Positions 1 through 41,710 are shown, counted from the first letter of the stretch. The stretch is 41,710 nt of DNA from a virus (IMGVR_UViG_3300050119_000083:1-41710), one strand, 5' to 3'. Numbers and translations are program-made. The notes: generated by a model from the sequence alone, not told the origin.

Positions 1-675
1 TGGCGTACCGGCGGACAGGCCGGCCCAAGAGATGTTGTTGTTCGCTGACGTGTCGGTTGTTATTTGATCCCAAACGATATTGCCGAGCGAGTCCTGCAAA
101 ACTTGTCGGTAGGTTCCGATACCATAGATAATCGCGCAGCCGTTTGCGTCGAGTTGAACCGGATTTGTGTTCTGGTGGATCGACGCCTGATCGGCATTGA
201 ACCAGGTCTGCTTGAAAGTATTGGTGCCTGGGTAATAGAAAGCGACCGTGCCGCCAGCGAGTGACTGATTTATTGAGACTGATGAAACCGGAACGGAAAA
301 CCCGATCACATTGCCGATATTCGCCGAGGTCGCAGAAAGGACGTCGCCGACCACATAGGCTATACCGGGATTGACTACGGCAACCGCCGTCACCACCCCG
401 CCGGATACCGTGACATTCGCTGCGGCGTTGCTACCGTGACCGCCCGTGAGCGCGGTATAATATGTGCCGCTGGTCCCGCCAGAGCCGCCCGTAATCGCGC
501 CCATGAGGCCCAAGAAGCCCGTCCCGGTGCCGTTGGGGCCGCCTGAAGTCGGACTGAGAGCCGCGAAACACTGCTCGCCATTAGGCAAAAGTGTAGCCGC
601 AGCTTGGGCGCGGATAGGCCCCAAAGCCAGTAGCGCGCCTGCGATAAGGGGGATAAGATAGCGAAATAGCTTCAC
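1..675 (-). CDS. Tail-spike/tail-fibre-like protein with signal peptide (partial, C-terminus cut off)
   Basis: The frame is open from a GTG at 675 to the window edge (225 codons, no stop), so the C-terminal part is missing. GGAG lies five bases before the GTG, which supports this start. Residues 1-25 form a signal peptide: a basic start (VKLFR), a hydrophobic core, then an AQA-AA cleavage-like site. The middle is Gly/Ser/Thr rich. Residues 171-203 (NPVQLDANG, then YRQVLQDSLGNIVWD) resemble the N-terminal virion-binding part of podoviral tail spikes. The gene follows the injection-protein genes at the end of the late operon, which fits a receptor-binding protein. A signal peptide on a virion protein is odd because virions assemble in the cytoplasm. 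The enzymatic or binding domain would lie beyond the window, so its specificity cannot be told. Confidence 0.75.
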   Translation of the reverse strand, partial: MKLFRYLIPLIAGALLALGPIRAQAAATLLPNGEQCFAALSPTSGGPNGTGTGFLGLMGAITGGSGGTSGTYYTALTGGHGSNAAANVTVSGGVVTAVAVVNPGIAYVVGDVLSATSANIGNVIGFSVPVSSVSINQSLAGGTVAFYYPGTNTFKQTWFNADQASIHQNTNPVQLDANGCAIIYGIGTYRQVLQDSLGNIVWDQITTDTSANNNISWAGLSAGTP

Positions 676-796
676 AAACGCTCCTTTGGGGAACGGCATG
701 GATGACAATCCGCGCAGGACTTACGTCCCGGCGCTTTTCATTCCGATTTTGTATTTTTGGTATTCAGTCGAGCCAGCGTTGCTCTGGCTTATTTTC

Positions 797-2944
797 TCAT
801 GGCGAAGTAAGCGCGTTGCGCGATTTTTGAAGCGCGCGAACGACGTCCGGATGCGCAAGAAGCGCCCCGATCGTCTCTTGTCTCGCAGGCCCCGTGGCTG
901 AAGCCGCCTTGGCAAAAGCAACGTTTCGTGACTTATCTAAACTCTGTAATGCCTTTTGCGTGCCAAGTTGTAACGCTTTTCCCCCGAGGAACGCCGCGCT
1001 GCCTAATCCCATAGTTCCTGGCGCAAGATATTGACTTGCAATTTCCGCTGCTGGACCGGCCATCCATTGCAATGGGCTACCGCCACCCACCTTGCGAACT
1101 TCAAGAGCACGTTGGCCGGCCAAGGTCTCTGCGGTTTTTGAACCTTGTAGGATCTTCGCGTTGGTTTGAGATTCTGCAGCAGTATCGTCCATTGCGCTTG
1201 TCAAACGATCGGCTTCACCCTTCCCGAACAGCGAAGCCAGTTTGTCGCGATTGTATTCGATCGAGGTAATATTCTGGCCGGCCAGTGCCTGGTTTTTGAC
1301 GCCGCGGAGCTTTTGATCGATGTCGGCGCGCGTTCCGAGGCGCCGCGCAACGATTTCTTCCGGAGTGGCATTGCTCATCCACTCATTGAGCGACTCTGGA
1401 CGATCTTCGAGCCCCGCACGTCCAGGCCGGTTCTTGAGTGTGTCGAAACCGGCATCAAACGCCTCTTCGACCTGCTTGGCGTCGCGGTACTTCGAGAGTG
1501 CGACCTTATATGATCCAACAGTGTCGGTCGGTCGCCAGCCAAGCGCGCCAGCCGCAAGTTTTTGACCGACTGGTGAAAAACTATTTATTTCCTCGTCGGT
1601 ATAATGACCGTCTTTCCGCAAAAAATCTCTTGGCGGTAATTGAGTGCGCGGCGACGCATCATCGATTGCGTCAACGATCTTTCCGCGCATCGCCATCAAC
1701 TTACCACCGAGATTTCGGTCGGCCCCTGATGCGCTGGTCAGAAGGTTTTGCGCCTCGGCGCGCAGTCCGCTTTGGATATTGTGCGCGCCCTGCTCTCCCG
1801 TGGCATCCAAGAACTTCGGCGCGTTTGGATCGCCGACACCAGATGTCATCTGATCTCGCAATTGGAACAAACGTCTCTGATAATCGCTCAGCGGAAAAGC
1901 TGGTTCCTCGCCATTCTTTAGTGCTCGAAGTGTCGCCCTTCCCACAGGATCAGAACCAATCTCGCTATCTATCGCCTTAAGCACCGGAGAGACATTGACC
2001 GGCTTTGCACCCTGCAGTGCCGGCTCGATCAATTGTTTTCCGGCAGCAGTCGCACGTTGCTTTAGACCTTCAACCATCTGCACAACATTTGGAGCCGGCC
2101 CCATTGCCGCGGTATAGGCGGAATTAGTCGCAGCCGGAAGCGTTGCTGCACGATCCTTTACGGCCTGAGTTATGATATTCTGCGCTTGCGGTTGAGCCGG
2201 ATCGATCAAACCCTGCGCTACAGTTCTGACGGGATCAGAAACGTCCATCAGCGCAAGGCGCGGATTGGATTGCAGTCTAGCAACAGCAGCAGGAACGTTT
2301 TCCGGGCCAACAGTTCTAACAAGCGCATTTATTGCGCGACCTTCTGTTCCAGCCTTAACAACAGATGGTGCGCCCTTGGTAGGCAAAAGAATTCCAGCAG
2401 TATTAGCTACATCCTGACCAATGGCAGGATTACCAGTCATTTGCGTAACCGGATTCTCCACGAAAGCTTTGAGGGCTCCGGAAGCCGGTGACATGGCAAT
2501 TTGCAAAGCGCCAAGTCCGGCCTTACCGACACCGGAGGCGGTCATGGAATGGCCGATGTCTGCCAATCCGCCTTGGTAAGTCTGCGCGCCTGCAGCAGCG
2601 GCTTCCTTGGTCGCGTCCCACCATGAATGTCCAGCGGCCGGCAAGACTTTGGTCGGATCGATGGCTTGACTGAAATGCGCCAGCCTATTCTCTAAAGTAT
2701 CAGCAGTTTCTTTGTTGTTTACGCCATGCGCTTTGATTTGCGCGGCATATTCTTTTGAGTCAGGCGCATAGATCGGAATTTCATCGCTGAACTGTCCAGA
2801 TGCTTTCTGAGCAGGAGAAGACTTAATAGGAAATCCGGCGTCACTAAACACATCTGCAGAAGTCGGGACTGACTGAGATACGCTTGGCGCCGCACTCTTA
2901 GCTTGCGATGGGACAAATCCAGCATCCTCAAAAATGTCGCTCAT
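797..2944 (-). CDS. Putative DNA injection / internal virion protein (715 aa)
   Basis: A 715-aa protein whose ATG overlaps the stop of the upstream hydrolase gene by four bases (ATGA). The N-terminus has two similar short elements (IFEDAGFVP and VFSDAGFPI), a pattern I associate with large phage ejection proteins. The rest is Ala/Gln/Lys rich and predicted mostly helical, with a glycine- and alanine-rich stretch near residues 110-165 that could insert into membranes. It is the largest protein of the block lying after the P22 gp10-like gene, where P22-type phages carry gp7, gp20 and gp16 for DNA ejection. I see no catalytic motif. The ejection role is inferred from position, size and composition; no residue-level match is claimed. 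Confidence 0.6.
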   Translation of the reverse strand: MSDIFEDAGFVPSQAKSAAPSVSQSVPTSADVFSDAGFPIKSSPAQKASGQFSDEIPIYAPDSKEYAAQIKAHGVNNKETADTLENRLAHFSQAIDPTKVLPAAGHSWWDATKEAAAAGAQTYQGGLADIGHSMTASGVGKAGLGALQIAMSPASGALKAFVENPVTQMTGNPAIGQDVANTAGILLPTKGAPSVVKAGTEGRAINALVRTVGPENVPAAVARLQSNPRLALMDVSDPVRTVAQGLIDPAQPQAQNIITQAVKDRAATLPAATNSAYTAAMGPAPNVVQMVEGLKQRATAAGKQLIEPALQGAKPVNVSPVLKAIDSEIGSDPVGRATLRALKNGEEPAFPLSDYQRRLFQLRDQMTSGVGDPNAPKFLDATGEQGAHNIQSGLRAEAQNLLTSASGADRNLGGKLMAMRGKIVDAIDDASPRTQLPPRDFLRKDGHYTDEEINSFSPVGQKLAAGALGWRPTDTVGSYKVALSKYRDAKQVEEAFDAGFDTLKNRPGRAGLEDRPESLNEWMSNATPEEIVARRLGTRADIDQKLRGVKNQALAGQNITSIEYNRDKLASLFGKGEADRLTSAMDDTAAESQTNAKILQGSKTAETLAGQRALEVRKVGGGSPLQWMAGPAAEIASQYLAPGTMGLGSAAFLGGKALQLGTQKALQSLDKSRNVAFAKAASATGPARQETIGALLAHPDVVRALQKSRNALTSP

Positions 2945-3480
2945 TCCGCAGTCCGACCTATAGCATCCCTGATAATGGACAAGTGATCGTCCGGATTAAA
3001 CTGCGGTTGGCTTGGAGTAGAGCCGCCGATTGCCGAGCGGATCGCCGACATGCTGCCATCGTAATTAGGATTATCCGGCGCATAGAACGAATGACCGCCG
3101 ATATTCAGACTTTTACCTTGCGCCCAATCAGGCAGCGTTCCGCCAGTGCGACTTCTGACCACAGTTGGATTCAGAAAATGCGTAGCCCCACCTGTAAAGT
3201 CCTGAGCATTTCCACTAGCAACAGAATCAACAATCTTGCCGGTCTGCTGATATTGCGGAGAATTAGGACTGATACCGACCAGTTCTTTAGTTCTTGTCTG
3301 CCACGGCTCAAACTGTCCAGGCGCAAGAACAACACCAGAAGGCGTGCTGCCCCATTTTCCAGAATTAGTGCGATTCATAATCACATGCGCGACTGCGGCT
3401 TGCCCTTCCGGCGATTGGTTTCCCGCCTCGCCGATAATCGTCCTGATCATGAGATCGCGGTCATTCTTATTGAGCGGCAT
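2941..3480 (-). CDS. SleB/CwlJ-like cell wall hydrolase
   Basis: A 179-aa protein with the hallmarks of the Hydrolase_2 (SleB/CwlJ) family: IIGEAGNQSPEGQAAVAHVIMNR near residues 15-37 with the presumed catalytic Glu at 18, a QFEPW element, a THFLNP element and a GHSFYAP element. These enzymes cut peptidoglycan as lytic transglycosylases or amidases. No signal peptide or membrane segment is seen. It starts 14 bases inside the end of the upstream structural gene and its stop overlaps the start of the 715-aa injection protein, so it belongs to the virion block. It is therefore more likely a virion-associated enzyme that opens the wall during DNA entry, though it could also serve as the endolysin, since no other is visible. 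Confidence 0.85.
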   Translation of the reverse strand: MPLNKNDRDLMIRTIIGEAGNQSPEGQAAVAHVIMNRTNSGKWGSTPSGVVLAPGQFEPWQTRTKELVGISPNSPQYQQTGKIVDSVASGNAQDFTGGATHFLNPTVVRSRTGGTLPDWAQGKSLNIGGHSFYAPDNPNYDGSMSAIRSAIGGSTPSQPQFNPDDHLSIIRDAIGRTAE

Positions 3481-4741
3481 TCGTTGTAGCCTTCTTAAGA
3501 GGCTTTACCCACTTGCGATCGATCGCCGCTTGATATTTAGACGAGAAATCAGAGCGGTCTTCCGGATCTAATTGCTCAAGGAACTTGCCTTGGTTATCTC
3601 GTGATAATCTATTGAACTGGAAAATACGAGGATCGAGGCCGCCGTTCCAAGTGCCTTTGGCTTTTAAGTCCACCGAGTTGCCGTTGGCATCCAATTTTTC
3701 AAGTGGCTTTGTCAGCTCATGCAAGAATGTATCATGGCCGCTCGCGGGCATGCCGTGCGCCTTGGCATCAAGGTATAGATCGCGCGCTTTGTCCTGCGTA
3801 TCCTGATTTCCTTGCAGCATATCGATCACGCCTTCTCTACCGTATGTAGACATAGACGTGCTTGGATTGGCGCCGACCGTCATATGACGTGCGGCATCCG
3901 TACCGCCAAAACCCTGACCCTGCACGAGAGAAATTTGGTTTGAGATTTTGTCGAAACTCTCTGCCGCCCTCAATTGATCTGGCGTCATTGTCCCAAGACC
4001 GGATAAACCAAACCTTGCCAGAGTTTCGTTTGCTTTCTTTTCGAATGGTGTCGTCGGACCTTGAATATTCCCGAGAACTTTGGACTCTTGTTTAAGGTTC
4101 TCAAGATCAGCATGATATTGATTGCTAGTAGTCGCCGATCCGGCAAGCTTCTCGCCGCGCGTGGCGGAGCCTTCTTGACCTATTGGCTCGCCAACAGGCT
4201 GACCAACATCACGCGTGCCCACCAAATTGGAGGCCGGCACCGTCATTTTTCTTTCAACGCCGCCGGGGCCAGGATGTGCCTGGACCAGCGTCGATGCCTC
4301 ACCTGGAGAGAGTGCGGAGTTAAGTAAAATATTTTTGCCGAAGGTGATCCCCTTCGGATGATGCAGGACAACATCCGAGGCCGCAGGAATCATGTCAGGA
4401 TATTGCGTAGCGATATCCGGATTGGAACGAGCAAAATAAGCTGTGGCGCTAAGCACATCATCTTTGGTTGCATTATCAGGAATCATTGCACCCAGCCCGC
4501 CAGCAACGCGCCGCTGCGCATCGGCTTGCTGCGCCATCCGCGCTGTGGTGTTGGCAAGCTGCGTGTTTGCTAAAGCTGCCGCCGGCTGCTGTTCCAACGC
4601 CGGCGCCTGCTGACGTCGTATCTGATAGTACTGCAACTGTCCGAGCGCGCCAATCATGCGCAGCGGATCGCCCGTGAGGGCGTTCTGTTGCGGTTGAGGC
4701 GGAGCTGGTGGCTGTGGGTAGAGACTACTGACGTCCGGCAT
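3467..4741 (-). CDS. Putative internal virion protein (424 aa)
   Basis: A 424-aa protein with a Pro/Gln-rich start (SLYPQPPAPPQPQQ), a helical Gln/Ala-rich region over about residues 25-75 and a more mixed remainder. It begins 17 bases inside the preceding gene and ends 14 bases inside the hydrolase gene, so all three are translated together. I do not recognise a family. Its place between the gp7-like protein and the 715-aa injection-like protein suggests a core or ejection component of the virion, as in the three-protein ejection sets of P22-like phages. That role is inference only. Confidence 0.6.
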   Translation of the reverse strand: MPDVSSLYPQPPAPPQPQQNALTGDPLRMIGALGQLQYYQIRRQQAPALEQQPAAALANTQLANTTARMAQQADAQRRVAGGLGAMIPDNATKDDVLSATAYFARSNPDIATQYPDMIPAASDVVLHHPKGITFGKNILLNSALSPGEASTLVQAHPGPGGVERKMTVPASNLVGTRDVGQPVGEPIGQEGSATRGEKLAGSATTSNQYHADLENLKQESKVLGNIQGPTTPFEKKANETLARFGLSGLGTMTPDQLRAAESFDKISNQISLVQGQGFGGTDAARHMTVGANPSTSMSTYGREGVIDMLQGNQDTQDKARDLYLDAKAHGMPASGHDTFLHELTKPLEKLDANGNSVDLKAKGTWNGGLDPRIFQFNRLSRDNQGKFLEQLDPEDRSDFSSKYQAAIDRKWVKPLKKATTNAAQ

Positions 4742-5246
4742 AGTGCGCCTGCATCATACCAGAGATATCTTGCATGTGATTGTCGCTATTTGGCGTGGGC
4801 TCAGGAGGTTGACCAGCAAATGCTTGGGCGTGATGAGCAAGAACAAGTCCTCGCGCTTGCATATCCATGGCATATTGTTGTTGTACCCAAGCGCGCTGAT
4901 CGAAGGGCCTTTCTGGAACTTCAGCAAGCTTTTGTACCGCCGCATTAGGCGGAACAATTCTTTCTGCTACCAATTTAGATACAGCGTCAATAATTCCAGA
5001 TTTCATATCAGCTTTGCCAAGATCTGGATTACTGAGTAGAGGCTTGAATGCTTGCGTCAACGCTTGGAAATGACGCAGCGCCGCGACGGTCTGTGTATGC
5101 GTTGGTGCCGGAGGCGCTTGCGGAGGCTGTTGAGCGCCCTGCTGTTGTGGCTGCTGTGGAGACGGGTTTGGCGGAGGCGGCATAGCGGCGCCACCGCCGG
5201 TAAGTGCACCGCCTCCCATTGGTCCGTTTTGAAATGCTGGAGGCAT
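4725..5246 (-). CDS. Small Pro/Gln-rich virion-block protein
   Basis: A 173-aa protein. The first 50 residues are a low-complexity Gly/Pro/Gln linker (GGGALTGGGAAMPPPPN, then PQQPQQQGAQQPPQAPP). The rest is helical and contains KPLLSNPDLGKADMKSGIID, which resembles short helical proteins found next to ejection proteins in podoviruses. It starts two bases after the stop of the upstream gene and overlaps the next gene by 17 bases. No catalytic or metal-binding motif is seen. A structural or chaperone-like role in assembly of the ejection apparatus is possible, but function is unknown. Confidence 0.6.
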   Translation of the reverse strand: MPPAFQNGPMGGGALTGGGAAMPPPPNPSPQQPQQQGAQQPPQAPPAPTHTQTVAALRHFQALTQAFKPLLSNPDLGKADMKSGIIDAVSKLVAERIVPPNAAVQKLAEVPERPFDQRAWVQQQYAMDMQARGLVLAHHAQAFAGQPPEPTPNSDNHMQDISGMMQAHYAGRQ

Positions 5247-5248
5247 TT

Positions 5249-6001
5249 TTATGACCAGCCACCCATGCCTGAAGGCTGCAAGACACCGCTAGCATTTTGT
5301 GGCCCATAGATACTTCCGCCCATGCCATTGGCGCCACCGAGATTGCCAGGAAACAGCTTGCTAAGCAGCAACGCATTTGTGGTTGAGGAACCAATAGAAC
5401 CCGTTGCGCCGGTTATTCCTGACATATAGGCGTTGGCCGAACCCAACGTCCCGGAAGCTTGTGCTCCGCCGATACCTGTCAATGTGCCGCCAATCTGTTG
5501 ACCGAAGTTCGAAGCGACACCGCCCAACGCTCCGGCCGCACCAGCGCCGGTCTGATAATAATTCTGCAACGCATTGACGATCGAACCAAAACCCTGTTGC
5601 GCTTCTCCGGTCGCAAAGTTAGCACCGGCCGTAAGAGTGTTGCCGCCAAGACCTGTCGTAGTGCCGATATTTTGGACAGCCTTTTGTCCCCAATCCTGGG
5701 CAAATTGGAAACCAGGAATCTGTGAAAGTGTAGCTGTTTGATTGGCCCCAGGAGTTAGAAGCGATGAAAGCGTCTTTCCGGCCGCAGGAGAGCCACCAGT
5801 ATAATAAGGTGACAGCGCGCTTTGCGCGGTATTCCACATGCCCTGCTGTTGCGTCAGCGCCTGTTCACCCAATCCTACCTGCTGGCTTGATGCTTTTTGC
5901 GCAGCACTCGATCCGATCAATGCCGAACCTAAGCTACCGGCAGCACCAAGGCCCCCGGCCAGCAAAAGGCTGCCGCCGACACCTAGACTGACGAAGGACA
6001 T
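5249..6001 (-). CDS. DNA transfer / injection protein, P22 gp7-like in character
   Basis: A 250-aa Gly/Ala/Ser/Gln-rich protein. The N-terminus is a glycine-rich hydrophobic stretch (LGVGGSLLLAGGLGAAGSLGS) followed by a helical Gln-rich part and long runs rich in small residues (GAGAAGALGGV). Small, Gly/Ala-rich proteins with a membrane-active-looking N-terminus at this place, just after gp10-like and cupin-like genes, are typical of DNA transfer proteins of P22-like phages. The start overlaps the end of the upstream cupin-like gene by 19 bases. I call it injection protein from composition and synteny; the precise family could not be confirmed. Confidence 0.6.
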   Translation of the reverse strand: MSFVSLGVGGSLLLAGGLGAAGSLGSALIGSSAAQKASSQQVGLGEQALTQQQGMWNTAQSALSPYYTGGSPAAGKTLSSLLTPGANQTATLSQIPGFQFAQDWGQKAVQNIGTTTGLGGNTLTAGANFATGEAQQGFGSIVNALQNYYQTGAGAAGALGGVASNFGQQIGGTLTGIGGAQASGTLGSANAYMSGITGATGSIGSSTTNALLLSKLFPGNLGGANGMGGSIYGPQNASGVLQPSGMGGWS

Positions 6002-6426
6002 TTATTTTCTAACTTCAATTGATGTTCGCAAAATTCCAAATACTCGCGTTCGGAATTTGTCACAAAGTGAGCCTCGATCTTTTCCGGATCTGTTTCTTCG
6101 GTCGCGAGGATCGTGGTCCACACCGATTCTTCGTGAGCATAAGCAACTCGCTTTGTCCCCGGCGGCGAAACTGTCGTAAACGGTGCCTTGACGCGCTTGA
6201 TAAGTCCGTCCTCTATCCACACCGACATTTCGCCAGCTGATAGGATATTCAATTGCTGGTATTTGTGAATTTTTCCAGTAACGATCGCGCCCTTGGGAAT
6301 AGTAATCTCTCGCGCATAAACTCCATCGGAAAAATAATGACGCACTGGAATTTCAAGTTGCGGATGCTTGCGCATTTCATCTTCGACGGCGAAAATCTTG
6401 TCGCGCATCGACATTTGAGCAAGCAT
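5983..6426 (-). CDS. Cupin-like phage protein
   Basis: A 147-aa protein with a cupin-type beta-barrel signature: AREITIPKGAIVTGKIHKY, then LNILSAGEMSVW, then VKAPFTTVSPPGTKRVAYAHEESVWTTI. Small cupin-like proteins of this kind recur in podoviral late operons, but I know of no settled function. The single His in the first motif (GKIHKY) and the late YAHEE His could bind a metal, although the full HxH set of enzymatic cupins is not present. It lies between an unnamed 155-aa protein and the gp7-like gene and is expressed with the virion genes. A binding or structural role seems more likely than catalysis. Confidence 0.6.
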   Translation of the reverse strand: MLAQMSMRDKIFAVEDEMRKHPQLEIPVRHYFSDGVYAREITIPKGAIVTGKIHKYQQLNILSAGEMSVWIEDGLIKRVKAPFTTVSPPGTKRVAYAHEESVWTTILATEETDPEKIEAHFVTNSEREYLEFCEHQLKLENKCPSSV

Positions 6427-6427
6427 T

Positions 6428-6895
6428 TTAATTTCCGTATGAACTGAATTTCGTTGGCGTAAGACATTGAAAGCAACGTGACTTGCCGGGAGCTAACACA
6501 TAAGGCTGGCCGGCCCCACCAGCATCGATCTCGGTATCCGCATCGGGCGGATAAACGTTCAGATTATTAGTTCCGTTATTATAGGCCCAAATATCATTGC
6601 CTGGCTGTAAGTTGAGTTCCGGCGCAATATGTACGCCCGCCCCTGCCGGCGTCTCGCCGACATTATTCCAATCCGCCGTTAACTTCAGAGCGTCGACCAC
6701 GCTGGCGCCAGTCGCAACCAAAGGCGCGGTCGGCGGCGTTACCTGATTGACAATCCCCGTACCGCCTCCGGTGCGATTATATACGGCTTGCAACAAGCCG
6801 CGGCCGGAAGCCACGCTCGGAATGCCGGACTTCTCCACTAGCTGCGAACGCGCATTGAACAATGCCGCTACAGATGCGCCGTTTTTGATGCTCAC
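6428..6895 (-). CDS. Hypothetical structural-block protein (155 aa)
   Basis: The start is GTG at 6895, overlapping the TGA of the gp10-like gene (GTGA), which is strong support for translational coupling. The first 45 residues are polar. The C-terminal half (LKLTADWNNVG, then NDIWAYNNGTNNLNVYPPDADTEIDAGGAGQPYVLAPGKSRCF) looks like a small beta-sandwich with an exposed loop. Proteins with this kind of sequence often decorate heads or bind carbohydrate, but I do not recognise a family. Position within the head-completion/ejection block supports a virion component. Confidence 0.55.
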   Translation of the reverse strand: MSIKNGASVAALFNARSQLVEKSGIPSVASGRGLLQAVYNRTGGGTGIVNQVTPPTAPLVATGASVVDALKLTADWNNVGETPAGAGVHIAPELNLQPGNDIWAYNNGTNNLNVYPPDADTEIDAGGAGQPYVLAPGKSRCFQCLTPTKFSSYGN

Positions 6896-8403
6896 GCGCC
6901 ACCACCAATCGGATCGACGTATGCTCCATTGAGAGCGCCGGACATCGCGGAGGTTGAACTAAACTCCAGTATCCAATCACGCGCGATACCGTTGCCTCGC
7001 CATCGCATCATCGAGCGATAGCGCCCTGAACTAACCATCTGCTTGGGACGATTGTTGCCGTATATTGCCCCGGCATTGCGCGAGATACGCAAGTTAATTG
7101 TCGGCGCTGGAACTTCAGAAATCGGACCAAACCCTGAACTGAATCCAGCACTCCACGGACTAACAAGTTGCCCAATCTCTCCCGTTCCTGGCCGCGTTCC
7201 TGTTTCCACATCGGCGACAATCGCCGCTAGACCGGAGTATTTAAGCTCGTTGGTAATATGCGGAAACGATCTGATCCAAACAACGGGCTGGCCATTATCG
7301 GTATAGGTCTTCGGATCAATCTGATATAACGCGCCAGTAGCCCAATCCAGCGCAACGTTCATTCCATAAGCGTAGGCCGTGAATGTGTTACGAGCACGAT
7401 GCAGGACGCCATTGGTGTCTATAGAATTATCCTCGAACCACTGCTCTGTCGCCTGATCGTAAGCCCAAGTCTTGTCCGCGGTTGGGAAGTGCAGCTCGTA
7501 AAATGAATGTCCGAGGATCTGATAGACCGAACCAATCGCATCATCGACGCGAGCGTATTTCAGAAACTCTTTCTCGATCGCGTGCGTCGAAATTCTCTGC
7601 GCGACGTTTTGCGCATTTCCGAGCATGACCATTCGTGCGCCTTCTGGGGACTGCGAAAGCCAATAAACGTTAGTATCCATCTTGGCGGGCGAGTACTTTG
7701 CTGCACATCCCTGTTCAATAATGACTCCAGGAAGTATCTGAAACGGGAATGGCGTTGACCCGGCATTGTACCATGGCTCGCTTTTCTTCGGTCCAAATAT
7801 CCAGACTTCGCGCTCAATCGCGACAACACAGAGAATGTTGTCCGGCCAAGCGGTTTTGATGCCGATGTACAGCGCGTTAAATGAATCAGCATCGGACAGC
7901 GTGCAATACCATTGATTGGTCCCCGGATTATTGAAGATCAAAAATGAATCAATGAAATCAACACGATCAGATCCAAGAAAGTTTGGATCTGTTATCTGCG
8001 TCATTATCCGCAACGGAGTCCCAGTTAGATTGATGGTGTAACCCTGCGTCGATCCATCAACTAAAAGAACGTCGACGCCATTGTCAGCCATTGAGGCTGG
8101 CGTGGTGCGGTTGGCAATCACAGACCCTATCTGAGTGAAATTCCAGTTTGGATCGATGTAATAGACCTGCTGGCCGATAACGGCATACAGATCGCCATTG
8201 GTTGCGCCATAAAGACAACGCGAGAAGCCTGGCGTCTTAGGGGCGCCGAGTAACTTCAATCCAGGGCGGACATATTGCGTTGTAGGAAATGTTGGCTTGG
8301 TCTCGGAGGGGTTGGTTTCAGCATAGAGATTGATCGACCTTTGGGCAGATGCAATAAGGGATTCCGAGCTGTAGGCTCCCGAGGTAAGCGGTATGGCTAC
8401 CAT
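6892..8403 (-). CDS. Packaged-DNA stabilisation protein, P22 gp10-like
   Basis: A 503-aa protein that matches the P22 gp10 type (Phage_stabilise family) in length and pattern: a start with SAQRSINLYAE, PTFPTTQYVRPGLKLLG near residue 45, then repeated beta-propeller-like blades (GDLYAVIGQQVYYID, DRVDFIDSFLIFNN, EREVWIFG). In P22, gp10 forms the tail hub between gp4 and gp26 and seals packaged DNA in the capsid. It follows the GNAT-like gene after three bases and overlaps the next gene by four bases. Together with the gp4-like gene upstream it supports a short-tailed P22-type virion. Confidence 0.85.
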   Translation of the reverse strand: MVAIPLTSGAYSSESLIASAQRSINLYAETNPSETKPTFPTTQYVRPGLKLLGAPKTPGFSRCLYGATNGDLYAVIGQQVYYIDPNWNFTQIGSVIANRTTPASMADNGVDVLLVDGSTQGYTINLTGTPLRIMTQITDPNFLGSDRVDFIDSFLIFNNPGTNQWYCTLSDADSFNALYIGIKTAWPDNILCVVAIEREVWIFGPKKSEPWYNAGSTPFPFQILPGVIIEQGCAAKYSPAKMDTNVYWLSQSPEGARMVMLGNAQNVAQRISTHAIEKEFLKYARVDDAIGSVYQILGHSFYELHFPTADKTWAYDQATEQWFEDNSIDTNGVLHRARNTFTAYAYGMNVALDWATGALYQIDPKTYTDNGQPVVWIRSFPHITNELKYSGLAAIVADVETGTRPGTGEIGQLVSPWSAGFSSGFGPISEVPAPTINLRISRNAGAIYGNNRPKQMVSSGRYRSMMRWRGNGIARDWILEFSSTSAMSGALNGAYVDPIGGGA

Positions 8404-8406
8404 TGC

Positions 8407-9420
8407 TCATCGCACCAAAATAACCTTGAATGTATCGTCAGTAATTTGCAGGAGCGCATTACCGATATCGATCACCGCGGGACTCCGCGAAACCAGATTG
8501 ATCAATCCGTATCCAGCGAAGTGCGCCCAGCCGTTATAAAGTGCGACAGCCTTTTCCAGTTGGCCGCCATAGATCATTTCGACGCAAGCACCAACATGTA
8601 AATCGTGGCAATCCTCGTCCGGATGCTGCTCTTCCGGCTGACCCTTACGCTCAAACTCAGATGCAAGATGGTCGTGAAACTTCCTGCCAGACTTTTTTAT
8701 GGAAGGCGTTTGCCTGATCCAATCGTCATAACGCAACGACCAATAACCCATATCTACCGGGCCATTGTTAGTTGGCCAGATAGCTTTGCGTTCGAATTCC
8801 AACGTAGCTCCTACAATCTTGCAAAAGGACGCAGCCGCAGGATTGATCGCCGGAACCTTGGTCAACAAAACTAAACAATCTGATCGGGTGAACATCCACC
8901 GATAAGCAGCCTTAGAGGCGCGAATAGCGTGTCTGCCGCGAAAGCCTTCAAGGAACGCCGTATGAACTTCATAAGTACATGGCTCATGCCAGCAGAATAG
9001 AATTCCGCCGCCTTCCGCCATCAACAGAACGTTGCGCTCGTCGGCAAGAAGATTTGAGACATCAAGCGTTTCAATGCCTGGAATGGAAATCAGCGGAAAG
9101 ACAGACGGATCATTGATGATCGCGTTGATCTTTGTTGCGTCATAACTTCGATCTACGAGGTTCGCAGCGTCATCTGTGCTGGCGTCAGAGGCGGAATCCA
9201 CATGATCTGCACTCGCTTTCTCTGCGCCATTTCCATCGCTTCGCTCCGGCTCTCGAACGGCAGCGATGGTCTCACTGGGGCGTCCGGTGGAAGGCGGCTC
9301 AACCGAAACGTTTCCGTCTTTTGGTCGTACCAGCCGTAGTATATCGGGCGGACTTTCATCGGCTATCGGCTTCGCCCTAGCGGCTTCACGCCGCTGCTTC
9401 CTGCGCTCGCTCGAACCCAT
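8407..9420 (-). CDS. GNAT-like acetyltransferase-fold protein with disordered N-terminus
   Basis: A 337-aa protein. Residues 1-90 are highly polar and low in complexity (SSERRKQRREAARAK, then an Asp/Ala/Ser-rich run) and probably disordered. Residues about 130-215 carry a GNAT-like core: EVHTAFLEGFRGRHAIRA, with the FRGRHA loop at 160-165 in the place of the acyl-CoA pyrophosphate loop, then helix AAYRWMF, then LLTKVPAINPAAASFCKIVGAT. GNAT-like proteins are common in P22-like late operons; their substrates are unknown. It starts three bases after the stop of a secreted-protein gene and has no clear ribosome site of its own, so it is likely coupled. It may modify a virion protein or be a catalytically dead structural homologue. 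Confidence 0.6.
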   Translation of the reverse strand: MGSSERRKQRREAARAKPIADESPPDILRLVRPKDGNVSVEPPSTGRPSETIAAVREPERSDGNGAEKASADHVDSASDASTDDAANLVDRSYDATKINAIINDPSVFPLISIPGIETLDVSNLLADERNVLLMAEGGGILFCWHEPCTYEVHTAFLEGFRGRHAIRASKAAYRWMFTRSDCLVLLTKVPAINPAAASFCKIVGATLEFERKAIWPTNNGPVDMGYWSLRYDDWIRQTPSIKKSGRKFHDHLASEFERKGQPEEQHPDEDCHDLHVGACVEMIYGGQLEKAVALYNGWAHFAGYGLINLVSRSPAVIDIGNALLQITDDTFKVILVR

Positions 9421-9423
9421 GGA

Positions 9424-9891
9424 TTATTTCGCCGACCATACACCAGCCTTCGCACACGAAAATATCTTCGCGGCGTAAGTGGTAATCGTGGTCGAGGTCG
9501 AGTTGTTGATGGTATCCTGGGCGCTGGTCACTGGATTATTCGCAACCGCCGGATAAACTTCGATCGTGTAAGCCGTGTTGTTGTTGAGACTGAGAGACAT
9601 TCCCATCACGCAGGTCGGCAACGCCGCGCCGGTTGCACCGCCTGATCCGGCCGTGTCGACTTCCTGAAGATATTTGTTGGCCGGAAGTTGCACAGCCGTT
9701 GCTTGATTGGTGCCAACGGCAGTAATTCCGTATTGGTAGGAGAAATTCACACCGTCACGGATACCGTGTAGCCACGCGCCATCAACGGCACCAAAACCGT
9801 TCACCGGATCTTGCCCGGTAACAGCAAATGCCGTTCCGATCGCCGCGGCGACGAGAGCACCAAGCACGAATGAACTTATGGTCTTGAGCAT
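9424..9891 (-). CDS. Exported hypothetical protein in the head-completion block
   Basis: A 155-aa protein with a clear signal peptide (MLKTISSFVLGALVAAAIG, cleavage after AFA near residue 23). AAAGGAG lies six bases before the ATG, a strong ribosome site. The mature part is Thr/Asn/Ala rich with alternating hydrophobic residues, as in a beta-structured domain, and has two cysteines (TCVMGMS and FSCAKAG) that could form a disulphide after export. It sits between the gp4-like and GNAT-like genes, an odd place for a secreted protein. Function unknown; candidates are a head-decoration protein with a fortuitous hydrophobic start or a truly exported host-surface factor. Confidence 0.65.
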   Translation of the reverse strand: MLKTISSFVLGALVAAAIGTAFAVTGQDPVNGFGAVDGAWLHGIRDGVNFSYQYGITAVGTNQATAVQLPANKYLQEVDTAGSGGATGAALPTCVMGMSLSLNNNTAYTIEVYPAVANNPVTSAQDTINNSTSTTITTYAAKIFSCAKAGVWSAK

Positions 9892-9902
9892 TTTGGTCTC
9901 CT

Positions 9903-10697
9903 TTAGGGGGTGTCCGAGCGGTAATTATAAGCACTATCCCCCGGCCGCTGCAGCTCACGCGGCATTCTAAGGGTTGCAACTTGCGTGTTGCCTTTGCGAA
10001 TGATGTTCTTGCCCTGCGCTGCCAAGATATTCAGATCAGGATCGCGCGGCATTTGAAACGCGACTCTTAACCTTCGTGCCCAACACCATTCCAAGGCCGC
10101 TTCATATTGCGGCGGCAGCATGATCGACTGCATAGGATTGATAAAGCGCGCCAGCGTTTGCTTCACGACGATATGCAACTCGTAAATCGTCGCCTGCGGA
10201 ATAGGCCACGGCAGTACTCTGCCAACGGGAAAGCCAGGATCGTAAAACACCGCAGCAGAAAACGTGCCCAAAGACTTCAACCTGATAGACGCATAATCCT
10301 CGTAAGCGTCAATAACCTCTAGCGGCCAATCAAACGGCTCCGACGCTCCATTGATTGGAGGCACGCCTGAACCTGAAACCTGCCGAAGAAAAGCAAACTC
10401 CAGACGATCGGGAGGCGGATTGATGTTGAATGGCTGGCCAAGCCCCACCGAATAGTAATTAGCACCAGTGGAAACCGCGCCATAATCCACAAGCTGATAA
10501 ACCAGGTATCTCTCGTGTTGCCACTGAGAGATCATCCGATTACCGACGCTAATGGCCTTATTGAAAATCGCCGGTTCGATAAACTCATCAACGCCGACTA
10601 TGCCCGCCGTCACAAGCGCATCGGTCGCCAACGTTCCAACCGTGGACGGTGGCGGCGCTTGCGGCGGCAGGGCAGGAGGCGGCGTTAGATAGGTCAT
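9903..10697 (-). CDS. Head-completion / tail accessory factor, P22 gp4-like
   Basis: A 264-aa protein. After a Pro-rich start, residues about 24-80 (LATDALVTAGIVGVDEFIEPAIFNKAI, NRMISQWQHERYLVYQ) match the pattern of gp4-type tail accessory factors, which read as DAL..LGV....A....ALR.LN.mi..W. The C-terminal part has the LPPQYEAALEWCWARRLRVAF element typical of this group. In P22, gp4 is the first factor to bind the portal after packaging. The gene overlaps the preceding stop by one base (TGATG) and lies two genes before gp10-like, the order expected from P22-like phages. Confidence 0.75.
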   Translation of the reverse strand: MTYLTPPPALPPQAPPPSTVGTLATDALVTAGIVGVDEFIEPAIFNKAISVGNRMISQWQHERYLVYQLVDYGAVSTGANYYSVGLGQPFNINPPPDRLEFAFLRQVSGSGVPPINGASEPFDWPLEVIDAYEDYASIRLKSLGTFSAAVFYDPGFPVGRVLPWPIPQATIYELHIVVKQTLARFINPMQSIMLPPQYEAALEWCWARRLRVAFQMPRDPDLNILAAQGKNIIRKGNTQVATLRMPRELQRPGDSAYNYRSDTP

Positions 10698-11332
10698 CAG
10701 TCGAGGCCAAGTTCTTTCTTAAGGCGCTCGTTGCTCCAACGGCCATCGACTTTGATGTCTTCTTTTTCAGCCAATTCAAGAAGCGCAGTGCGCTCAGTTT
10801 CGGCTGACGCCTGGTTGTCCGGCATCAACGCTGCTGGGGCTGGCTCTTGAGCGACCTTCTGAGGCTGCTGCATCGCACCCATAACGGCCGCGACAATTGC
10901 CGCAATGGTCGCCGGATCGCCCGCGTCCTTCTTACCGACCATGCCGGCCACAAGGGCTTCCGTAAGCCGCTGCGTGTCGTTCTTGACCGGCAATGACTTT
11001 CCGGTCATGTCGATCCTTGGCTTGATCGGCGTTGGCGACCATTCCGAACCAAGAGCCAAGACCTCTTCTTTGGTCTTTACGATCTTCTCTCCGAGCGTCG
11101 CGTGATACATGAACGCCGGAAACGGCTGATACCGATACGGCCGGAAATACTGCCGGTAATGCTTATGCTTCTTGAACGCCGCATAATCGTTGACGTGCGG
11201 CGGCTCAACGTCCGGCTGGTATTCGTCTTCTGACGTCACAGGCGCATTAGTCCACGCACCAGGCGCCCAATTGTTGGCTGACTCGCCTTCTCCGGCGATC
11301 TCAGCATCGAGATATTCGACTTTTCCAGACAT
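10697..11332 (-). CDS. Structural-block protein with C-terminal HeH/LEM-like helices
   Basis: The ATG at 11332 is chosen because GGAG lies nine bases before it; an in-frame TTG 15 bases upstream is less likely. The 211-aa protein has an acidic, Trp/Tyr/Pro-rich N-terminal half (KKHKHYRQYFRPYRYQPFP) and an Ala/Gln-rich linker near residues 145-180. The last 35 residues (LLELAEKEDIKVDGRWSNERLKKELG) look like a HeH/LEM-type helix-extended loop-helix, a motif found at the ends of many phage capsid-associated proteins. It lies between a 335-aa unknown gene and gp4-like. No enzymatic motif is seen. Confidence 0.55.
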   Translation of the reverse strand: MSGKVEYLDAEIAGEGESANNWAPGAWTNAPVTSEDEYQPDVEPPHVNDYAAFKKHKHYRQYFRPYRYQPFPAFMYHATLGEKIVKTKEEVLALGSEWSPTPIKPRIDMTGKSLPVKNDTQRLTEALVAGMVGKKDAGDPATIAAIVAAVMGAMQQPQKVAQEPAPAALMPDNQASAETERTALLELAEKEDIKVDGRWSNERLKKELGLD

Positions 11333-11336
11333 TGGA

Positions 11337-12344
11337 TTAAGCTCCAATTGGGTTTAGCGGCACAATGCCGCGCTTGGCCCGTTCTGCATTGCTCAATGCA
11401 ATGTTGGGCGTGCCATCCGAGTTCTTGATCGTCTTGCTAATGTCATCCCAACCAGCGGGACCGACTAAAGGCGTCGCTGTTACTGGCACAGAAGGCGTCG
11501 CTGTTACCGGCGTAGTCGACACAACTGGCTTAACAGGATTGGAAACAACCGGCGAGACGTATCCAGTTGTCGGCGTCGTCCCAGCCGGCGGCTTCTTGGA
11601 TTTATCTTCCTCGAATTTGCCGAACTCGCCTTCCTTCCTGGCCGGAAGTTCAGCGGGCTTTTCAATCCATCCAGAGCCAAGTTTGCCAGCATCCTCTTTA
11701 TTGTTGACGATGACGCCGACATGATCGAGCCGATTATCGATATGCGTCTCGAAGCCATGCCCGGCATCCGGAAGCGTCCGGCTGTAGAGCATCTTCGGGT
11801 AATCGTAGTCCGGCAACTCGACTTCGGCCTTACCAAGCAAATCTTGGATCTGCTTCAGATTGGCCGGATTTGGATCGGCGTTGAGATGATGCGCGACTTT
11901 CGTCAAGAACTTCGTATAACGGACTTGATCGGCCTCGACCTCAACCGGCTTGAATTCGTCGCGAATGCGGTTCGCCGCCTCTTCCGCAGTGATAATTCGC
12001 CGACGATCCGACTTGTCGGCCGCGACCGTAGCAGAAAGAGCAAGCGGCTCCGGCAACGGACCAGCATGAACGCCAACGAGTTGCTGCGTCATGGGATGAA
12101 GAACTGTCCCACGATCGGTAAGCAATCCGGTAGAACTGGCGAGCTGGCTCGGATATCTACCAAACTCACCAACTCCTACCTGTGCGCCAGATCGAGAGTT
12201 TAGCTGCACAGCCCGATCCGCATCGAACACGCGCTCCGCTTCCGTGCGCGGCTTTAGCGGATCACCCTTCGTATAGGGGCGATTGATATTCTGCTCGTTG
12301 TCAAGCACACGCTGCTCTTCCGTGCGATATTCAAGGTCGGCCAT
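11337..12344 (-). CDS. Hypothetical structural-block protein (335 aa)
   Basis: The ATG at 12344 has AAAGGAA seven bases upstream; a GTG ten codons earlier lacks such a site. The protein has a charged N-terminal part (EYRTEEQRVLDNEQNINRPYTKGDPLKPRTEAERVFDADRAVQ, an internal duplication around E-E/A-E-R-V-x-D), a central helical part (TKFLTKVAHHLNADPNPANLKQIQDLLG) and a Pro/Thr/Val-rich C-terminal third with an 8-residue tandem repeat (VTATPSVP, VTATPLVG). It follows the coat gene directly, where minor capsid or decoration proteins often sit. I do not recognise the family. Confidence 0.5.
   Translation of the reverse strand: MADLEYRTEEQRVLDNEQNINRPYTKGDPLKPRTEAERVFDADRAVQLNSRSGAQVGVGEFGRYPSQLASSTGLLTDRGTVLHPMTQQLVGVHAGPLPEPLALSATVAADKSDRRRIITAEEAANRIRDEFKPVEVEADQVRYTKFLTKVAHHLNADPNPANLKQIQDLLGKAEVELPDYDYPKMLYSRTLPDAGHGFETHIDNRLDHVGVIVNNKEDAGKLGSGWIEKPAELPARKEGEFGKFEEDKSKKPPAGTTPTTGYVSPVVSNPVKPVVSTTPVTATPSVPVTATPLVGPAGWDDISKTIKNSDGTPNIALSNAERAKRGIVPLNPIGA
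11470..11517 (-). repeat. 24-bp tandem repeat inside the 335-aa gene
   Basis: Two adjacent copies of about 24 bases, each beginning GGCGTCGCTGTTAC on the plus strand (from 11470 and 11494), encode VTATPLVG and VTATPSVP. It reads in frame and lies in a Pro/Thr-rich linker, so it looks like a slippage-expanded spacer, not a regulatory site. Confidence 0.6.
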
Positions 12345-12406
12345 GGGATGTTCCTTTGATGAAGCGGAGCGCACTAAGCGCCCCGCACAGAAGTTGTTTG
12401 TTCAGA

Positions 12407-13666
12407 TCACAAACTATCAAGGGTCGCAACCGACCACTCCCCGCGGGGCCAGTAGTATCCGAAAAGTGCATCAATTCTGTCTATGGGCTGATCAGTCCCG
12501 GGTTCGTAGCAAACAAGGCTGCGCAGCGAACACCGATCGAACTCATGACGCGCTGCTTCAACAACACCCTTGCCACCCGGCGGCATCCAAAGCGGAGCAA
12601 TGACGAGCGTCACTGCGTCGCGTTGGAATGCGATCGACTGACGATAGGTCACGGAAGCATTGGCGAACGGAGTGACAACCGCGTTGTTCGCCGGAGACGC
12701 CGTGACGGTCATGTACGCCTGAGCAGTGTAGGGAAGACTGGCGTATGCGACCTGAGAAGCAGGCGGTATCAATGCCGGATAGATCGGGATTGACGTGGCG
12801 CCGGACGGGACATTGGCGGTAACGGCAAACTGCCGCGCCAAGCCGGTTGAGGCGAACATGGTCCGGTTGACGGCAATAACACCAGCGATAGTGATAATAT
12901 CGCCTTGGTTGAGCGTGCCAGACAGAGCCGAGATAATAATGGCGGTCCCGGTCTGGTTGGCGCCGCTCACCGTCGCAGAGGTCGCCGATCCCGTCGTATG
13001 CTTGATGACGGTCTGATCCCGGAACATATCGAATCCGAGAGCATTTTTCATCATGCCGGTACGGAATTGCGATGAAATCGTTGTTGCCGGATTGAACTGA
13101 CCGGCAAGCGAGGTCACCAGCTTGGCGTCGGTATGTGGATCGTTGGCGAGCTTGCGCGCGTCCATCGTTCCCATATCGGGAGCCGAGTTGTCGTCAAGCA
13201 ACGCGCCGGCATTGAGCACCGGAGCCTGATTGATTGACAGAATGTTGTTATTCGCGTCAACGTTAGCCGTGGCATTACAGATCGCGCCTTGGCTCGAAAA
13301 CATCAGCGTTTGCGCGATATTGCCGGCGAGCTTGTTAATGCGCGGCATGATGAAGCGTTCCGCATAGTCCTCGATCGACAGCGTGCGTTCCGCCGTGGTG
13401 AAGGCGATATCGACGTGTCTCTGCGTGGAGACCGTCAGCACCACCTGTTGCTCGATCGTATCCTGCAACGAAATGCCGGGTCCATCGGTCACCGAATAGT
13501 CGTTCGGAATGCGAATGCGGAGCTGCGCGCCGATCTTGGCACCCTCAACACCGAACCGATCATCGTAATCACGACTGACCGACATTAAGAACATATTGGA
13601 GTTGAGGAACAGCGGGACGGAATAACGGGTGATTTGGCTCACCGTAAGAAGCGAGTTTCCAGGCAT
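12407..13666 (-). CDS. Major capsid (coat) protein, P22 coat type
   Basis: A 419-aa protein of the P22 coat protein family, judged by length and pattern: an N-terminal NSLLTVSQITRYSVPLFLNSN stretch, an RIPNDYSV element near residue 52, then QHVDIAFTTAERTLSIEDYAERFIMPRINKLA (about 84-115), which fits the HK97-fold spine helix region, and later repeated beta-rich parts (TGTAIIISALSGTLNQGDIITIAGV) like the inserted I-domain area. The C-terminus has FQRDAVTLVIAPL, as in related coat proteins. The scaffold gene precedes it, in the usual order. A 232-base leader separates the two, so the coat gene may have its own expression control. Confidence 0.85.
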   Translation of the reverse strand: MPGNSLLTVSQITRYSVPLFLNSNMFLMSVSRDYDDRFGVEGAKIGAQLRIRIPNDYSVTDGPGISLQDTIEQQVVLTVSTQRHVDIAFTTAERTLSIEDYAERFIMPRINKLAGNIAQTLMFSSQGAICNATANVDANNNILSINQAPVLNAGALLDDNSAPDMGTMDARKLANDPHTDAKLVTSLAGQFNPATTISSQFRTGMMKNALGFDMFRDQTVIKHTTGSATSATVSGANQTGTAIIISALSGTLNQGDIITIAGVIAVNRTMFASTGLARQFAVTANVPSGATSIPIYPALIPPASQVAYASLPYTAQAYMTVTASPANNAVVTPFANASVTYRQSIAFQRDAVTLVIAPLWMPPGGKGVVEAARHEFDRCSLRSLVCYEPGTDQPIDRIDALFGYYWPRGEWSVATLDSL

Positions 13667-13898
13667 GGGGATGGCATCCTGTAAATCTTGGCGCCACCTC
13701 TAAGGGCGCGTGGGGTTTGGGAGCTTTTTTCAAAGCGGTTCATCTCTGGTCCCGAGTCAGAGAAGGCGGAAGTGGCGGGATGTAGAACCTGGTTACGATT
13801 TCCAGTTCGGGCGCTTTGCCAGGCAGCACGTCGTTCGAGTCGTGCGTATTCAAATTAGCGAACGATTAGCACCGAACATTTCTGCTCGGCGAGATAAC
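13667..13898 (-). promoter_or_regulatory. Noncoding leader of the coat gene
   Basis: These 232 bases between the scaffold stop and the coat start hold no convincing ORF. They are the longest gap inside the structural genes. An AGGAT ribosome-like site lies 13 bases before the coat ATG. Two GANTC sites (GAGTC near 13754 and 13836 on the plus strand) occur, about twice chance expectation. A promoter or an RNA element that raises coat synthesis is plausible; no clear -35/-10 pair or terminator hairpin was found. Confidence 0.35.
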
Positions 13899-14720
13899 TT
13901 AGGCAGTTCGTTTCAAATAAGTCTGTTTGTACCAAGATTCCCACTCTTTGTCCGACATCCGCGCATCGCCTTCCGGCGTGCGCGGATCGATATCGGGGGC
14001 GGCGGCATGCGGTGCGATAGCGGGCTTTGGTGATGGCGCTTTGCTGATTGCTGCTGGTTTGGGCGCAGGATCTGCAGCCAGCTTCGGTTCGGCCATGGCG
14101 TCAAACATCCTCGTTATTTCTGCGACACGCCGCATTTGTGGCATCTTCGCAAGCAAAACCGCCTTTTCAGGATCTTGAGAAATCTGGAACATGAGTTCAT
14201 GCGCCTTTGACGCACCAACTACATCCACAACAGTTCCGACGAATTCAGTGGAATTGGCTCCATAGGCGTCAAGGGCTTGCACAGCATCGTTCCAACGCAT
14301 GCCGTAAGCCTTGGCGCCGGTCTCGCTGATGTTGGCCATGTCGCGCTTGAAAACAATCTGCGCGGCTTCCTGTTCGATCGCGGAGCGGTCTTGCGTAGGC
14401 GCAGCAGGACGCGGCTCCGGTTTGGCTGGATCGGCAGGTTTTGGCTCGGTCTGCAGCCGCTTGATGATTTCTTCGTAAGAACTGGCTCGCTCTGCGTTTT
14501 GCCGTGCAAGTTCCTCGGCGGCTTGCCGCTTGTTGGTTTCCTCGCCGACGCGCTCTTGAAGCACACGCAGCGGCACCATTTGGGGTGCAGCCGGCTCGGT
14601 AACGGCAGGAGCGGGATCAGGTTCTGGCGCAGGGTCTGGTTCCGGAGCCGGATCAACCACGGCCACAACCGGCTCAACTACTGCATCAGGATCGGGAACA
14701 ATCGGATCATCTGGCGGCAT
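13899..14720 (-). CDS. Scaffolding protein
   Basis: A 273-aa acidic protein with a strong ribosome site (GAGG eight bases before ATG). Residues 1-45 are Pro/Asp/Glu/Val rich with a PAPEPD repeat. Residues about 47-90 form a charged coiled-coil-like helix (LRVLQERVGEETNKRQAAEELARQNAERASSYEEIIKRLQ). The C-terminus (MSDKEWESWYKQTYLKR) is a basic helical tail of the kind that binds coat protein. Its place between the portal block and the coat gene, its composition and length match P22-type scaffolds, which guide procapsid assembly and then leave. No protease motif is seen. Confidence 0.75.
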   Translation of the reverse strand: MPPDDPIVPDPDAVVEPVVAVVDPAPEPDPAPEPDPAPAVTEPAAPQMVPLRVLQERVGEETNKRQAAEELARQNAERASSYEEIIKRLQTEPKPADPAKPEPRPAAPTQDRSAIEQEAAQIVFKRDMANISETGAKAYGMRWNDAVQALDAYGANSTEFVGTVVDVVGASKAHELMFQISQDPEKAVLLAKMPQMRRVAEITRMFDAMAEPKLAADPAPKPAAISKAPSPKPAIAPHAAAPDIDPRTPEGDARMSDKEWESWYKQTYLKRTA

Positions 14721-14731
14721 GGAATTCCTCG

Positions 14732-15193
14732 TTAGTGAAGTTTCGTTGAGGTCATTAACTTGTTCATCAGCGACGGCTCGGCGCGTTCGCCGAAGGTCTG
14801 GGCAATATGCTTGTTTTCGAACTTCTCGCCTTCAAACTGCTGTGTGCCAGGAGCAAGCTGAACCGGGACATTCTGCGATTGAGCGCCAAGCATGGCTTGA
14901 ACAATCAAGGCTTGATGAATTTTATGCTTATCCTGCTCCGCTACTTGCGGCCAAGTCAGCATATCCGCATAGAGAGAGCGCACATGCTCGACAAAATGAG
15001 TCCATTGGGCATCGACAAAACAAAGCTGTGCATCGCGTCCGGAGCGCAACCCAACTTCCGTCCATGCCCTGCGAAACTTGACCGATCGGCATTTGTCGTA
15101 AAACTGTCCAGCGTATTCCTGTGCGTCCTTCTTGACCATATCAAGCAGGCGACGCACTTCGGATTTGGTTAGCCGCTCGCCGTCAACGATCAT
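14732..15193 (-). CDS. Hypothetical protein between portal and scaffold (153 aa)
   Basis: The ATG at 15193 is preferred: an earlier in-frame ATG at 15241 would add MLLLHGQCLLH and lie deep inside the upstream gene. The protein begins IVDGERLTKSEVRRLLDMVKKDAQEYAGQFYDKCRSVKFRRAW and is helical and charged throughout, with WTHFVEHVRSLYADMLT in the middle. It overlaps the upstream gene's end by 11 bases. I do not recognise a domain. Proteins of this size between portal and scaffold in podoviruses are usually unnamed assembly factors. Confidence 0.55.
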   Translation of the reverse strand: MIVDGERLTKSEVRRLLDMVKKDAQEYAGQFYDKCRSVKFRRAWTEVGLRSGRDAQLCFVDAQWTHFVEHVRSLYADMLTWPQVAEQDKHKIHQALIVQAMLGAQSQNVPVQLAPGTQQFEGEKFENKHIAQTFGERAEPSLMNKLMTSTKLH

Positions 15194-15485
15194 TGGGAAG
15201 AACTCTAAGTGTAGCAGACATTGACCATGGAGCAGGAGCATTAGTAGGAAGACGCCGCGCCTCTATCAGCTGATCGTTGACGGCAATCAACCGTTGCCTG
15301 GTTTCAATCAAATCAAGACTAGCCAGAACAAACGCACGCTGTATCACTTCCAACTCGTCCGCGGCAGTAAGCAGCGACTCCCTATCCTGCCCTTTCAACT
15401 CACCAGCAATAATCCGCAGCAGATCAAACGAATTCGATGTCTCGTTAATGATGCGGCTTGTGGTGACGAAGGGGGATTCGGTCAT
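15183..15485 (-). CDS. Small helical hypothetical protein (100 aa)
   Basis: A 100-aa protein whose ATG overlaps the stop of the portal gene by four bases (ATGA). It is mostly helical with a leucine/glutamate pattern (LLRIIAGELKGQDRESLLTAADELEVIQRAF, then LDLIETRQRLIAVNDQLIEARR) that could form a coiled coil. The last 20 residues overlap the next gene. No family is recognised. Tight coupling to the portal gene suggests an assembly or virion role. Confidence 0.6.
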   Translation of the reverse strand: MTESPFVTTSRIINETSNSFDLLRIIAGELKGQDRESLLTAADELEVIQRAFVLASLDLIETRQRLIAVNDQLIEARRLPTNAPAPWSMSATLRVLPNDR

Positions 15486-17668
15486 TGGGCGCTCCCATTC
15501 GTCGATCCAGGATTCAAATCAGCATCATTAAACTGCGCGATCGTGTCGTAGAGGTGCTGATGAGACATCTTTTCCAAGTCATGCTCCATCTGCGCCTTTT
15601 GCTGCGGCGTCAGCATGACCTCGGTCAAGAACCTGATCTGCGCTTCCATGCGTTTGGTATCGGAATCGAACGCTTCTATATTGTGCCGCTCGTCTCGGCC
15701 ACGCACCTTAAGCTTTTCGTCCGCCAATTTGGTCATCAGCTCGCCATTTAGCGCCGTTAGCCGCTGTATTTGTTGCTGAATGGCCAAAAGCTGCGGATTT
15801 GCACCGTCATCGAACAAATACGGCTTGCTCTGCTTGATTTCTTTCTTAATCCGATCGGCAATTTCCTGCGCCCCGGCAAAATCACCGTTTTTAAACAGCA
15901 AATCACCGATAACGCCAACCAATTCCATGTTTTGCTTGAGAATATCGACGCCAGCGTCCCATGCCTGCTGTCTTTGGGTCGCGTAGTTCGGTCCAGGATC
16001 GCTCAAGACCTCATATTCGCCGACTAAAGGATTGAAAATGATCTCTTCGGCGGTATCCGTCTCTTTTTTGGTCCTTTGCATTGCCTCTTTGGCGTCCGGA
16101 TCGATGGTGATGATCTTTTTGCTTAAGTCTTCACCTTCGACGTGCAAAATTCGCTTGGTGTCGTACAGCTTCGGATAGATTCCGATCAGCTGCTTACCGA
16201 GATATCGGTACATATCGTACTGATGCTCAGTGAAATGGTAGGTCGCGACGTCACCCTGACGTTGCCGCGCATTGATTGCCGTTCCTGACGCGGCGCTCTG
16301 CTGGTCCTCCATGCCTTTCTGGCCCTGCCATTGGCCAGTGACCATCATGTTCCAGCGTTCGGCGTCCTGCATGCCCTGCGCAAAGACCGGAGCTACCTGC
16401 GGCGGCTCCTGACGCTCGGGCTTGGCGACAGCGCGACCTTCCTCTCCTTCGTCTTGATACCAATCGTTATAAGGAAGATAGGCATAATCTTCTATATTGG
16501 CGTTTTTCCAAACGTCCTCATTCATTTCGAAAGCAGCAGACGGACCAACATACGGCGTCTTTGATTGCAACGCTCCGAATTGAACCTGGCCTGATGCGTT
16601 GTAGTTCAGCATCTGCTGCGGCGAGATTTGCGACCGCGTATGTCCCTTGCAGTCCATCTTGCCTTCGATGACCGTCTTAATGCCGTAGCATGGAATAATC
16701 GGGATATACTCACCGATCCAGCGAGTTTTCTCTTTATCGCCACGCTTGAGAATGCAATCGCCACCGATCAGATACCAATTGACGGCTTGCGTAATCACAT
16801 CGCGATATTGGCCATCGATCTCGCCGTTGTCGATTTGCTCGATGACTTTATCGACCAACTCCTTGCCAGACTGCTCTTCCATTTCGTAACGATGCCCAGC
16901 GAACGTGGTGCCATCATCTTTCTTGAAGGAAATCAGTTCGTCGTTCTTGGCTTCACGCTCGTAATACATCACTACAAGCACATGCTTGTCAGTGAGCCAA
17001 AGAACATCTTCTCCTAAAGTGGACTTGCCAACCTTATCCTTGAACTTAGGATGTTCACGATTGAAGCGATCCCGAGGCACTTTGTCGAAGATAAAGCCGA
17101 ATCCAGCATCCGACCCGTCCGGTTCCTTAACGTCAGGATCGAGATAAACCGCACGAGGATCCGGCGCCGCCTTGATGTAAACGTCCTGATCGAACGACTT
17201 GGTATCGACAAACGCCGTCTCAATAAACAGATAACCAAAGCCGCCGTCGACCTGTTGGGTAATGACGTTGCGGTAGGCGATAGTCGCCGCCGAGATATAT
17301 TCTGTTCGATCAACAAGGGCCTGCATGCCTTCCGCGGCATCGGCCGTAGCACGACCGCCTGTTGCTCGCACGCGAATTGATGCCTTGTTCTGCATCGACT
17401 CGTTGATCACCAGCCGATTATGCGATTCCGTTATATTGATGGTCAGGCAAGGCTTACGCTTTGTATTTCGGTCCGCGTAAATCTTATCCGGCCATCCCCA
17501 GTGATTGCGATCGTCCTGGTGAGCAAACTTGGTGTCATCCAGACTTCGCTTATAAGCCTCGTCGTACCAAGTCTTGCAGCGCAAGTACCTGTTTCGAGCG
17601 CGATTAAGAATGCGCTTGTCGCCGGTCAGTGTCGGATCGTCATCGCCCTGGTCGGATGGATAAGACAT
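15482..17668 (-). CDS. Portal protein, P22 gp1-like
   Basis: A 728-aa protein with the size and order of P22-type portals. The ATG at 17668 overlaps the terL stop (TAATG), so it is preferred over a TTG 15 bases upstream. Recognisable parts are RYLRCKTWYDEAYKRSLDDTKF near residue 30, NHWGWPDKIYADRN, LTINITESHNRLVINESMQNKASI, and the DPRAVYLDPDVKEPDGSDAGFGFI element near 190, all typical of this family. A long helical C-terminal half (QQIQRLTALNGELMTKLADEKLKV) would form the crown/barrel. The portal forms the dodecameric ring through which terminase packages DNA and to which gp4-like binds. Confidence 0.85.
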   Translation of the reverse strand: MSYPSDQGDDDPTLTGDKRILNRARNRYLRCKTWYDEAYKRSLDDTKFAHQDDRNHWGWPDKIYADRNTKRKPCLTINITESHNRLVINESMQNKASIRVRATGGRATADAAEGMQALVDRTEYISAATIAYRNVITQQVDGGFGYLFIETAFVDTKSFDQDVYIKAAPDPRAVYLDPDVKEPDGSDAGFGFIFDKVPRDRFNREHPKFKDKVGKSTLGEDVLWLTDKHVLVVMYYEREAKNDELISFKKDDGTTFAGHRYEMEEQSGKELVDKVIEQIDNGEIDGQYRDVITQAVNWYLIGGDCILKRGDKEKTRWIGEYIPIIPCYGIKTVIEGKMDCKGHTRSQISPQQMLNYNASGQVQFGALQSKTPYVGPSAAFEMNEDVWKNANIEDYAYLPYNDWYQDEGEEGRAVAKPERQEPPQVAPVFAQGMQDAERWNMMVTGQWQGQKGMEDQQSAASGTAINARQRQGDVATYHFTEHQYDMYRYLGKQLIGIYPKLYDTKRILHVEGEDLSKKIITIDPDAKEAMQRTKKETDTAEEIIFNPLVGEYEVLSDPGPNYATQRQQAWDAGVDILKQNMELVGVIGDLLFKNGDFAGAQEIADRIKKEIKQSKPYLFDDGANPQLLAIQQQIQRLTALNGELMTKLADEKLKVRGRDERHNIEAFDSDTKRMEAQIRFLTEVMLTPQQKAQMEHDLEKMSHQHLYDTIAQFNDADLNPGSTNGSAQ

Positions 17669-19032
17669 TAAACACTCATCCAACCTGTTCCGTCGCCAGG
17701 CTCATGTGAGACAATGCCCGGAGCGCGCAATACCCGTTTAACGACCTTATGCGTCATGGATGGGAACAACTCCGTCAACGCCCATACCAAGGCATCCACG
17801 CGATCAGGCGAAGCATCGCCCGCCAAGCCGTTCGGCCCGAAATTCACCATTTCGTCTTCGAGCGCCGAAAAAGTCCCGACATGACTGATACGGCCTTGCT
17901 CGTAGAGCGCGGCGATCGGTTCGGCTCGCGTCCATTTACCGCGAGAGGCATGTACTGACTTGAACGGCGCTGTAGGGCGCACAGCTCGCACAGTAGCCTC
18001 AACCATCTCTCCGCCGTTATTGGTCTCGCCGACAATGCAGTCGCCCGAATAACGGTCAAATCCCGCAACCGCCATGCGCGCCCAGCCATTCGGGCTTTCT
18101 CGGCAAGTCAAATCATCGATAACATAGCCGCGGCCATCCTCACCAACGGCAGCAACAATGATGCCGGTCGCTGCGCCATCATCGGCCATTTCGTTCTTCT
18201 TGGCCGCCGGATCGATCGCTACCACGACCCGTCTAAGGGCGGGCACCTGATTGGGCTTGCGACGGTCCCGATCCAACGCCACACGCGTCCATAGCGCGTC
18301 GGGTACGTCATCGAGGATTTCGGCTGATAGTTCCTGCCGTCCTAACCGTGTCCCGGCGTACTTATCCGTGATTGTCTGTAGGAATGACGATGCGAGGTTA
18401 GCCGCATTATCGCTGGTCACGCCGCGCGTAATAACGGTGGTAGAGGCGGCTAATATTTCTCGAAGAATTGCGATTGGCCGAGGTGTCGTCGTGATGATCT
18501 GGCGCGGCCGTGATCCTAAACGCAGGCCAAACTGCAATTGATCCCAAGTCTCGCGCGCATAACGCCACTTCGCGAGTTCGTCCCCCCAGGCGCAATCGAA
18601 TTGAGGACCACGGAGTTGATCGGGCTCGGTCGCGTTATAGCCATATGCGACTGCGCCGGTATGAAACTCAATCCGAATGGGTTTCTTGGTGATACGCGGT
18701 CTTTGATAGCTCGGGAAAACGGAATAGATACCGCTTTGACCAAAGACCATGACTTCTTCAAGATCTTTTTGAGTCTCGGCGATCAGCGCAATGCGACTAG
18801 CACGCTTAGTAGTAACTTCTTCTCGCACCCATTCAGCACCGCAGCGCGTCTTGCCGAAACCACGACCAGCAAGTACCAGCCATGTCAGCCAATCGCCCCT
18901 CGGCGGTAATTGATTATGACGGCCTATCTTTGTCCAATCCCATTGTTCTAGAAGTTCCGGCGCAATCAGCTTATCGAGTTCGGCTTTCTCCTTCGGAGTT
19001 AACGCCGAAATGTAAGCAAGCGCATCGTTCAT
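17668..19032 (-). CDS. terL: Terminase large subunit
   Basis: A 454-aa packaging ATPase/nuclease. The ATPase has Walker A AGRGFGKT (residues 55-62) and Walker B FDCAWGDE with acidic pair D151-E152. The nuclease has VAIDPAAKK (D274), an acid in IVGETNNGG (E336) and SPDRVDALVWAL (D413), the three-acid pattern of RNase H-like terminase nucleases. The LAGRGFGKTR..AEWV form is that of the COG5323-type terminases that I associate with alphaproteobacterial phages. It precedes the portal gene with a one-base overlap. Its own ribosome site is weak; a 55-aa ORF ends ten bases upstream. No standard terS lies directly before it. Confidence 0.92.
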   Translation of the reverse strand: MNDALAYISALTPKEKAELDKLIAPELLEQWDWTKIGRHNQLPPRGDWLTWLVLAGRGFGKTRCGAEWVREEVTTKRASRIALIAETQKDLEEVMVFGQSGIYSVFPSYQRPRITKKPIRIEFHTGAVAYGYNATEPDQLRGPQFDCAWGDELAKWRYARETWDQLQFGLRLGSRPRQIITTTPRPIAILREILAASTTVITRGVTSDNAANLASSFLQTITDKYAGTRLGRQELSAEILDDVPDALWTRVALDRDRRKPNQVPALRRVVVAIDPAAKKNEMADDGAATGIIVAAVGEDGRGYVIDDLTCRESPNGWARMAVAGFDRYSGDCIVGETNNGGEMVEATVRAVRPTAPFKSVHASRGKWTRAEPIAALYEQGRISHVGTFSALEDEMVNFGPNGLAGDASPDRVDALVWALTELFPSMTHKVVKRVLRAPGIVSHEPGDGTGWMSV

Positions 19033-19042
19033 TTCGATGTAA

Positions 19043-19210
19043 TCACTGTGCGGCTGGGTCGGGGAATAGTGCTTGTGCGGGAGCGAGCAAGTGGACTTGG
19101 CGCAGCCATCGGATCACTGGCGGTCTATTTCGTCGAATGCTCTCATAGGTTCTCGTTGAGAACCGAATACCTCGAAGGCACTCAGAAACGTTATAGGCGA
19201 ACCCAAGCAT
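19043..19210 (-). CDS. 55-aa ORF directly upstream of terL
   Basis: An ATG at 19210 is preceded by GGGAGG with seven bases spacing, one of the best ribosome sites of the window. The 55-aa product is basic and aromatic (MLGFAYNVSECLRGIRFSTR, then RRNRPPVIRWLRQVH) and ends ten bases before the terL start. I do not recognise it, and 55 aa is short for a terminase small subunit (usually over 100). It may be a small packaging factor, a leader peptide that couples terL translation, or a remnant of terS. Confidence 0.4.
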   Translation of the reverse strand: MLGFAYNVSECLRGIRFSTRTYESIRRNRPPVIRWLRQVHLLAPAQALFPDPAAQ

Positions 19211-19403
19211 GCTCAGCCCTCCCTGCCCCAGACTTGGCAGCGCGGAAAGACGATTGGCGGTGCGAAATTATATGTGCCAGAAAGTGCCACGGAATCAGCC
19301 CTCAGCTCAGGTAGGCTTTATATCACATCCTTGCCAAAGCGCGACCGGCGATCCCTGGGTCTTCTCGCGTTAAGGCCAACGCCGCCCAGCAACGCACTAG
19401 AGC
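19211..19403 (-). promoter_or_regulatory. Gap before terL with a -10-like box
   Basis: This noncoding stretch has a perfect TATAAT on the minus strand (19272-19267), 57 bases before the 55-aa ORF. A good -35 is not present at the usual spacing (best fits start TTCCG), so support is partial. It could give terL and portal genes extra transcription or hold the packaging start site. No strong terminator is seen after the upstream glycosidase-like gene; only a 5-bp stem (GCCTA/TAGGC) covers its stop. Confidence 0.3.
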
Positions 19404-21587
19404 CTAGCTATAGGCCAGGGTCAGAATGACCGGGCCGGTGGCGTCCGACACCTTATAAGTCAGGTTGCCGGAACCATCATTCGATACCGATACGGCGTTA
19501 CCGAATAGATCGGTCGCAGGGGAAGATAACAGGAGAGCACCGGCCGCATATGTGAAGGTGAAGGTGCTTATCGACGCCCACGCGATGATGACGTAGGAGG
19601 TCGAGCTTTTTTCAATTTTGATCTGGTAAAAGTCCGCGGCAGCGCCGCCATGGTACGTTTTCGAGGCGTAGGTGATGGCCGTCGCGCCAGAGAACGCGGC
19701 AATTATGGCCTTGTAGCCGACGGCGCTCGGCAGCGGGTTGAAGCTGGCGTCAAAATAACCGAAGTCGGAACTGTCCATCACTAGGTTGTAGGGCTGAAGC
19801 GTCACGCACCCGAGGATTATGAGCGCGAGCGCCTGCCGCATGTTAAAGACAGCGGTGGTAGTAAAGGAATTGTTGCAGTTAACGACCTCGTAGCTGAACT
19901 CATTGTAGGTCTGCGGCTTGCTGCTGCTGGCCGTCACGAACGGCGGCACAAGAGCGTTCATTGCCCATTCCGGCGTCTGGGCGCCAGACAATGTGCCGCT
20001 ATACGGATGGAAGGCGATCCCGGCTTGGTTGGCCAATGTTGTGGAGTCGCTGAGGTAAGAGGCGATAAAAGTGTCCGGGGCGATGTAGCCGGTGCCGCCC
20101 GCCGTGACCACCGCGCCGGGAATGATGGTCGCGCCCGGCGCCGCAGCGAGAATCGCCGCCACCGTCTGATCAACCAATGCGGCAAAGTTCGCCGCGCTTG
20201 CCGCCGGTGCCCACGAATAATTACCAGCACCGTTTGAGATATTTTCCTCGTTCCATATCTCGTAGATCATTTTCGTTGCGCCGTAACGGGCGGCAACGGC
20301 GGCGGCGTAGGTCGCAAAGGCAGTCTTACCGGCGGTATCGGTCGGAGCGGTGAAGTAGGAACTTTCGTAGAGGGTGTTGCTGTAAGCGAGAGCGACGTTT
20401 ACGGTAAAACCTGCCGTCAGCAGGCCGTTCGCACCGTTGATGTAGGGGTCGCCGAAAGACGTACCGGCACCGCTGCCGCTCCAGACATAAGTGCCCTTCG
20501 TCGTCGGCTCTATCTTCTGCCAATCCACGGCGTCGATACGCACTGCCGACACGCCTAGATATTGCAGCATCGTCACGTTCTGCGCCGGCGTGATCGTCGT
20601 GGTGTTGTTGATGTTCGTGTGCGTGTTGATCCCGAACTTCGGGGCGGTGATCGATCCACCAGCCGCAAGCGCGCTCGACGCAAGAACAACCGGATAGCTG
20701 TTGATGCTATCGACGGTAAGAAAGGCATTGATGGCGGTGGCAAGTACGGCCATCTGCGCATCGGTTAGACCAGCGCCGATGAAGGCCGCGCTGTACCGCG
20801 TGGACGTGAATTGATCGGCTCCTGACGTATCATTATAGGCACCGATCAAGATGCTCTTGTTCGGCAGGTAGGTTGATGGCTCCGCGCCGCTAGTCGGCGA
20901 CAATATGACGTTATCGTTGAAGTAGGCGCTCTCATTGCCGCTGGAACCCCGACGGCTGCACGCAATGAAACCTAGCGGGTTTCCGTTCAGGGCTGGACCG
21001 CCCGCAATAGTGCTGTATGCCTCGTTCAGCCCGCTATAGAACGAATAGAAACCGGCGCTGGCGAGGTTCTGGAGCAGTGCTCCGTCTGCGTTCGAGGTGG
21101 AATAAACCGCGCCCATTAACGAAGTCGTGGTGCCGCCGGTGACGTAGAAACCCATGCTCGCGGAGTTCAGCGAATAATTCGCACCACCCGCCGTCGAGGG
21201 ATTGAACTGCGTGTCGATGTAGCCGGTCGTCCCATCTCCCGTATAACCGGCGTTCGCCGCGAAGGTCATCGTGCCGTGGACGACGCCGGTATATTTGGAG
21301 CTAATTAGGTTCGTTAGCGCCGTGGCCGTATCTATCGCGTCGAAGATGTAAAGCGCATCGAGCAGAGGCCAGATGGCCGCATTGACAAGCGTCGTAATCA
21401 GGGTTTGGTACTGCGCAAGGCGAGCGCCGGTCGGTTGCGTTGCCAATCTCGCCAAGAACTGAGCGATAGCGGCAGCAGCAGTCGGAGCGGGAATGGTAGT
21501 AAATCTCTGCGCCAATGCCGATCTGTCGAAGCCCAGGGCGGCAACACCACCAAGCAGCATGCGCCGTGAAAGTGCGAGGCGCTTCAT
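19404..21587 (-). CDS. Exported lectin/glycoside-hydrolase-like protein (727 aa)
   Basis: Residues 1-27 form an export signal with a twin-arginine-like start (LSRRMLLGG) and cleavage near ALA-Q. Residues about 100-290 resemble a LamG/ConA-like lectin domain of phage type (GVVHGTMTFAANAGYTGDGTTGYIDTQFNPS). From residue 315 a TIM-barrel glycosidase pattern follows: FGINTH, LQYLGVSAVRID, IYEIWNEEN (E447 as presumed acid/base), FHPYS (527-531) and TYNEFSYE (E563 as candidate nucleophile). This fits clan GH-A enzymes such as GH39/GH5-like. The substrate is not readable; host polysaccharide is likely. The gene is coupled (ATGA) to the upstream pectate-lyase-like gene and ends before the terL gap. 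The role as a depolymerase is inferred. Confidence 0.7.
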   Translation of the reverse strand: MKRLALSRRMLLGGVAALGFDRSALAQRFTTIPAPTAAAAIAQFLARLATQPTGARLAQYQTLITTLVNAAIWPLLDALYIFDAIDTATALTNLISSKYTGVVHGTMTFAANAGYTGDGTTGYIDTQFNPSTAGGANYSLNSASMGFYVTGGTTTSLMGAVYSTSNADGALLQNLASAGFYSFYSGLNEAYSTIAGGPALNGNPLGFIACSRRGSSGNESAYFNDNVILSPTSGAEPSTYLPNKSILIGAYNDTSGADQFTSTRYSAAFIGAGLTDAQMAVLATAINAFLTVDSINSYPVVLASSALAAGGSITAPKFGINTHTNINNTTTITPAQNVTMLQYLGVSAVRIDAVDWQKIEPTTKGTYVWSGSGAGTSFGDPYINGANGLLTAGFTVNVALAYSNTLYESSYFTAPTDTAGKTAFATYAAAVAARYGATKMIYEIWNEENISNGAGNYSWAPAASAANFAALVDQTVAAILAAAPGATIIPGAVVTAGGTGYIAPDTFIASYLSDSTTLANQAGIAFHPYSGTLSGAQTPEWAMNALVPPFVTASSSKPQTYNEFSYEVVNCNNSFTTTAVFNMRQALALIILGCVTLQPYNLVMDSSDFGYFDASFNPLPSAVGYKAIIAAFSGATAITYASKTYHGGAAADFYQIKIEKSSTSYVIIAWASISTFTFTYAAGALLLSSPATDLFGNAVSVSNDGSGNLTYKVSDATGPVILTLAYS

Positions 21588-22195
21588 GGTGCGTACAACA
21601 GATTACCGATCGCATCCGTCAGAAGATTGCCGCTGGCATTCCCAGCCGCATAGGTCGTGCCGCTATTGTAGGCGACAGCCGAACTCCAATCGCTCGGCGA
21701 CGAGGACGGCGTATTCCCATGATTGGTGGCGACCAACGAAACATAGAGAGTCGAGCTGTAAATAACGATGTCGCCTATGGCATAAGACTTACCACTGTTA
21801 TAGGCGTTGCCCCCGCGCAAGTTTCCGGGAGGATCAAAAAAGATCGGATAGGATGTTTTGTAATTCCCGGCTGGGCAATAGACAGCATTGGCGCCATTTC
21901 CCGCAGTAACCAAGGTACCAGCTTGATTGTGCGTAAAGGCATAGTCAATCGCGGCCTGGATCACTGCTGTGCTGTCAGTCGTGTCTGTGGGGTCGGCACC
22001 AAACTCCAGAATGTTGATGCCGTGGTCGTTGGCCCGAGCAGCCGGCGTGCGCGTCGTGGAGCCGCCAGTAGCGTCATATGGAACGGTGCCGTTATATTGC
22101 GTGCAGGTTGAGCCGGAAGGACAAGCCGCAAACACAGGACAACTGATAATTGTCAGTACAGCCGTGAATAGAACGCGCCTTAGAATATTTAGCAT
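21584..22195 (-). CDS. Exported protein with truncated pectate-lyase-like start and a carbohydrate-binding-like end
   Basis: The ATG at 22195 overlaps the end of the upstream gene by seven bases; an earlier TTG is less likely. Residues 1-23 form a signal peptide (hydrophobic core, cleavage after VFA). Residues about 58-80 (HGINILEFGADPTDTTDSTAVIQAAIDYA) match the start of Pectate_lyase_3-type beta-helices used in tail spikes. The following helix turns are missing. Residues about 130-175 (NAYNSGKSYAIGDIVIYSSTLYVSLVATNHGNTPSSSPSDW) look like a chitin-binding type 3/CBM5-12-like module. At 203 aa it is too short for a working beta-helix, so it may be a truncated or domain-swapped spike or a targeting subunit for the next gene's hydrolase. 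Confidence 0.6.
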   Translation of the reverse strand: MLNILRRVLFTAVLTIISCPVFAACPSGSTCTQYNGTVPYDATGGSTTRTPAARANDHGINILEFGADPTDTTDSTAVIQAAIDYAFTHNQAGTLVTAGNGANAVYCPAGNYKTSYPIFFDPPGNLRGGNAYNSGKSYAIGDIVIYSSTLYVSLVATNHGNTPSSSPSDWSSAVAYNSGTTYAAGNASGNLLTDAIGNLLYAP

Positions 22196-23085
22196 GAGGC
22201 ACTCGTTGCCCAATAAGCATACTCATTGTGACACACGTTGGTTTGCTGAGCAGACGAGAAGCCACTCGGCCAAATACCTACCTCACCGATATTACCGTAG
22301 ACTTGAACGCCTGCACTAATATCCCAACTGTTTCCGAATGCCCCGGTGCCGGCATTCACGGTAACAGCCGAGCCATCAACGTTCGCTGTACTGGCGGCAC
22401 CACTGAAAATACCCTGCACGGCATGCCACGCGCTGTCCGCAGCAGTAAAGGTTCCGCTGGTCCCAGCATACAAATTCATCGTATTTGCCGAACCATAGAA
22501 CCATAAGCCGTTGTCGCTGGCTGCTTGTTCAAATATCGTTCCGTTGCTTGTAAAATTCCCGGTACGCTTCGTAACAGCGGAAATCGTGAAAGGTTGAGCA
22601 ACCGAAGTCGTGGATACATTGTATAGGTAATAACCATTAACACCTGTAAAGACCATTACGGGATAGCCGTTCTGACCACTCGCCAAGTAGGCAGGGCCTT
22701 TTGTCGGACTGAAAGATTTAAGGTGATATCCATTTCCGGTCTGGTCGTATAATTTAGAAACAACGCAGGCGACCGCACAGGCCGGCGCCGCCGCTGCCGT
22801 AACGATATCGAAATTGCCGTTCGAAAGAATGTTTATTGTGCTGCAAGTTAGCCCGGTGGCGGCATCGCAGAGATCAACTGCCGGATTGCTTCCAGTCGCA
22901 TAAGCGCGATTATATCCACGGAAGCCATACCAAGCCTTTGCGCTGCTCACCACATCGCCGGGGCCGATATAGCTAGACGGCGGCGCCCGCGGCGCCCCAA
23001 AGTTGACGATTGGCGCCAGCAGTCCCGCTTGGGCTACGCCGCAGGACAGAGCAGCGAGCAGGACAATAGATAGAAACTTTCTCAC
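22189..23085 (-). CDS. Exported LamG/arabinofuranosidase-catalytic-like protein
   Basis: The GTG at 23085 overlaps the upstream TGA (GTGA); an in-frame TTG four codons earlier is the alternative. The product (298 aa) has a signal peptide (VRKFLSIVLLAALSCGVAQA). Residues about 35-110 (AKAWYGFRGYNRAYATGSNPAVDLCDA, then SKLYDQTGNGYHL) resemble the ConA-like fold of GH54-type arabinofuranosidase catalytic domains, with the LYDQ(S/T)GNG-HL signature. The C-terminal half (PFTISAVTKRTGNF, NIGEVGIWPSGFSSAQQ) continues as LamG-like. Six or more cysteines in the mature part would suit an oxidising compartment. Binding of host carbohydrate is likely; catalysis is uncertain. Confidence 0.65.
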   Translation of the reverse strand: MRKFLSIVLLAALSCGVAQAGLLAPIVNFGAPRAPPSSYIGPGDVVSSAKAWYGFRGYNRAYATGSNPAVDLCDAATGLTCSTINILSNGNFDIVTAAAAPACAVACVVSKLYDQTGNGYHLKSFSPTKGPAYLASGQNGYPVMVFTGVNGYYLYNVSTTSVAQPFTISAVTKRTGNFTSNGTIFEQAASDNGLWFYGSANTMNLYAGTSGTFTAADSAWHAVQGIFSGAASTANVDGSAVTVNAGTGAFGNSWDISAGVQVYGNIGEVGIWPSGFSSAQQTNVCHNEYAYWATSASC

Positions 23086-24083
23086 GATGTAGTCCAAGTA
23101 CCAACATAGGTCGGGCTTAGATAATGAGTGCTGTCCCGCCCAACGATGCAGATCATATCGCCGACTGCGCCAGCACTGGTCAGCGTTCCTGTCCCGGCCG
23201 TGCCATAGCCAGTGCGCGCGGTCTTTTCGTAGTAGGCGCTTGAACCGATCGCGCCGAGCGTGATGATTGATGAGACGTTATCGTCATTCATCACACAAAA
23301 CTGATAACCGGCAGCGGGGACCGGCGGTGTCACCGTGCAAGCAGCGGTGCAGACAAAATAACCATCTGGCGCGGTGAGCGTGTTGCCGGTGCTTGATCCT
23401 GTGGCTAACGGAGCCAGCGCCCAACTGCCGACAATTTGATAATTCGTGCCGTCAGACACAACTCGATAGCACTGACTAGTTGTGATTGCCCACGAGGCCA
23501 GCCCACCGATGGTCGAAGTCACAGGCGTGAGCTTCTGCGTGCCCACACCGATATTGCAGACATCGGCGAACCAGCCAGCAGTAAAGACGCCAGTGCCGGC
23601 CTGCGCTATCGTGGGTGTTTGTGCGCCGCTATTGCTCAGATCAACAAGATAACCGCAATCGCTGCCGGGGATGGCGTAGTTGCTGCCGGTGCCAGCGGCA
23701 TCGACCAGCTCGACAGCCGCAATCGTGCCGGTGGTCGTTATCGCGCTGCCGCCAGTGGACGCGGCGCAGCCTGCGGAGATCGAAGTGACGGTGCCGCCAG
23801 CACTTACCACACTACAAACACCAGCAACGCAGGTAATCGTCGAGGTGTCCCCCTCAACCACGCCGAATTGCGCATTGGTGCCTTTTTGAACTGCGGGCGC
23901 GCCGTCTGAGCGGAGAAAAGTCGCGGCCGAGCCGTCAACCGCTACGGGGCCTGCAGTGCCCGTAGGATTAGCTCCGGAACTAGAGCCACCGCCAGAGCCG
24001 CCATTGACGATGCCGTCGGCCCAGGCTGGCGTGATGAGCAAAAGCGAGCAAATAAGCGCAAGCGTTCTACCGGGCATCCTCAT
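23082..24083 (-). CDS. Exported tail-fibre-like protein (333 aa)
   Basis: The ATG overlaps the upstream stop by four bases. Residues 1-22 are a signal peptide (LALICSLLLITPAWA-D). A Gly/Ser-rich spacer follows, then GPVAVDGSAATFLRSDGAPAVQ and FGVVEGDTSTITCVAGVCSV, short elements common in tail-fibre shafts. The rest is repetitive, Thr/Ala/Gly rich and beta-like, with paired cysteines (VCNIG, QCYRV, VCTAACTV). The family of the C-terminal part is not recognised. It fits a shaft or receptor-binding subunit, but the signal peptide argues for export from the producing cell. Confidence 0.6.
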   Translation of the reverse strand: MRMPGRTLALICSLLLITPAWADGIVNGGSGGGSSSGANPTGTAGPVAVDGSAATFLRSDGAPAVQKGTNAQFGVVEGDTSTITCVAGVCSVVSAGGTVTSISAGCAASTGGSAITTTGTIAAVELVDAAGTGSNYAIPGSDCGYLVDLSNSGAQTPTIAQAGTGVFTAGWFADVCNIGVGTQKLTPVTSTIGGLASWAITTSQCYRVVSDGTNYQIVGSWALAPLATGSSTGNTLTAPDGYFVCTAACTVTPPVPAAGYQFCVMNDDNVSSIITLGAIGSSAYYEKTARTGYGTAGTGTLTSAGAVGDMICIVGRDSTHYLSPTYVGTWTTS

Positions 24084-24475
24084 TGGACGTCAACGTACAA
24101 TGTATCGCTCGTAGTAGCGCAGGTCGCCTGGATTGCGTCTGACGGGATGAACGGCCAATAGCGGGTATATGATCCGCCGGCTAAAAGCAGAATGGATTTC
24201 CCTTCCGTTGCGGATCCACTGCCGATGTAAACCCAACAACTATCGCTGGCGTTGTTGTTCTCGATGGTAAGGGCTTGGCGCTGGATCGTGGTGCCTAAAT
24301 TCGATGTGAGCACCGTCTGAAACGCACCGCCCGTAGTAATAACCGCCGCACTATTGAGGGTAGAACGATTGATTGGCGCGCCCGATACCGTGACGCCTGG
24401 AGGCTCGATAGGCTGGCCCCATGCGGGAGCTGCAAGAAGCGCAGCACACAGCAGCGCCGCAAATATCTGCCGCAT
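24080..24475 (-). CDS. Small exported protein (131 aa)
   Basis: A 131-aa protein with AAGGAAG four bases before its ATG and a signal peptide (MRQIFAALLCAALLAAPAWG). The mature domain (QALTIENNNASDSCWVYIGSGSATEGKSILLLAGGSYTRYWPFIPSDAIQATCATTSDTLYVD) has the pattern of a small jelly-roll-like beta-sandwich, with two cysteines that could pair. Similar small domains occur in phage head or tail decoration proteins. Its stop overlaps the next start (ATGA). A 13-bp inverted repeat lies between it and the preceding 500-aa gene. Confidence 0.6.
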   Translation of the reverse strand: MRQIFAALLCAALLAAPAWGQPIEPPGVTVSGAPINRSTLNSAAVITTGGAFQTVLTSNLGTTIQRQALTIENNNASDSCWVYIGSGSATEGKSILLLAGGSYTRYWPFIPSDAIQATCATTSDTLYVDVQ

Positions 24476-24496
24476 GGCTCTTCCTTTTGATTAATT

Positions 24497-24558
24497 GGCG
24501 GGTGTTCGGGTTGGAGGTGCGGAGCCTCGGGGAAGGAGGCCAAGGCCGAACACCCGCC
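24497..24558 (-). terminator. Strong intergenic hairpin between two exported-protein genes
   Basis: A perfect 13-bp inverted repeat GGCGGGTGTTCGG (24497-24509) and CCGAACACCCGCC (24546-24558) encloses 36 bases. It lies just after the stop of the 500-aa gene and before the ribosome site of the next. There is no U-tract directly after the stem on the minus strand (TTAATC follows), so it may be a partial terminator, an RNA-stabilising 3' end or a processing site. Confidence 0.6.
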
Positions 24559-24583
24559 TTAGAGGGCCGTGCGCCCCGCTAAC

Positions 24584-26086
24584 TCAAGGCTCGGCGGACG
24601 CCGAGATAATGCCAGTCGCAGACGACGTGCCCAAGCTCATCCACTGGTTGATGGTGCCAGCCGCGCCAACGGTGGTTGACGCACCTTTGAACATGAACCC
24701 GTTGGTTGAGACCACGGACGCCAAGGCCGTCGGCAACGCCAAACCTGTCATCGCGGCGACGGAAGTTTCCGCCACCTGCACGAAGACTTGGAAGCCATCG
24801 GTAAACTTGACGAGAGGAACAATCCGCATGGTGACTGGGAAGTTCACCGTGCAGTTGAGCGTGCCAGTCGTCACGTCGGCGCATACTCCGTTGTACGACA
24901 GCCCAAGGCTCTGTTGCTCGTAGTTGAAGTACCAGTAGGATTGCTGCAATACCTGTTCGATAGCAGCAGGACGCCGATCGAAGCTGGTCGGGGAAATCAC
25001 TCCGGCCGGCAGGCTGGCTGTTGCCATTGACGGCTTGGCCTCAAGCTGCATGCCGTTGATTTCGATCCAATCGGTCGAAATCCCCGAGGTCAAAACGGGC
25101 GCCCAGCAGATTGATACGCTGACCGATTGCACCAACGTCGTAGTGCCGGGGATGTAAATCGGGATCGGCGCATAGACCGCATAGCGCGTCCACGTCGTCG
25201 AGCCAGGAATGGTCGCAACGCCCGCAGCCACCGTGCCCGTAGTGCCAGGGGACACGCCAGCGATTGCCCTGGTCATGTTGGTCGGGCCGGCCGAGAGCAA
25301 GCCCACATCGCCAAGAGCAAACAGCGATCCGTTGGCACCGGCAAAGCCGAGCGTGGCCTGCGTGGCAACGGCATCATTGGCCGACGTATAATCGACGTTG
25401 ACGGTAAAGGCACCGTTAGCCGCCGACATCCCCGACCCGTTGGACTCATAGAACGAGAACACCGCATTGTTGCCAATGAGCGGCGCTGACGCGACTTTAT
25501 CGAGCGTTTGGCCAGTGCAGATAAGGCCCGCCGCGCCGCTGGTCGTCCGCGCGATGCGAAGCGCCTTGGTGTTGTTGATGCCGGGAATAACGGCGGTCGC
25601 CGCAGTGCTGTCGATCGTGACCGTCACGCCGGCAGCAGGAGCAATCACCCACCAACGATCCGCCGTGATAACGGCCGCGGTAGGCGACAAGGTTGCTAGG
25701 GACGTGACGCCCTTGGCCGTGCTCGACACCTGGGCAAGATTGGTGGTCATATCGCCACCAATCAGGCGATTGATCGAATAGCCAAGCAGGCTGGACGGGA
25801 TTGTCACGGTCTGCGGAGGCGAACTGCCGGTCTGACCAGTATCGGCCGGGATCAATTCATTGCCGGTAAGCGCCGAAGGGCCGGCGGGGACCGTCTGCAC
25901 GCAATTGAGCGTGCCTTGCTGTCCGGTGACGCCACCAACAGCGGGACTATTCGGATTGCTGGACGCGCAGAACGCGGGCGATCCGACGATGGGATAGGTG
26001 AAATAATTACCGGCTGCGATGGCAGCGGTAGAGACAGCCGCCAGCAAGCCGACGGCAAGCAAACCCCGAGTGCGGGTTTTCATCAT
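24584..26086 (-). CDS. Exported tail-fibre-like protein (500 aa)
   Basis: A strong ribosome site (AGGAG four bases before ATG) and a signal peptide (RGLLAVGLLAAVSTAAIA-A) mark the start. After a linker with LIPADTGQ, residues about 110-350 look like a carbohydrate-binding-like beta-sandwich (TADRWWVIAPAAGVTVTI, ALRIART, WTRYAVYAPIP, WIEINGMQLE), a pattern frequent in alphaproteobacterial phage fibre proteins. The part near 365-390 (DRRPAAIEQVLQQSYWYFNYEQQS) followed by a beta-rich end matches the usual end of such fibres. It is the first of six coupled exported-protein genes and the first large product after the late promoter candidate. Confidence 0.65.
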   Translation of the reverse strand: MMKTRTRGLLAVGLLAAVSTAAIAAGNYFTYPIVGSPAFCASSNPNSPAVGGVTGQQGTLNCVQTVPAGPSALTGNELIPADTGQTGSSPPQTVTIPSSLLGYSINRLIGGDMTTNLAQVSSTAKGVTSLATLSPTAAVITADRWWVIAPAAGVTVTIDSTAATAVIPGINNTKALRIARTTSGAAGLICTGQTLDKVASAPLIGNNAVFSFYESNGSGMSAANGAFTVNVDYTSANDAVATQATLGFAGANGSLFALGDVGLLSAGPTNMTRAIAGVSPGTTGTVAAGVATIPGSTTWTRYAVYAPIPIYIPGTTTLVQSVSVSICWAPVLTSGISTDWIEINGMQLEAKPSMATASLPAGVISPTSFDRRPAAIEQVLQQSYWYFNYEQQSLGLSYNGVCADVTTGTLNCTVNFPVTMRIVPLVKFTDGFQVFVQVAETSVAAMTGLALPTALASVVSTNGFMFKGASTTVGAAGTINQWMSLGTSSATGIISASAEP

Positions 26087-26163
26087 AGTTCTCCTGGGGA
26101 TGAATATACAGAGGCGGGATAGCGGATTGGTTTGGGGCGGCGTCCGCTACGCCGATTGATTGA

Positions 26164-26349
26164 TTAGTTGGTTGGCTCTAAGCCGATAAACGACTGAGCA
26201 ATAGCCTTCGAACGATCAACAAAACCCCACCGCACATCGTCGGTAGCGTGATCAATAATTAGTCTGGTGAGCTTAGACCCATGGACGACGGCTTGTCCGC
26301 CGTTCCATGTGACCCAGACTTCAGCATCATTTAATTTGATTGTGTTCAT
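26164..26349 (-). CDS. Small hypothetical protein (61 aa)
   Basis: The ATG overlaps the stop of the upstream gene by four bases (ATGA), which supports translation. The 61-aa product (MNTIKLNDAEVWVTWNGGQA, then LTRLIIDHATDDVRW) has a beta-alpha character and no known motif. A 6-bp stem (CGGCGT/ACGCCG) lies in the 77 bases between it and the 500-aa gene. Confidence 0.5.
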   Translation of the reverse strand: MNTIKLNDAEVWVTWNGGQAVVHGSKLTRLIIDHATDDVRWGFVDRSKAIAQSFIGLEPTN

Positions 26350-26657
26350 TTGTTTGATGCCGCATTCTTCGCCATCAGCACCGCGACAGCCTTGGATCGC
26401 TGCTCGTCGGTCAGCTCAGCGAGGCGAATGGGATCCTCATCGTCATCACCAACAATCGCCTGCGGCACCTTGCCATCCAACCGATCGGCAATCTCGCGAA
26501 TCGAGTACGCCTCGCCTTTTATCAACAGCTGCTGTGCATTCCAGCGCAGCGAACCTTTGGGATGAAAAGCAATCTCACCGTCCGCTAACGCCTTAGCTTC
26601 CATCCGCAAAGAATCGCGGAAGGGCTTGTCACGCTGTTGACCCCTGTGAACGCCCAT
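26346..26657 (-). CDS. Small phage protein with DKPFRD...IADRLDGK signature; possible terminase small subunit
   Basis: The ATG at 26657 is taken as the start (103 aa); an in-frame TTG at 26711 would add 18 residues, and neither has a clear ribosome site. The protein reads RDKPFRDSLRMEAKALADGE, then YSIREIADRLDGKVPQAIVGDDDEDPI, then LTDEQRSKAVAVL. This signature recurs in small proteins near terminase genes in alphaproteobacterial phages, as far as I recall. Here it is the first late gene, 7.6 kb from terL, with the exported-protein block in between. It is the best terS candidate in the window, at low confidence. Confidence 0.5.
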   Translation of the reverse strand: MGVHRGQQRDKPFRDSLRMEAKALADGEIAFHPKGSLRWNAQQLLIKGEAYSIREIADRLDGKVPQAIVGDDDEDPIRLAELTDEQRSKAVAVLMAKNAASNK

Positions 26658-26728
26658 TTGAGATGCTAATCGGTTGAAATCCAAAGGCCGTGCGGCTCTT
26701 ACAGAACGCAAATCGGGATACTAGGTTG

Positions 26729-26757
26729 ATTTTGGAGCTAACTGTGACGGTTGTCAA
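26729..26757 (-). promoter_or_regulatory. Candidate late promoter
   Basis: On the minus strand a perfect TTGACA (26757-26752) is followed, after 17 bases, by CAAAAT (26734-26729; four of six -10 bases). It sits in the short gap after the putative late regulator and directs transcription into the structural operon. This is the best sigma-70-like pair found in the window. Confidence 0.5.
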
Positions 26758-26762
26758 GAGCA

Positions 26763-27374
26763 TTAGGCCACCCGCACCCGCCGCCCGTCGGCGTGGGCCG
26801 TCCGGCCCCGCTCGACCTCCGTCAGATCGGCGCTGTACGGGCCACCCGAAGCAGCCCAGGCGCGCAGCCGGCTCGACCCTCCCCTCGGCTGCCAAAGGTC
26901 AGCCAACACGCCCAGCGCCGTCCATAGACGATCTGCAACACGGCGGGGGCTGGTGCGGCCAACGTCCGGGCCAAGGAGCGCGGTACACTCCAAGACGGTC
27001 TTTTGCCAACAGACCACAAGTAGCACGATATCGCGATCGAGCGGGTAGAGGGCGCCCTTCACCTCCCTAACCACGTCCGCGGCGGCGAGGAGGTGCGGGA
27101 TGGGGGGCGAGCCGGGAAGGCCGGCGCCTCGAATGCGGTCGAAGTCGATTGCCCCGCCATCGGATCCCCTCACCGTGTCCCAGGCTGTGCGGAGTTTGTC
27201 GGCGGCTTCCCAGCGGCGATGGTCGATCTGGCCGCGCCGGGCCATGGCGTCGATGGTATCGACGACCCTGACCACCTGGTCGGTGGTTCCTGGGGAAAGG
27301 GGCGAGGCGACGGTGGCGCGGACGAGGGAGCGCCTACCGTGAGGCTTAGCCGAACGCCGCTTTTTTCTTGACAT
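26763..27374 (-). CDS. Putative late transcription regulator (203 aa)
   Basis: A 203-aa basic protein with AAAGGAG eight bases before the ATG. It starts SRKKRRSAKPHGRR. Residues about 50-140 (DHRRWEAADKLRTAWDTV, GAIDFDRIRGAGLPGSPP, LLAAADVVREVKGALYPLDRDIVLLVV) resemble DUF6456-like or RinA/ArpU-like regulators of alphaproteobacterial phages, in which a degenerate helix-turn-helix follows (here about ARRVADRLWTALGVLADLW). It is the last early gene and lies directly before the late promoter candidate, the usual place of an antiterminator or activator. The gene is more GC rich than its neighbours, so spurious opposite-strand ORFs arise. The regulator role is inferred. Confidence 0.5.
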   Translation of the reverse strand: MSRKKRRSAKPHGRRSLVRATVASPLSPGTTDQVVRVVDTIDAMARRGQIDHRRWEAADKLRTAWDTVRGSDGGAIDFDRIRGAGLPGSPPIPHLLAAADVVREVKGALYPLDRDIVLLVVCWQKTVLECTALLGPDVGRTSPRRVADRLWTALGVLADLWQPRGGSSRLRAWAASGGPYSADLTEVERGRTAHADGRRVRVA

Positions 27375-27447
27375 CGCCGGGGCTCCTTTGGGGGCTCCGA
27401 CGGGCTTGGGTGCGCTTGGGTGGGGTAGGTGATTTGGGGAGGGGAGG

Positions 27448-27789
27448 TCAAGTCTCGATCCAGGCCGAACCAGGCTTGATCAAAACTCCTTCGCGATCAA
27501 AATCCAATTTGAGTTGTTTTATGCGGGCCAGCCGCTTTAGCGCGGCCGCGAACAGATGTTCTATTCCTTTTGGTAATCCAGGATGATTTTCTATTTCGGC
27601 GAGGCGCACAACATGAGCTGGATTCTTTTCCCAAAATTGCTTCAGGACCAGCGCCACAATTTGAGTGGCGAAATCGGCCTGCCCCGGAGCGGTACGCATA
27701 TACGATCTGCCCATGGCTGAGTTCGGTCGCATCGGGTCAAGACGCCCTTCAATTTCACGCAAGTCGAGATGCTTAAAAACTAAGTTCAT
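27448..27789 (-). CDS. Hypothetical early protein (113 aa)
   Basis: An excellent ribosome site (GGAGG four bases before ATG) supports this gene. The 113-aa product is charged and helical (ATQIVALVLKQFWEKNPAHVVRLAEIENHPGLPKGIEHLFAAALKRLARIKQL). The FAAALKRLARI.. helix pair could bind DNA or protein, but no family is recognised. It lies directly beside the candidate origin, downstream of it in the direction of transcription, so a role in replication control is conceivable. Confidence 0.55.
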   Translation of the reverse strand: MNLVFKHLDLREIEGRLDPMRPNSAMGRSYMRTAPGQADFATQIVALVLKQFWEKNPAHVVRLAEIENHPGLPKGIEHLFAAALKRLARIKQLKLDFDREGVLIKPGSAWIET

Positions 27790-28068
27790 AATGCCTCCGA
27801 TAGTTTTGGCAGTTGTCAGCCTCTTATTTAGTATCCCCTATACACGTGTAATACAATACTACATATGACTATATATGGAAGTAAGTTATTTACTGACAAA
27901 ACTGTCAAAACCTATATATATATGATATATAAGGATAATTTGATATTTTAAACCCTGACAATCGACCTGACAACCGCATGCCAAAACTGACAAAACCTCA
28001 TTTTAAAGAGGTCTTTTTCATTGAAAAAGTTTTGGCTCCGCCCAGGGAGGTTTTGGCAGTGGATTTTG
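27790..28068. other. Candidate replication origin: AT-rich gap with repeated TTTTGGC and CTGACA
   Basis: This 279-base gap adjoins the primase-polymerase gene. TTTTGGC occurs at 27804, 28030 and 28051 and inverted at 27980-27986. CTGACA occurs at 27893, 27955, 27967 and 27987 and inverted at 27814-27819. The combined elements TTTTGGCAGTTGTCAG (27804-27819) and its near-inverse at 27980-27992 join both motifs. TGACA-AAAC-TGTCA (27894-27907) is an inverted repeat. Between them is an AT-rich block with TATATATATATGATATATAA and a TACACGTGTA palindrome (27841-27850). Iteron-like repeats beside an AT-rich unwinding block and a replication gene are what an origin would show; an operator cluster is the alternative. 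Confidence 0.5.
27995..28029 (-). terminator. Weak hairpins after the primase gene
   Basis: On the minus strand CTTTTTCA-A-TGAAAAAG (28029-28013) is followed by ACCTC-8 nt-GAGGT (28012-27995) and then TTTTG. Stems are short and AT rich, so termination would be partial at best. They could instead be part of the candidate origin. Confidence 0.3.
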
Positions 28069-30273
28069 TTAGACTGGAATTGAATAGAAAAAAGCCGGGC
28101 GACCACCCTGCTCGGCCGGCATTACCTTCTCGATCAGAATATGCTCGGCCTCGGCCAGGCTTTTAATTACGTCCTCTAAATCCTTGTGCCGATACCGATG
28201 CGCCAGCGCACGCAGGAGATCCCGGCGTCGCACGCGCCCTCCCCGTTCCGTTATAGCCCGCCGCACAGCATTAGCCGCCGCCTGGGTATCGCTATCGGCA
28301 ATATAAAGACCGCCACCGTGGGCTAGGGTCTCGGTAGACCAGAGGGCAAAATCACGGGCCCAAACCATCGTTTCTTGGTCTATTTCTTGGCTAAACTGGC
28401 CTACGGTCGCAATTGTGGCCAGCCGGATAGCGTTTTCCGCGGTGCGGGCCAGAAATGGCGCCAAAGTGCGATCGGCTTGGCCTTTAGCCCTGATTTCTTT
28501 GACTAGAGAGCGCCTGATCTGTTCGGCTTCGGGTGAAATAGAAAGGCGATCGTAAGCCGGTGCGACCGTCGACTGGCATAGCTGCGATAGCGGATTGCGG
28601 TGGTAAATCCGCTTTAAGGCCTCGGAAATCGCCTTGGGAACCTCCCCGGAATCGAACAAAGGCACGCGCTCAACCGGCTCGTGCTTGGTTTCGATAATCA
28701 GGAAGCGATTAAGCACGCCATTGGTGACGTCGCCGCCTTCCAAGGAAGAGTAGAAATCAGGCGCGGTAACGGCCCCATAAATCGAAAGGGCCGGGGAGAA
28801 AATGGTCTCGCTGGCCTGCTGGGCCCATTCCGGGGTGGCCATAGCTTTGAAAGAGCATCCCCAAGCCGTGCGCAGCATGCCAGAAATAGCACCCTCGAAG
28901 CTAGATGCCTTGCGGGAGTTGATACGCTTTAGAAAGGAGCCGAATTCGTCCATGGCGCAGACACTAAGGGGGACGCGCTGTAGGAACCGAATTACCGCCG
29001 GCATGGATATGAATTGGCTCGGCCCGATATGCTGGCGCATGCCTGCGGCGTCGAGAACAAGGGCAATCGCGGCCAAAGGATGGTCCTTGCCGGCGCCTGA
29101 AGGGGCTAGACACACAACATAAAGGTGGGTGCCGGAGCGGGTGGGCCCGGCAATATGGCGGCCGGCCGCGGTGCCGACGATCGTTAGCGCGGCACCAAGG
29201 GATAGGCACCGCTGCGGATAAAGGGCGGTATCGGTAATCCAATCGGTAAGCTGGCCAACGAGGCCGGGGACGTGGGTGAGGTGCTCGGGGAGTTCGCCGA
29301 GGGGTAAAGGCGGCAATTCGCCGGTTTCCGGATCGAATTGCTCGCCTAGCTCCAGGTTAATTTCGACCAAAGGCCCGAGGCTGTCGTCTGGCCCCCGCGG
29401 GTGCGGCTCGCCGGCTCTTAAAGCCCGCGCAATCGTGCCCTTGGGGCCTAGGGCCTTGTCCTTCGGCGAGATGCCCCAAGATAGCGCGGCGGCTTCAAGG
29501 GCGCTGTACGCGGCTTGGTGTGTCAGACAGCCGCCACCTACGAGTTGCCCGATCCGGAAGGCTATGCGGTTGGCTTCTTCGTTGCGCTCGCCAGGCTGCT
29601 TAGAGGCTAGGTCGTTGAATTCCTCCATGAGCGCGACTTCGCCATAGGCGGCAAATCGCACGTCATCGGCCGGAACTTGGGAGACTGTGAAGGAAATAGC
29701 TTTGGGACGAGCGTGCGGCGCCAGTAACTCGACCAGCCATTCCGGGGCGTCGGGAGGATCAAGAAAATCGCCGTGCTCAACATATTCGCCGGCCGGCACA
29801 AGCGATCCAGGCCCCACGACATAGCCACCGTTGCCGCGAATATCGATATCGGCTTCTATCTTGGCCGGAAGCCGCCCGCGGGCATTTGTGAGTTTTAGGG
29901 GATTTCGAAAGACGTGGTGGCGGCCGCCGGACGGCGTGTCGACGGTCGGACTGTTTAGAGAAACGCCGAGTTCGGCGACATGCTGAGTGAGCCACGCCAA
30001 TCCGTCACTAAGCTTGCGATCGCAGTCGACGACCAAGCCACCTGTCTTACCCATGTCGACGCCGGGCACGGAATTCGGCCACTTAGCCCACATTTTATGA
30101 ATTTGGTTTTCGTCACGTGTGGACTCCGAGCGCCAGAAGCATCTTTCCTGGGGTTTTTTGGTGTGGGTGCACGGAAAAACGAAAGCCCCACGGCGGGCTA
30201 AGTTCAGCGCGACCATTAGATTATGGTCATGCAAAACCTTGGCCGGATCGAAGGGCTGATCGAGAAACAACAT
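28069..30273 (-). CDS. Primase-polymerase fused to a DUF3987-like helicase/ATPase
   Basis: A 734-aa replication protein. The N-terminal prim-pol domain (PF09250-like) shows GVDMGKTGGLVVDCD (catalytic D83 and D85) and SGGRHHVF (H119/H120), then DIDIRGNGGYVVGPGS. The C-terminal half has Walker A PSGAGKD (391-397) and Walker B CAMDEFG (near 439-445) of a DUF3987-like helicase, and ends with a winged-helix-like tail (RGGRVRRRDLLRALAHRY). Such fusions make primers and unwind DNA at phage and plasmid origins. It is next to the repeat-bearing gap proposed as origin and follows a DUF6511-like gene by 14 bases. Confidence 0.85.
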   Translation of the reverse strand: MLFLDQPFDPAKVLHDHNLMVALNLARRGAFVFPCTHTKKPQERCFWRSESTRDENQIHKMWAKWPNSVPGVDMGKTGGLVVDCDRKLSDGLAWLTQHVAELGVSLNSPTVDTPSGGRHHVFRNPLKLTNARGRLPAKIEADIDIRGNGGYVVGPGSLVPAGEYVEHGDFLDPPDAPEWLVELLAPHARPKAISFTVSQVPADDVRFAAYGEVALMEEFNDLASKQPGERNEEANRIAFRIGQLVGGGCLTHQAAYSALEAAALSWGISPKDKALGPKGTIARALRAGEPHPRGPDDSLGPLVEINLELGEQFDPETGELPPLPLGELPEHLTHVPGLVGQLTDWITDTALYPQRCLSLGAALTIVGTAAGRHIAGPTRSGTHLYVVCLAPSGAGKDHPLAAIALVLDAAGMRQHIGPSQFISMPAVIRFLQRVPLSVCAMDEFGSFLKRINSRKASSFEGAISGMLRTAWGCSFKAMATPEWAQQASETIFSPALSIYGAVTAPDFYSSLEGGDVTNGVLNRFLIIETKHEPVERVPLFDSGEVPKAISEALKRIYHRNPLSQLCQSTVAPAYDRLSISPEAEQIRRSLVKEIRAKGQADRTLAPFLARTAENAIRLATIATVGQFSQEIDQETMVWARDFALWSTETLAHGGGLYIADSDTQAAANAVRRAITERGGRVRRRDLLRALAHRYRHKDLEDVIKSLAEAEHILIEKVMPAEQGGRPAFFYSIPV

Positions 30274-30287
30274 ACGATCCTATGAGT

Positions 30288-30629
30288 TCAAAACGGCGGT
30301 TCATTCGCCAGCAGCTTGCGTCTTAATTCTTCAGAGAATCCGACCACGATAAGTTGCAGAAACTCTTCCCATTCGAACTCATCCAAAAATGCCAAATCTG
30401 TCTTGCCGATCGAATCCAAATAAGCCCCAGCATCTACACCAGCCTTCAGCGCGGCCGCGCGCTCGTAGGCGTCGAGTTGGGGTTGGGGCATTTTGTAGAC
30501 CTCTTTTGCTAAAGCGTGACAGGTGGGATCGGAACAAAGCCAAGCGAATGGGCCTTTTGAGTTTGGCGCGTAGGCCAAGCCGGCCGCGCGGCGCTTACAA
30601 ATAAAACAGATAGTCGGTTCTTCGTTCAC
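30288..30629 (-). CDS. DUF6511-like zinc-binding protein
   Basis: The start is GTG at 30629, overlapping the TGA of the helicase gene (GTGA). The 113-aa protein begins with CFICKRRAAG..Y and LCSDPTCHALAKE, a CxxC plus CxxxxC pattern likely to bind zinc, then MPQPQLDAYERAA, YLDSIGKTDLAFLDEFEWEEFLQ and GFSEELRR. This fits the small family I know as DUF6511, found beside helicase and primase genes in alphaproteobacterial phages. The function is not known; an accessory role in replication follows from its position. Confidence 0.65.
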   Translation of the reverse strand: MNEEPTICFICKRRAAGLAYAPNSKGPFAWLCSDPTCHALAKEVYKMPQPQLDAYERAAALKAGVDAGAYLDSIGKTDLAFLDEFEWEEFLQLIVVGFSEELRRKLLANEPPF

Positions 30630-32233
30630 GTCACCCGCTCCTTCTGCTCGGCAAAGCGTTGAGCAGTGATCGCAAAATATTTGCCATCAGGACGTACTTG
30701 GATTTGTGATGGCTGATTCAGTTCTGTTACTCGCCGCAAAGCCTCTTCGGTGGTTCGGGGGATTACGGTTTGGGCGTGGCGTCGCCACCAGCTTTCGGCC
30801 TTTTGGCGAGCGAAGCCTTGATGATCAAAACACTGCCAAGCCCGATGCACCGTGTAGCCGCAGTGATACTCCACCCTCAAACTATCCGGACTTCCCTGTT
30901 TCTCATGCCGATAATACTTAACCGAATCCACGTCGACCCAGACCGGAGCGCCTTTGCTAAGGATCGAAGCGTTAGCGTCCGCGGTTGCTTCGTGCTTCGG
31001 CGCCTCGTCTCTAGGTGGCCACTCGTAGCCGCAGGTCGGACAGGTGCGGGCGGCTAGGGCAACGAGGGTTGAACAGTTTGGACATTCTTTTGCTAATGGC
31101 TCTGATTTTTCGTCTCTGGCAGAGGAAGCCGAAGAGCTAGTTATTTGGTCGATTGGTCCATGCAACTTAGTTAAGCCACTGAAGTCGAGCACCAAACAGT
31201 CTTGCTTGCCGCCGGCTTTTCGGAGTCCTCTGCCTACTTGTTGCAAAAAAAGACCGGCGCTTTGCGTCGGCCTTAAAAGTGCAATCAAATCAACCTGCGG
31301 AACGTTGAAGCCGGTTCCGAGCACGCCCACGCTGGTAAGGCATCTAATCTGTCCCGCGCGGAAGTTGGCGATTATTCGATCCCTTTCCGCTTTCGGCGTC
31401 TCGCCTGTAACCGTTTCGCAGCTATGGCCAGTAATGCGAACGGCGTCCCTGACGTGTTCGGCGTGCTTAACGCCAGCACAGAACGCTAGCCACGCCTTTC
31501 GCTCCGCTCCATAGCGCGCCATTTCCTCGGCGGCCGATCTAGTAACCCAATCCTTATCGACGGCTATTTCCAATTGGCCGGGGACGTACTCGCCTCCCCG
31601 CTTGGCAACGCCTGAAACGTCGAGTTGCTGAGCGGTGGCCTTGGAAGTGAGCGGCGAGAGATAGCCCTGGTCTATCAGATCGGCGACATTGGCTTCGTAG
31701 ACGATTTTCTCGAAGAGGCGATCAGGGCCTTTGTCTAGGCGCCCGGAGTCCAAACGGAACGGCGAGGCAGTCGCGCCGACAACACGAAGGTCTGGCGTTT
31801 GTTCTTTTAGAGCGGCGATAAATTTGCCGTAAGTGGTTTGATTGTTTGGCGAGGTTAGGTGCGCTTCGTCGATCACTAGAACGTCGATTTCGCCTAGCAG
31901 CTTGGTTTTGTTCCAGACGGATTGAATGCCGCAAAACAGGATTTTTGCTCGAGCGTCTCTGCGGCCGATACCGGCGGAGTAAATGCCGGCTGGAGCTTGG
32001 GGCCAAAGACGCAAAAGCTCTTGGTAGTTCTGGGCGATTAGCTCTCTTATATGGGTGACGCAAGCAATGCGCAGCGTAGGATAGTCGGCGAGCAATTCTT
32101 GGCACAGCGCGGCAATCACCAACGACTTGCCAGCCCCGGTTGGCAGGACGATCAAAGAGTTGCCGCCGCCTTTTTGCCAATAGGCATAGAGGGCGTCTAG
32201 AGAGGCGCGTTGGTAGGGGCGAAGGGTTAGCAA
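30626..32233 (-). CDS. SF2 DEAD/DEAH-box helicase
   Basis: A 535-aa superfamily 2 helicase. Motif I is PTGAGKS (31-37), motif II DEAH (122-125), motif III ATASP (154-158), and motif VI QQVGRGLRK. A zinc-ribbon-like CPNC...CPTCGYEWP follows the helicase core, and the last 130 residues form an extra domain with many Trp and His. The start is TTG, seven bases inside the preceding gene; no better ATG precedes the conserved LRPYQ start. Helicases of this kind often unwind branched or forked DNA in phage replication and recombination. It lies between the methyltransferase and primase genes. Confidence 0.85.
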   Translation of the reverse strand: MLTLRPYQRASLDALYAYWQKGGGNSLIVLPTGAGKSLVIAALCQELLADYPTLRIACVTHIRELIAQNYQELLRLWPQAPAGIYSAGIGRRDARAKILFCGIQSVWNKTKLLGEIDVLVIDEAHLTSPNNQTTYGKFIAALKEQTPDLRVVGATASPFRLDSGRLDKGPDRLFEKIVYEANVADLIDQGYLSPLTSKATAQQLDVSGVAKRGGEYVPGQLEIAVDKDWVTRSAAEEMARYGAERKAWLAFCAGVKHAEHVRDAVRITGHSCETVTGETPKAERDRIIANFRAGQIRCLTSVGVLGTGFNVPQVDLIALLRPTQSAGLFLQQVGRGLRKAGGKQDCLVLDFSGLTKLHGPIDQITSSSASSARDEKSEPLAKECPNCSTLVALAARTCPTCGYEWPPRDEAPKHEATADANASILSKGAPVWVDVDSVKYYRHEKQGSPDSLRVEYHCGYTVHRAWQCFDHQGFARQKAESWWRRHAQTVIPRTTEEALRRVTELNQPSQIQVRPDGKYFAITAQRFAEQKERVT

Positions 32234-32409
32234 GCTGACACCTTTCTCGCCCGAGCAATCAGCTCTTGCGCCGATTGATATTGTGCCTCTGCAACTTTTC
32301 CTCGGCAGAGGAAGTCTTTTTGCTCAATCAGCTTGTCCGCATGCCTGCACACCCGATTTAGAAAATTCTCCATGTCGATCACAAGAAGAAGAAGGTCGGA
32401 TTTTGTCAC
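32227..32409 (-). CDS. Small helical protein between methyltransferase and helicase (60 aa)
   Basis: The start is GTG at 32409, overlapping the stop of the methyltransferase gene (GTGA), and the end overlaps the helicase start by seven bases. The 60-aa product is one or two helices (LLLLVIDMENFLNRVCRHADKLIEQKDF). No family is recognised. Overlap at both ends is good evidence that it is translated. Confidence 0.5.
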   Translation of the reverse strand: MTKSDLLLLVIDMENFLNRVCRHADKLIEQKDFLCRGKVAEAQYQSAQELIARARKVSAC

Positions 32410-33434
32410 GCGGCCACACCATCAGATTGATCTGCAATTTCAAGTTCCGGAAATGGCGATTTGTCGTCCTCTAATTCAAGTCTTGTCTGCTCTTCTTCTT
32501 TTCTTCCTTCGTATGCGACTTGAATGTTTTTAAGTGCCTGTCGGTAGTATGATGCCTTTAACTCAATGCCGATTGCTTTCCGATTATTTTGTAAGGCACC
32601 ATAGACTTCGCTACCAACGCCCATGAATGGAGTGATTACTGTTTCTCCTGGATTGCTCCAAAGCGTGATAACTCGATCAATCACGTCAAGCTGTAAGGCG
32701 TGAACGTGCTTTTCATCTTCCTCATCTTTCGCCTGTCGAAAAGGAAGTACACGACCAATCCTAACGTCATCCCAAAATGCGGAAGCATACTGTCGCCATA
32801 TCCAATGAGAATAGCGATTTTCAATTTGGTTCCCGGTCCAGCCGCGCCACTTTAGTAACTCAGCTGGCATTTTGCGTTCGCCGGCATATTCCATCAGGCC
32901 AGTTGGATGCGTAATAGGAATTTTGTTTTGGCCCTTGCGGCGAAACACCAAGAGATAATCCGCCGACGCCACGCTGCAACGCGAGGAATCCTCGACAAGC
33001 GAGCGATGCGCCAAATTCTTGGCCATCGTCCGATTGCGAACAGCTAGCGGCTCTTTCCAAATTGCGTAGCGCGCAATGAACTTCCATCCCTCACGCTCAT
33101 GAAGTTCAATAATATCTCCGGGGAAATCAATAAGGTGATCTGTCCCTGAATTTCCTGACGGCACATCCATACAATGAACGGCAGTCATGCGGCCTGGAAG
33201 TGTCAGTCGCGCTAGCTCTTGCACGACAAACGAGTAATGCTCAAAAAATTGTTCGTAATTAATGCAGTTTGAAAGATCGCGTTCAGAACTAGAATAACAA
33301 AATAACCCCCCAAACGGTGGAGAATAGATTGACAGATGAACCTTCTCCGACGGGAAAGATCGCATCACTTCAATGCAATCGGCGTTATAAGCCGCATAGC
33401 GATCAGTAAGTTTTTGGTCGATAACTAAAGCCAT
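32406..33434 (-). CDS. DNA methyltransferase, beta-class, probably N4-cytosine or N6-adenine
   Basis: A 342-aa methyltransferase with motif order of the beta class: catalytic SPPF (38-41) comes before the SAM-binding motif TPFMGVGSEV (268-277). ALQLDVIDRVITLWSNPGETVITPF and the following AIGIELKASYYRQA are typical of the family. SPP[FY] is most common in N4-cytosine enzymes, but N6-adenine cannot be excluded. The target site cannot be read. It overlaps the SNF2-like helicase gene by ten bases, so the two form a pair. No restriction endonuclease gene lies alongside. Confidence 0.85.
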   Translation of the reverse strand: MALVIDQKLTDRYAAYNADCIEVMRSFPSEKVHLSIYSPPFGGLFCYSSSERDLSNCINYEQFFEHYSFVVQELARLTLPGRMTAVHCMDVPSGNSGTDHLIDFPGDIIELHEREGWKFIARYAIWKEPLAVRNRTMAKNLAHRSLVEDSSRCSVASADYLLVFRRKGQNKIPITHPTGLMEYAGERKMPAELLKWRGWTGNQIENRYSHWIWRQYASAFWDDVRIGRVLPFRQAKDEEDEKHVHALQLDVIDRVITLWSNPGETVITPFMGVGSEVYGALQNNRKAIGIELKASYYRQALKNIQVAYEGRKEEEQTRLELEDDKSPFPELEIADQSDGVAA

Positions 33435-34831
33435 GTCGGTGTTCCTTCTTGTTCTCGGAATGCGATGCTTCGATCAACGCCAATGGCGTCGTTCATGTGC
33501 TTTATCAATTCAGTAAACATTTGGTTGGCGGCAGAGGCTTTGCGTTGGAGATTGGCGAGAACATCTTTTTCGCCTTCTGTCGCGATAATATCGGATATAA
33601 CCTCTCGCTTCTGACCAAAACGCCAGCAACGGCGTACACTTTGGTAGTATGCTTCAAAACTATGTGTTGGGAACGATACTGAATGTGCACAGTGCTGAAA
33701 GTTAAGACCCCAAGCACCAATCTTTTCCTTGGTAATCAAGATGCGTGATTTGCCATCAATAAAGGCCAAGAATTTTTCTTCTTTTGCCCCATCGTCGTCA
33801 TTGCCACTGATTTGAATTGCGTCTGGAACGAGAGATTCCAGCTTATTTCCCTCGTCATTTAATTGGCACCAAATAATAGCTGATTGTCCAGTGTCATTGA
33901 CAAGCTTTGCTGCCACTTCACAACGTTCATCGATAGTTCGACGACGTTCCTCGCGCTGCTCACGCAAGCCAATGGCCGGAAGAGCAAATAACATTCCGTC
34001 AGGATTAGTTCTAGAAATTACCTGATGTTGTCGTTCAACTAAAGGCAGCAACAGAAATTGGCCGTCATCGAAGCCAAGATCAGACGGCTTACGTACCGCG
34101 CGTGACCATGAACAAACCCACTTCCAAAACGGCTCTTCAGCATGGCCCTTGAACCGCCATTTTGCATTATCGTCTAGTTGTGAGAATTTTTTGCTGCCAT
34201 GACGATAAACAGATGGTTTGATCGAATTGCCTTGGTTGTTTTTAAAAAATCTAGACAGCATATCCATGTAACCGAGATAGCCAAGGGCTTCGCTACTGGT
34301 TCCTAATTCAATGTATTCATTTGGACTTGGTGTAGCTGTACAAAGAAGCCGATAGCGCATCTTTCGCATGAACTCAGTTATTTCTTGTCGGCGTACTCCA
34401 TCAAATGATTTTAGGATTGCACTTTCGTCGCAGACCGCGCCTGCAAAATCGTTTGGGTCAAAATAATGCAATCGCTCATAGTTGACGATATTGACACCGC
34501 TATGAGGAATACCAAGTTTTGAACGACTGCACTCAATACCGAATTTAGTTCCCTCCCGAATAGTCTGTGAACCAACTGCAAGCGGTGTTAAAATTATTAC
34601 TGGCTTATTTTCTTTTCGAACAACATTTTCAGCCCAAACCAATTGCATCAATGTCTTGCCAAGTCCGGTATCGGCAAATAGCGCAGCTCGACCTTTTTGA
34701 AGCGCCCAGTTCACCAAGGATCGTTGAAAGTCAAAAAGGCAATCAGGCATGTAAATAGGATCGAAACCGTCATACGTGCCGAGTTGGGTCTTTTTGTTTA
34801 AAAATGTTTCGTAGTTATATTGAACAGTCAT
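33425..34831 (-). CDS. SNF2-like helicase paired with the methyltransferase
   Basis: The ATG at 34831 overlaps the stop of the small upstream gene (ATGA) and has GGGGAGAG just before it; an upstream GTG would lie inside that gene. The 468-aa protein has Walker A ADTGLGKT (53-60), DESA in place of DExx (135-138), CTATPSPNEY (motif III), and QSVRRCWRFGQ (motif VI), all of the SNF2 branch of SF2. SNF2 ATPases act as translocases on double-stranded DNA. Its coupling to a methyltransferase suggests joint action on phage or host DNA, for example protection or remodelling during replication. Confidence 0.8.
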   Translation of the reverse strand: MTVQYNYETFLNKKTQLGTYDGFDPIYMPDCLFDFQRSLVNWALQKGRAALFADTGLGKTLMQLVWAENVVRKENKPVIILTPLAVGSQTIREGTKFGIECSRSKLGIPHSGVNIVNYERLHYFDPNDFAGAVCDESAILKSFDGVRRQEITEFMRKMRYRLLCTATPSPNEYIELGTSSEALGYLGYMDMLSRFFKNNQGNSIKPSVYRHGSKKFSQLDDNAKWRFKGHAEEPFWKWVCSWSRAVRKPSDLGFDDGQFLLLPLVERQHQVISRTNPDGMLFALPAIGLREQREERRRTIDERCEVAAKLVNDTGQSAIIWCQLNDEGNKLESLVPDAIQISGNDDDGAKEEKFLAFIDGKSRILITKEKIGAWGLNFQHCAHSVSFPTHSFEAYYQSVRRCWRFGQKREVISDIIATEGEKDVLANLQRKASAANQMFTELIKHMNDAIGVDRSIAFREQEGTPTWL

Positions 34832-34983
34832 CTTACTCTCTCCCCTTTCCCGCACACACACCGAAACTCCATAAACACGGACCATTCGCCGTGCGTGGGG
34901 CCGAGATCGGCGACGACCATCCAGCCCAAATTGAGATAGTCTAAAATGCGTTCGTGTCTAACGTAGCGAAAGGTGCGGGTCAT
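34828..34983 (-). CDS. 51-aa protein overlapping both neighbours
   Basis: A 51-aa gene with ATG overlapping the stop of the TSCPD gene (ATGA) and TGA overlapping the helicase start (ATGA). The product has ERILDYLNLGWMVVADLGPTHGEWSVFMEF then CVCG. The LGWMVVADLGP.HGEWS.LM pattern occurs in small proteins of alphaproteobacterial phages, to my knowledge unnamed. It is short enough to be missed by a 60-codon cut-off. Confidence 0.6.
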   Translation of the reverse strand: MTRTFRYVRHERILDYLNLGWMVVADLGPTHGEWSVFMEFRCVCGKGERVR

Positions 34984-35279
34984 TCTCCCGCCTCCAACAA
35001 ATCCAACAACTTCCCAATCGGGCTAGACGGCGAGCCGTCTCCGTTACGCGTCATCGCTTTTCTTAAAGTCTCAATGTCCGCGCCGTGCTGCAGGGCGATG
35101 CTAACCGCAATCGCAGCGTCTCTAGCCGCCGAGTCCGTTGCCGATCCGGCTTTGGCTGAATTGAGAAAGACTTCGCAGGTGGTCCCGCGAAAGCGTCCGA
35201 CTGTCGCCGTGTAGCGAATGGGTCCGTGATGAAAGTCAAACGTCTCGGCTTCGCGGCGCGCGGGGAGAGTTTGTCTCAC
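34980..35279 (-). CDS. TSCPD-domain-like protein (99 aa)
   Basis: A 99-aa protein resembling the TSCPD domain linked to ribonucleotide reductases: YTATVGRFRGTTCEVFLNSAKAGSATDSAARDAAIAVSIALQHGADIETLRKAM, then GDGSPSSPIGKLLDLL. Stand-alone copies occur in phages of alphaproteobacteria. Here only one cysteine of the eponymous motif is retained, so metal binding is doubtful. A role in nucleotide supply is possible, but no reductase gene is present in the window. Start and stop overlap both neighbouring genes by four bases. Confidence 0.65.
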   Translation of the reverse strand: MRQTLPARREAETFDFHHGPIRYTATVGRFRGTTCEVFLNSAKAGSATDSAARDAAIAVSIALQHGADIETLRKAMTRNGDGSPSSPIGKLLDLLEAGE

Positions 35280-36241
35280 TTCGCGCCTCCATCAACCCAA
35301 GTAGAGCCGTTTGGGAGGCGATAGGTGATTGTTCTTTGGGAAGGGTCAGCGTCTATTTGCTCGCCAGGGACTAGATCGGGAAGGTAAGCGTGATGCGGAC
35401 AGCCGGTTTGTTGCTCATCGTAAGTGAGATCTACTTTATGAAGCGTACAGATAACCCGCGCTCCATCTTCGAAAGAACTGTGCAAACACGTCCGACAATT
35501 CACCCTCGCAAAAGCGCCCTCGTGGCATTGCGCCTTGGCGGGACACCAGCTGCACTTGAAAGCGGATTTGCTAGTTGGATCTTCAAACAGGCGAGCCGGT
35601 GCGCGATCGGACTTGGCGATGCGCTCGATCTTGGCTTCCAAAGCTAGGGAGAAAGCGGCGTCGTATTCGATGCGCTCGGAGTACAGGGACTCGTCGTTTT
35701 TGTTCACAGCGAGGTAGAGCGCGCGCGTCAGAGAGGAAGCTAAAAGGTAAGCCTGCACTTGGGCGAAGTGATCCGGCTTAGAGCGGCGCAGCCCTTCGCC
35801 CTTCGGCGGCGCATGCTTAAGAAGCTCTTTGAAGGAGCGTTCGGAGTGAGATTTGGTCTCGACGACATGCAGCGTCTTCGGCGCTTCCGGCACGCCCAAC
35901 GCGCGACCGTCCATCTTGCCACGCAGCCAGCCCGAGGCGAGTTCGGCGGTGAATTGCTTGCCGGTGGCGGGATCAACGCGCTCGACTTCGATGCCAGCGG
36001 CTTCCAAGTCTGAGAGAAGCCGGTCCTCTTCCCGACGTCCGGTTTCAAAGCGGCGCTCTTTCTGGCCGGTGATTTCTTCTAAAGGTGCCGCCCAGCGAAG
36101 TTTGTAAAATATGGCCCTAGCGCACTCATTCCCCGCGTCGGCCATGCCAACGCCGCGGTTGTCGCCTTGGTGCGACTTGGCGGCTAAGGCTTTGTAGATA
36201 GCCTCGGTAGTGTGGTTGATAGCTTCAGGCAACGGCGGCAT
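35276..36241 (-). CDS. PD-(D/E)XK exonuclease with Fe-S-type cysteines (Cas4/RecB-like)
   Basis: A 321-aa nuclease with GKMDG (D111) and ETK (E128, K130), the PD-(D/E)XK core of RecB-like exonucleases. C40 (GNECARAIFYKLRW) with C230, C233 and C239 (CSWCPAKAQC) form the four-cysteine Fe-S pattern of Cas4/AddB-type enzymes. A second set (C249, C252, C265, C281) may bind zinc and is not part of the usual fold. GGGAGG lies six bases before the ATG. Together with the DUF669 and Sak4-like genes it forms a recombination module in which it would resect DNA ends. Confidence 0.8.
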   Translation of the reverse strand: MPPLPEAINHTTEAIYKALAAKSHQGDNRGVGMADAGNECARAIFYKLRWAAPLEEITGQKERRFETGRREEDRLLSDLEAAGIEVERVDPATGKQFTAELASGWLRGKMDGRALGVPEAPKTLHVVETKSHSERSFKELLKHAPPKGEGLRRSKPDHFAQVQAYLLASSLTRALYLAVNKNDESLYSERIEYDAAFSLALEAKIERIAKSDRAPARLFEDPTSKSAFKCSWCPAKAQCHEGAFARVNCRTCLHSSFEDGARVICTLHKVDLTYDEQQTGCPHHAYLPDLVPGEQIDADPSQRTITYRLPNGSTWVDGGAK

Positions 36242-36278
36242 ACTTGGCCTCCCGATGGCCTTCGGGTCAGAAGGAGAA

Positions 36279-36317
36279 GGGCGGCTGGCTTTGCTTTGAG
36301 AGGTAGGCCAGCCGCCC
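36279..36317 (-). terminator. 11-bp perfect hairpin between DUF669 and exonuclease genes
   Basis: GGGCGGCTGGC (36279-36289) and GCCAGCCGCCC (36307-36317) flank a 17-base loop. On the minus strand it follows the DUF669 stop closely and is followed by TTCTCCTTCT, so it may act as an attenuator that lowers expression of the exonuclease and later genes. Confidence 0.55.
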
Positions 36318-36324
36318 AGTTAAG

Positions 36325-36879
36325 CTAGGCGGTCTTCTTCCAGGGGCGGGCGCCGGGAGCGGTTTGGGCAGTGCCTGCCGTTGGCCGCTCCGCCGTTTGC
36401 GCTCCTGATCGCCGCTCAGTTGGCTGCTGATTAGCTAGGCCGGGCTGCGGCTGCGCCTTCCCCGCTGGCACCGTCCCGCCACGAGGCTTGTAGCGAATCG
36501 CATTCTGCGGGCCATACTGGCCCGACTTGTCCGCCTTGATCGTCACGCGGCCAACAAACGGCTTAAAGTGAAGCTGCTCCGAGTTTTTCAGGTTCGCTAT
36601 GCCAATCGCCAAGCAAAGATCGGCCAAGGCCCGCTGCGCAATCCGCTGAGCATCCGCGTTCTCGTTGCGGATATTCATTCGATCCCAAACCTTGCGATTC
36701 TGGTGGGGTCCGTCGATCACTTCCAAAGTCAGGACAAGTTGATCGCCTGAACCGGATTTTGTTGGTTTGATTTCCGACTCGACAACTTGCATTTGGTAAT
36801 CTCCGGCTGGAATCGGATCAAACGAGCGATCGTCTTCCGGCACGTCGGCGGCATTAAATTCCTGGTCAAGTTCAGCCAT
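36325..36879 (-). CDS. DUF669 single-stranded-DNA-binding-like protein
   Basis: A 184-aa protein of DUF669 type: FNAADVPEDDRSFDPIPAGDYQMQVVESEIKPTKSGSGDQLVLTLEVIDGPHQNRKVWDRMNI, then an Asn/Ala helix and IANLKNSEQLHFKPFVGRVTIKADKSGQYG. These are OB-like single-strand binding proteins found in phage recombination modules. The C-terminal 50 residues are Pro/Gln/Thr rich and disordered, like the tails of SSBs, but lack the acidic tip. AGGAG lies eight bases before the ATG. It sits between the Sak4-like ATPase and the exonuclease, consistent with strand-annealing repair. Confidence 0.75.
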   Translation of the reverse strand: MAELDQEFNAADVPEDDRSFDPIPAGDYQMQVVESEIKPTKSGSGDQLVLTLEVIDGPHQNRKVWDRMNIRNENADAQRIAQRALADLCLAIGIANLKNSEQLHFKPFVGRVTIKADKSGQYGPQNAIRYKPRGGTVPAGKAQPQPGLANQQPTERRSGAQTAERPTAGTAQTAPGARPWKKTA

Positions 36880-36915
36880 TGGAGTTGCTCCTGAAAAGAG
36901 GAAAAGGGGGGAAGG

Positions 36916-37719
36916 TTAAGCAGCAGCACTGCGCTTGATATTCTGTACTTCGTCTTCCGGCTGTGCTGGGAAGTGTGGAGCGAGCAAAGAATAGCCCCGG
37001 CCACGCTCGTACATCAGCTTGTCCGGAATGCCGTAGCGGTTCTTTGCTACGAACGCTGGGCGCGGAGAGGCAAAGATATTTCGATTACCGCCACCGTCAG
37101 CGCGCACTCTGGCCTGTCCTTTGCCTTTGGAGTCATCTTGTTTGATCGTTATGTCTTGGTTCAGGAAAAAGATCGCGTCGACCTCATCCTGAAAGATACC
37201 GACCGCTCGCTTGTGCAAGCGAATATCGAAACGATCATATGAAGACGTCATTGGATCGTTGACGGCGACGATCGCCGAATGAGCGATGTAAACGACGCCC
37301 ATTCCTTTATCGTGGCGAAGTGCGTTGCAGCCTTCGAGCAGGTCGCGCCAGTAATTATCAACACTTACATAGCCACGACCGTATCCCGGTGCCTCGATGG
37401 AGGTCCAATTGTTGTCTGCGCACGCTTTCGCCCAGACCATCGGCTCAAGTTTGTCGAGACTGTCGATGACGACGGTCTGGCCAATGTGTTCCTCGGTGTA
37501 GAGCGCGCCGATCGCGTCCATAACTTCGTCCAAAGAAGTCAGCCGGCCAAAGCTGCTAAGTTCAAGATCGCCGGGTGTGCCGTCTTCAACTTGCAAGAAG
37601 ATTGGATTTGGCCACTCGTTAGCGAGCGTGGTTTTTCCCATGCCGGGTGGCCCGTAAATCAGAACACGCGGAGGCAGCGTCGCAGTTACCCGTTTAAGAT
37701 CGCTTATTTGGATAGCCAT
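36916..37719 (-). CDS. RecA-fold ATPase, Sak4/AAA_24-like
   Basis: A 267-aa P-loop ATPase with Walker A GPPGMGKT (23-30), Walker B VVIDS (83-87), and typical following parts DNYWRDLLEGCNALRHDKGMGVVYIAHSAI and IRLHKRAVGIFQDEVDAIFFLNQD. This is the pattern of AAA_24/Sak4 recombinases, RecA-like proteins that promote strand annealing with an SSB partner. AAGGAG lies eight bases before the ATG. The neighbouring DUF669 and exonuclease genes would supply the SSB and resection functions. Confidence 0.8.
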   Translation of the reverse strand: MAIQISDLKRVTATLPPRVLIYGPPGMGKTTLANEWPNPIFLQVEDGTPGDLELSSFGRLTSLDEVMDAIGALYTEEHIGQTVVIDSLDKLEPMVWAKACADNNWTSIEAPGYGRGYVSVDNYWRDLLEGCNALRHDKGMGVVYIAHSAIVAVNDPMTSSYDRFDIRLHKRAVGIFQDEVDAIFFLNQDITIKQDDSKGKGQARVRADGGGNRNIFASPRPAFVAKNRYGIPDKLMYERGRGYSLLAPHFPAQPEDEVQNIKRSAAA

Positions 37720-37866
37720 TTTACTTCTCCTTAGCGGGCAGTCAGCTGTTGATCTACGGAGAGACCGAAGCGCTGATCTGCGGTGCCGCTTGCAAGTTAG
37801 ACTTGCGCTTCGGCCTCACTGATTCTCTTTGATCGCCGCGCCAATGAAGGCAGCGGCTGGGTAGTG
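37720..37866 (-). promoter_or_regulatory. Structured leader with competing hairpins before the Sak4-like gene
   Basis: Within this noncoding gap CCGAAGCGC (37765-37773) pairs with GCGCTTCGG (37805-37813). A second stem, GCAAGT-TAG-ACTTGC (37792-37806), shares bases 37805-37806 with the first, so both cannot form fully at once. GCGG-TG-CCGC (37780-37789) adds a third. Alternative folds suggest attenuation or an RNA switch between the Acb2-like and Sak4-like genes. No U-tract or known riboswitch consensus was recognised. Confidence 0.45.
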
Positions 37867-38085
37867 CTATATCGGCGTGCCATCGGCCTTCCGGGTAATG
37901 GCAACGTTGGCCCACATCGCGTTGGAACGATGCGCTCGCAGCACAAAGGTCTTGTCGGGGCCATCCGGCAGAAGATCATCTAAAACCTTGGCGTAATTAG
38001 CCGATGCCGTGCGCACCTTAGCCATGGTCTCAATCTGCAGATCTGTTGGCTTGAGATACTCGAAAGTAGATGGATGTAAGCTCAT
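37867..38085 (-). CDS. acb2: Acb2/Tad1-hairpin family protein, probable anti-CBASS cyclic-nucleotide sponge
   Basis: A 72-aa protein with GGAGG seven bases before its ATG. It has the pattern I know from the Acb2_Tad1_hairpin group: TFEYLKPTDLQIETMAKVRTA, a first helix, then LLPDGPDKTFVLRAHRSNAMWANVAITRKADG, a second helix. Phage Acb2 proteins form compact helical hexamers that bind cyclic di- and trinucleotides and so block CBASS defence. Length and pattern fit the family. Which nucleotides this one binds is not readable. It lies in the early operon between VRR-NUC and Sak4-like genes, so it would be made soon after infection, as needed for an anti-defence factor. Confidence 0.7.
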   Translation of the reverse strand: MSLHPSTFEYLKPTDLQIETMAKVRTASANYAKVLDDLLPDGPDKTFVLRAHRSNAMWANVAITRKADGTPI

Positions 38086-38125
38086 GTCATGTCCTCCGGT
38101 TGTCAGTGCTTGTAATAGGCCGTCA

Positions 38126-38608
38126 TCACTTGAGTTGCGCTGCCTTTGGCAGCGGCACGTAATCGTTGGGGAGGCCCTTAAGTTGACCTCCCCTGCGCAC
38201 CCCGAGCCCGTCGGGCCGGGTTAAAAGCGGTTGACTAGTGAAGGAGATTCCGGGGCGAAAAACGTTGAGACCGGCTAGGACGCCGAGTGCTTGATCGAGG
38301 CCGAAAGCAATGAAGTATTTGCCTCCGGCGCGCTCAAAGCGTTCCTGAAAGTCTATTTGATTTTGAGACTGGACTCCGACTTCGGTTTTTAATTCGAGCG
38401 CGACGGCGAGGCCATCAATTACGAACATCCAATCGGCAACGCCGGGCCTGACACCTGCCAGCTTCATAAGATTGGCCGTTCGCTTGTCGCGCTTTCCGCC
38501 GTTGGGAACGTGATGCCATTCGATATCTGGGCGCGCATAGGCTTCTAGAATTTTGCAGGTAGTTTGCTGCAGAGCCTCTTCCGACATTAAGGGAAGGCGG
38601 GCGCTCAT
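38126..38608 (-). CDS. VRR-NUC domain nuclease
   Basis: A 160-aa protein with ATG overlapping the GcrA stop (ATGA). WHHVPNGGKRDKRTANLMKLAGVRPGVADWMF (31-62), then LAVALELKTEVGVQSQNQIDFQERFERAGGKYFIAFG, is a clear VRR-NUC signature with the PD-(D/E)XK residues D59, E72 and K74. Stand-alone phage VRR-NUC proteins cut branched DNA, acting as Holliday-junction-type resolvases. About 60 C-terminal residues lie outside the core. It belongs to the early operon beside recombination genes. Confidence 0.85.
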   Translation of the reverse strand: MSARLPLMSEEALQQTTCKILEAYARPDIEWHHVPNGGKRDKRTANLMKLAGVRPGVADWMFVIDGLAVALELKTEVGVQSQNQIDFQERFERAGGKYFIAFGLDQALGVLAGLNVFRPGISFTSQPLLTRPDGLGVRRGGQLKGLPNDYVPLPKAAQLK

Positions 38609-39027
38609 ATTGCGGCCCTCCGCGTGTGCTTAGGGCAATAAGGGCGATTGAGAAAAAGGTTCGCGGTGGACGATCCACAGAAGAAGAAATTTGGTGTCCC
38701 ATGCGTTCCGAAAGGCCAACGGCACGTCTCGTTTGTCAGTTCTTGAAGAGTGCAAAGTTGATCGGCTTCTACTTGGTCGATTAGTTCCTCAGGAAGAGCA
38801 AGTTCGGCATTCGTTGGAAACGGAAATTTTTTCTTAATGTGCTTCCTTGGTGCCTTTGGCTTTGGCTCATTGGCGAACTTTCGCTTTGGAAAGCCGCAAC
38901 GATGAACGATGCCGATTATCGCGTTGCGTGTGTTGCCGACTTCGTGAGCTATCTGGCTGGCGGAAGAACCTCCGTCCCAAAGAATACGGACCTGTTCTTT
39001 TCTCTCATCGGTCCAAAAAGATAACAT
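38605..39027 (-). CDS. gcrA: GcrA-family cell-cycle transcription regulator
   Basis: A 140-aa protein starting SFWTDERKEQVRILWDGGSSASQIAHEV, then NTRNAIIGIVHRCGFPKR, the DNA-binding part that defines GcrA. A basic Lys/Pro linker (51-72) follows, and the C-terminal part has C92, C102 (TCRWPFG), C117 (FFFCG) and C131 (YCPKH), as in the sigma-70-interacting domain of GcrA. In Caulobacter, GcrA joins sigma-70 RNA polymerase and activates promoters with methylated GANTC sites. A phage copy in the early operon could redirect host cell-cycle transcription or serve phage promoters. The ribosome site is GGGGAGG five bases before the ATG. Length (140 aa) is somewhat less than that of typical chromosomal GcrA. 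Confidence 0.85.
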   Translation of the reverse strand: MLSFWTDERKEQVRILWDGGSSASQIAHEVGNTRNAIIGIVHRCGFPKRKFANEPKPKAPRKHIKKKFPFPTNAELALPEELIDQVEADQLCTLQELTNETCRWPFGTHGTPNFFFCGSSTANLFLNRPYCPKHTRRAAI

Positions 39028-39041
39028 CGGCCCCTCCCCGC

Positions 39042-39683
39042 TTAGTTGATCGTTTGCGTGCTACTAGCTTGCAAAGCTTTTAGGCGGCGCTCCAAATTAT
39101 AAGTATGATTTTCAGATACGGCATGTTCTTGAATGATAGCAAGCACAGCATCGGCGTCATTTTGCGCTTGCACCAAAGCTTTTTGAATGGCGCTATACGC
39201 GGCATCAATCAAATTAAAATATGTGCTAACCATAAGAATGTTTGGACGATACTTCAGGCTCCAAAGCGTGCCTGTCTTCAGTCCCAATGCCGCGTCTATT
39301 TCTGATAAACGTGAAAGCGCGTCGGCCCCAAATAGCAACGGCGCATAACGAAAAATAAAGGAGCATAATTCTTGTGCTTGCCGATCCCATTGATCCAATT
39401 CTTTTTTCTCGCATTCAATGACTGGCAATCCATGTTTGAAAACATCTGCAATAAGAACCCGAAGTTCTTCGCAATCACGAAACCATTCTCCAGCGATATG
39501 AAGATGAACTAGGCTTTTATGCAACAATCGTTCCTGATCTCTATTTCCAGGAACGTGCGCTATTAATTCAAGCTTATTCGGCGACGCGCTTTTCAAGTTA
39601 AAAAGCCGCTTAGAAAGCTTGCTGGAATATCCAATTTTGACGGCCCCATAGCCATTTGAGACAAAATAAACGACCTCACTCAT
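39042..39683 (-). CDS. GIY-YIG-type protein (T5orf172/MUG113-like)
   Basis: A 213-aa protein with ATG overlapping the upstream stop (ATGA). Residues 4-70 (VVYFVSNGYGAVKIGYS, KRLFNLKSASPNKLELIAHVPG, ERLLHKSLVHLHIAGEWFR) match the T5orf172/MUG113 branch of the GIY-YIG nuclease fold. The second half is helical with coiled-coil character and no known motif. Phage members of this branch are mostly uncharacterised; some lie next to DNA-binding domains and are thought to be nucleases or regulators. It may cut host DNA or act in recombination. Confidence 0.7.
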   Translation of the reverse strand: MSEVVYFVSNGYGAVKIGYSSKLSKRLFNLKSASPNKLELIAHVPGNRDQERLLHKSLVHLHIAGEWFRDCEELRVLIADVFKHGLPVIECEKKELDQWDRQAQELCSFIFRYAPLLFGADALSRLSEIDAALGLKTGTLWSLKYRPNILMVSTYFNLIDAAYSAIQKALVQAQNDADAVLAIIQEHAVSENHTYNLERRLKALQASSTQTIN

Positions 39684-40072
39684 GATCGTTCCTCTGGAAC
39701 AACCACGGCGCCCAGTGATACGCCCATGCTGCGCAGCGCGCCGTCCAACGCATCAAGCTGCGGCTGATGGAAACCCGCGTCCGCTGCGGCAAGGCGCTCA
39801 CGCATGACCAGAAGATTCGAGACAAGTAACCGCGCTTCCACGCGGCCGGCCGCTTCTCGAAGTGCGTCCATTTCCGCTGCGTCGATCCGTCGTGCATGGG
39901 CGTACCAAATGTCCTTGGTGCGAGTGAACTTCCAACCTAAGCGTCTGGCCGCACGGCCAATCGCAGCCTTGATGCTATCGCTGCACTCACGCGGCGCAGC
40001 AACCCGCTGCACCAACAAACTCGCCTCACTCACCGACGACATGTCGGAACACTCCGTCTGAAATTCGGACAT
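39680..40072 (-). CDS. Early phage protein of unknown function (130 aa)
   Basis: The ATG at 40072 is chosen over an upstream TTG. The protein has SIKAAIGRAARRLGWKFTRTKDIWYAHARRIDAAEMDALREAA, which looks like a helix-turn-helix followed by a helix and recurs in early-region proteins of alphaproteobacterial phages. The C-terminal part (ERLAAADAGFHQPQLDALDGALRSMG) is helical. DNA binding is plausible from the basic helix pair. It follows the Cro-like gene and precedes the GIY-YIG gene, so it may regulate early transcription. Confidence 0.6.
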   Translation of the reverse strand: MSEFQTECSDMSSVSEASLLVQRVAAPRECSDSIKAAIGRAARRLGWKFTRTKDIWYAHARRIDAAEMDALREAAGRVEARLLVSNLLVMRERLAAADAGFHQPQLDALDGALRSMGVSLGAVVVPEERS

Positions 40073-40150
40073 TTCCTGCGCTCTCCGTGCCAATGTTGCT
40101 TTGCCTGGAAGCAACAGAGCGCCTTGGCGGGCGCTGGCTGGAGAGAGAAT

Positions 40151-40357
40151 TCATTCGGCGGCCTCGGGCTGCTTGAAATTGAGGATTTCAGCGGGTGAGA
40201 GACCAAGTTGAGCTTCAATCAGTGGTAAATCTCGACGCCGTGGGAGACGCGAGCCGTTTTCCCAACGCCAGATGGTTTGGCCGGTCACGCCAAGGGTCTT
40301 TCCGAGACCGTCTTGCGTGAGGCCAAGTTCTTCGCGTCGGCGTCGAATGGGGTGCAT
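40151..40357 (-). CDS. XRE-family HTH regulator, Cro-like
   Basis: The ATG at 40357 has AGAGG eight bases upstream; a TTG six codons earlier is less likely. The 68-aa protein is nearly all helix-turn-helix: IRRRREELGLTQDGLGKTLGVTGQTIWRWENGSRLPRRRDLPLIEAQLGL. It is divergent from the plus-strand regulator across 106 bases, as in cI/cro switches. As the first gene of the early operon it most likely takes the Cro role (repressing the lysogeny gene, or autoregulating early genes). Confidence 0.75.
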   Translation of the reverse strand: MHPIRRRREELGLTQDGLGKTLGVTGQTIWRWENGSRLPRRRDLPLIEAQLGLSPAEILNFKQPEAAE

Positions 40358-40463
40358 GACTAGAACCTCTAACAAACTGGTTAAGTTCCGTCAAGCCTTC
40401 CGTCTGTTTATTTTCTACCGTTTTGGATAATGACGTTATTTCAAATGATTGTCAGGATTAGGG
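40358..40463. promoter_or_regulatory. Divergent switch region between two XRE regulators
   Basis: The 106 bases between the divergent starts must hold both promoters and operators. On the minus strand TTGACG (40394-40389) is a good -35, with a poor -10 (TTAGAG) at 16 bases spacing. On the plus strand GGATAATG near 40434 holds a -10-like GATAAT without a clear -35. No long palindrome is present, so operators are probably short or imperfect. Confidence 0.45.
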
Positions 40464-40787
40464 ATGGCTGCTCGCATCTATCCCAAGCGCCCACCCAAGC
40501 TTTTCATCGCCGAATGGCGTGAAAAGTTCGATTTGACCCAAGCTCAGCTAGGGGCGCGCCTCGGGCCAGAGGGGGTGTCCGACGTGACGGTTTCCCGTTG
40601 GGAGACTGGCGAAAGGCGCCCCGATATTGACACGCTGGCGGCCATTGCTGAGGCTTTGGGGCATAATTTAGAGGCTAGAGACCTATATCGGCATCCGGAT
40701 CAGCCTAGCGCGGACGACTTGCTTCGAGGTCAAGACCAGGAAATAGTCGAACAGGCTCTTCGAGTTATTCGAGCTATGTGCCGATAA
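40464..40787 (+). CDS. XRE-family HTH regulator, CI-like repressor candidate
   Basis: The ATG at 40464 follows AGGATTAGGG; a TTG five codons upstream is the alternative. The 107-aa protein has a helix-turn-helix over about residues 16-65 (EWREKFDLTQAQLGARLGPEGVSDVTVSRWETGERRPDIDTLAAIAEALG) and a short helical tail. It lacks the LexA-like autoprotease domain of long CI repressors. It is the only plus-strand gene next to the switch, so it is the best candidate for the lysogeny repressor, in a SOS-independent form. Confidence 0.7.
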   Translation: MAARIYPKRPPKLFIAEWREKFDLTQAQLGARLGPEGVSDVTVSRWETGERRPDIDTLAAIAEALGHNLEARDLYRHPDQPSADDLLRGQDQEIVEQALRVIRAMCR

Positions 40788-40860
40788 TCCACTAAACCAT
40801 TACGGTTATTGATTATTTTCCTAGCCTACCAATTTGGATAAAATAATTATTGGGAAAGGG

Positions 40861-40912
40861 TTGACGCCCCTACCCTTTTTGGTTTAGTCATGGCTCCATC
40901 GAACCTGGAGCC
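40861..40912 (+). promoter_or_regulatory. Candidate promoter and small hairpin before the plus-strand ORFs
   Basis: TTGACG (40861-40866) is followed after 16 bases by TTTAGT (40883-40888; four of six -10 bases). Just after it TGGCTCC-9 nt-GGAGCCA (40890-40912) forms a perfect 7-bp stem that holds the GGAG before the ATG at 40918, so it could hide the ribosome site. AAAGGG...CCCTTTTT around the -35 may alternatively terminate transcription from the repressor gene. Confidence 0.4.
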
Positions 40913-40917
40913 ACGCC

Positions 40918-41124
40918 ATGACCCACCGCCAAGACCTTCTCGAAGCCCTCGGCCAAATCCAGAACCATCCCGTACATCAACATCACGACATTCTGACGAT
41001 CCACGGCTGTCGGCCGGTTTCAACGCCAGACCAGCTTCGCCGCGCGATCGAAGGAAACCTCGCTCAAATTGCTCTCTGGTCAAACTACGGTGGCAACACT
41101 CGCCGCCTCGCTCGGGTCGCGTGA
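40918..41124 (+). CDS. Small hypothetical protein (68 aa)
   Basis: A 68-aa ORF with GGAG six bases before its ATG, though the GGAG lies in a hairpin arm. The product (THRQDLLEALGQIQNHPVHQHHDILTIHGC, RRAIEGNLAQIALWSNYGG) is helical with several His. No family is recognised. Its stop is four bases before the start of the following partial gene, so the two are probably co-transcribed. Confidence 0.4.
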   Translation: MTHRQDLLEALGQIQNHPVHQHHDILTIHGCRPVSTPDQLRRAIEGNLAQIALWSNYGGNTRRLARVA

Positions 41125-41128
41125 CGCC

Positions 41129-41710
41129 ATGACCCCCACATCCCCCATCCCCAAAATCGACCAACGCCGCTTTGCCAAGTTGACCAAACTCTACTGCGGT
41201 AGCCACGACGCCGGCTCCGATGAGATGTGCATCATGGAGGCTGTAGCCTTCGTAACGCACAAGGATTGGACCGATCATCCGCCATGCGTTTGTCCGGTGA
41301 TCTCGGCTTTCATGCGAATGTGGAATGACGGATTGCCAAATGATGAGCGCACATCGCTTTTGAAGCCGTTTATCCCCAAGCTGATCAATACCAAAGGTTC
41401 AACGGCATTGGAGCGGCAGCGCGCGACGATGGCGGCTGATTGGTTGATCCGCGTGCACACGCCGGCTTGGCTACGGCTAGCAAAACTCGACAAGCAGGCT
41501 GATTTGCTTGTCGCATTGCCGGAAATAACCGACTTCGCCCAATGCCCGTCTCTCATGCCAACGCTGACGGCTGTGAGACAAGATGCGGCCGCCGCTGGGG
41601 CCGCCGCTGGGGACGCCGCTGGGGCCGCCGCTGGGGACGCCGCTTGGAACGCCGCTAGGGCCGCCGCTGGGGCCGCCGCTAGGGACGCCGCTAGGGCCGC
41701 CGCTTGGGAC
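41129..41710 (+). CDS. Partial protein with Ala-rich 4-residue repeat tail
   Basis: Open from ATG 41129 to the window edge (194 codons). The first 150 residues read CGSHDAGSDEMCIMEAVAFVTHKDWTDHPPCVCPVISAFMRMWNDGLPNDERTSLLKPFIPKL, then ATMAADWLIRVHTPAWLRLA, a pattern found in proteins of diverse bacteria and phages (to my knowledge without a known function). From 41588 the codons form a 12-bp repeat giving [A/D/N]AA[G/W/R]. Start choice rests on coding pattern, since no strong ribosome site is seen. The gene lies on the lysogeny side, so it may be a host-benefit or moron-type gene, or flanking host DNA. Confidence 0.65.
   Translation, partial: MTPTSPIPKIDQRRFAKLTKLYCGSHDAGSDEMCIMEAVAFVTHKDWTDHPPCVCPVISAFMRMWNDGLPNDERTSLLKPFIPKLINTKGSTALERQRATMAADWLIRVHTPAWLRLAKLDKQADLLVALPEITDFAQCPSLMPTLTAVRQDAAAAGAAAGDAAGAAAGDAAWNAARAAAGAAARDAARAAAWD
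41588..41710 (+). repeat. 12-bp tandem repeat (about 10 copies, reaching the window edge)
   Basis: Units follow [G/A][C/A]C-GCC-GCT-[G/T/A]GG. Variation is limited to the first codon (GCC, GAC, AAC) and the first base of the fourth (GGG, TGG, AGG), giving Ala-rich helix repeats. The array is incomplete at the window end, so its full length is unknown. Confidence 0.85.

Follow-up and report, generated by a model that had tools for sequence, protein, structure and literature searches.

Signal peptides on predicted receptor-binding tail proteins suggest an extracytoplasmic last assembly step in a clade of P22-like phages

Tailed phages are taken to assemble entirely in the cytoplasm, and the tailspikes of phage P22 join finished heads last, also in extracts. 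Virion proteins with cleavable signal peptides are known from the filamentous phages (pVIII and pIII), whose assembly takes place at the inner membrane, involves no lysis and produces no tail, and thus differs from that of the phage described here. The closest described counterparts are the P22-type tailspikes, i.e., those of P22 (gp9), Sf6, PBR31 and Shewanella X14, which are encoded after a gp16-like gene and possess an N-terminal head-binding domain of the kind seen in PDB 7EEQ and 9VYG/9VYH. Both properties are shared by gH, one of the proteins presented below, which differs in that a signal peptide precedes the domain; no such signal is present in the tailspikes of any of the 16 annotated phages examined, where the initiator Met starts the head-binding domain in every case.

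Exported proteins resembling phage adhesins have also been described from bacteria. WceF of Pantoea stewartii is an exported biofilm enzyme with a tailspike-like fold and a Tat signal, as perhaps is also present in gF (see below), yet it is encoded by the bacterium with the stewartan cluster and is not a phage part (PMC7949094). Similarly, the MAT fibre proteins of Bdellovibrio are adhesins that resemble phage tail fibres, in which the signal peptide precedes a conserved beta-rich domain and the tips vary, but they are bacterial predation proteins rather than virion components (PMC10769870). Secreted endolysins, for example fOg44 Lys44 and JG068 gp47, which carry a signal peptide or SAR domain, are phage proteins exported by the host Sec system, although these are lysis enzymes and not structural adhesins. 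The absence of signal peptides has even been used as support for a phage origin of adhesins (PMC6199706), and no report of signal-bearing tailspikes or fibres of tailed phages was found among the open PubMed Central papers searched. Judged by their domain, gH-type proteins appear to be ordinary tailspikes, and what would be new is their route to the particle.

The window, i.e., the whole 41,710-base virus record that was analyzed, encodes P22-type portal, coat, Hc3 and ejection proteins as judged by profile matches, with the gene order of P22 retained (phrog_156, phrog_283, phrog_578 and phrog_598), and by these sequence comparisons the phage is a P22-like, short-tailed podovirus. The genes that frame the locus are as follows:

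26346-26711, minus strand: possible small terminase gene (terS), upstream flank of the block, assigned by position, with a homologue in the same place in relative L103
17668-19032, minus strand: terminase large subunit gene (terL), downstream flank of the block (PF03237, PF17289 and PHROG terL)
15482-17683, minus strand: P22-like portal protein (phrog_156, E 1.5e-77)
12407-13666, minus strand: P22-like coat protein (phrog_283, E 4.9e-49)

The initial annotation had called the upstream flank terS-like, an identity that no profile confirmed, as searches of Pfam and PHROG returned no convincing match. The window also encodes the cell-cycle regulator GcrA (PF07750, E 5.8e-28), which suggests an alphaproteobacterial host, and the hosts of the phage family are probably Alphaproteobacteria. 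Of the 33 records that have the head-binding domain, only four encode GcrA, and each of these has a signal-bearing tailspike. In a scan of host genomes, the sole contig with a homologue of gA, the first gene of the block, was in a Beijerinckiaceae MAG; this contig itself carries portal and coat genes and is a phage contig, which may have been mis-binned.

Signal peptides were called by a simple n-h-c score, which combines a charged n-region, a hydrophobic h-region and a small-x-small site. Eight of the 44 window genes received such a call, namely the six genes of the block at 19404-26086 together with those at 9424-9891 and 1-675, in full agreement with what had been proposed before, and the N termini of all eight present positive charges, a hydrophobic segment and then an A-x-A-type site. 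These eight scored 8.98-12.42, against at most 7.5 for the remaining 36 genes. In calibration, five exported proteins of E. coli scored at least 9.7, whereas soluble cytosolic proteins did not exceed 4.6 and the virion proteins of P22 stayed at or below 6.7; the score is blind to the difference between a cleaved signal and a membrane anchor (TolA, 10.0). In the neighbourhood of unrelated TerL genes, with the nearest clade removed, 6 of approximately 605 ORFs on the same strand gave a signal call, which represents the background rate. The predicted exported proteins of the block, and that encoded at 9424-9891, are listed below:

24584-26086, minus strand: gA, tail-fibre-like protein of 500 aa, encoded first in the block (score 12.42, ribosome-site SD of 5)
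26015-26086, minus strand: signal peptide of gA, predicted mature start at about AGNYFTYPIVG
24080-24475, minus strand: gB, small protein of 131 aa (score 11.1, signal at about 24422-24475)
23082-24083, minus strand: gC, protein of 333 aa (score 12.2, signal at about 24018-24083)
22189-23097, minus strand: gD, weakly concanavalin-like protein (score 11.8; Laminin_G_3, E 0.033)
21584-22213, minus strand: gE, start of a pectate-lyase fold plus a CBM5/12 module (score 10.74)
19404-21587, minus strand: gF, protein of 727 aa with a twin-arginine-like signal at about 21510-21587, SRRMLLGGVAALG (score 8.98)
9424-9891, minus strand: gG, small protein in the tail-connector module (score 10.72, ribosome-site SD of 6)

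The six genes of the block had been described as coupled, and five of them indeed overlap, while gA is set off by 108 bases. The block occupies a gap of approximately 7.3 kb between the presumed terS and terL, genes which overlap in P22, although such adjacency is a trait of P22 and not a strict requirement for P22-like podoviruses. Relative to P22, the earlier idea of an inserted cassette is thus sustained, but the block is not private to this phage, a possibility that was ruled out since signal-bearing genes hold the same position in approximately 25 relatives. In these phages, whose portals are 33-73% identical to that of the window and whose portal and terminase genes have diverged, gA or a shortened gA is located just before terL and is followed by none to three further signal-bearing genes, which vary between phages. 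As judged by gene content and position, the block is thus a variable cassette of putative adhesins common to approximately 25 phages. Furthermore, many of the same records carry a signal-bearing tailspike elsewhere (L111/L153, L103/L164, L104/L163, L107/L156 and L115/L167), after which additional signal-bearing genes are located in two records, and the presence of such genes at both loci across relatives suggests that adhesin export is a trait of the clade.

Paired cysteines tend to mark proteins that fold outside the cytoplasm. Among non-overlapping ORFs from approximately 30 related loci, an even number of cysteines was found in 56 of 60 exported-type proteins with cysteine, as opposed to 99 of 225 others. 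When each homologous family was counted once, the corresponding figures were 23 of 26 exported-type families and 59 of 138 families without a signal (p = 2e-5), cysteines having played no part in the signal calls; two of the three odd exported-type families are doubtful ORFs. Chance hydrophobic starts were ruled out by this parity, the gap in scores and the background rate. The odd cysteine counts of gE and gF (three each) stand against the export model, with gE looking truncated and gF being a possible Tat substrate.

The gA family presents a second line of evidence for export. Both the signal peptide and a good ribosome site are kept in 21 of 21 homologues, while residues 1-24 are the least conserved part of the protein, with a mean identity of 28% compared to 61-71% over residues 97-400; retention of the signal despite such divergence is typical of a signal peptide rather than of a docking segment. 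Complete homologues contain six or eight cysteines arranged as four column pairs, the fourth pair being either wholly present (n = 11) or wholly absent (n = 5) and never single. Even and co-varying cysteines such as these point to folding in an oxidising compartment. In a Foldseek search with a gA structure model, the top matches to viral models included tail fibres of phages, CenC-like carbohydrate-binding proteins were also matched, and the matches to solved structures included several carbohydrate-binding modules (CBMs). These matches are indicative only because the model is of low confidence (pLDDT 53 overall, with moderate confidence for the middle domain). In L002, L004, L006 and L101, the domain that follows the signal is joined to quite different C-terminal parts, a modularity that resembles the style of tail fibres, and anchoring of gA in the virion is putative. 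Neither gA nor gD matched any protein among annotated phages.

The third line is represented by gH, which follows a gp16-like gene and thus occupies the position of the P22 tailspike gene 9:

1-675, minus strand: gH, predicted exported tailspike, cut by the end of the window (score 10.4-11.2)
601-675 (approximate), minus strand: signal peptide of gH, with a GTG start at 675 and a good SD
13-306, core at about 40-258, minus strand: head-binding domain of gH (phrog_26190, E 4e-9)

A ~100-aa insert separates the first strand of the head-binding domain from its core. The profile of the domain family matches PDB 7EEQ, annotated as 'Tailspike head-binding domain' (hmmsearch, E 5e-10, or 3e-6 with the signal-bearing rows alone), as well as the tail spike chains of 9VYG and 9VYH; direct profile comparison with P22 gp9 gave no link. 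The search of solved structures by sequence was used in place of an AlphaFold model of gH, which was dropped as too poor (pLDDT 39). The same domain opens the tailspikes of P22-like phages of Pseudomonas, Shewanella, Rhodoferax, Xanthomonas, Vibrio and others, including PAE2, X14, PBR31 and VvAW1, and the N-terminal part of the PBR31 tailspike has been described as an apparent virion-binding domain (PMC10975493). By this domain gH is a tailspike, and its presence in the virion is predicted.

Of 40 metagenomic loci with the head-binding domain, 32 carry a clear signal ahead of it and two more a probable one. Spikes without a signal begin with the pattern M-A-S-ILPNG (for example MASILPNGK or MATLLPEGK), while those with a signal read ...AFA/QATLLPPGE or ...ADA/ATTLLPNGM, i.e., the A-x-A/QATLLPNG type; the former starts align with the latter as they would be after cleavage, so that cleavage at the predicted site would leave the N terminus that is usual for a tailspike. 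Within the domain, 17 rows have both members of a cysteine pair and 21 have neither, with no row showing only one; the pair is confined to one signal-bearing subgroup that includes the window, as none of the aligned rows without a signal possesses it. On a weakly resolved tree of 46 rows, signal-bearing rows nest among those without a signal, and the distribution of the signal requires three changes compared to 15.7 when labels are shuffled, which is consistent with gain of the signal ahead of an existing head-binding domain and few losses. In the exported gH homologue of L125 a tail collar domain is also fused. Taken together, cysteine pairing, retention of the gA signal and the tailspike domain behind the signal of gH show, at the level of prediction, that export is genuine.

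The remaining signal-bearing proteins are more heterogeneous. The mature part of gB has two cysteines, as has each of its homologues in L101, L102, L104 and L106, all with a signal, while that of gC has ten and matches no Pfam or PHROG entry. The best start of gD is a GTG at 23085 (signal at about 23026-23085); the protein has six cysteines, and its homologues adjoin signal-bearing genes in L097 and L114/L115. For gE the best start is an ATG at 22195; the protein matches PF12708 (E 5.7e-8, with 52 of 213 positions covered) and PF02839 (E 2.9e-5) and is probably truncated. The signal of gF includes a twin-arginine-like motif (SRRMLLGG), as does that of its homologue at 13051-13914 of L119, which begins TRRKLITGAAAL (TRRKLITG); both deviate from a strict S/T-R-R-x-F-L-K, and gF may be exported via Tat. 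Its N-terminal domain matches phrog_18498 and phrog_26223, and its matches to annotated phages are weak and limited to one domain. gG adjoins Ad3 and gp14-like genes and has signal-bearing homologues in L003 and L008. The initial annotation had listed lectin-, pectate-lyase-, arabinofuranosidase- and GH-A-like domains for this set, several of which went unconfirmed: the lectin-like similarity is present but weak (gD), the pectate-lyase match is real yet covers the start of the fold only (gE), and no GH-A match was found in the window, an exported GH5 cellulase being encoded instead by the relative L117.

A cultured relative, Acetobacter phage phiAX1 (LC644973), possesses a P22-like portal 33% identical to that of the window. 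In its tail module, between gp4-like and gp10-like genes, two adjacent signal-bearing genes occupy the same place as gG:

26418-27383 of phiAX1: first signal-bearing gene, with a signal and four mature cysteines
27387-29312 of phiAX1 (annotated from 27492; the frame opens at 27387 with MKKIIILALLLLAPCVHA): GH66 enzyme, six mature cysteines

We consider it probable that the receptor-binding tail proteins are exported preproteins that reside in the periplasm and dock on tails at lysis. Late in infection, gH and the fibre-like gA, together with a variable complement of additional adhesins or depolymerases (gB-gG), would cross the inner membrane, mostly through Sec and perhaps, for gF, through Tat. 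Signal peptidase I would then cleave them, leaving gH-type spikes with the ordinary N terminus of a P22-type tailspike, and the adhesins would acquire their fold and their disulfide bonds in the periplasm during the cytoplasmic assembly of heads and tail stubs. Lysis would mix both pools, and the head-binding domain would dock the spikes on the tail as the last assembly step. This model draws from the sequences the conserved signals, the disulfide signature, the head-binding domain, the cleavage site at the canonical N terminus and the shared position, to which it adds that cleavage takes place, that the products reside in the periplasm and that they dock when cells lyse; we infer docking outside the cytoplasm from the head-binding domain alone. 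For the smaller proteins, a soluble role before lysis, such as receptor stripping, could add to docking or replace it.

The initial annotation had offered two readings, one in which exported tail parts join the particle and one in which they form a secreted set. The former is favoured because of the head-binding domain behind the signal of gH and the resemblance of gA to tail fibres, and the latter may apply to the smaller proteins. As an account of the whole set it would hold that the proteins never join the particle but act as secreted depolymerases or lectins that clear or cover surface sugars of the infected cell and its neighbours, which might, for example, prevent superinfection or re-adsorption to debris. 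The evidence for export serves it identically, the GH5 of L117, the GH66 of phiAX1 and the pectate-lyase and CBM5/12 parts of gE would suit it, and no virion-binding domain is known in gB, gC, gD or gG. We nevertheless regard it as rather unlikely, as the domain of gH is that which fixes known tailspikes to the particle, the collar domain in L125 also points to the virion, the window shows no second large tailspike gene, and cleavage at the canonical tailspike N terminus would be left unexplained. It is far less likely that the hydrophobic N termini are uncleaved membrane anchors or assembly segments on a virion protein: the blindness of the score to anchors permits this reading, which is opposed by the paired and co-varying cysteines, by the low conservation of the segment in gA, by related tailspikes that lack it and by the coincidence of the A-x-A site with the canonical N terminus. 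Finally, lysogenic-conversion cargo that alters the host surface in the prophage state, a role that exported adhesins and glycosidases in a block between conserved genes would suit, was rejected as scarcely credible because only one of 24 virus records from relatives (fragments included) has an integrase and a strong gA match was found in only one of 298 family genomes (the MAG with the phage contig), while the block, whose genes lie on the same strand inside the late operon, shows no excess of promoters.

Returning to export followed by docking, we lean, with less assurance, towards a wider proposal, in which a whole clade of tailed phages would complete its virions outside the cytoplasm, by Sec or Tat transit, periplasmic processing with disulfide formation and addition at lysis, the signal having been gained before an existing head-binding domain and the adhesins being swapped as a cassette. 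Since phiAX1 is in culture, adhesin export is directly testable. If the proposal is true, tailed-phage assembly would gain an extracytoplasmic last step, spikes could carry disulfide bonds and, when free, might act on the host surface ahead of lysis, and a signal peptide would be no ground to exclude virion proteins in metagenomic annotation.

In Acetobacter phage phiAX1 (L215, LC644973), the frame of the GH66 gene (L215:27387-29312) opens upstream of the annotated start at 27492 and there encodes a signal peptide; the annotation probably places the start 105 bases downstream of the true one. For Pseudomonas phage PAE2, the GenBank record lacks an annotation of the tailspike gene (L172:14837-16840), part of which is covered by an annotated antisense ORF.

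The tail-protein N termini of two Rhizobiales loci, L201 and L202, are alike: one protein begins M-AGLWNLSLTQR, and the other has a signal peptide ahead of AGLWPLSYSQR, a pairing that possibly reflects a separate gain of the signal peptide. Twin-arginine-like starts were also observed in small proteins of relatives, encoded close to head genes or ahead of the gene for gA, the exported tail-fibre-like protein (L122:12884-13342, SSRRGFLGGLLALVAAPAIVRA; L115:9367-9735, SRRSVIAGLFAAPAIV). At L106:4632-5699, a protein with multiple membrane spans, resembling an O-antigen ligase or polymerase, is encoded among the exported adhesin genes.

Within the tailspike head-binding domain, a glycine-rich insert of ~100 residues (306-600) separates the first strand from the core; it is present in most of the loci L150-L165 and missing in L132-L148. 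In the pectate-lyase-like protein (21584-22213), the CBM5/12 module is preceded by just the first quarter of a pectate-lyase fold; the cysteine number is odd, and the protein may represent a spike that has undergone truncation or decay.

Other genes of the window are as follows:

2941-3480, endolysin gene, cell-wall-hydrolase-like, flanked by ejection-type genes

32406-34885, N6/N4 DNA methylase gene and overlapping SNF2/helicase-like gene (the latter similarity under the Pfam cut-off)

38605-39027, GcrA cell-cycle regulator gene (PF07750, E 5.8e-28)

The methylase and SNF2/helicase-like genes could constitute a modification or counter-defence pair. The phage-borne GcrA gene suggests an alphaproteobacterial host, whose cell cycle it might control.
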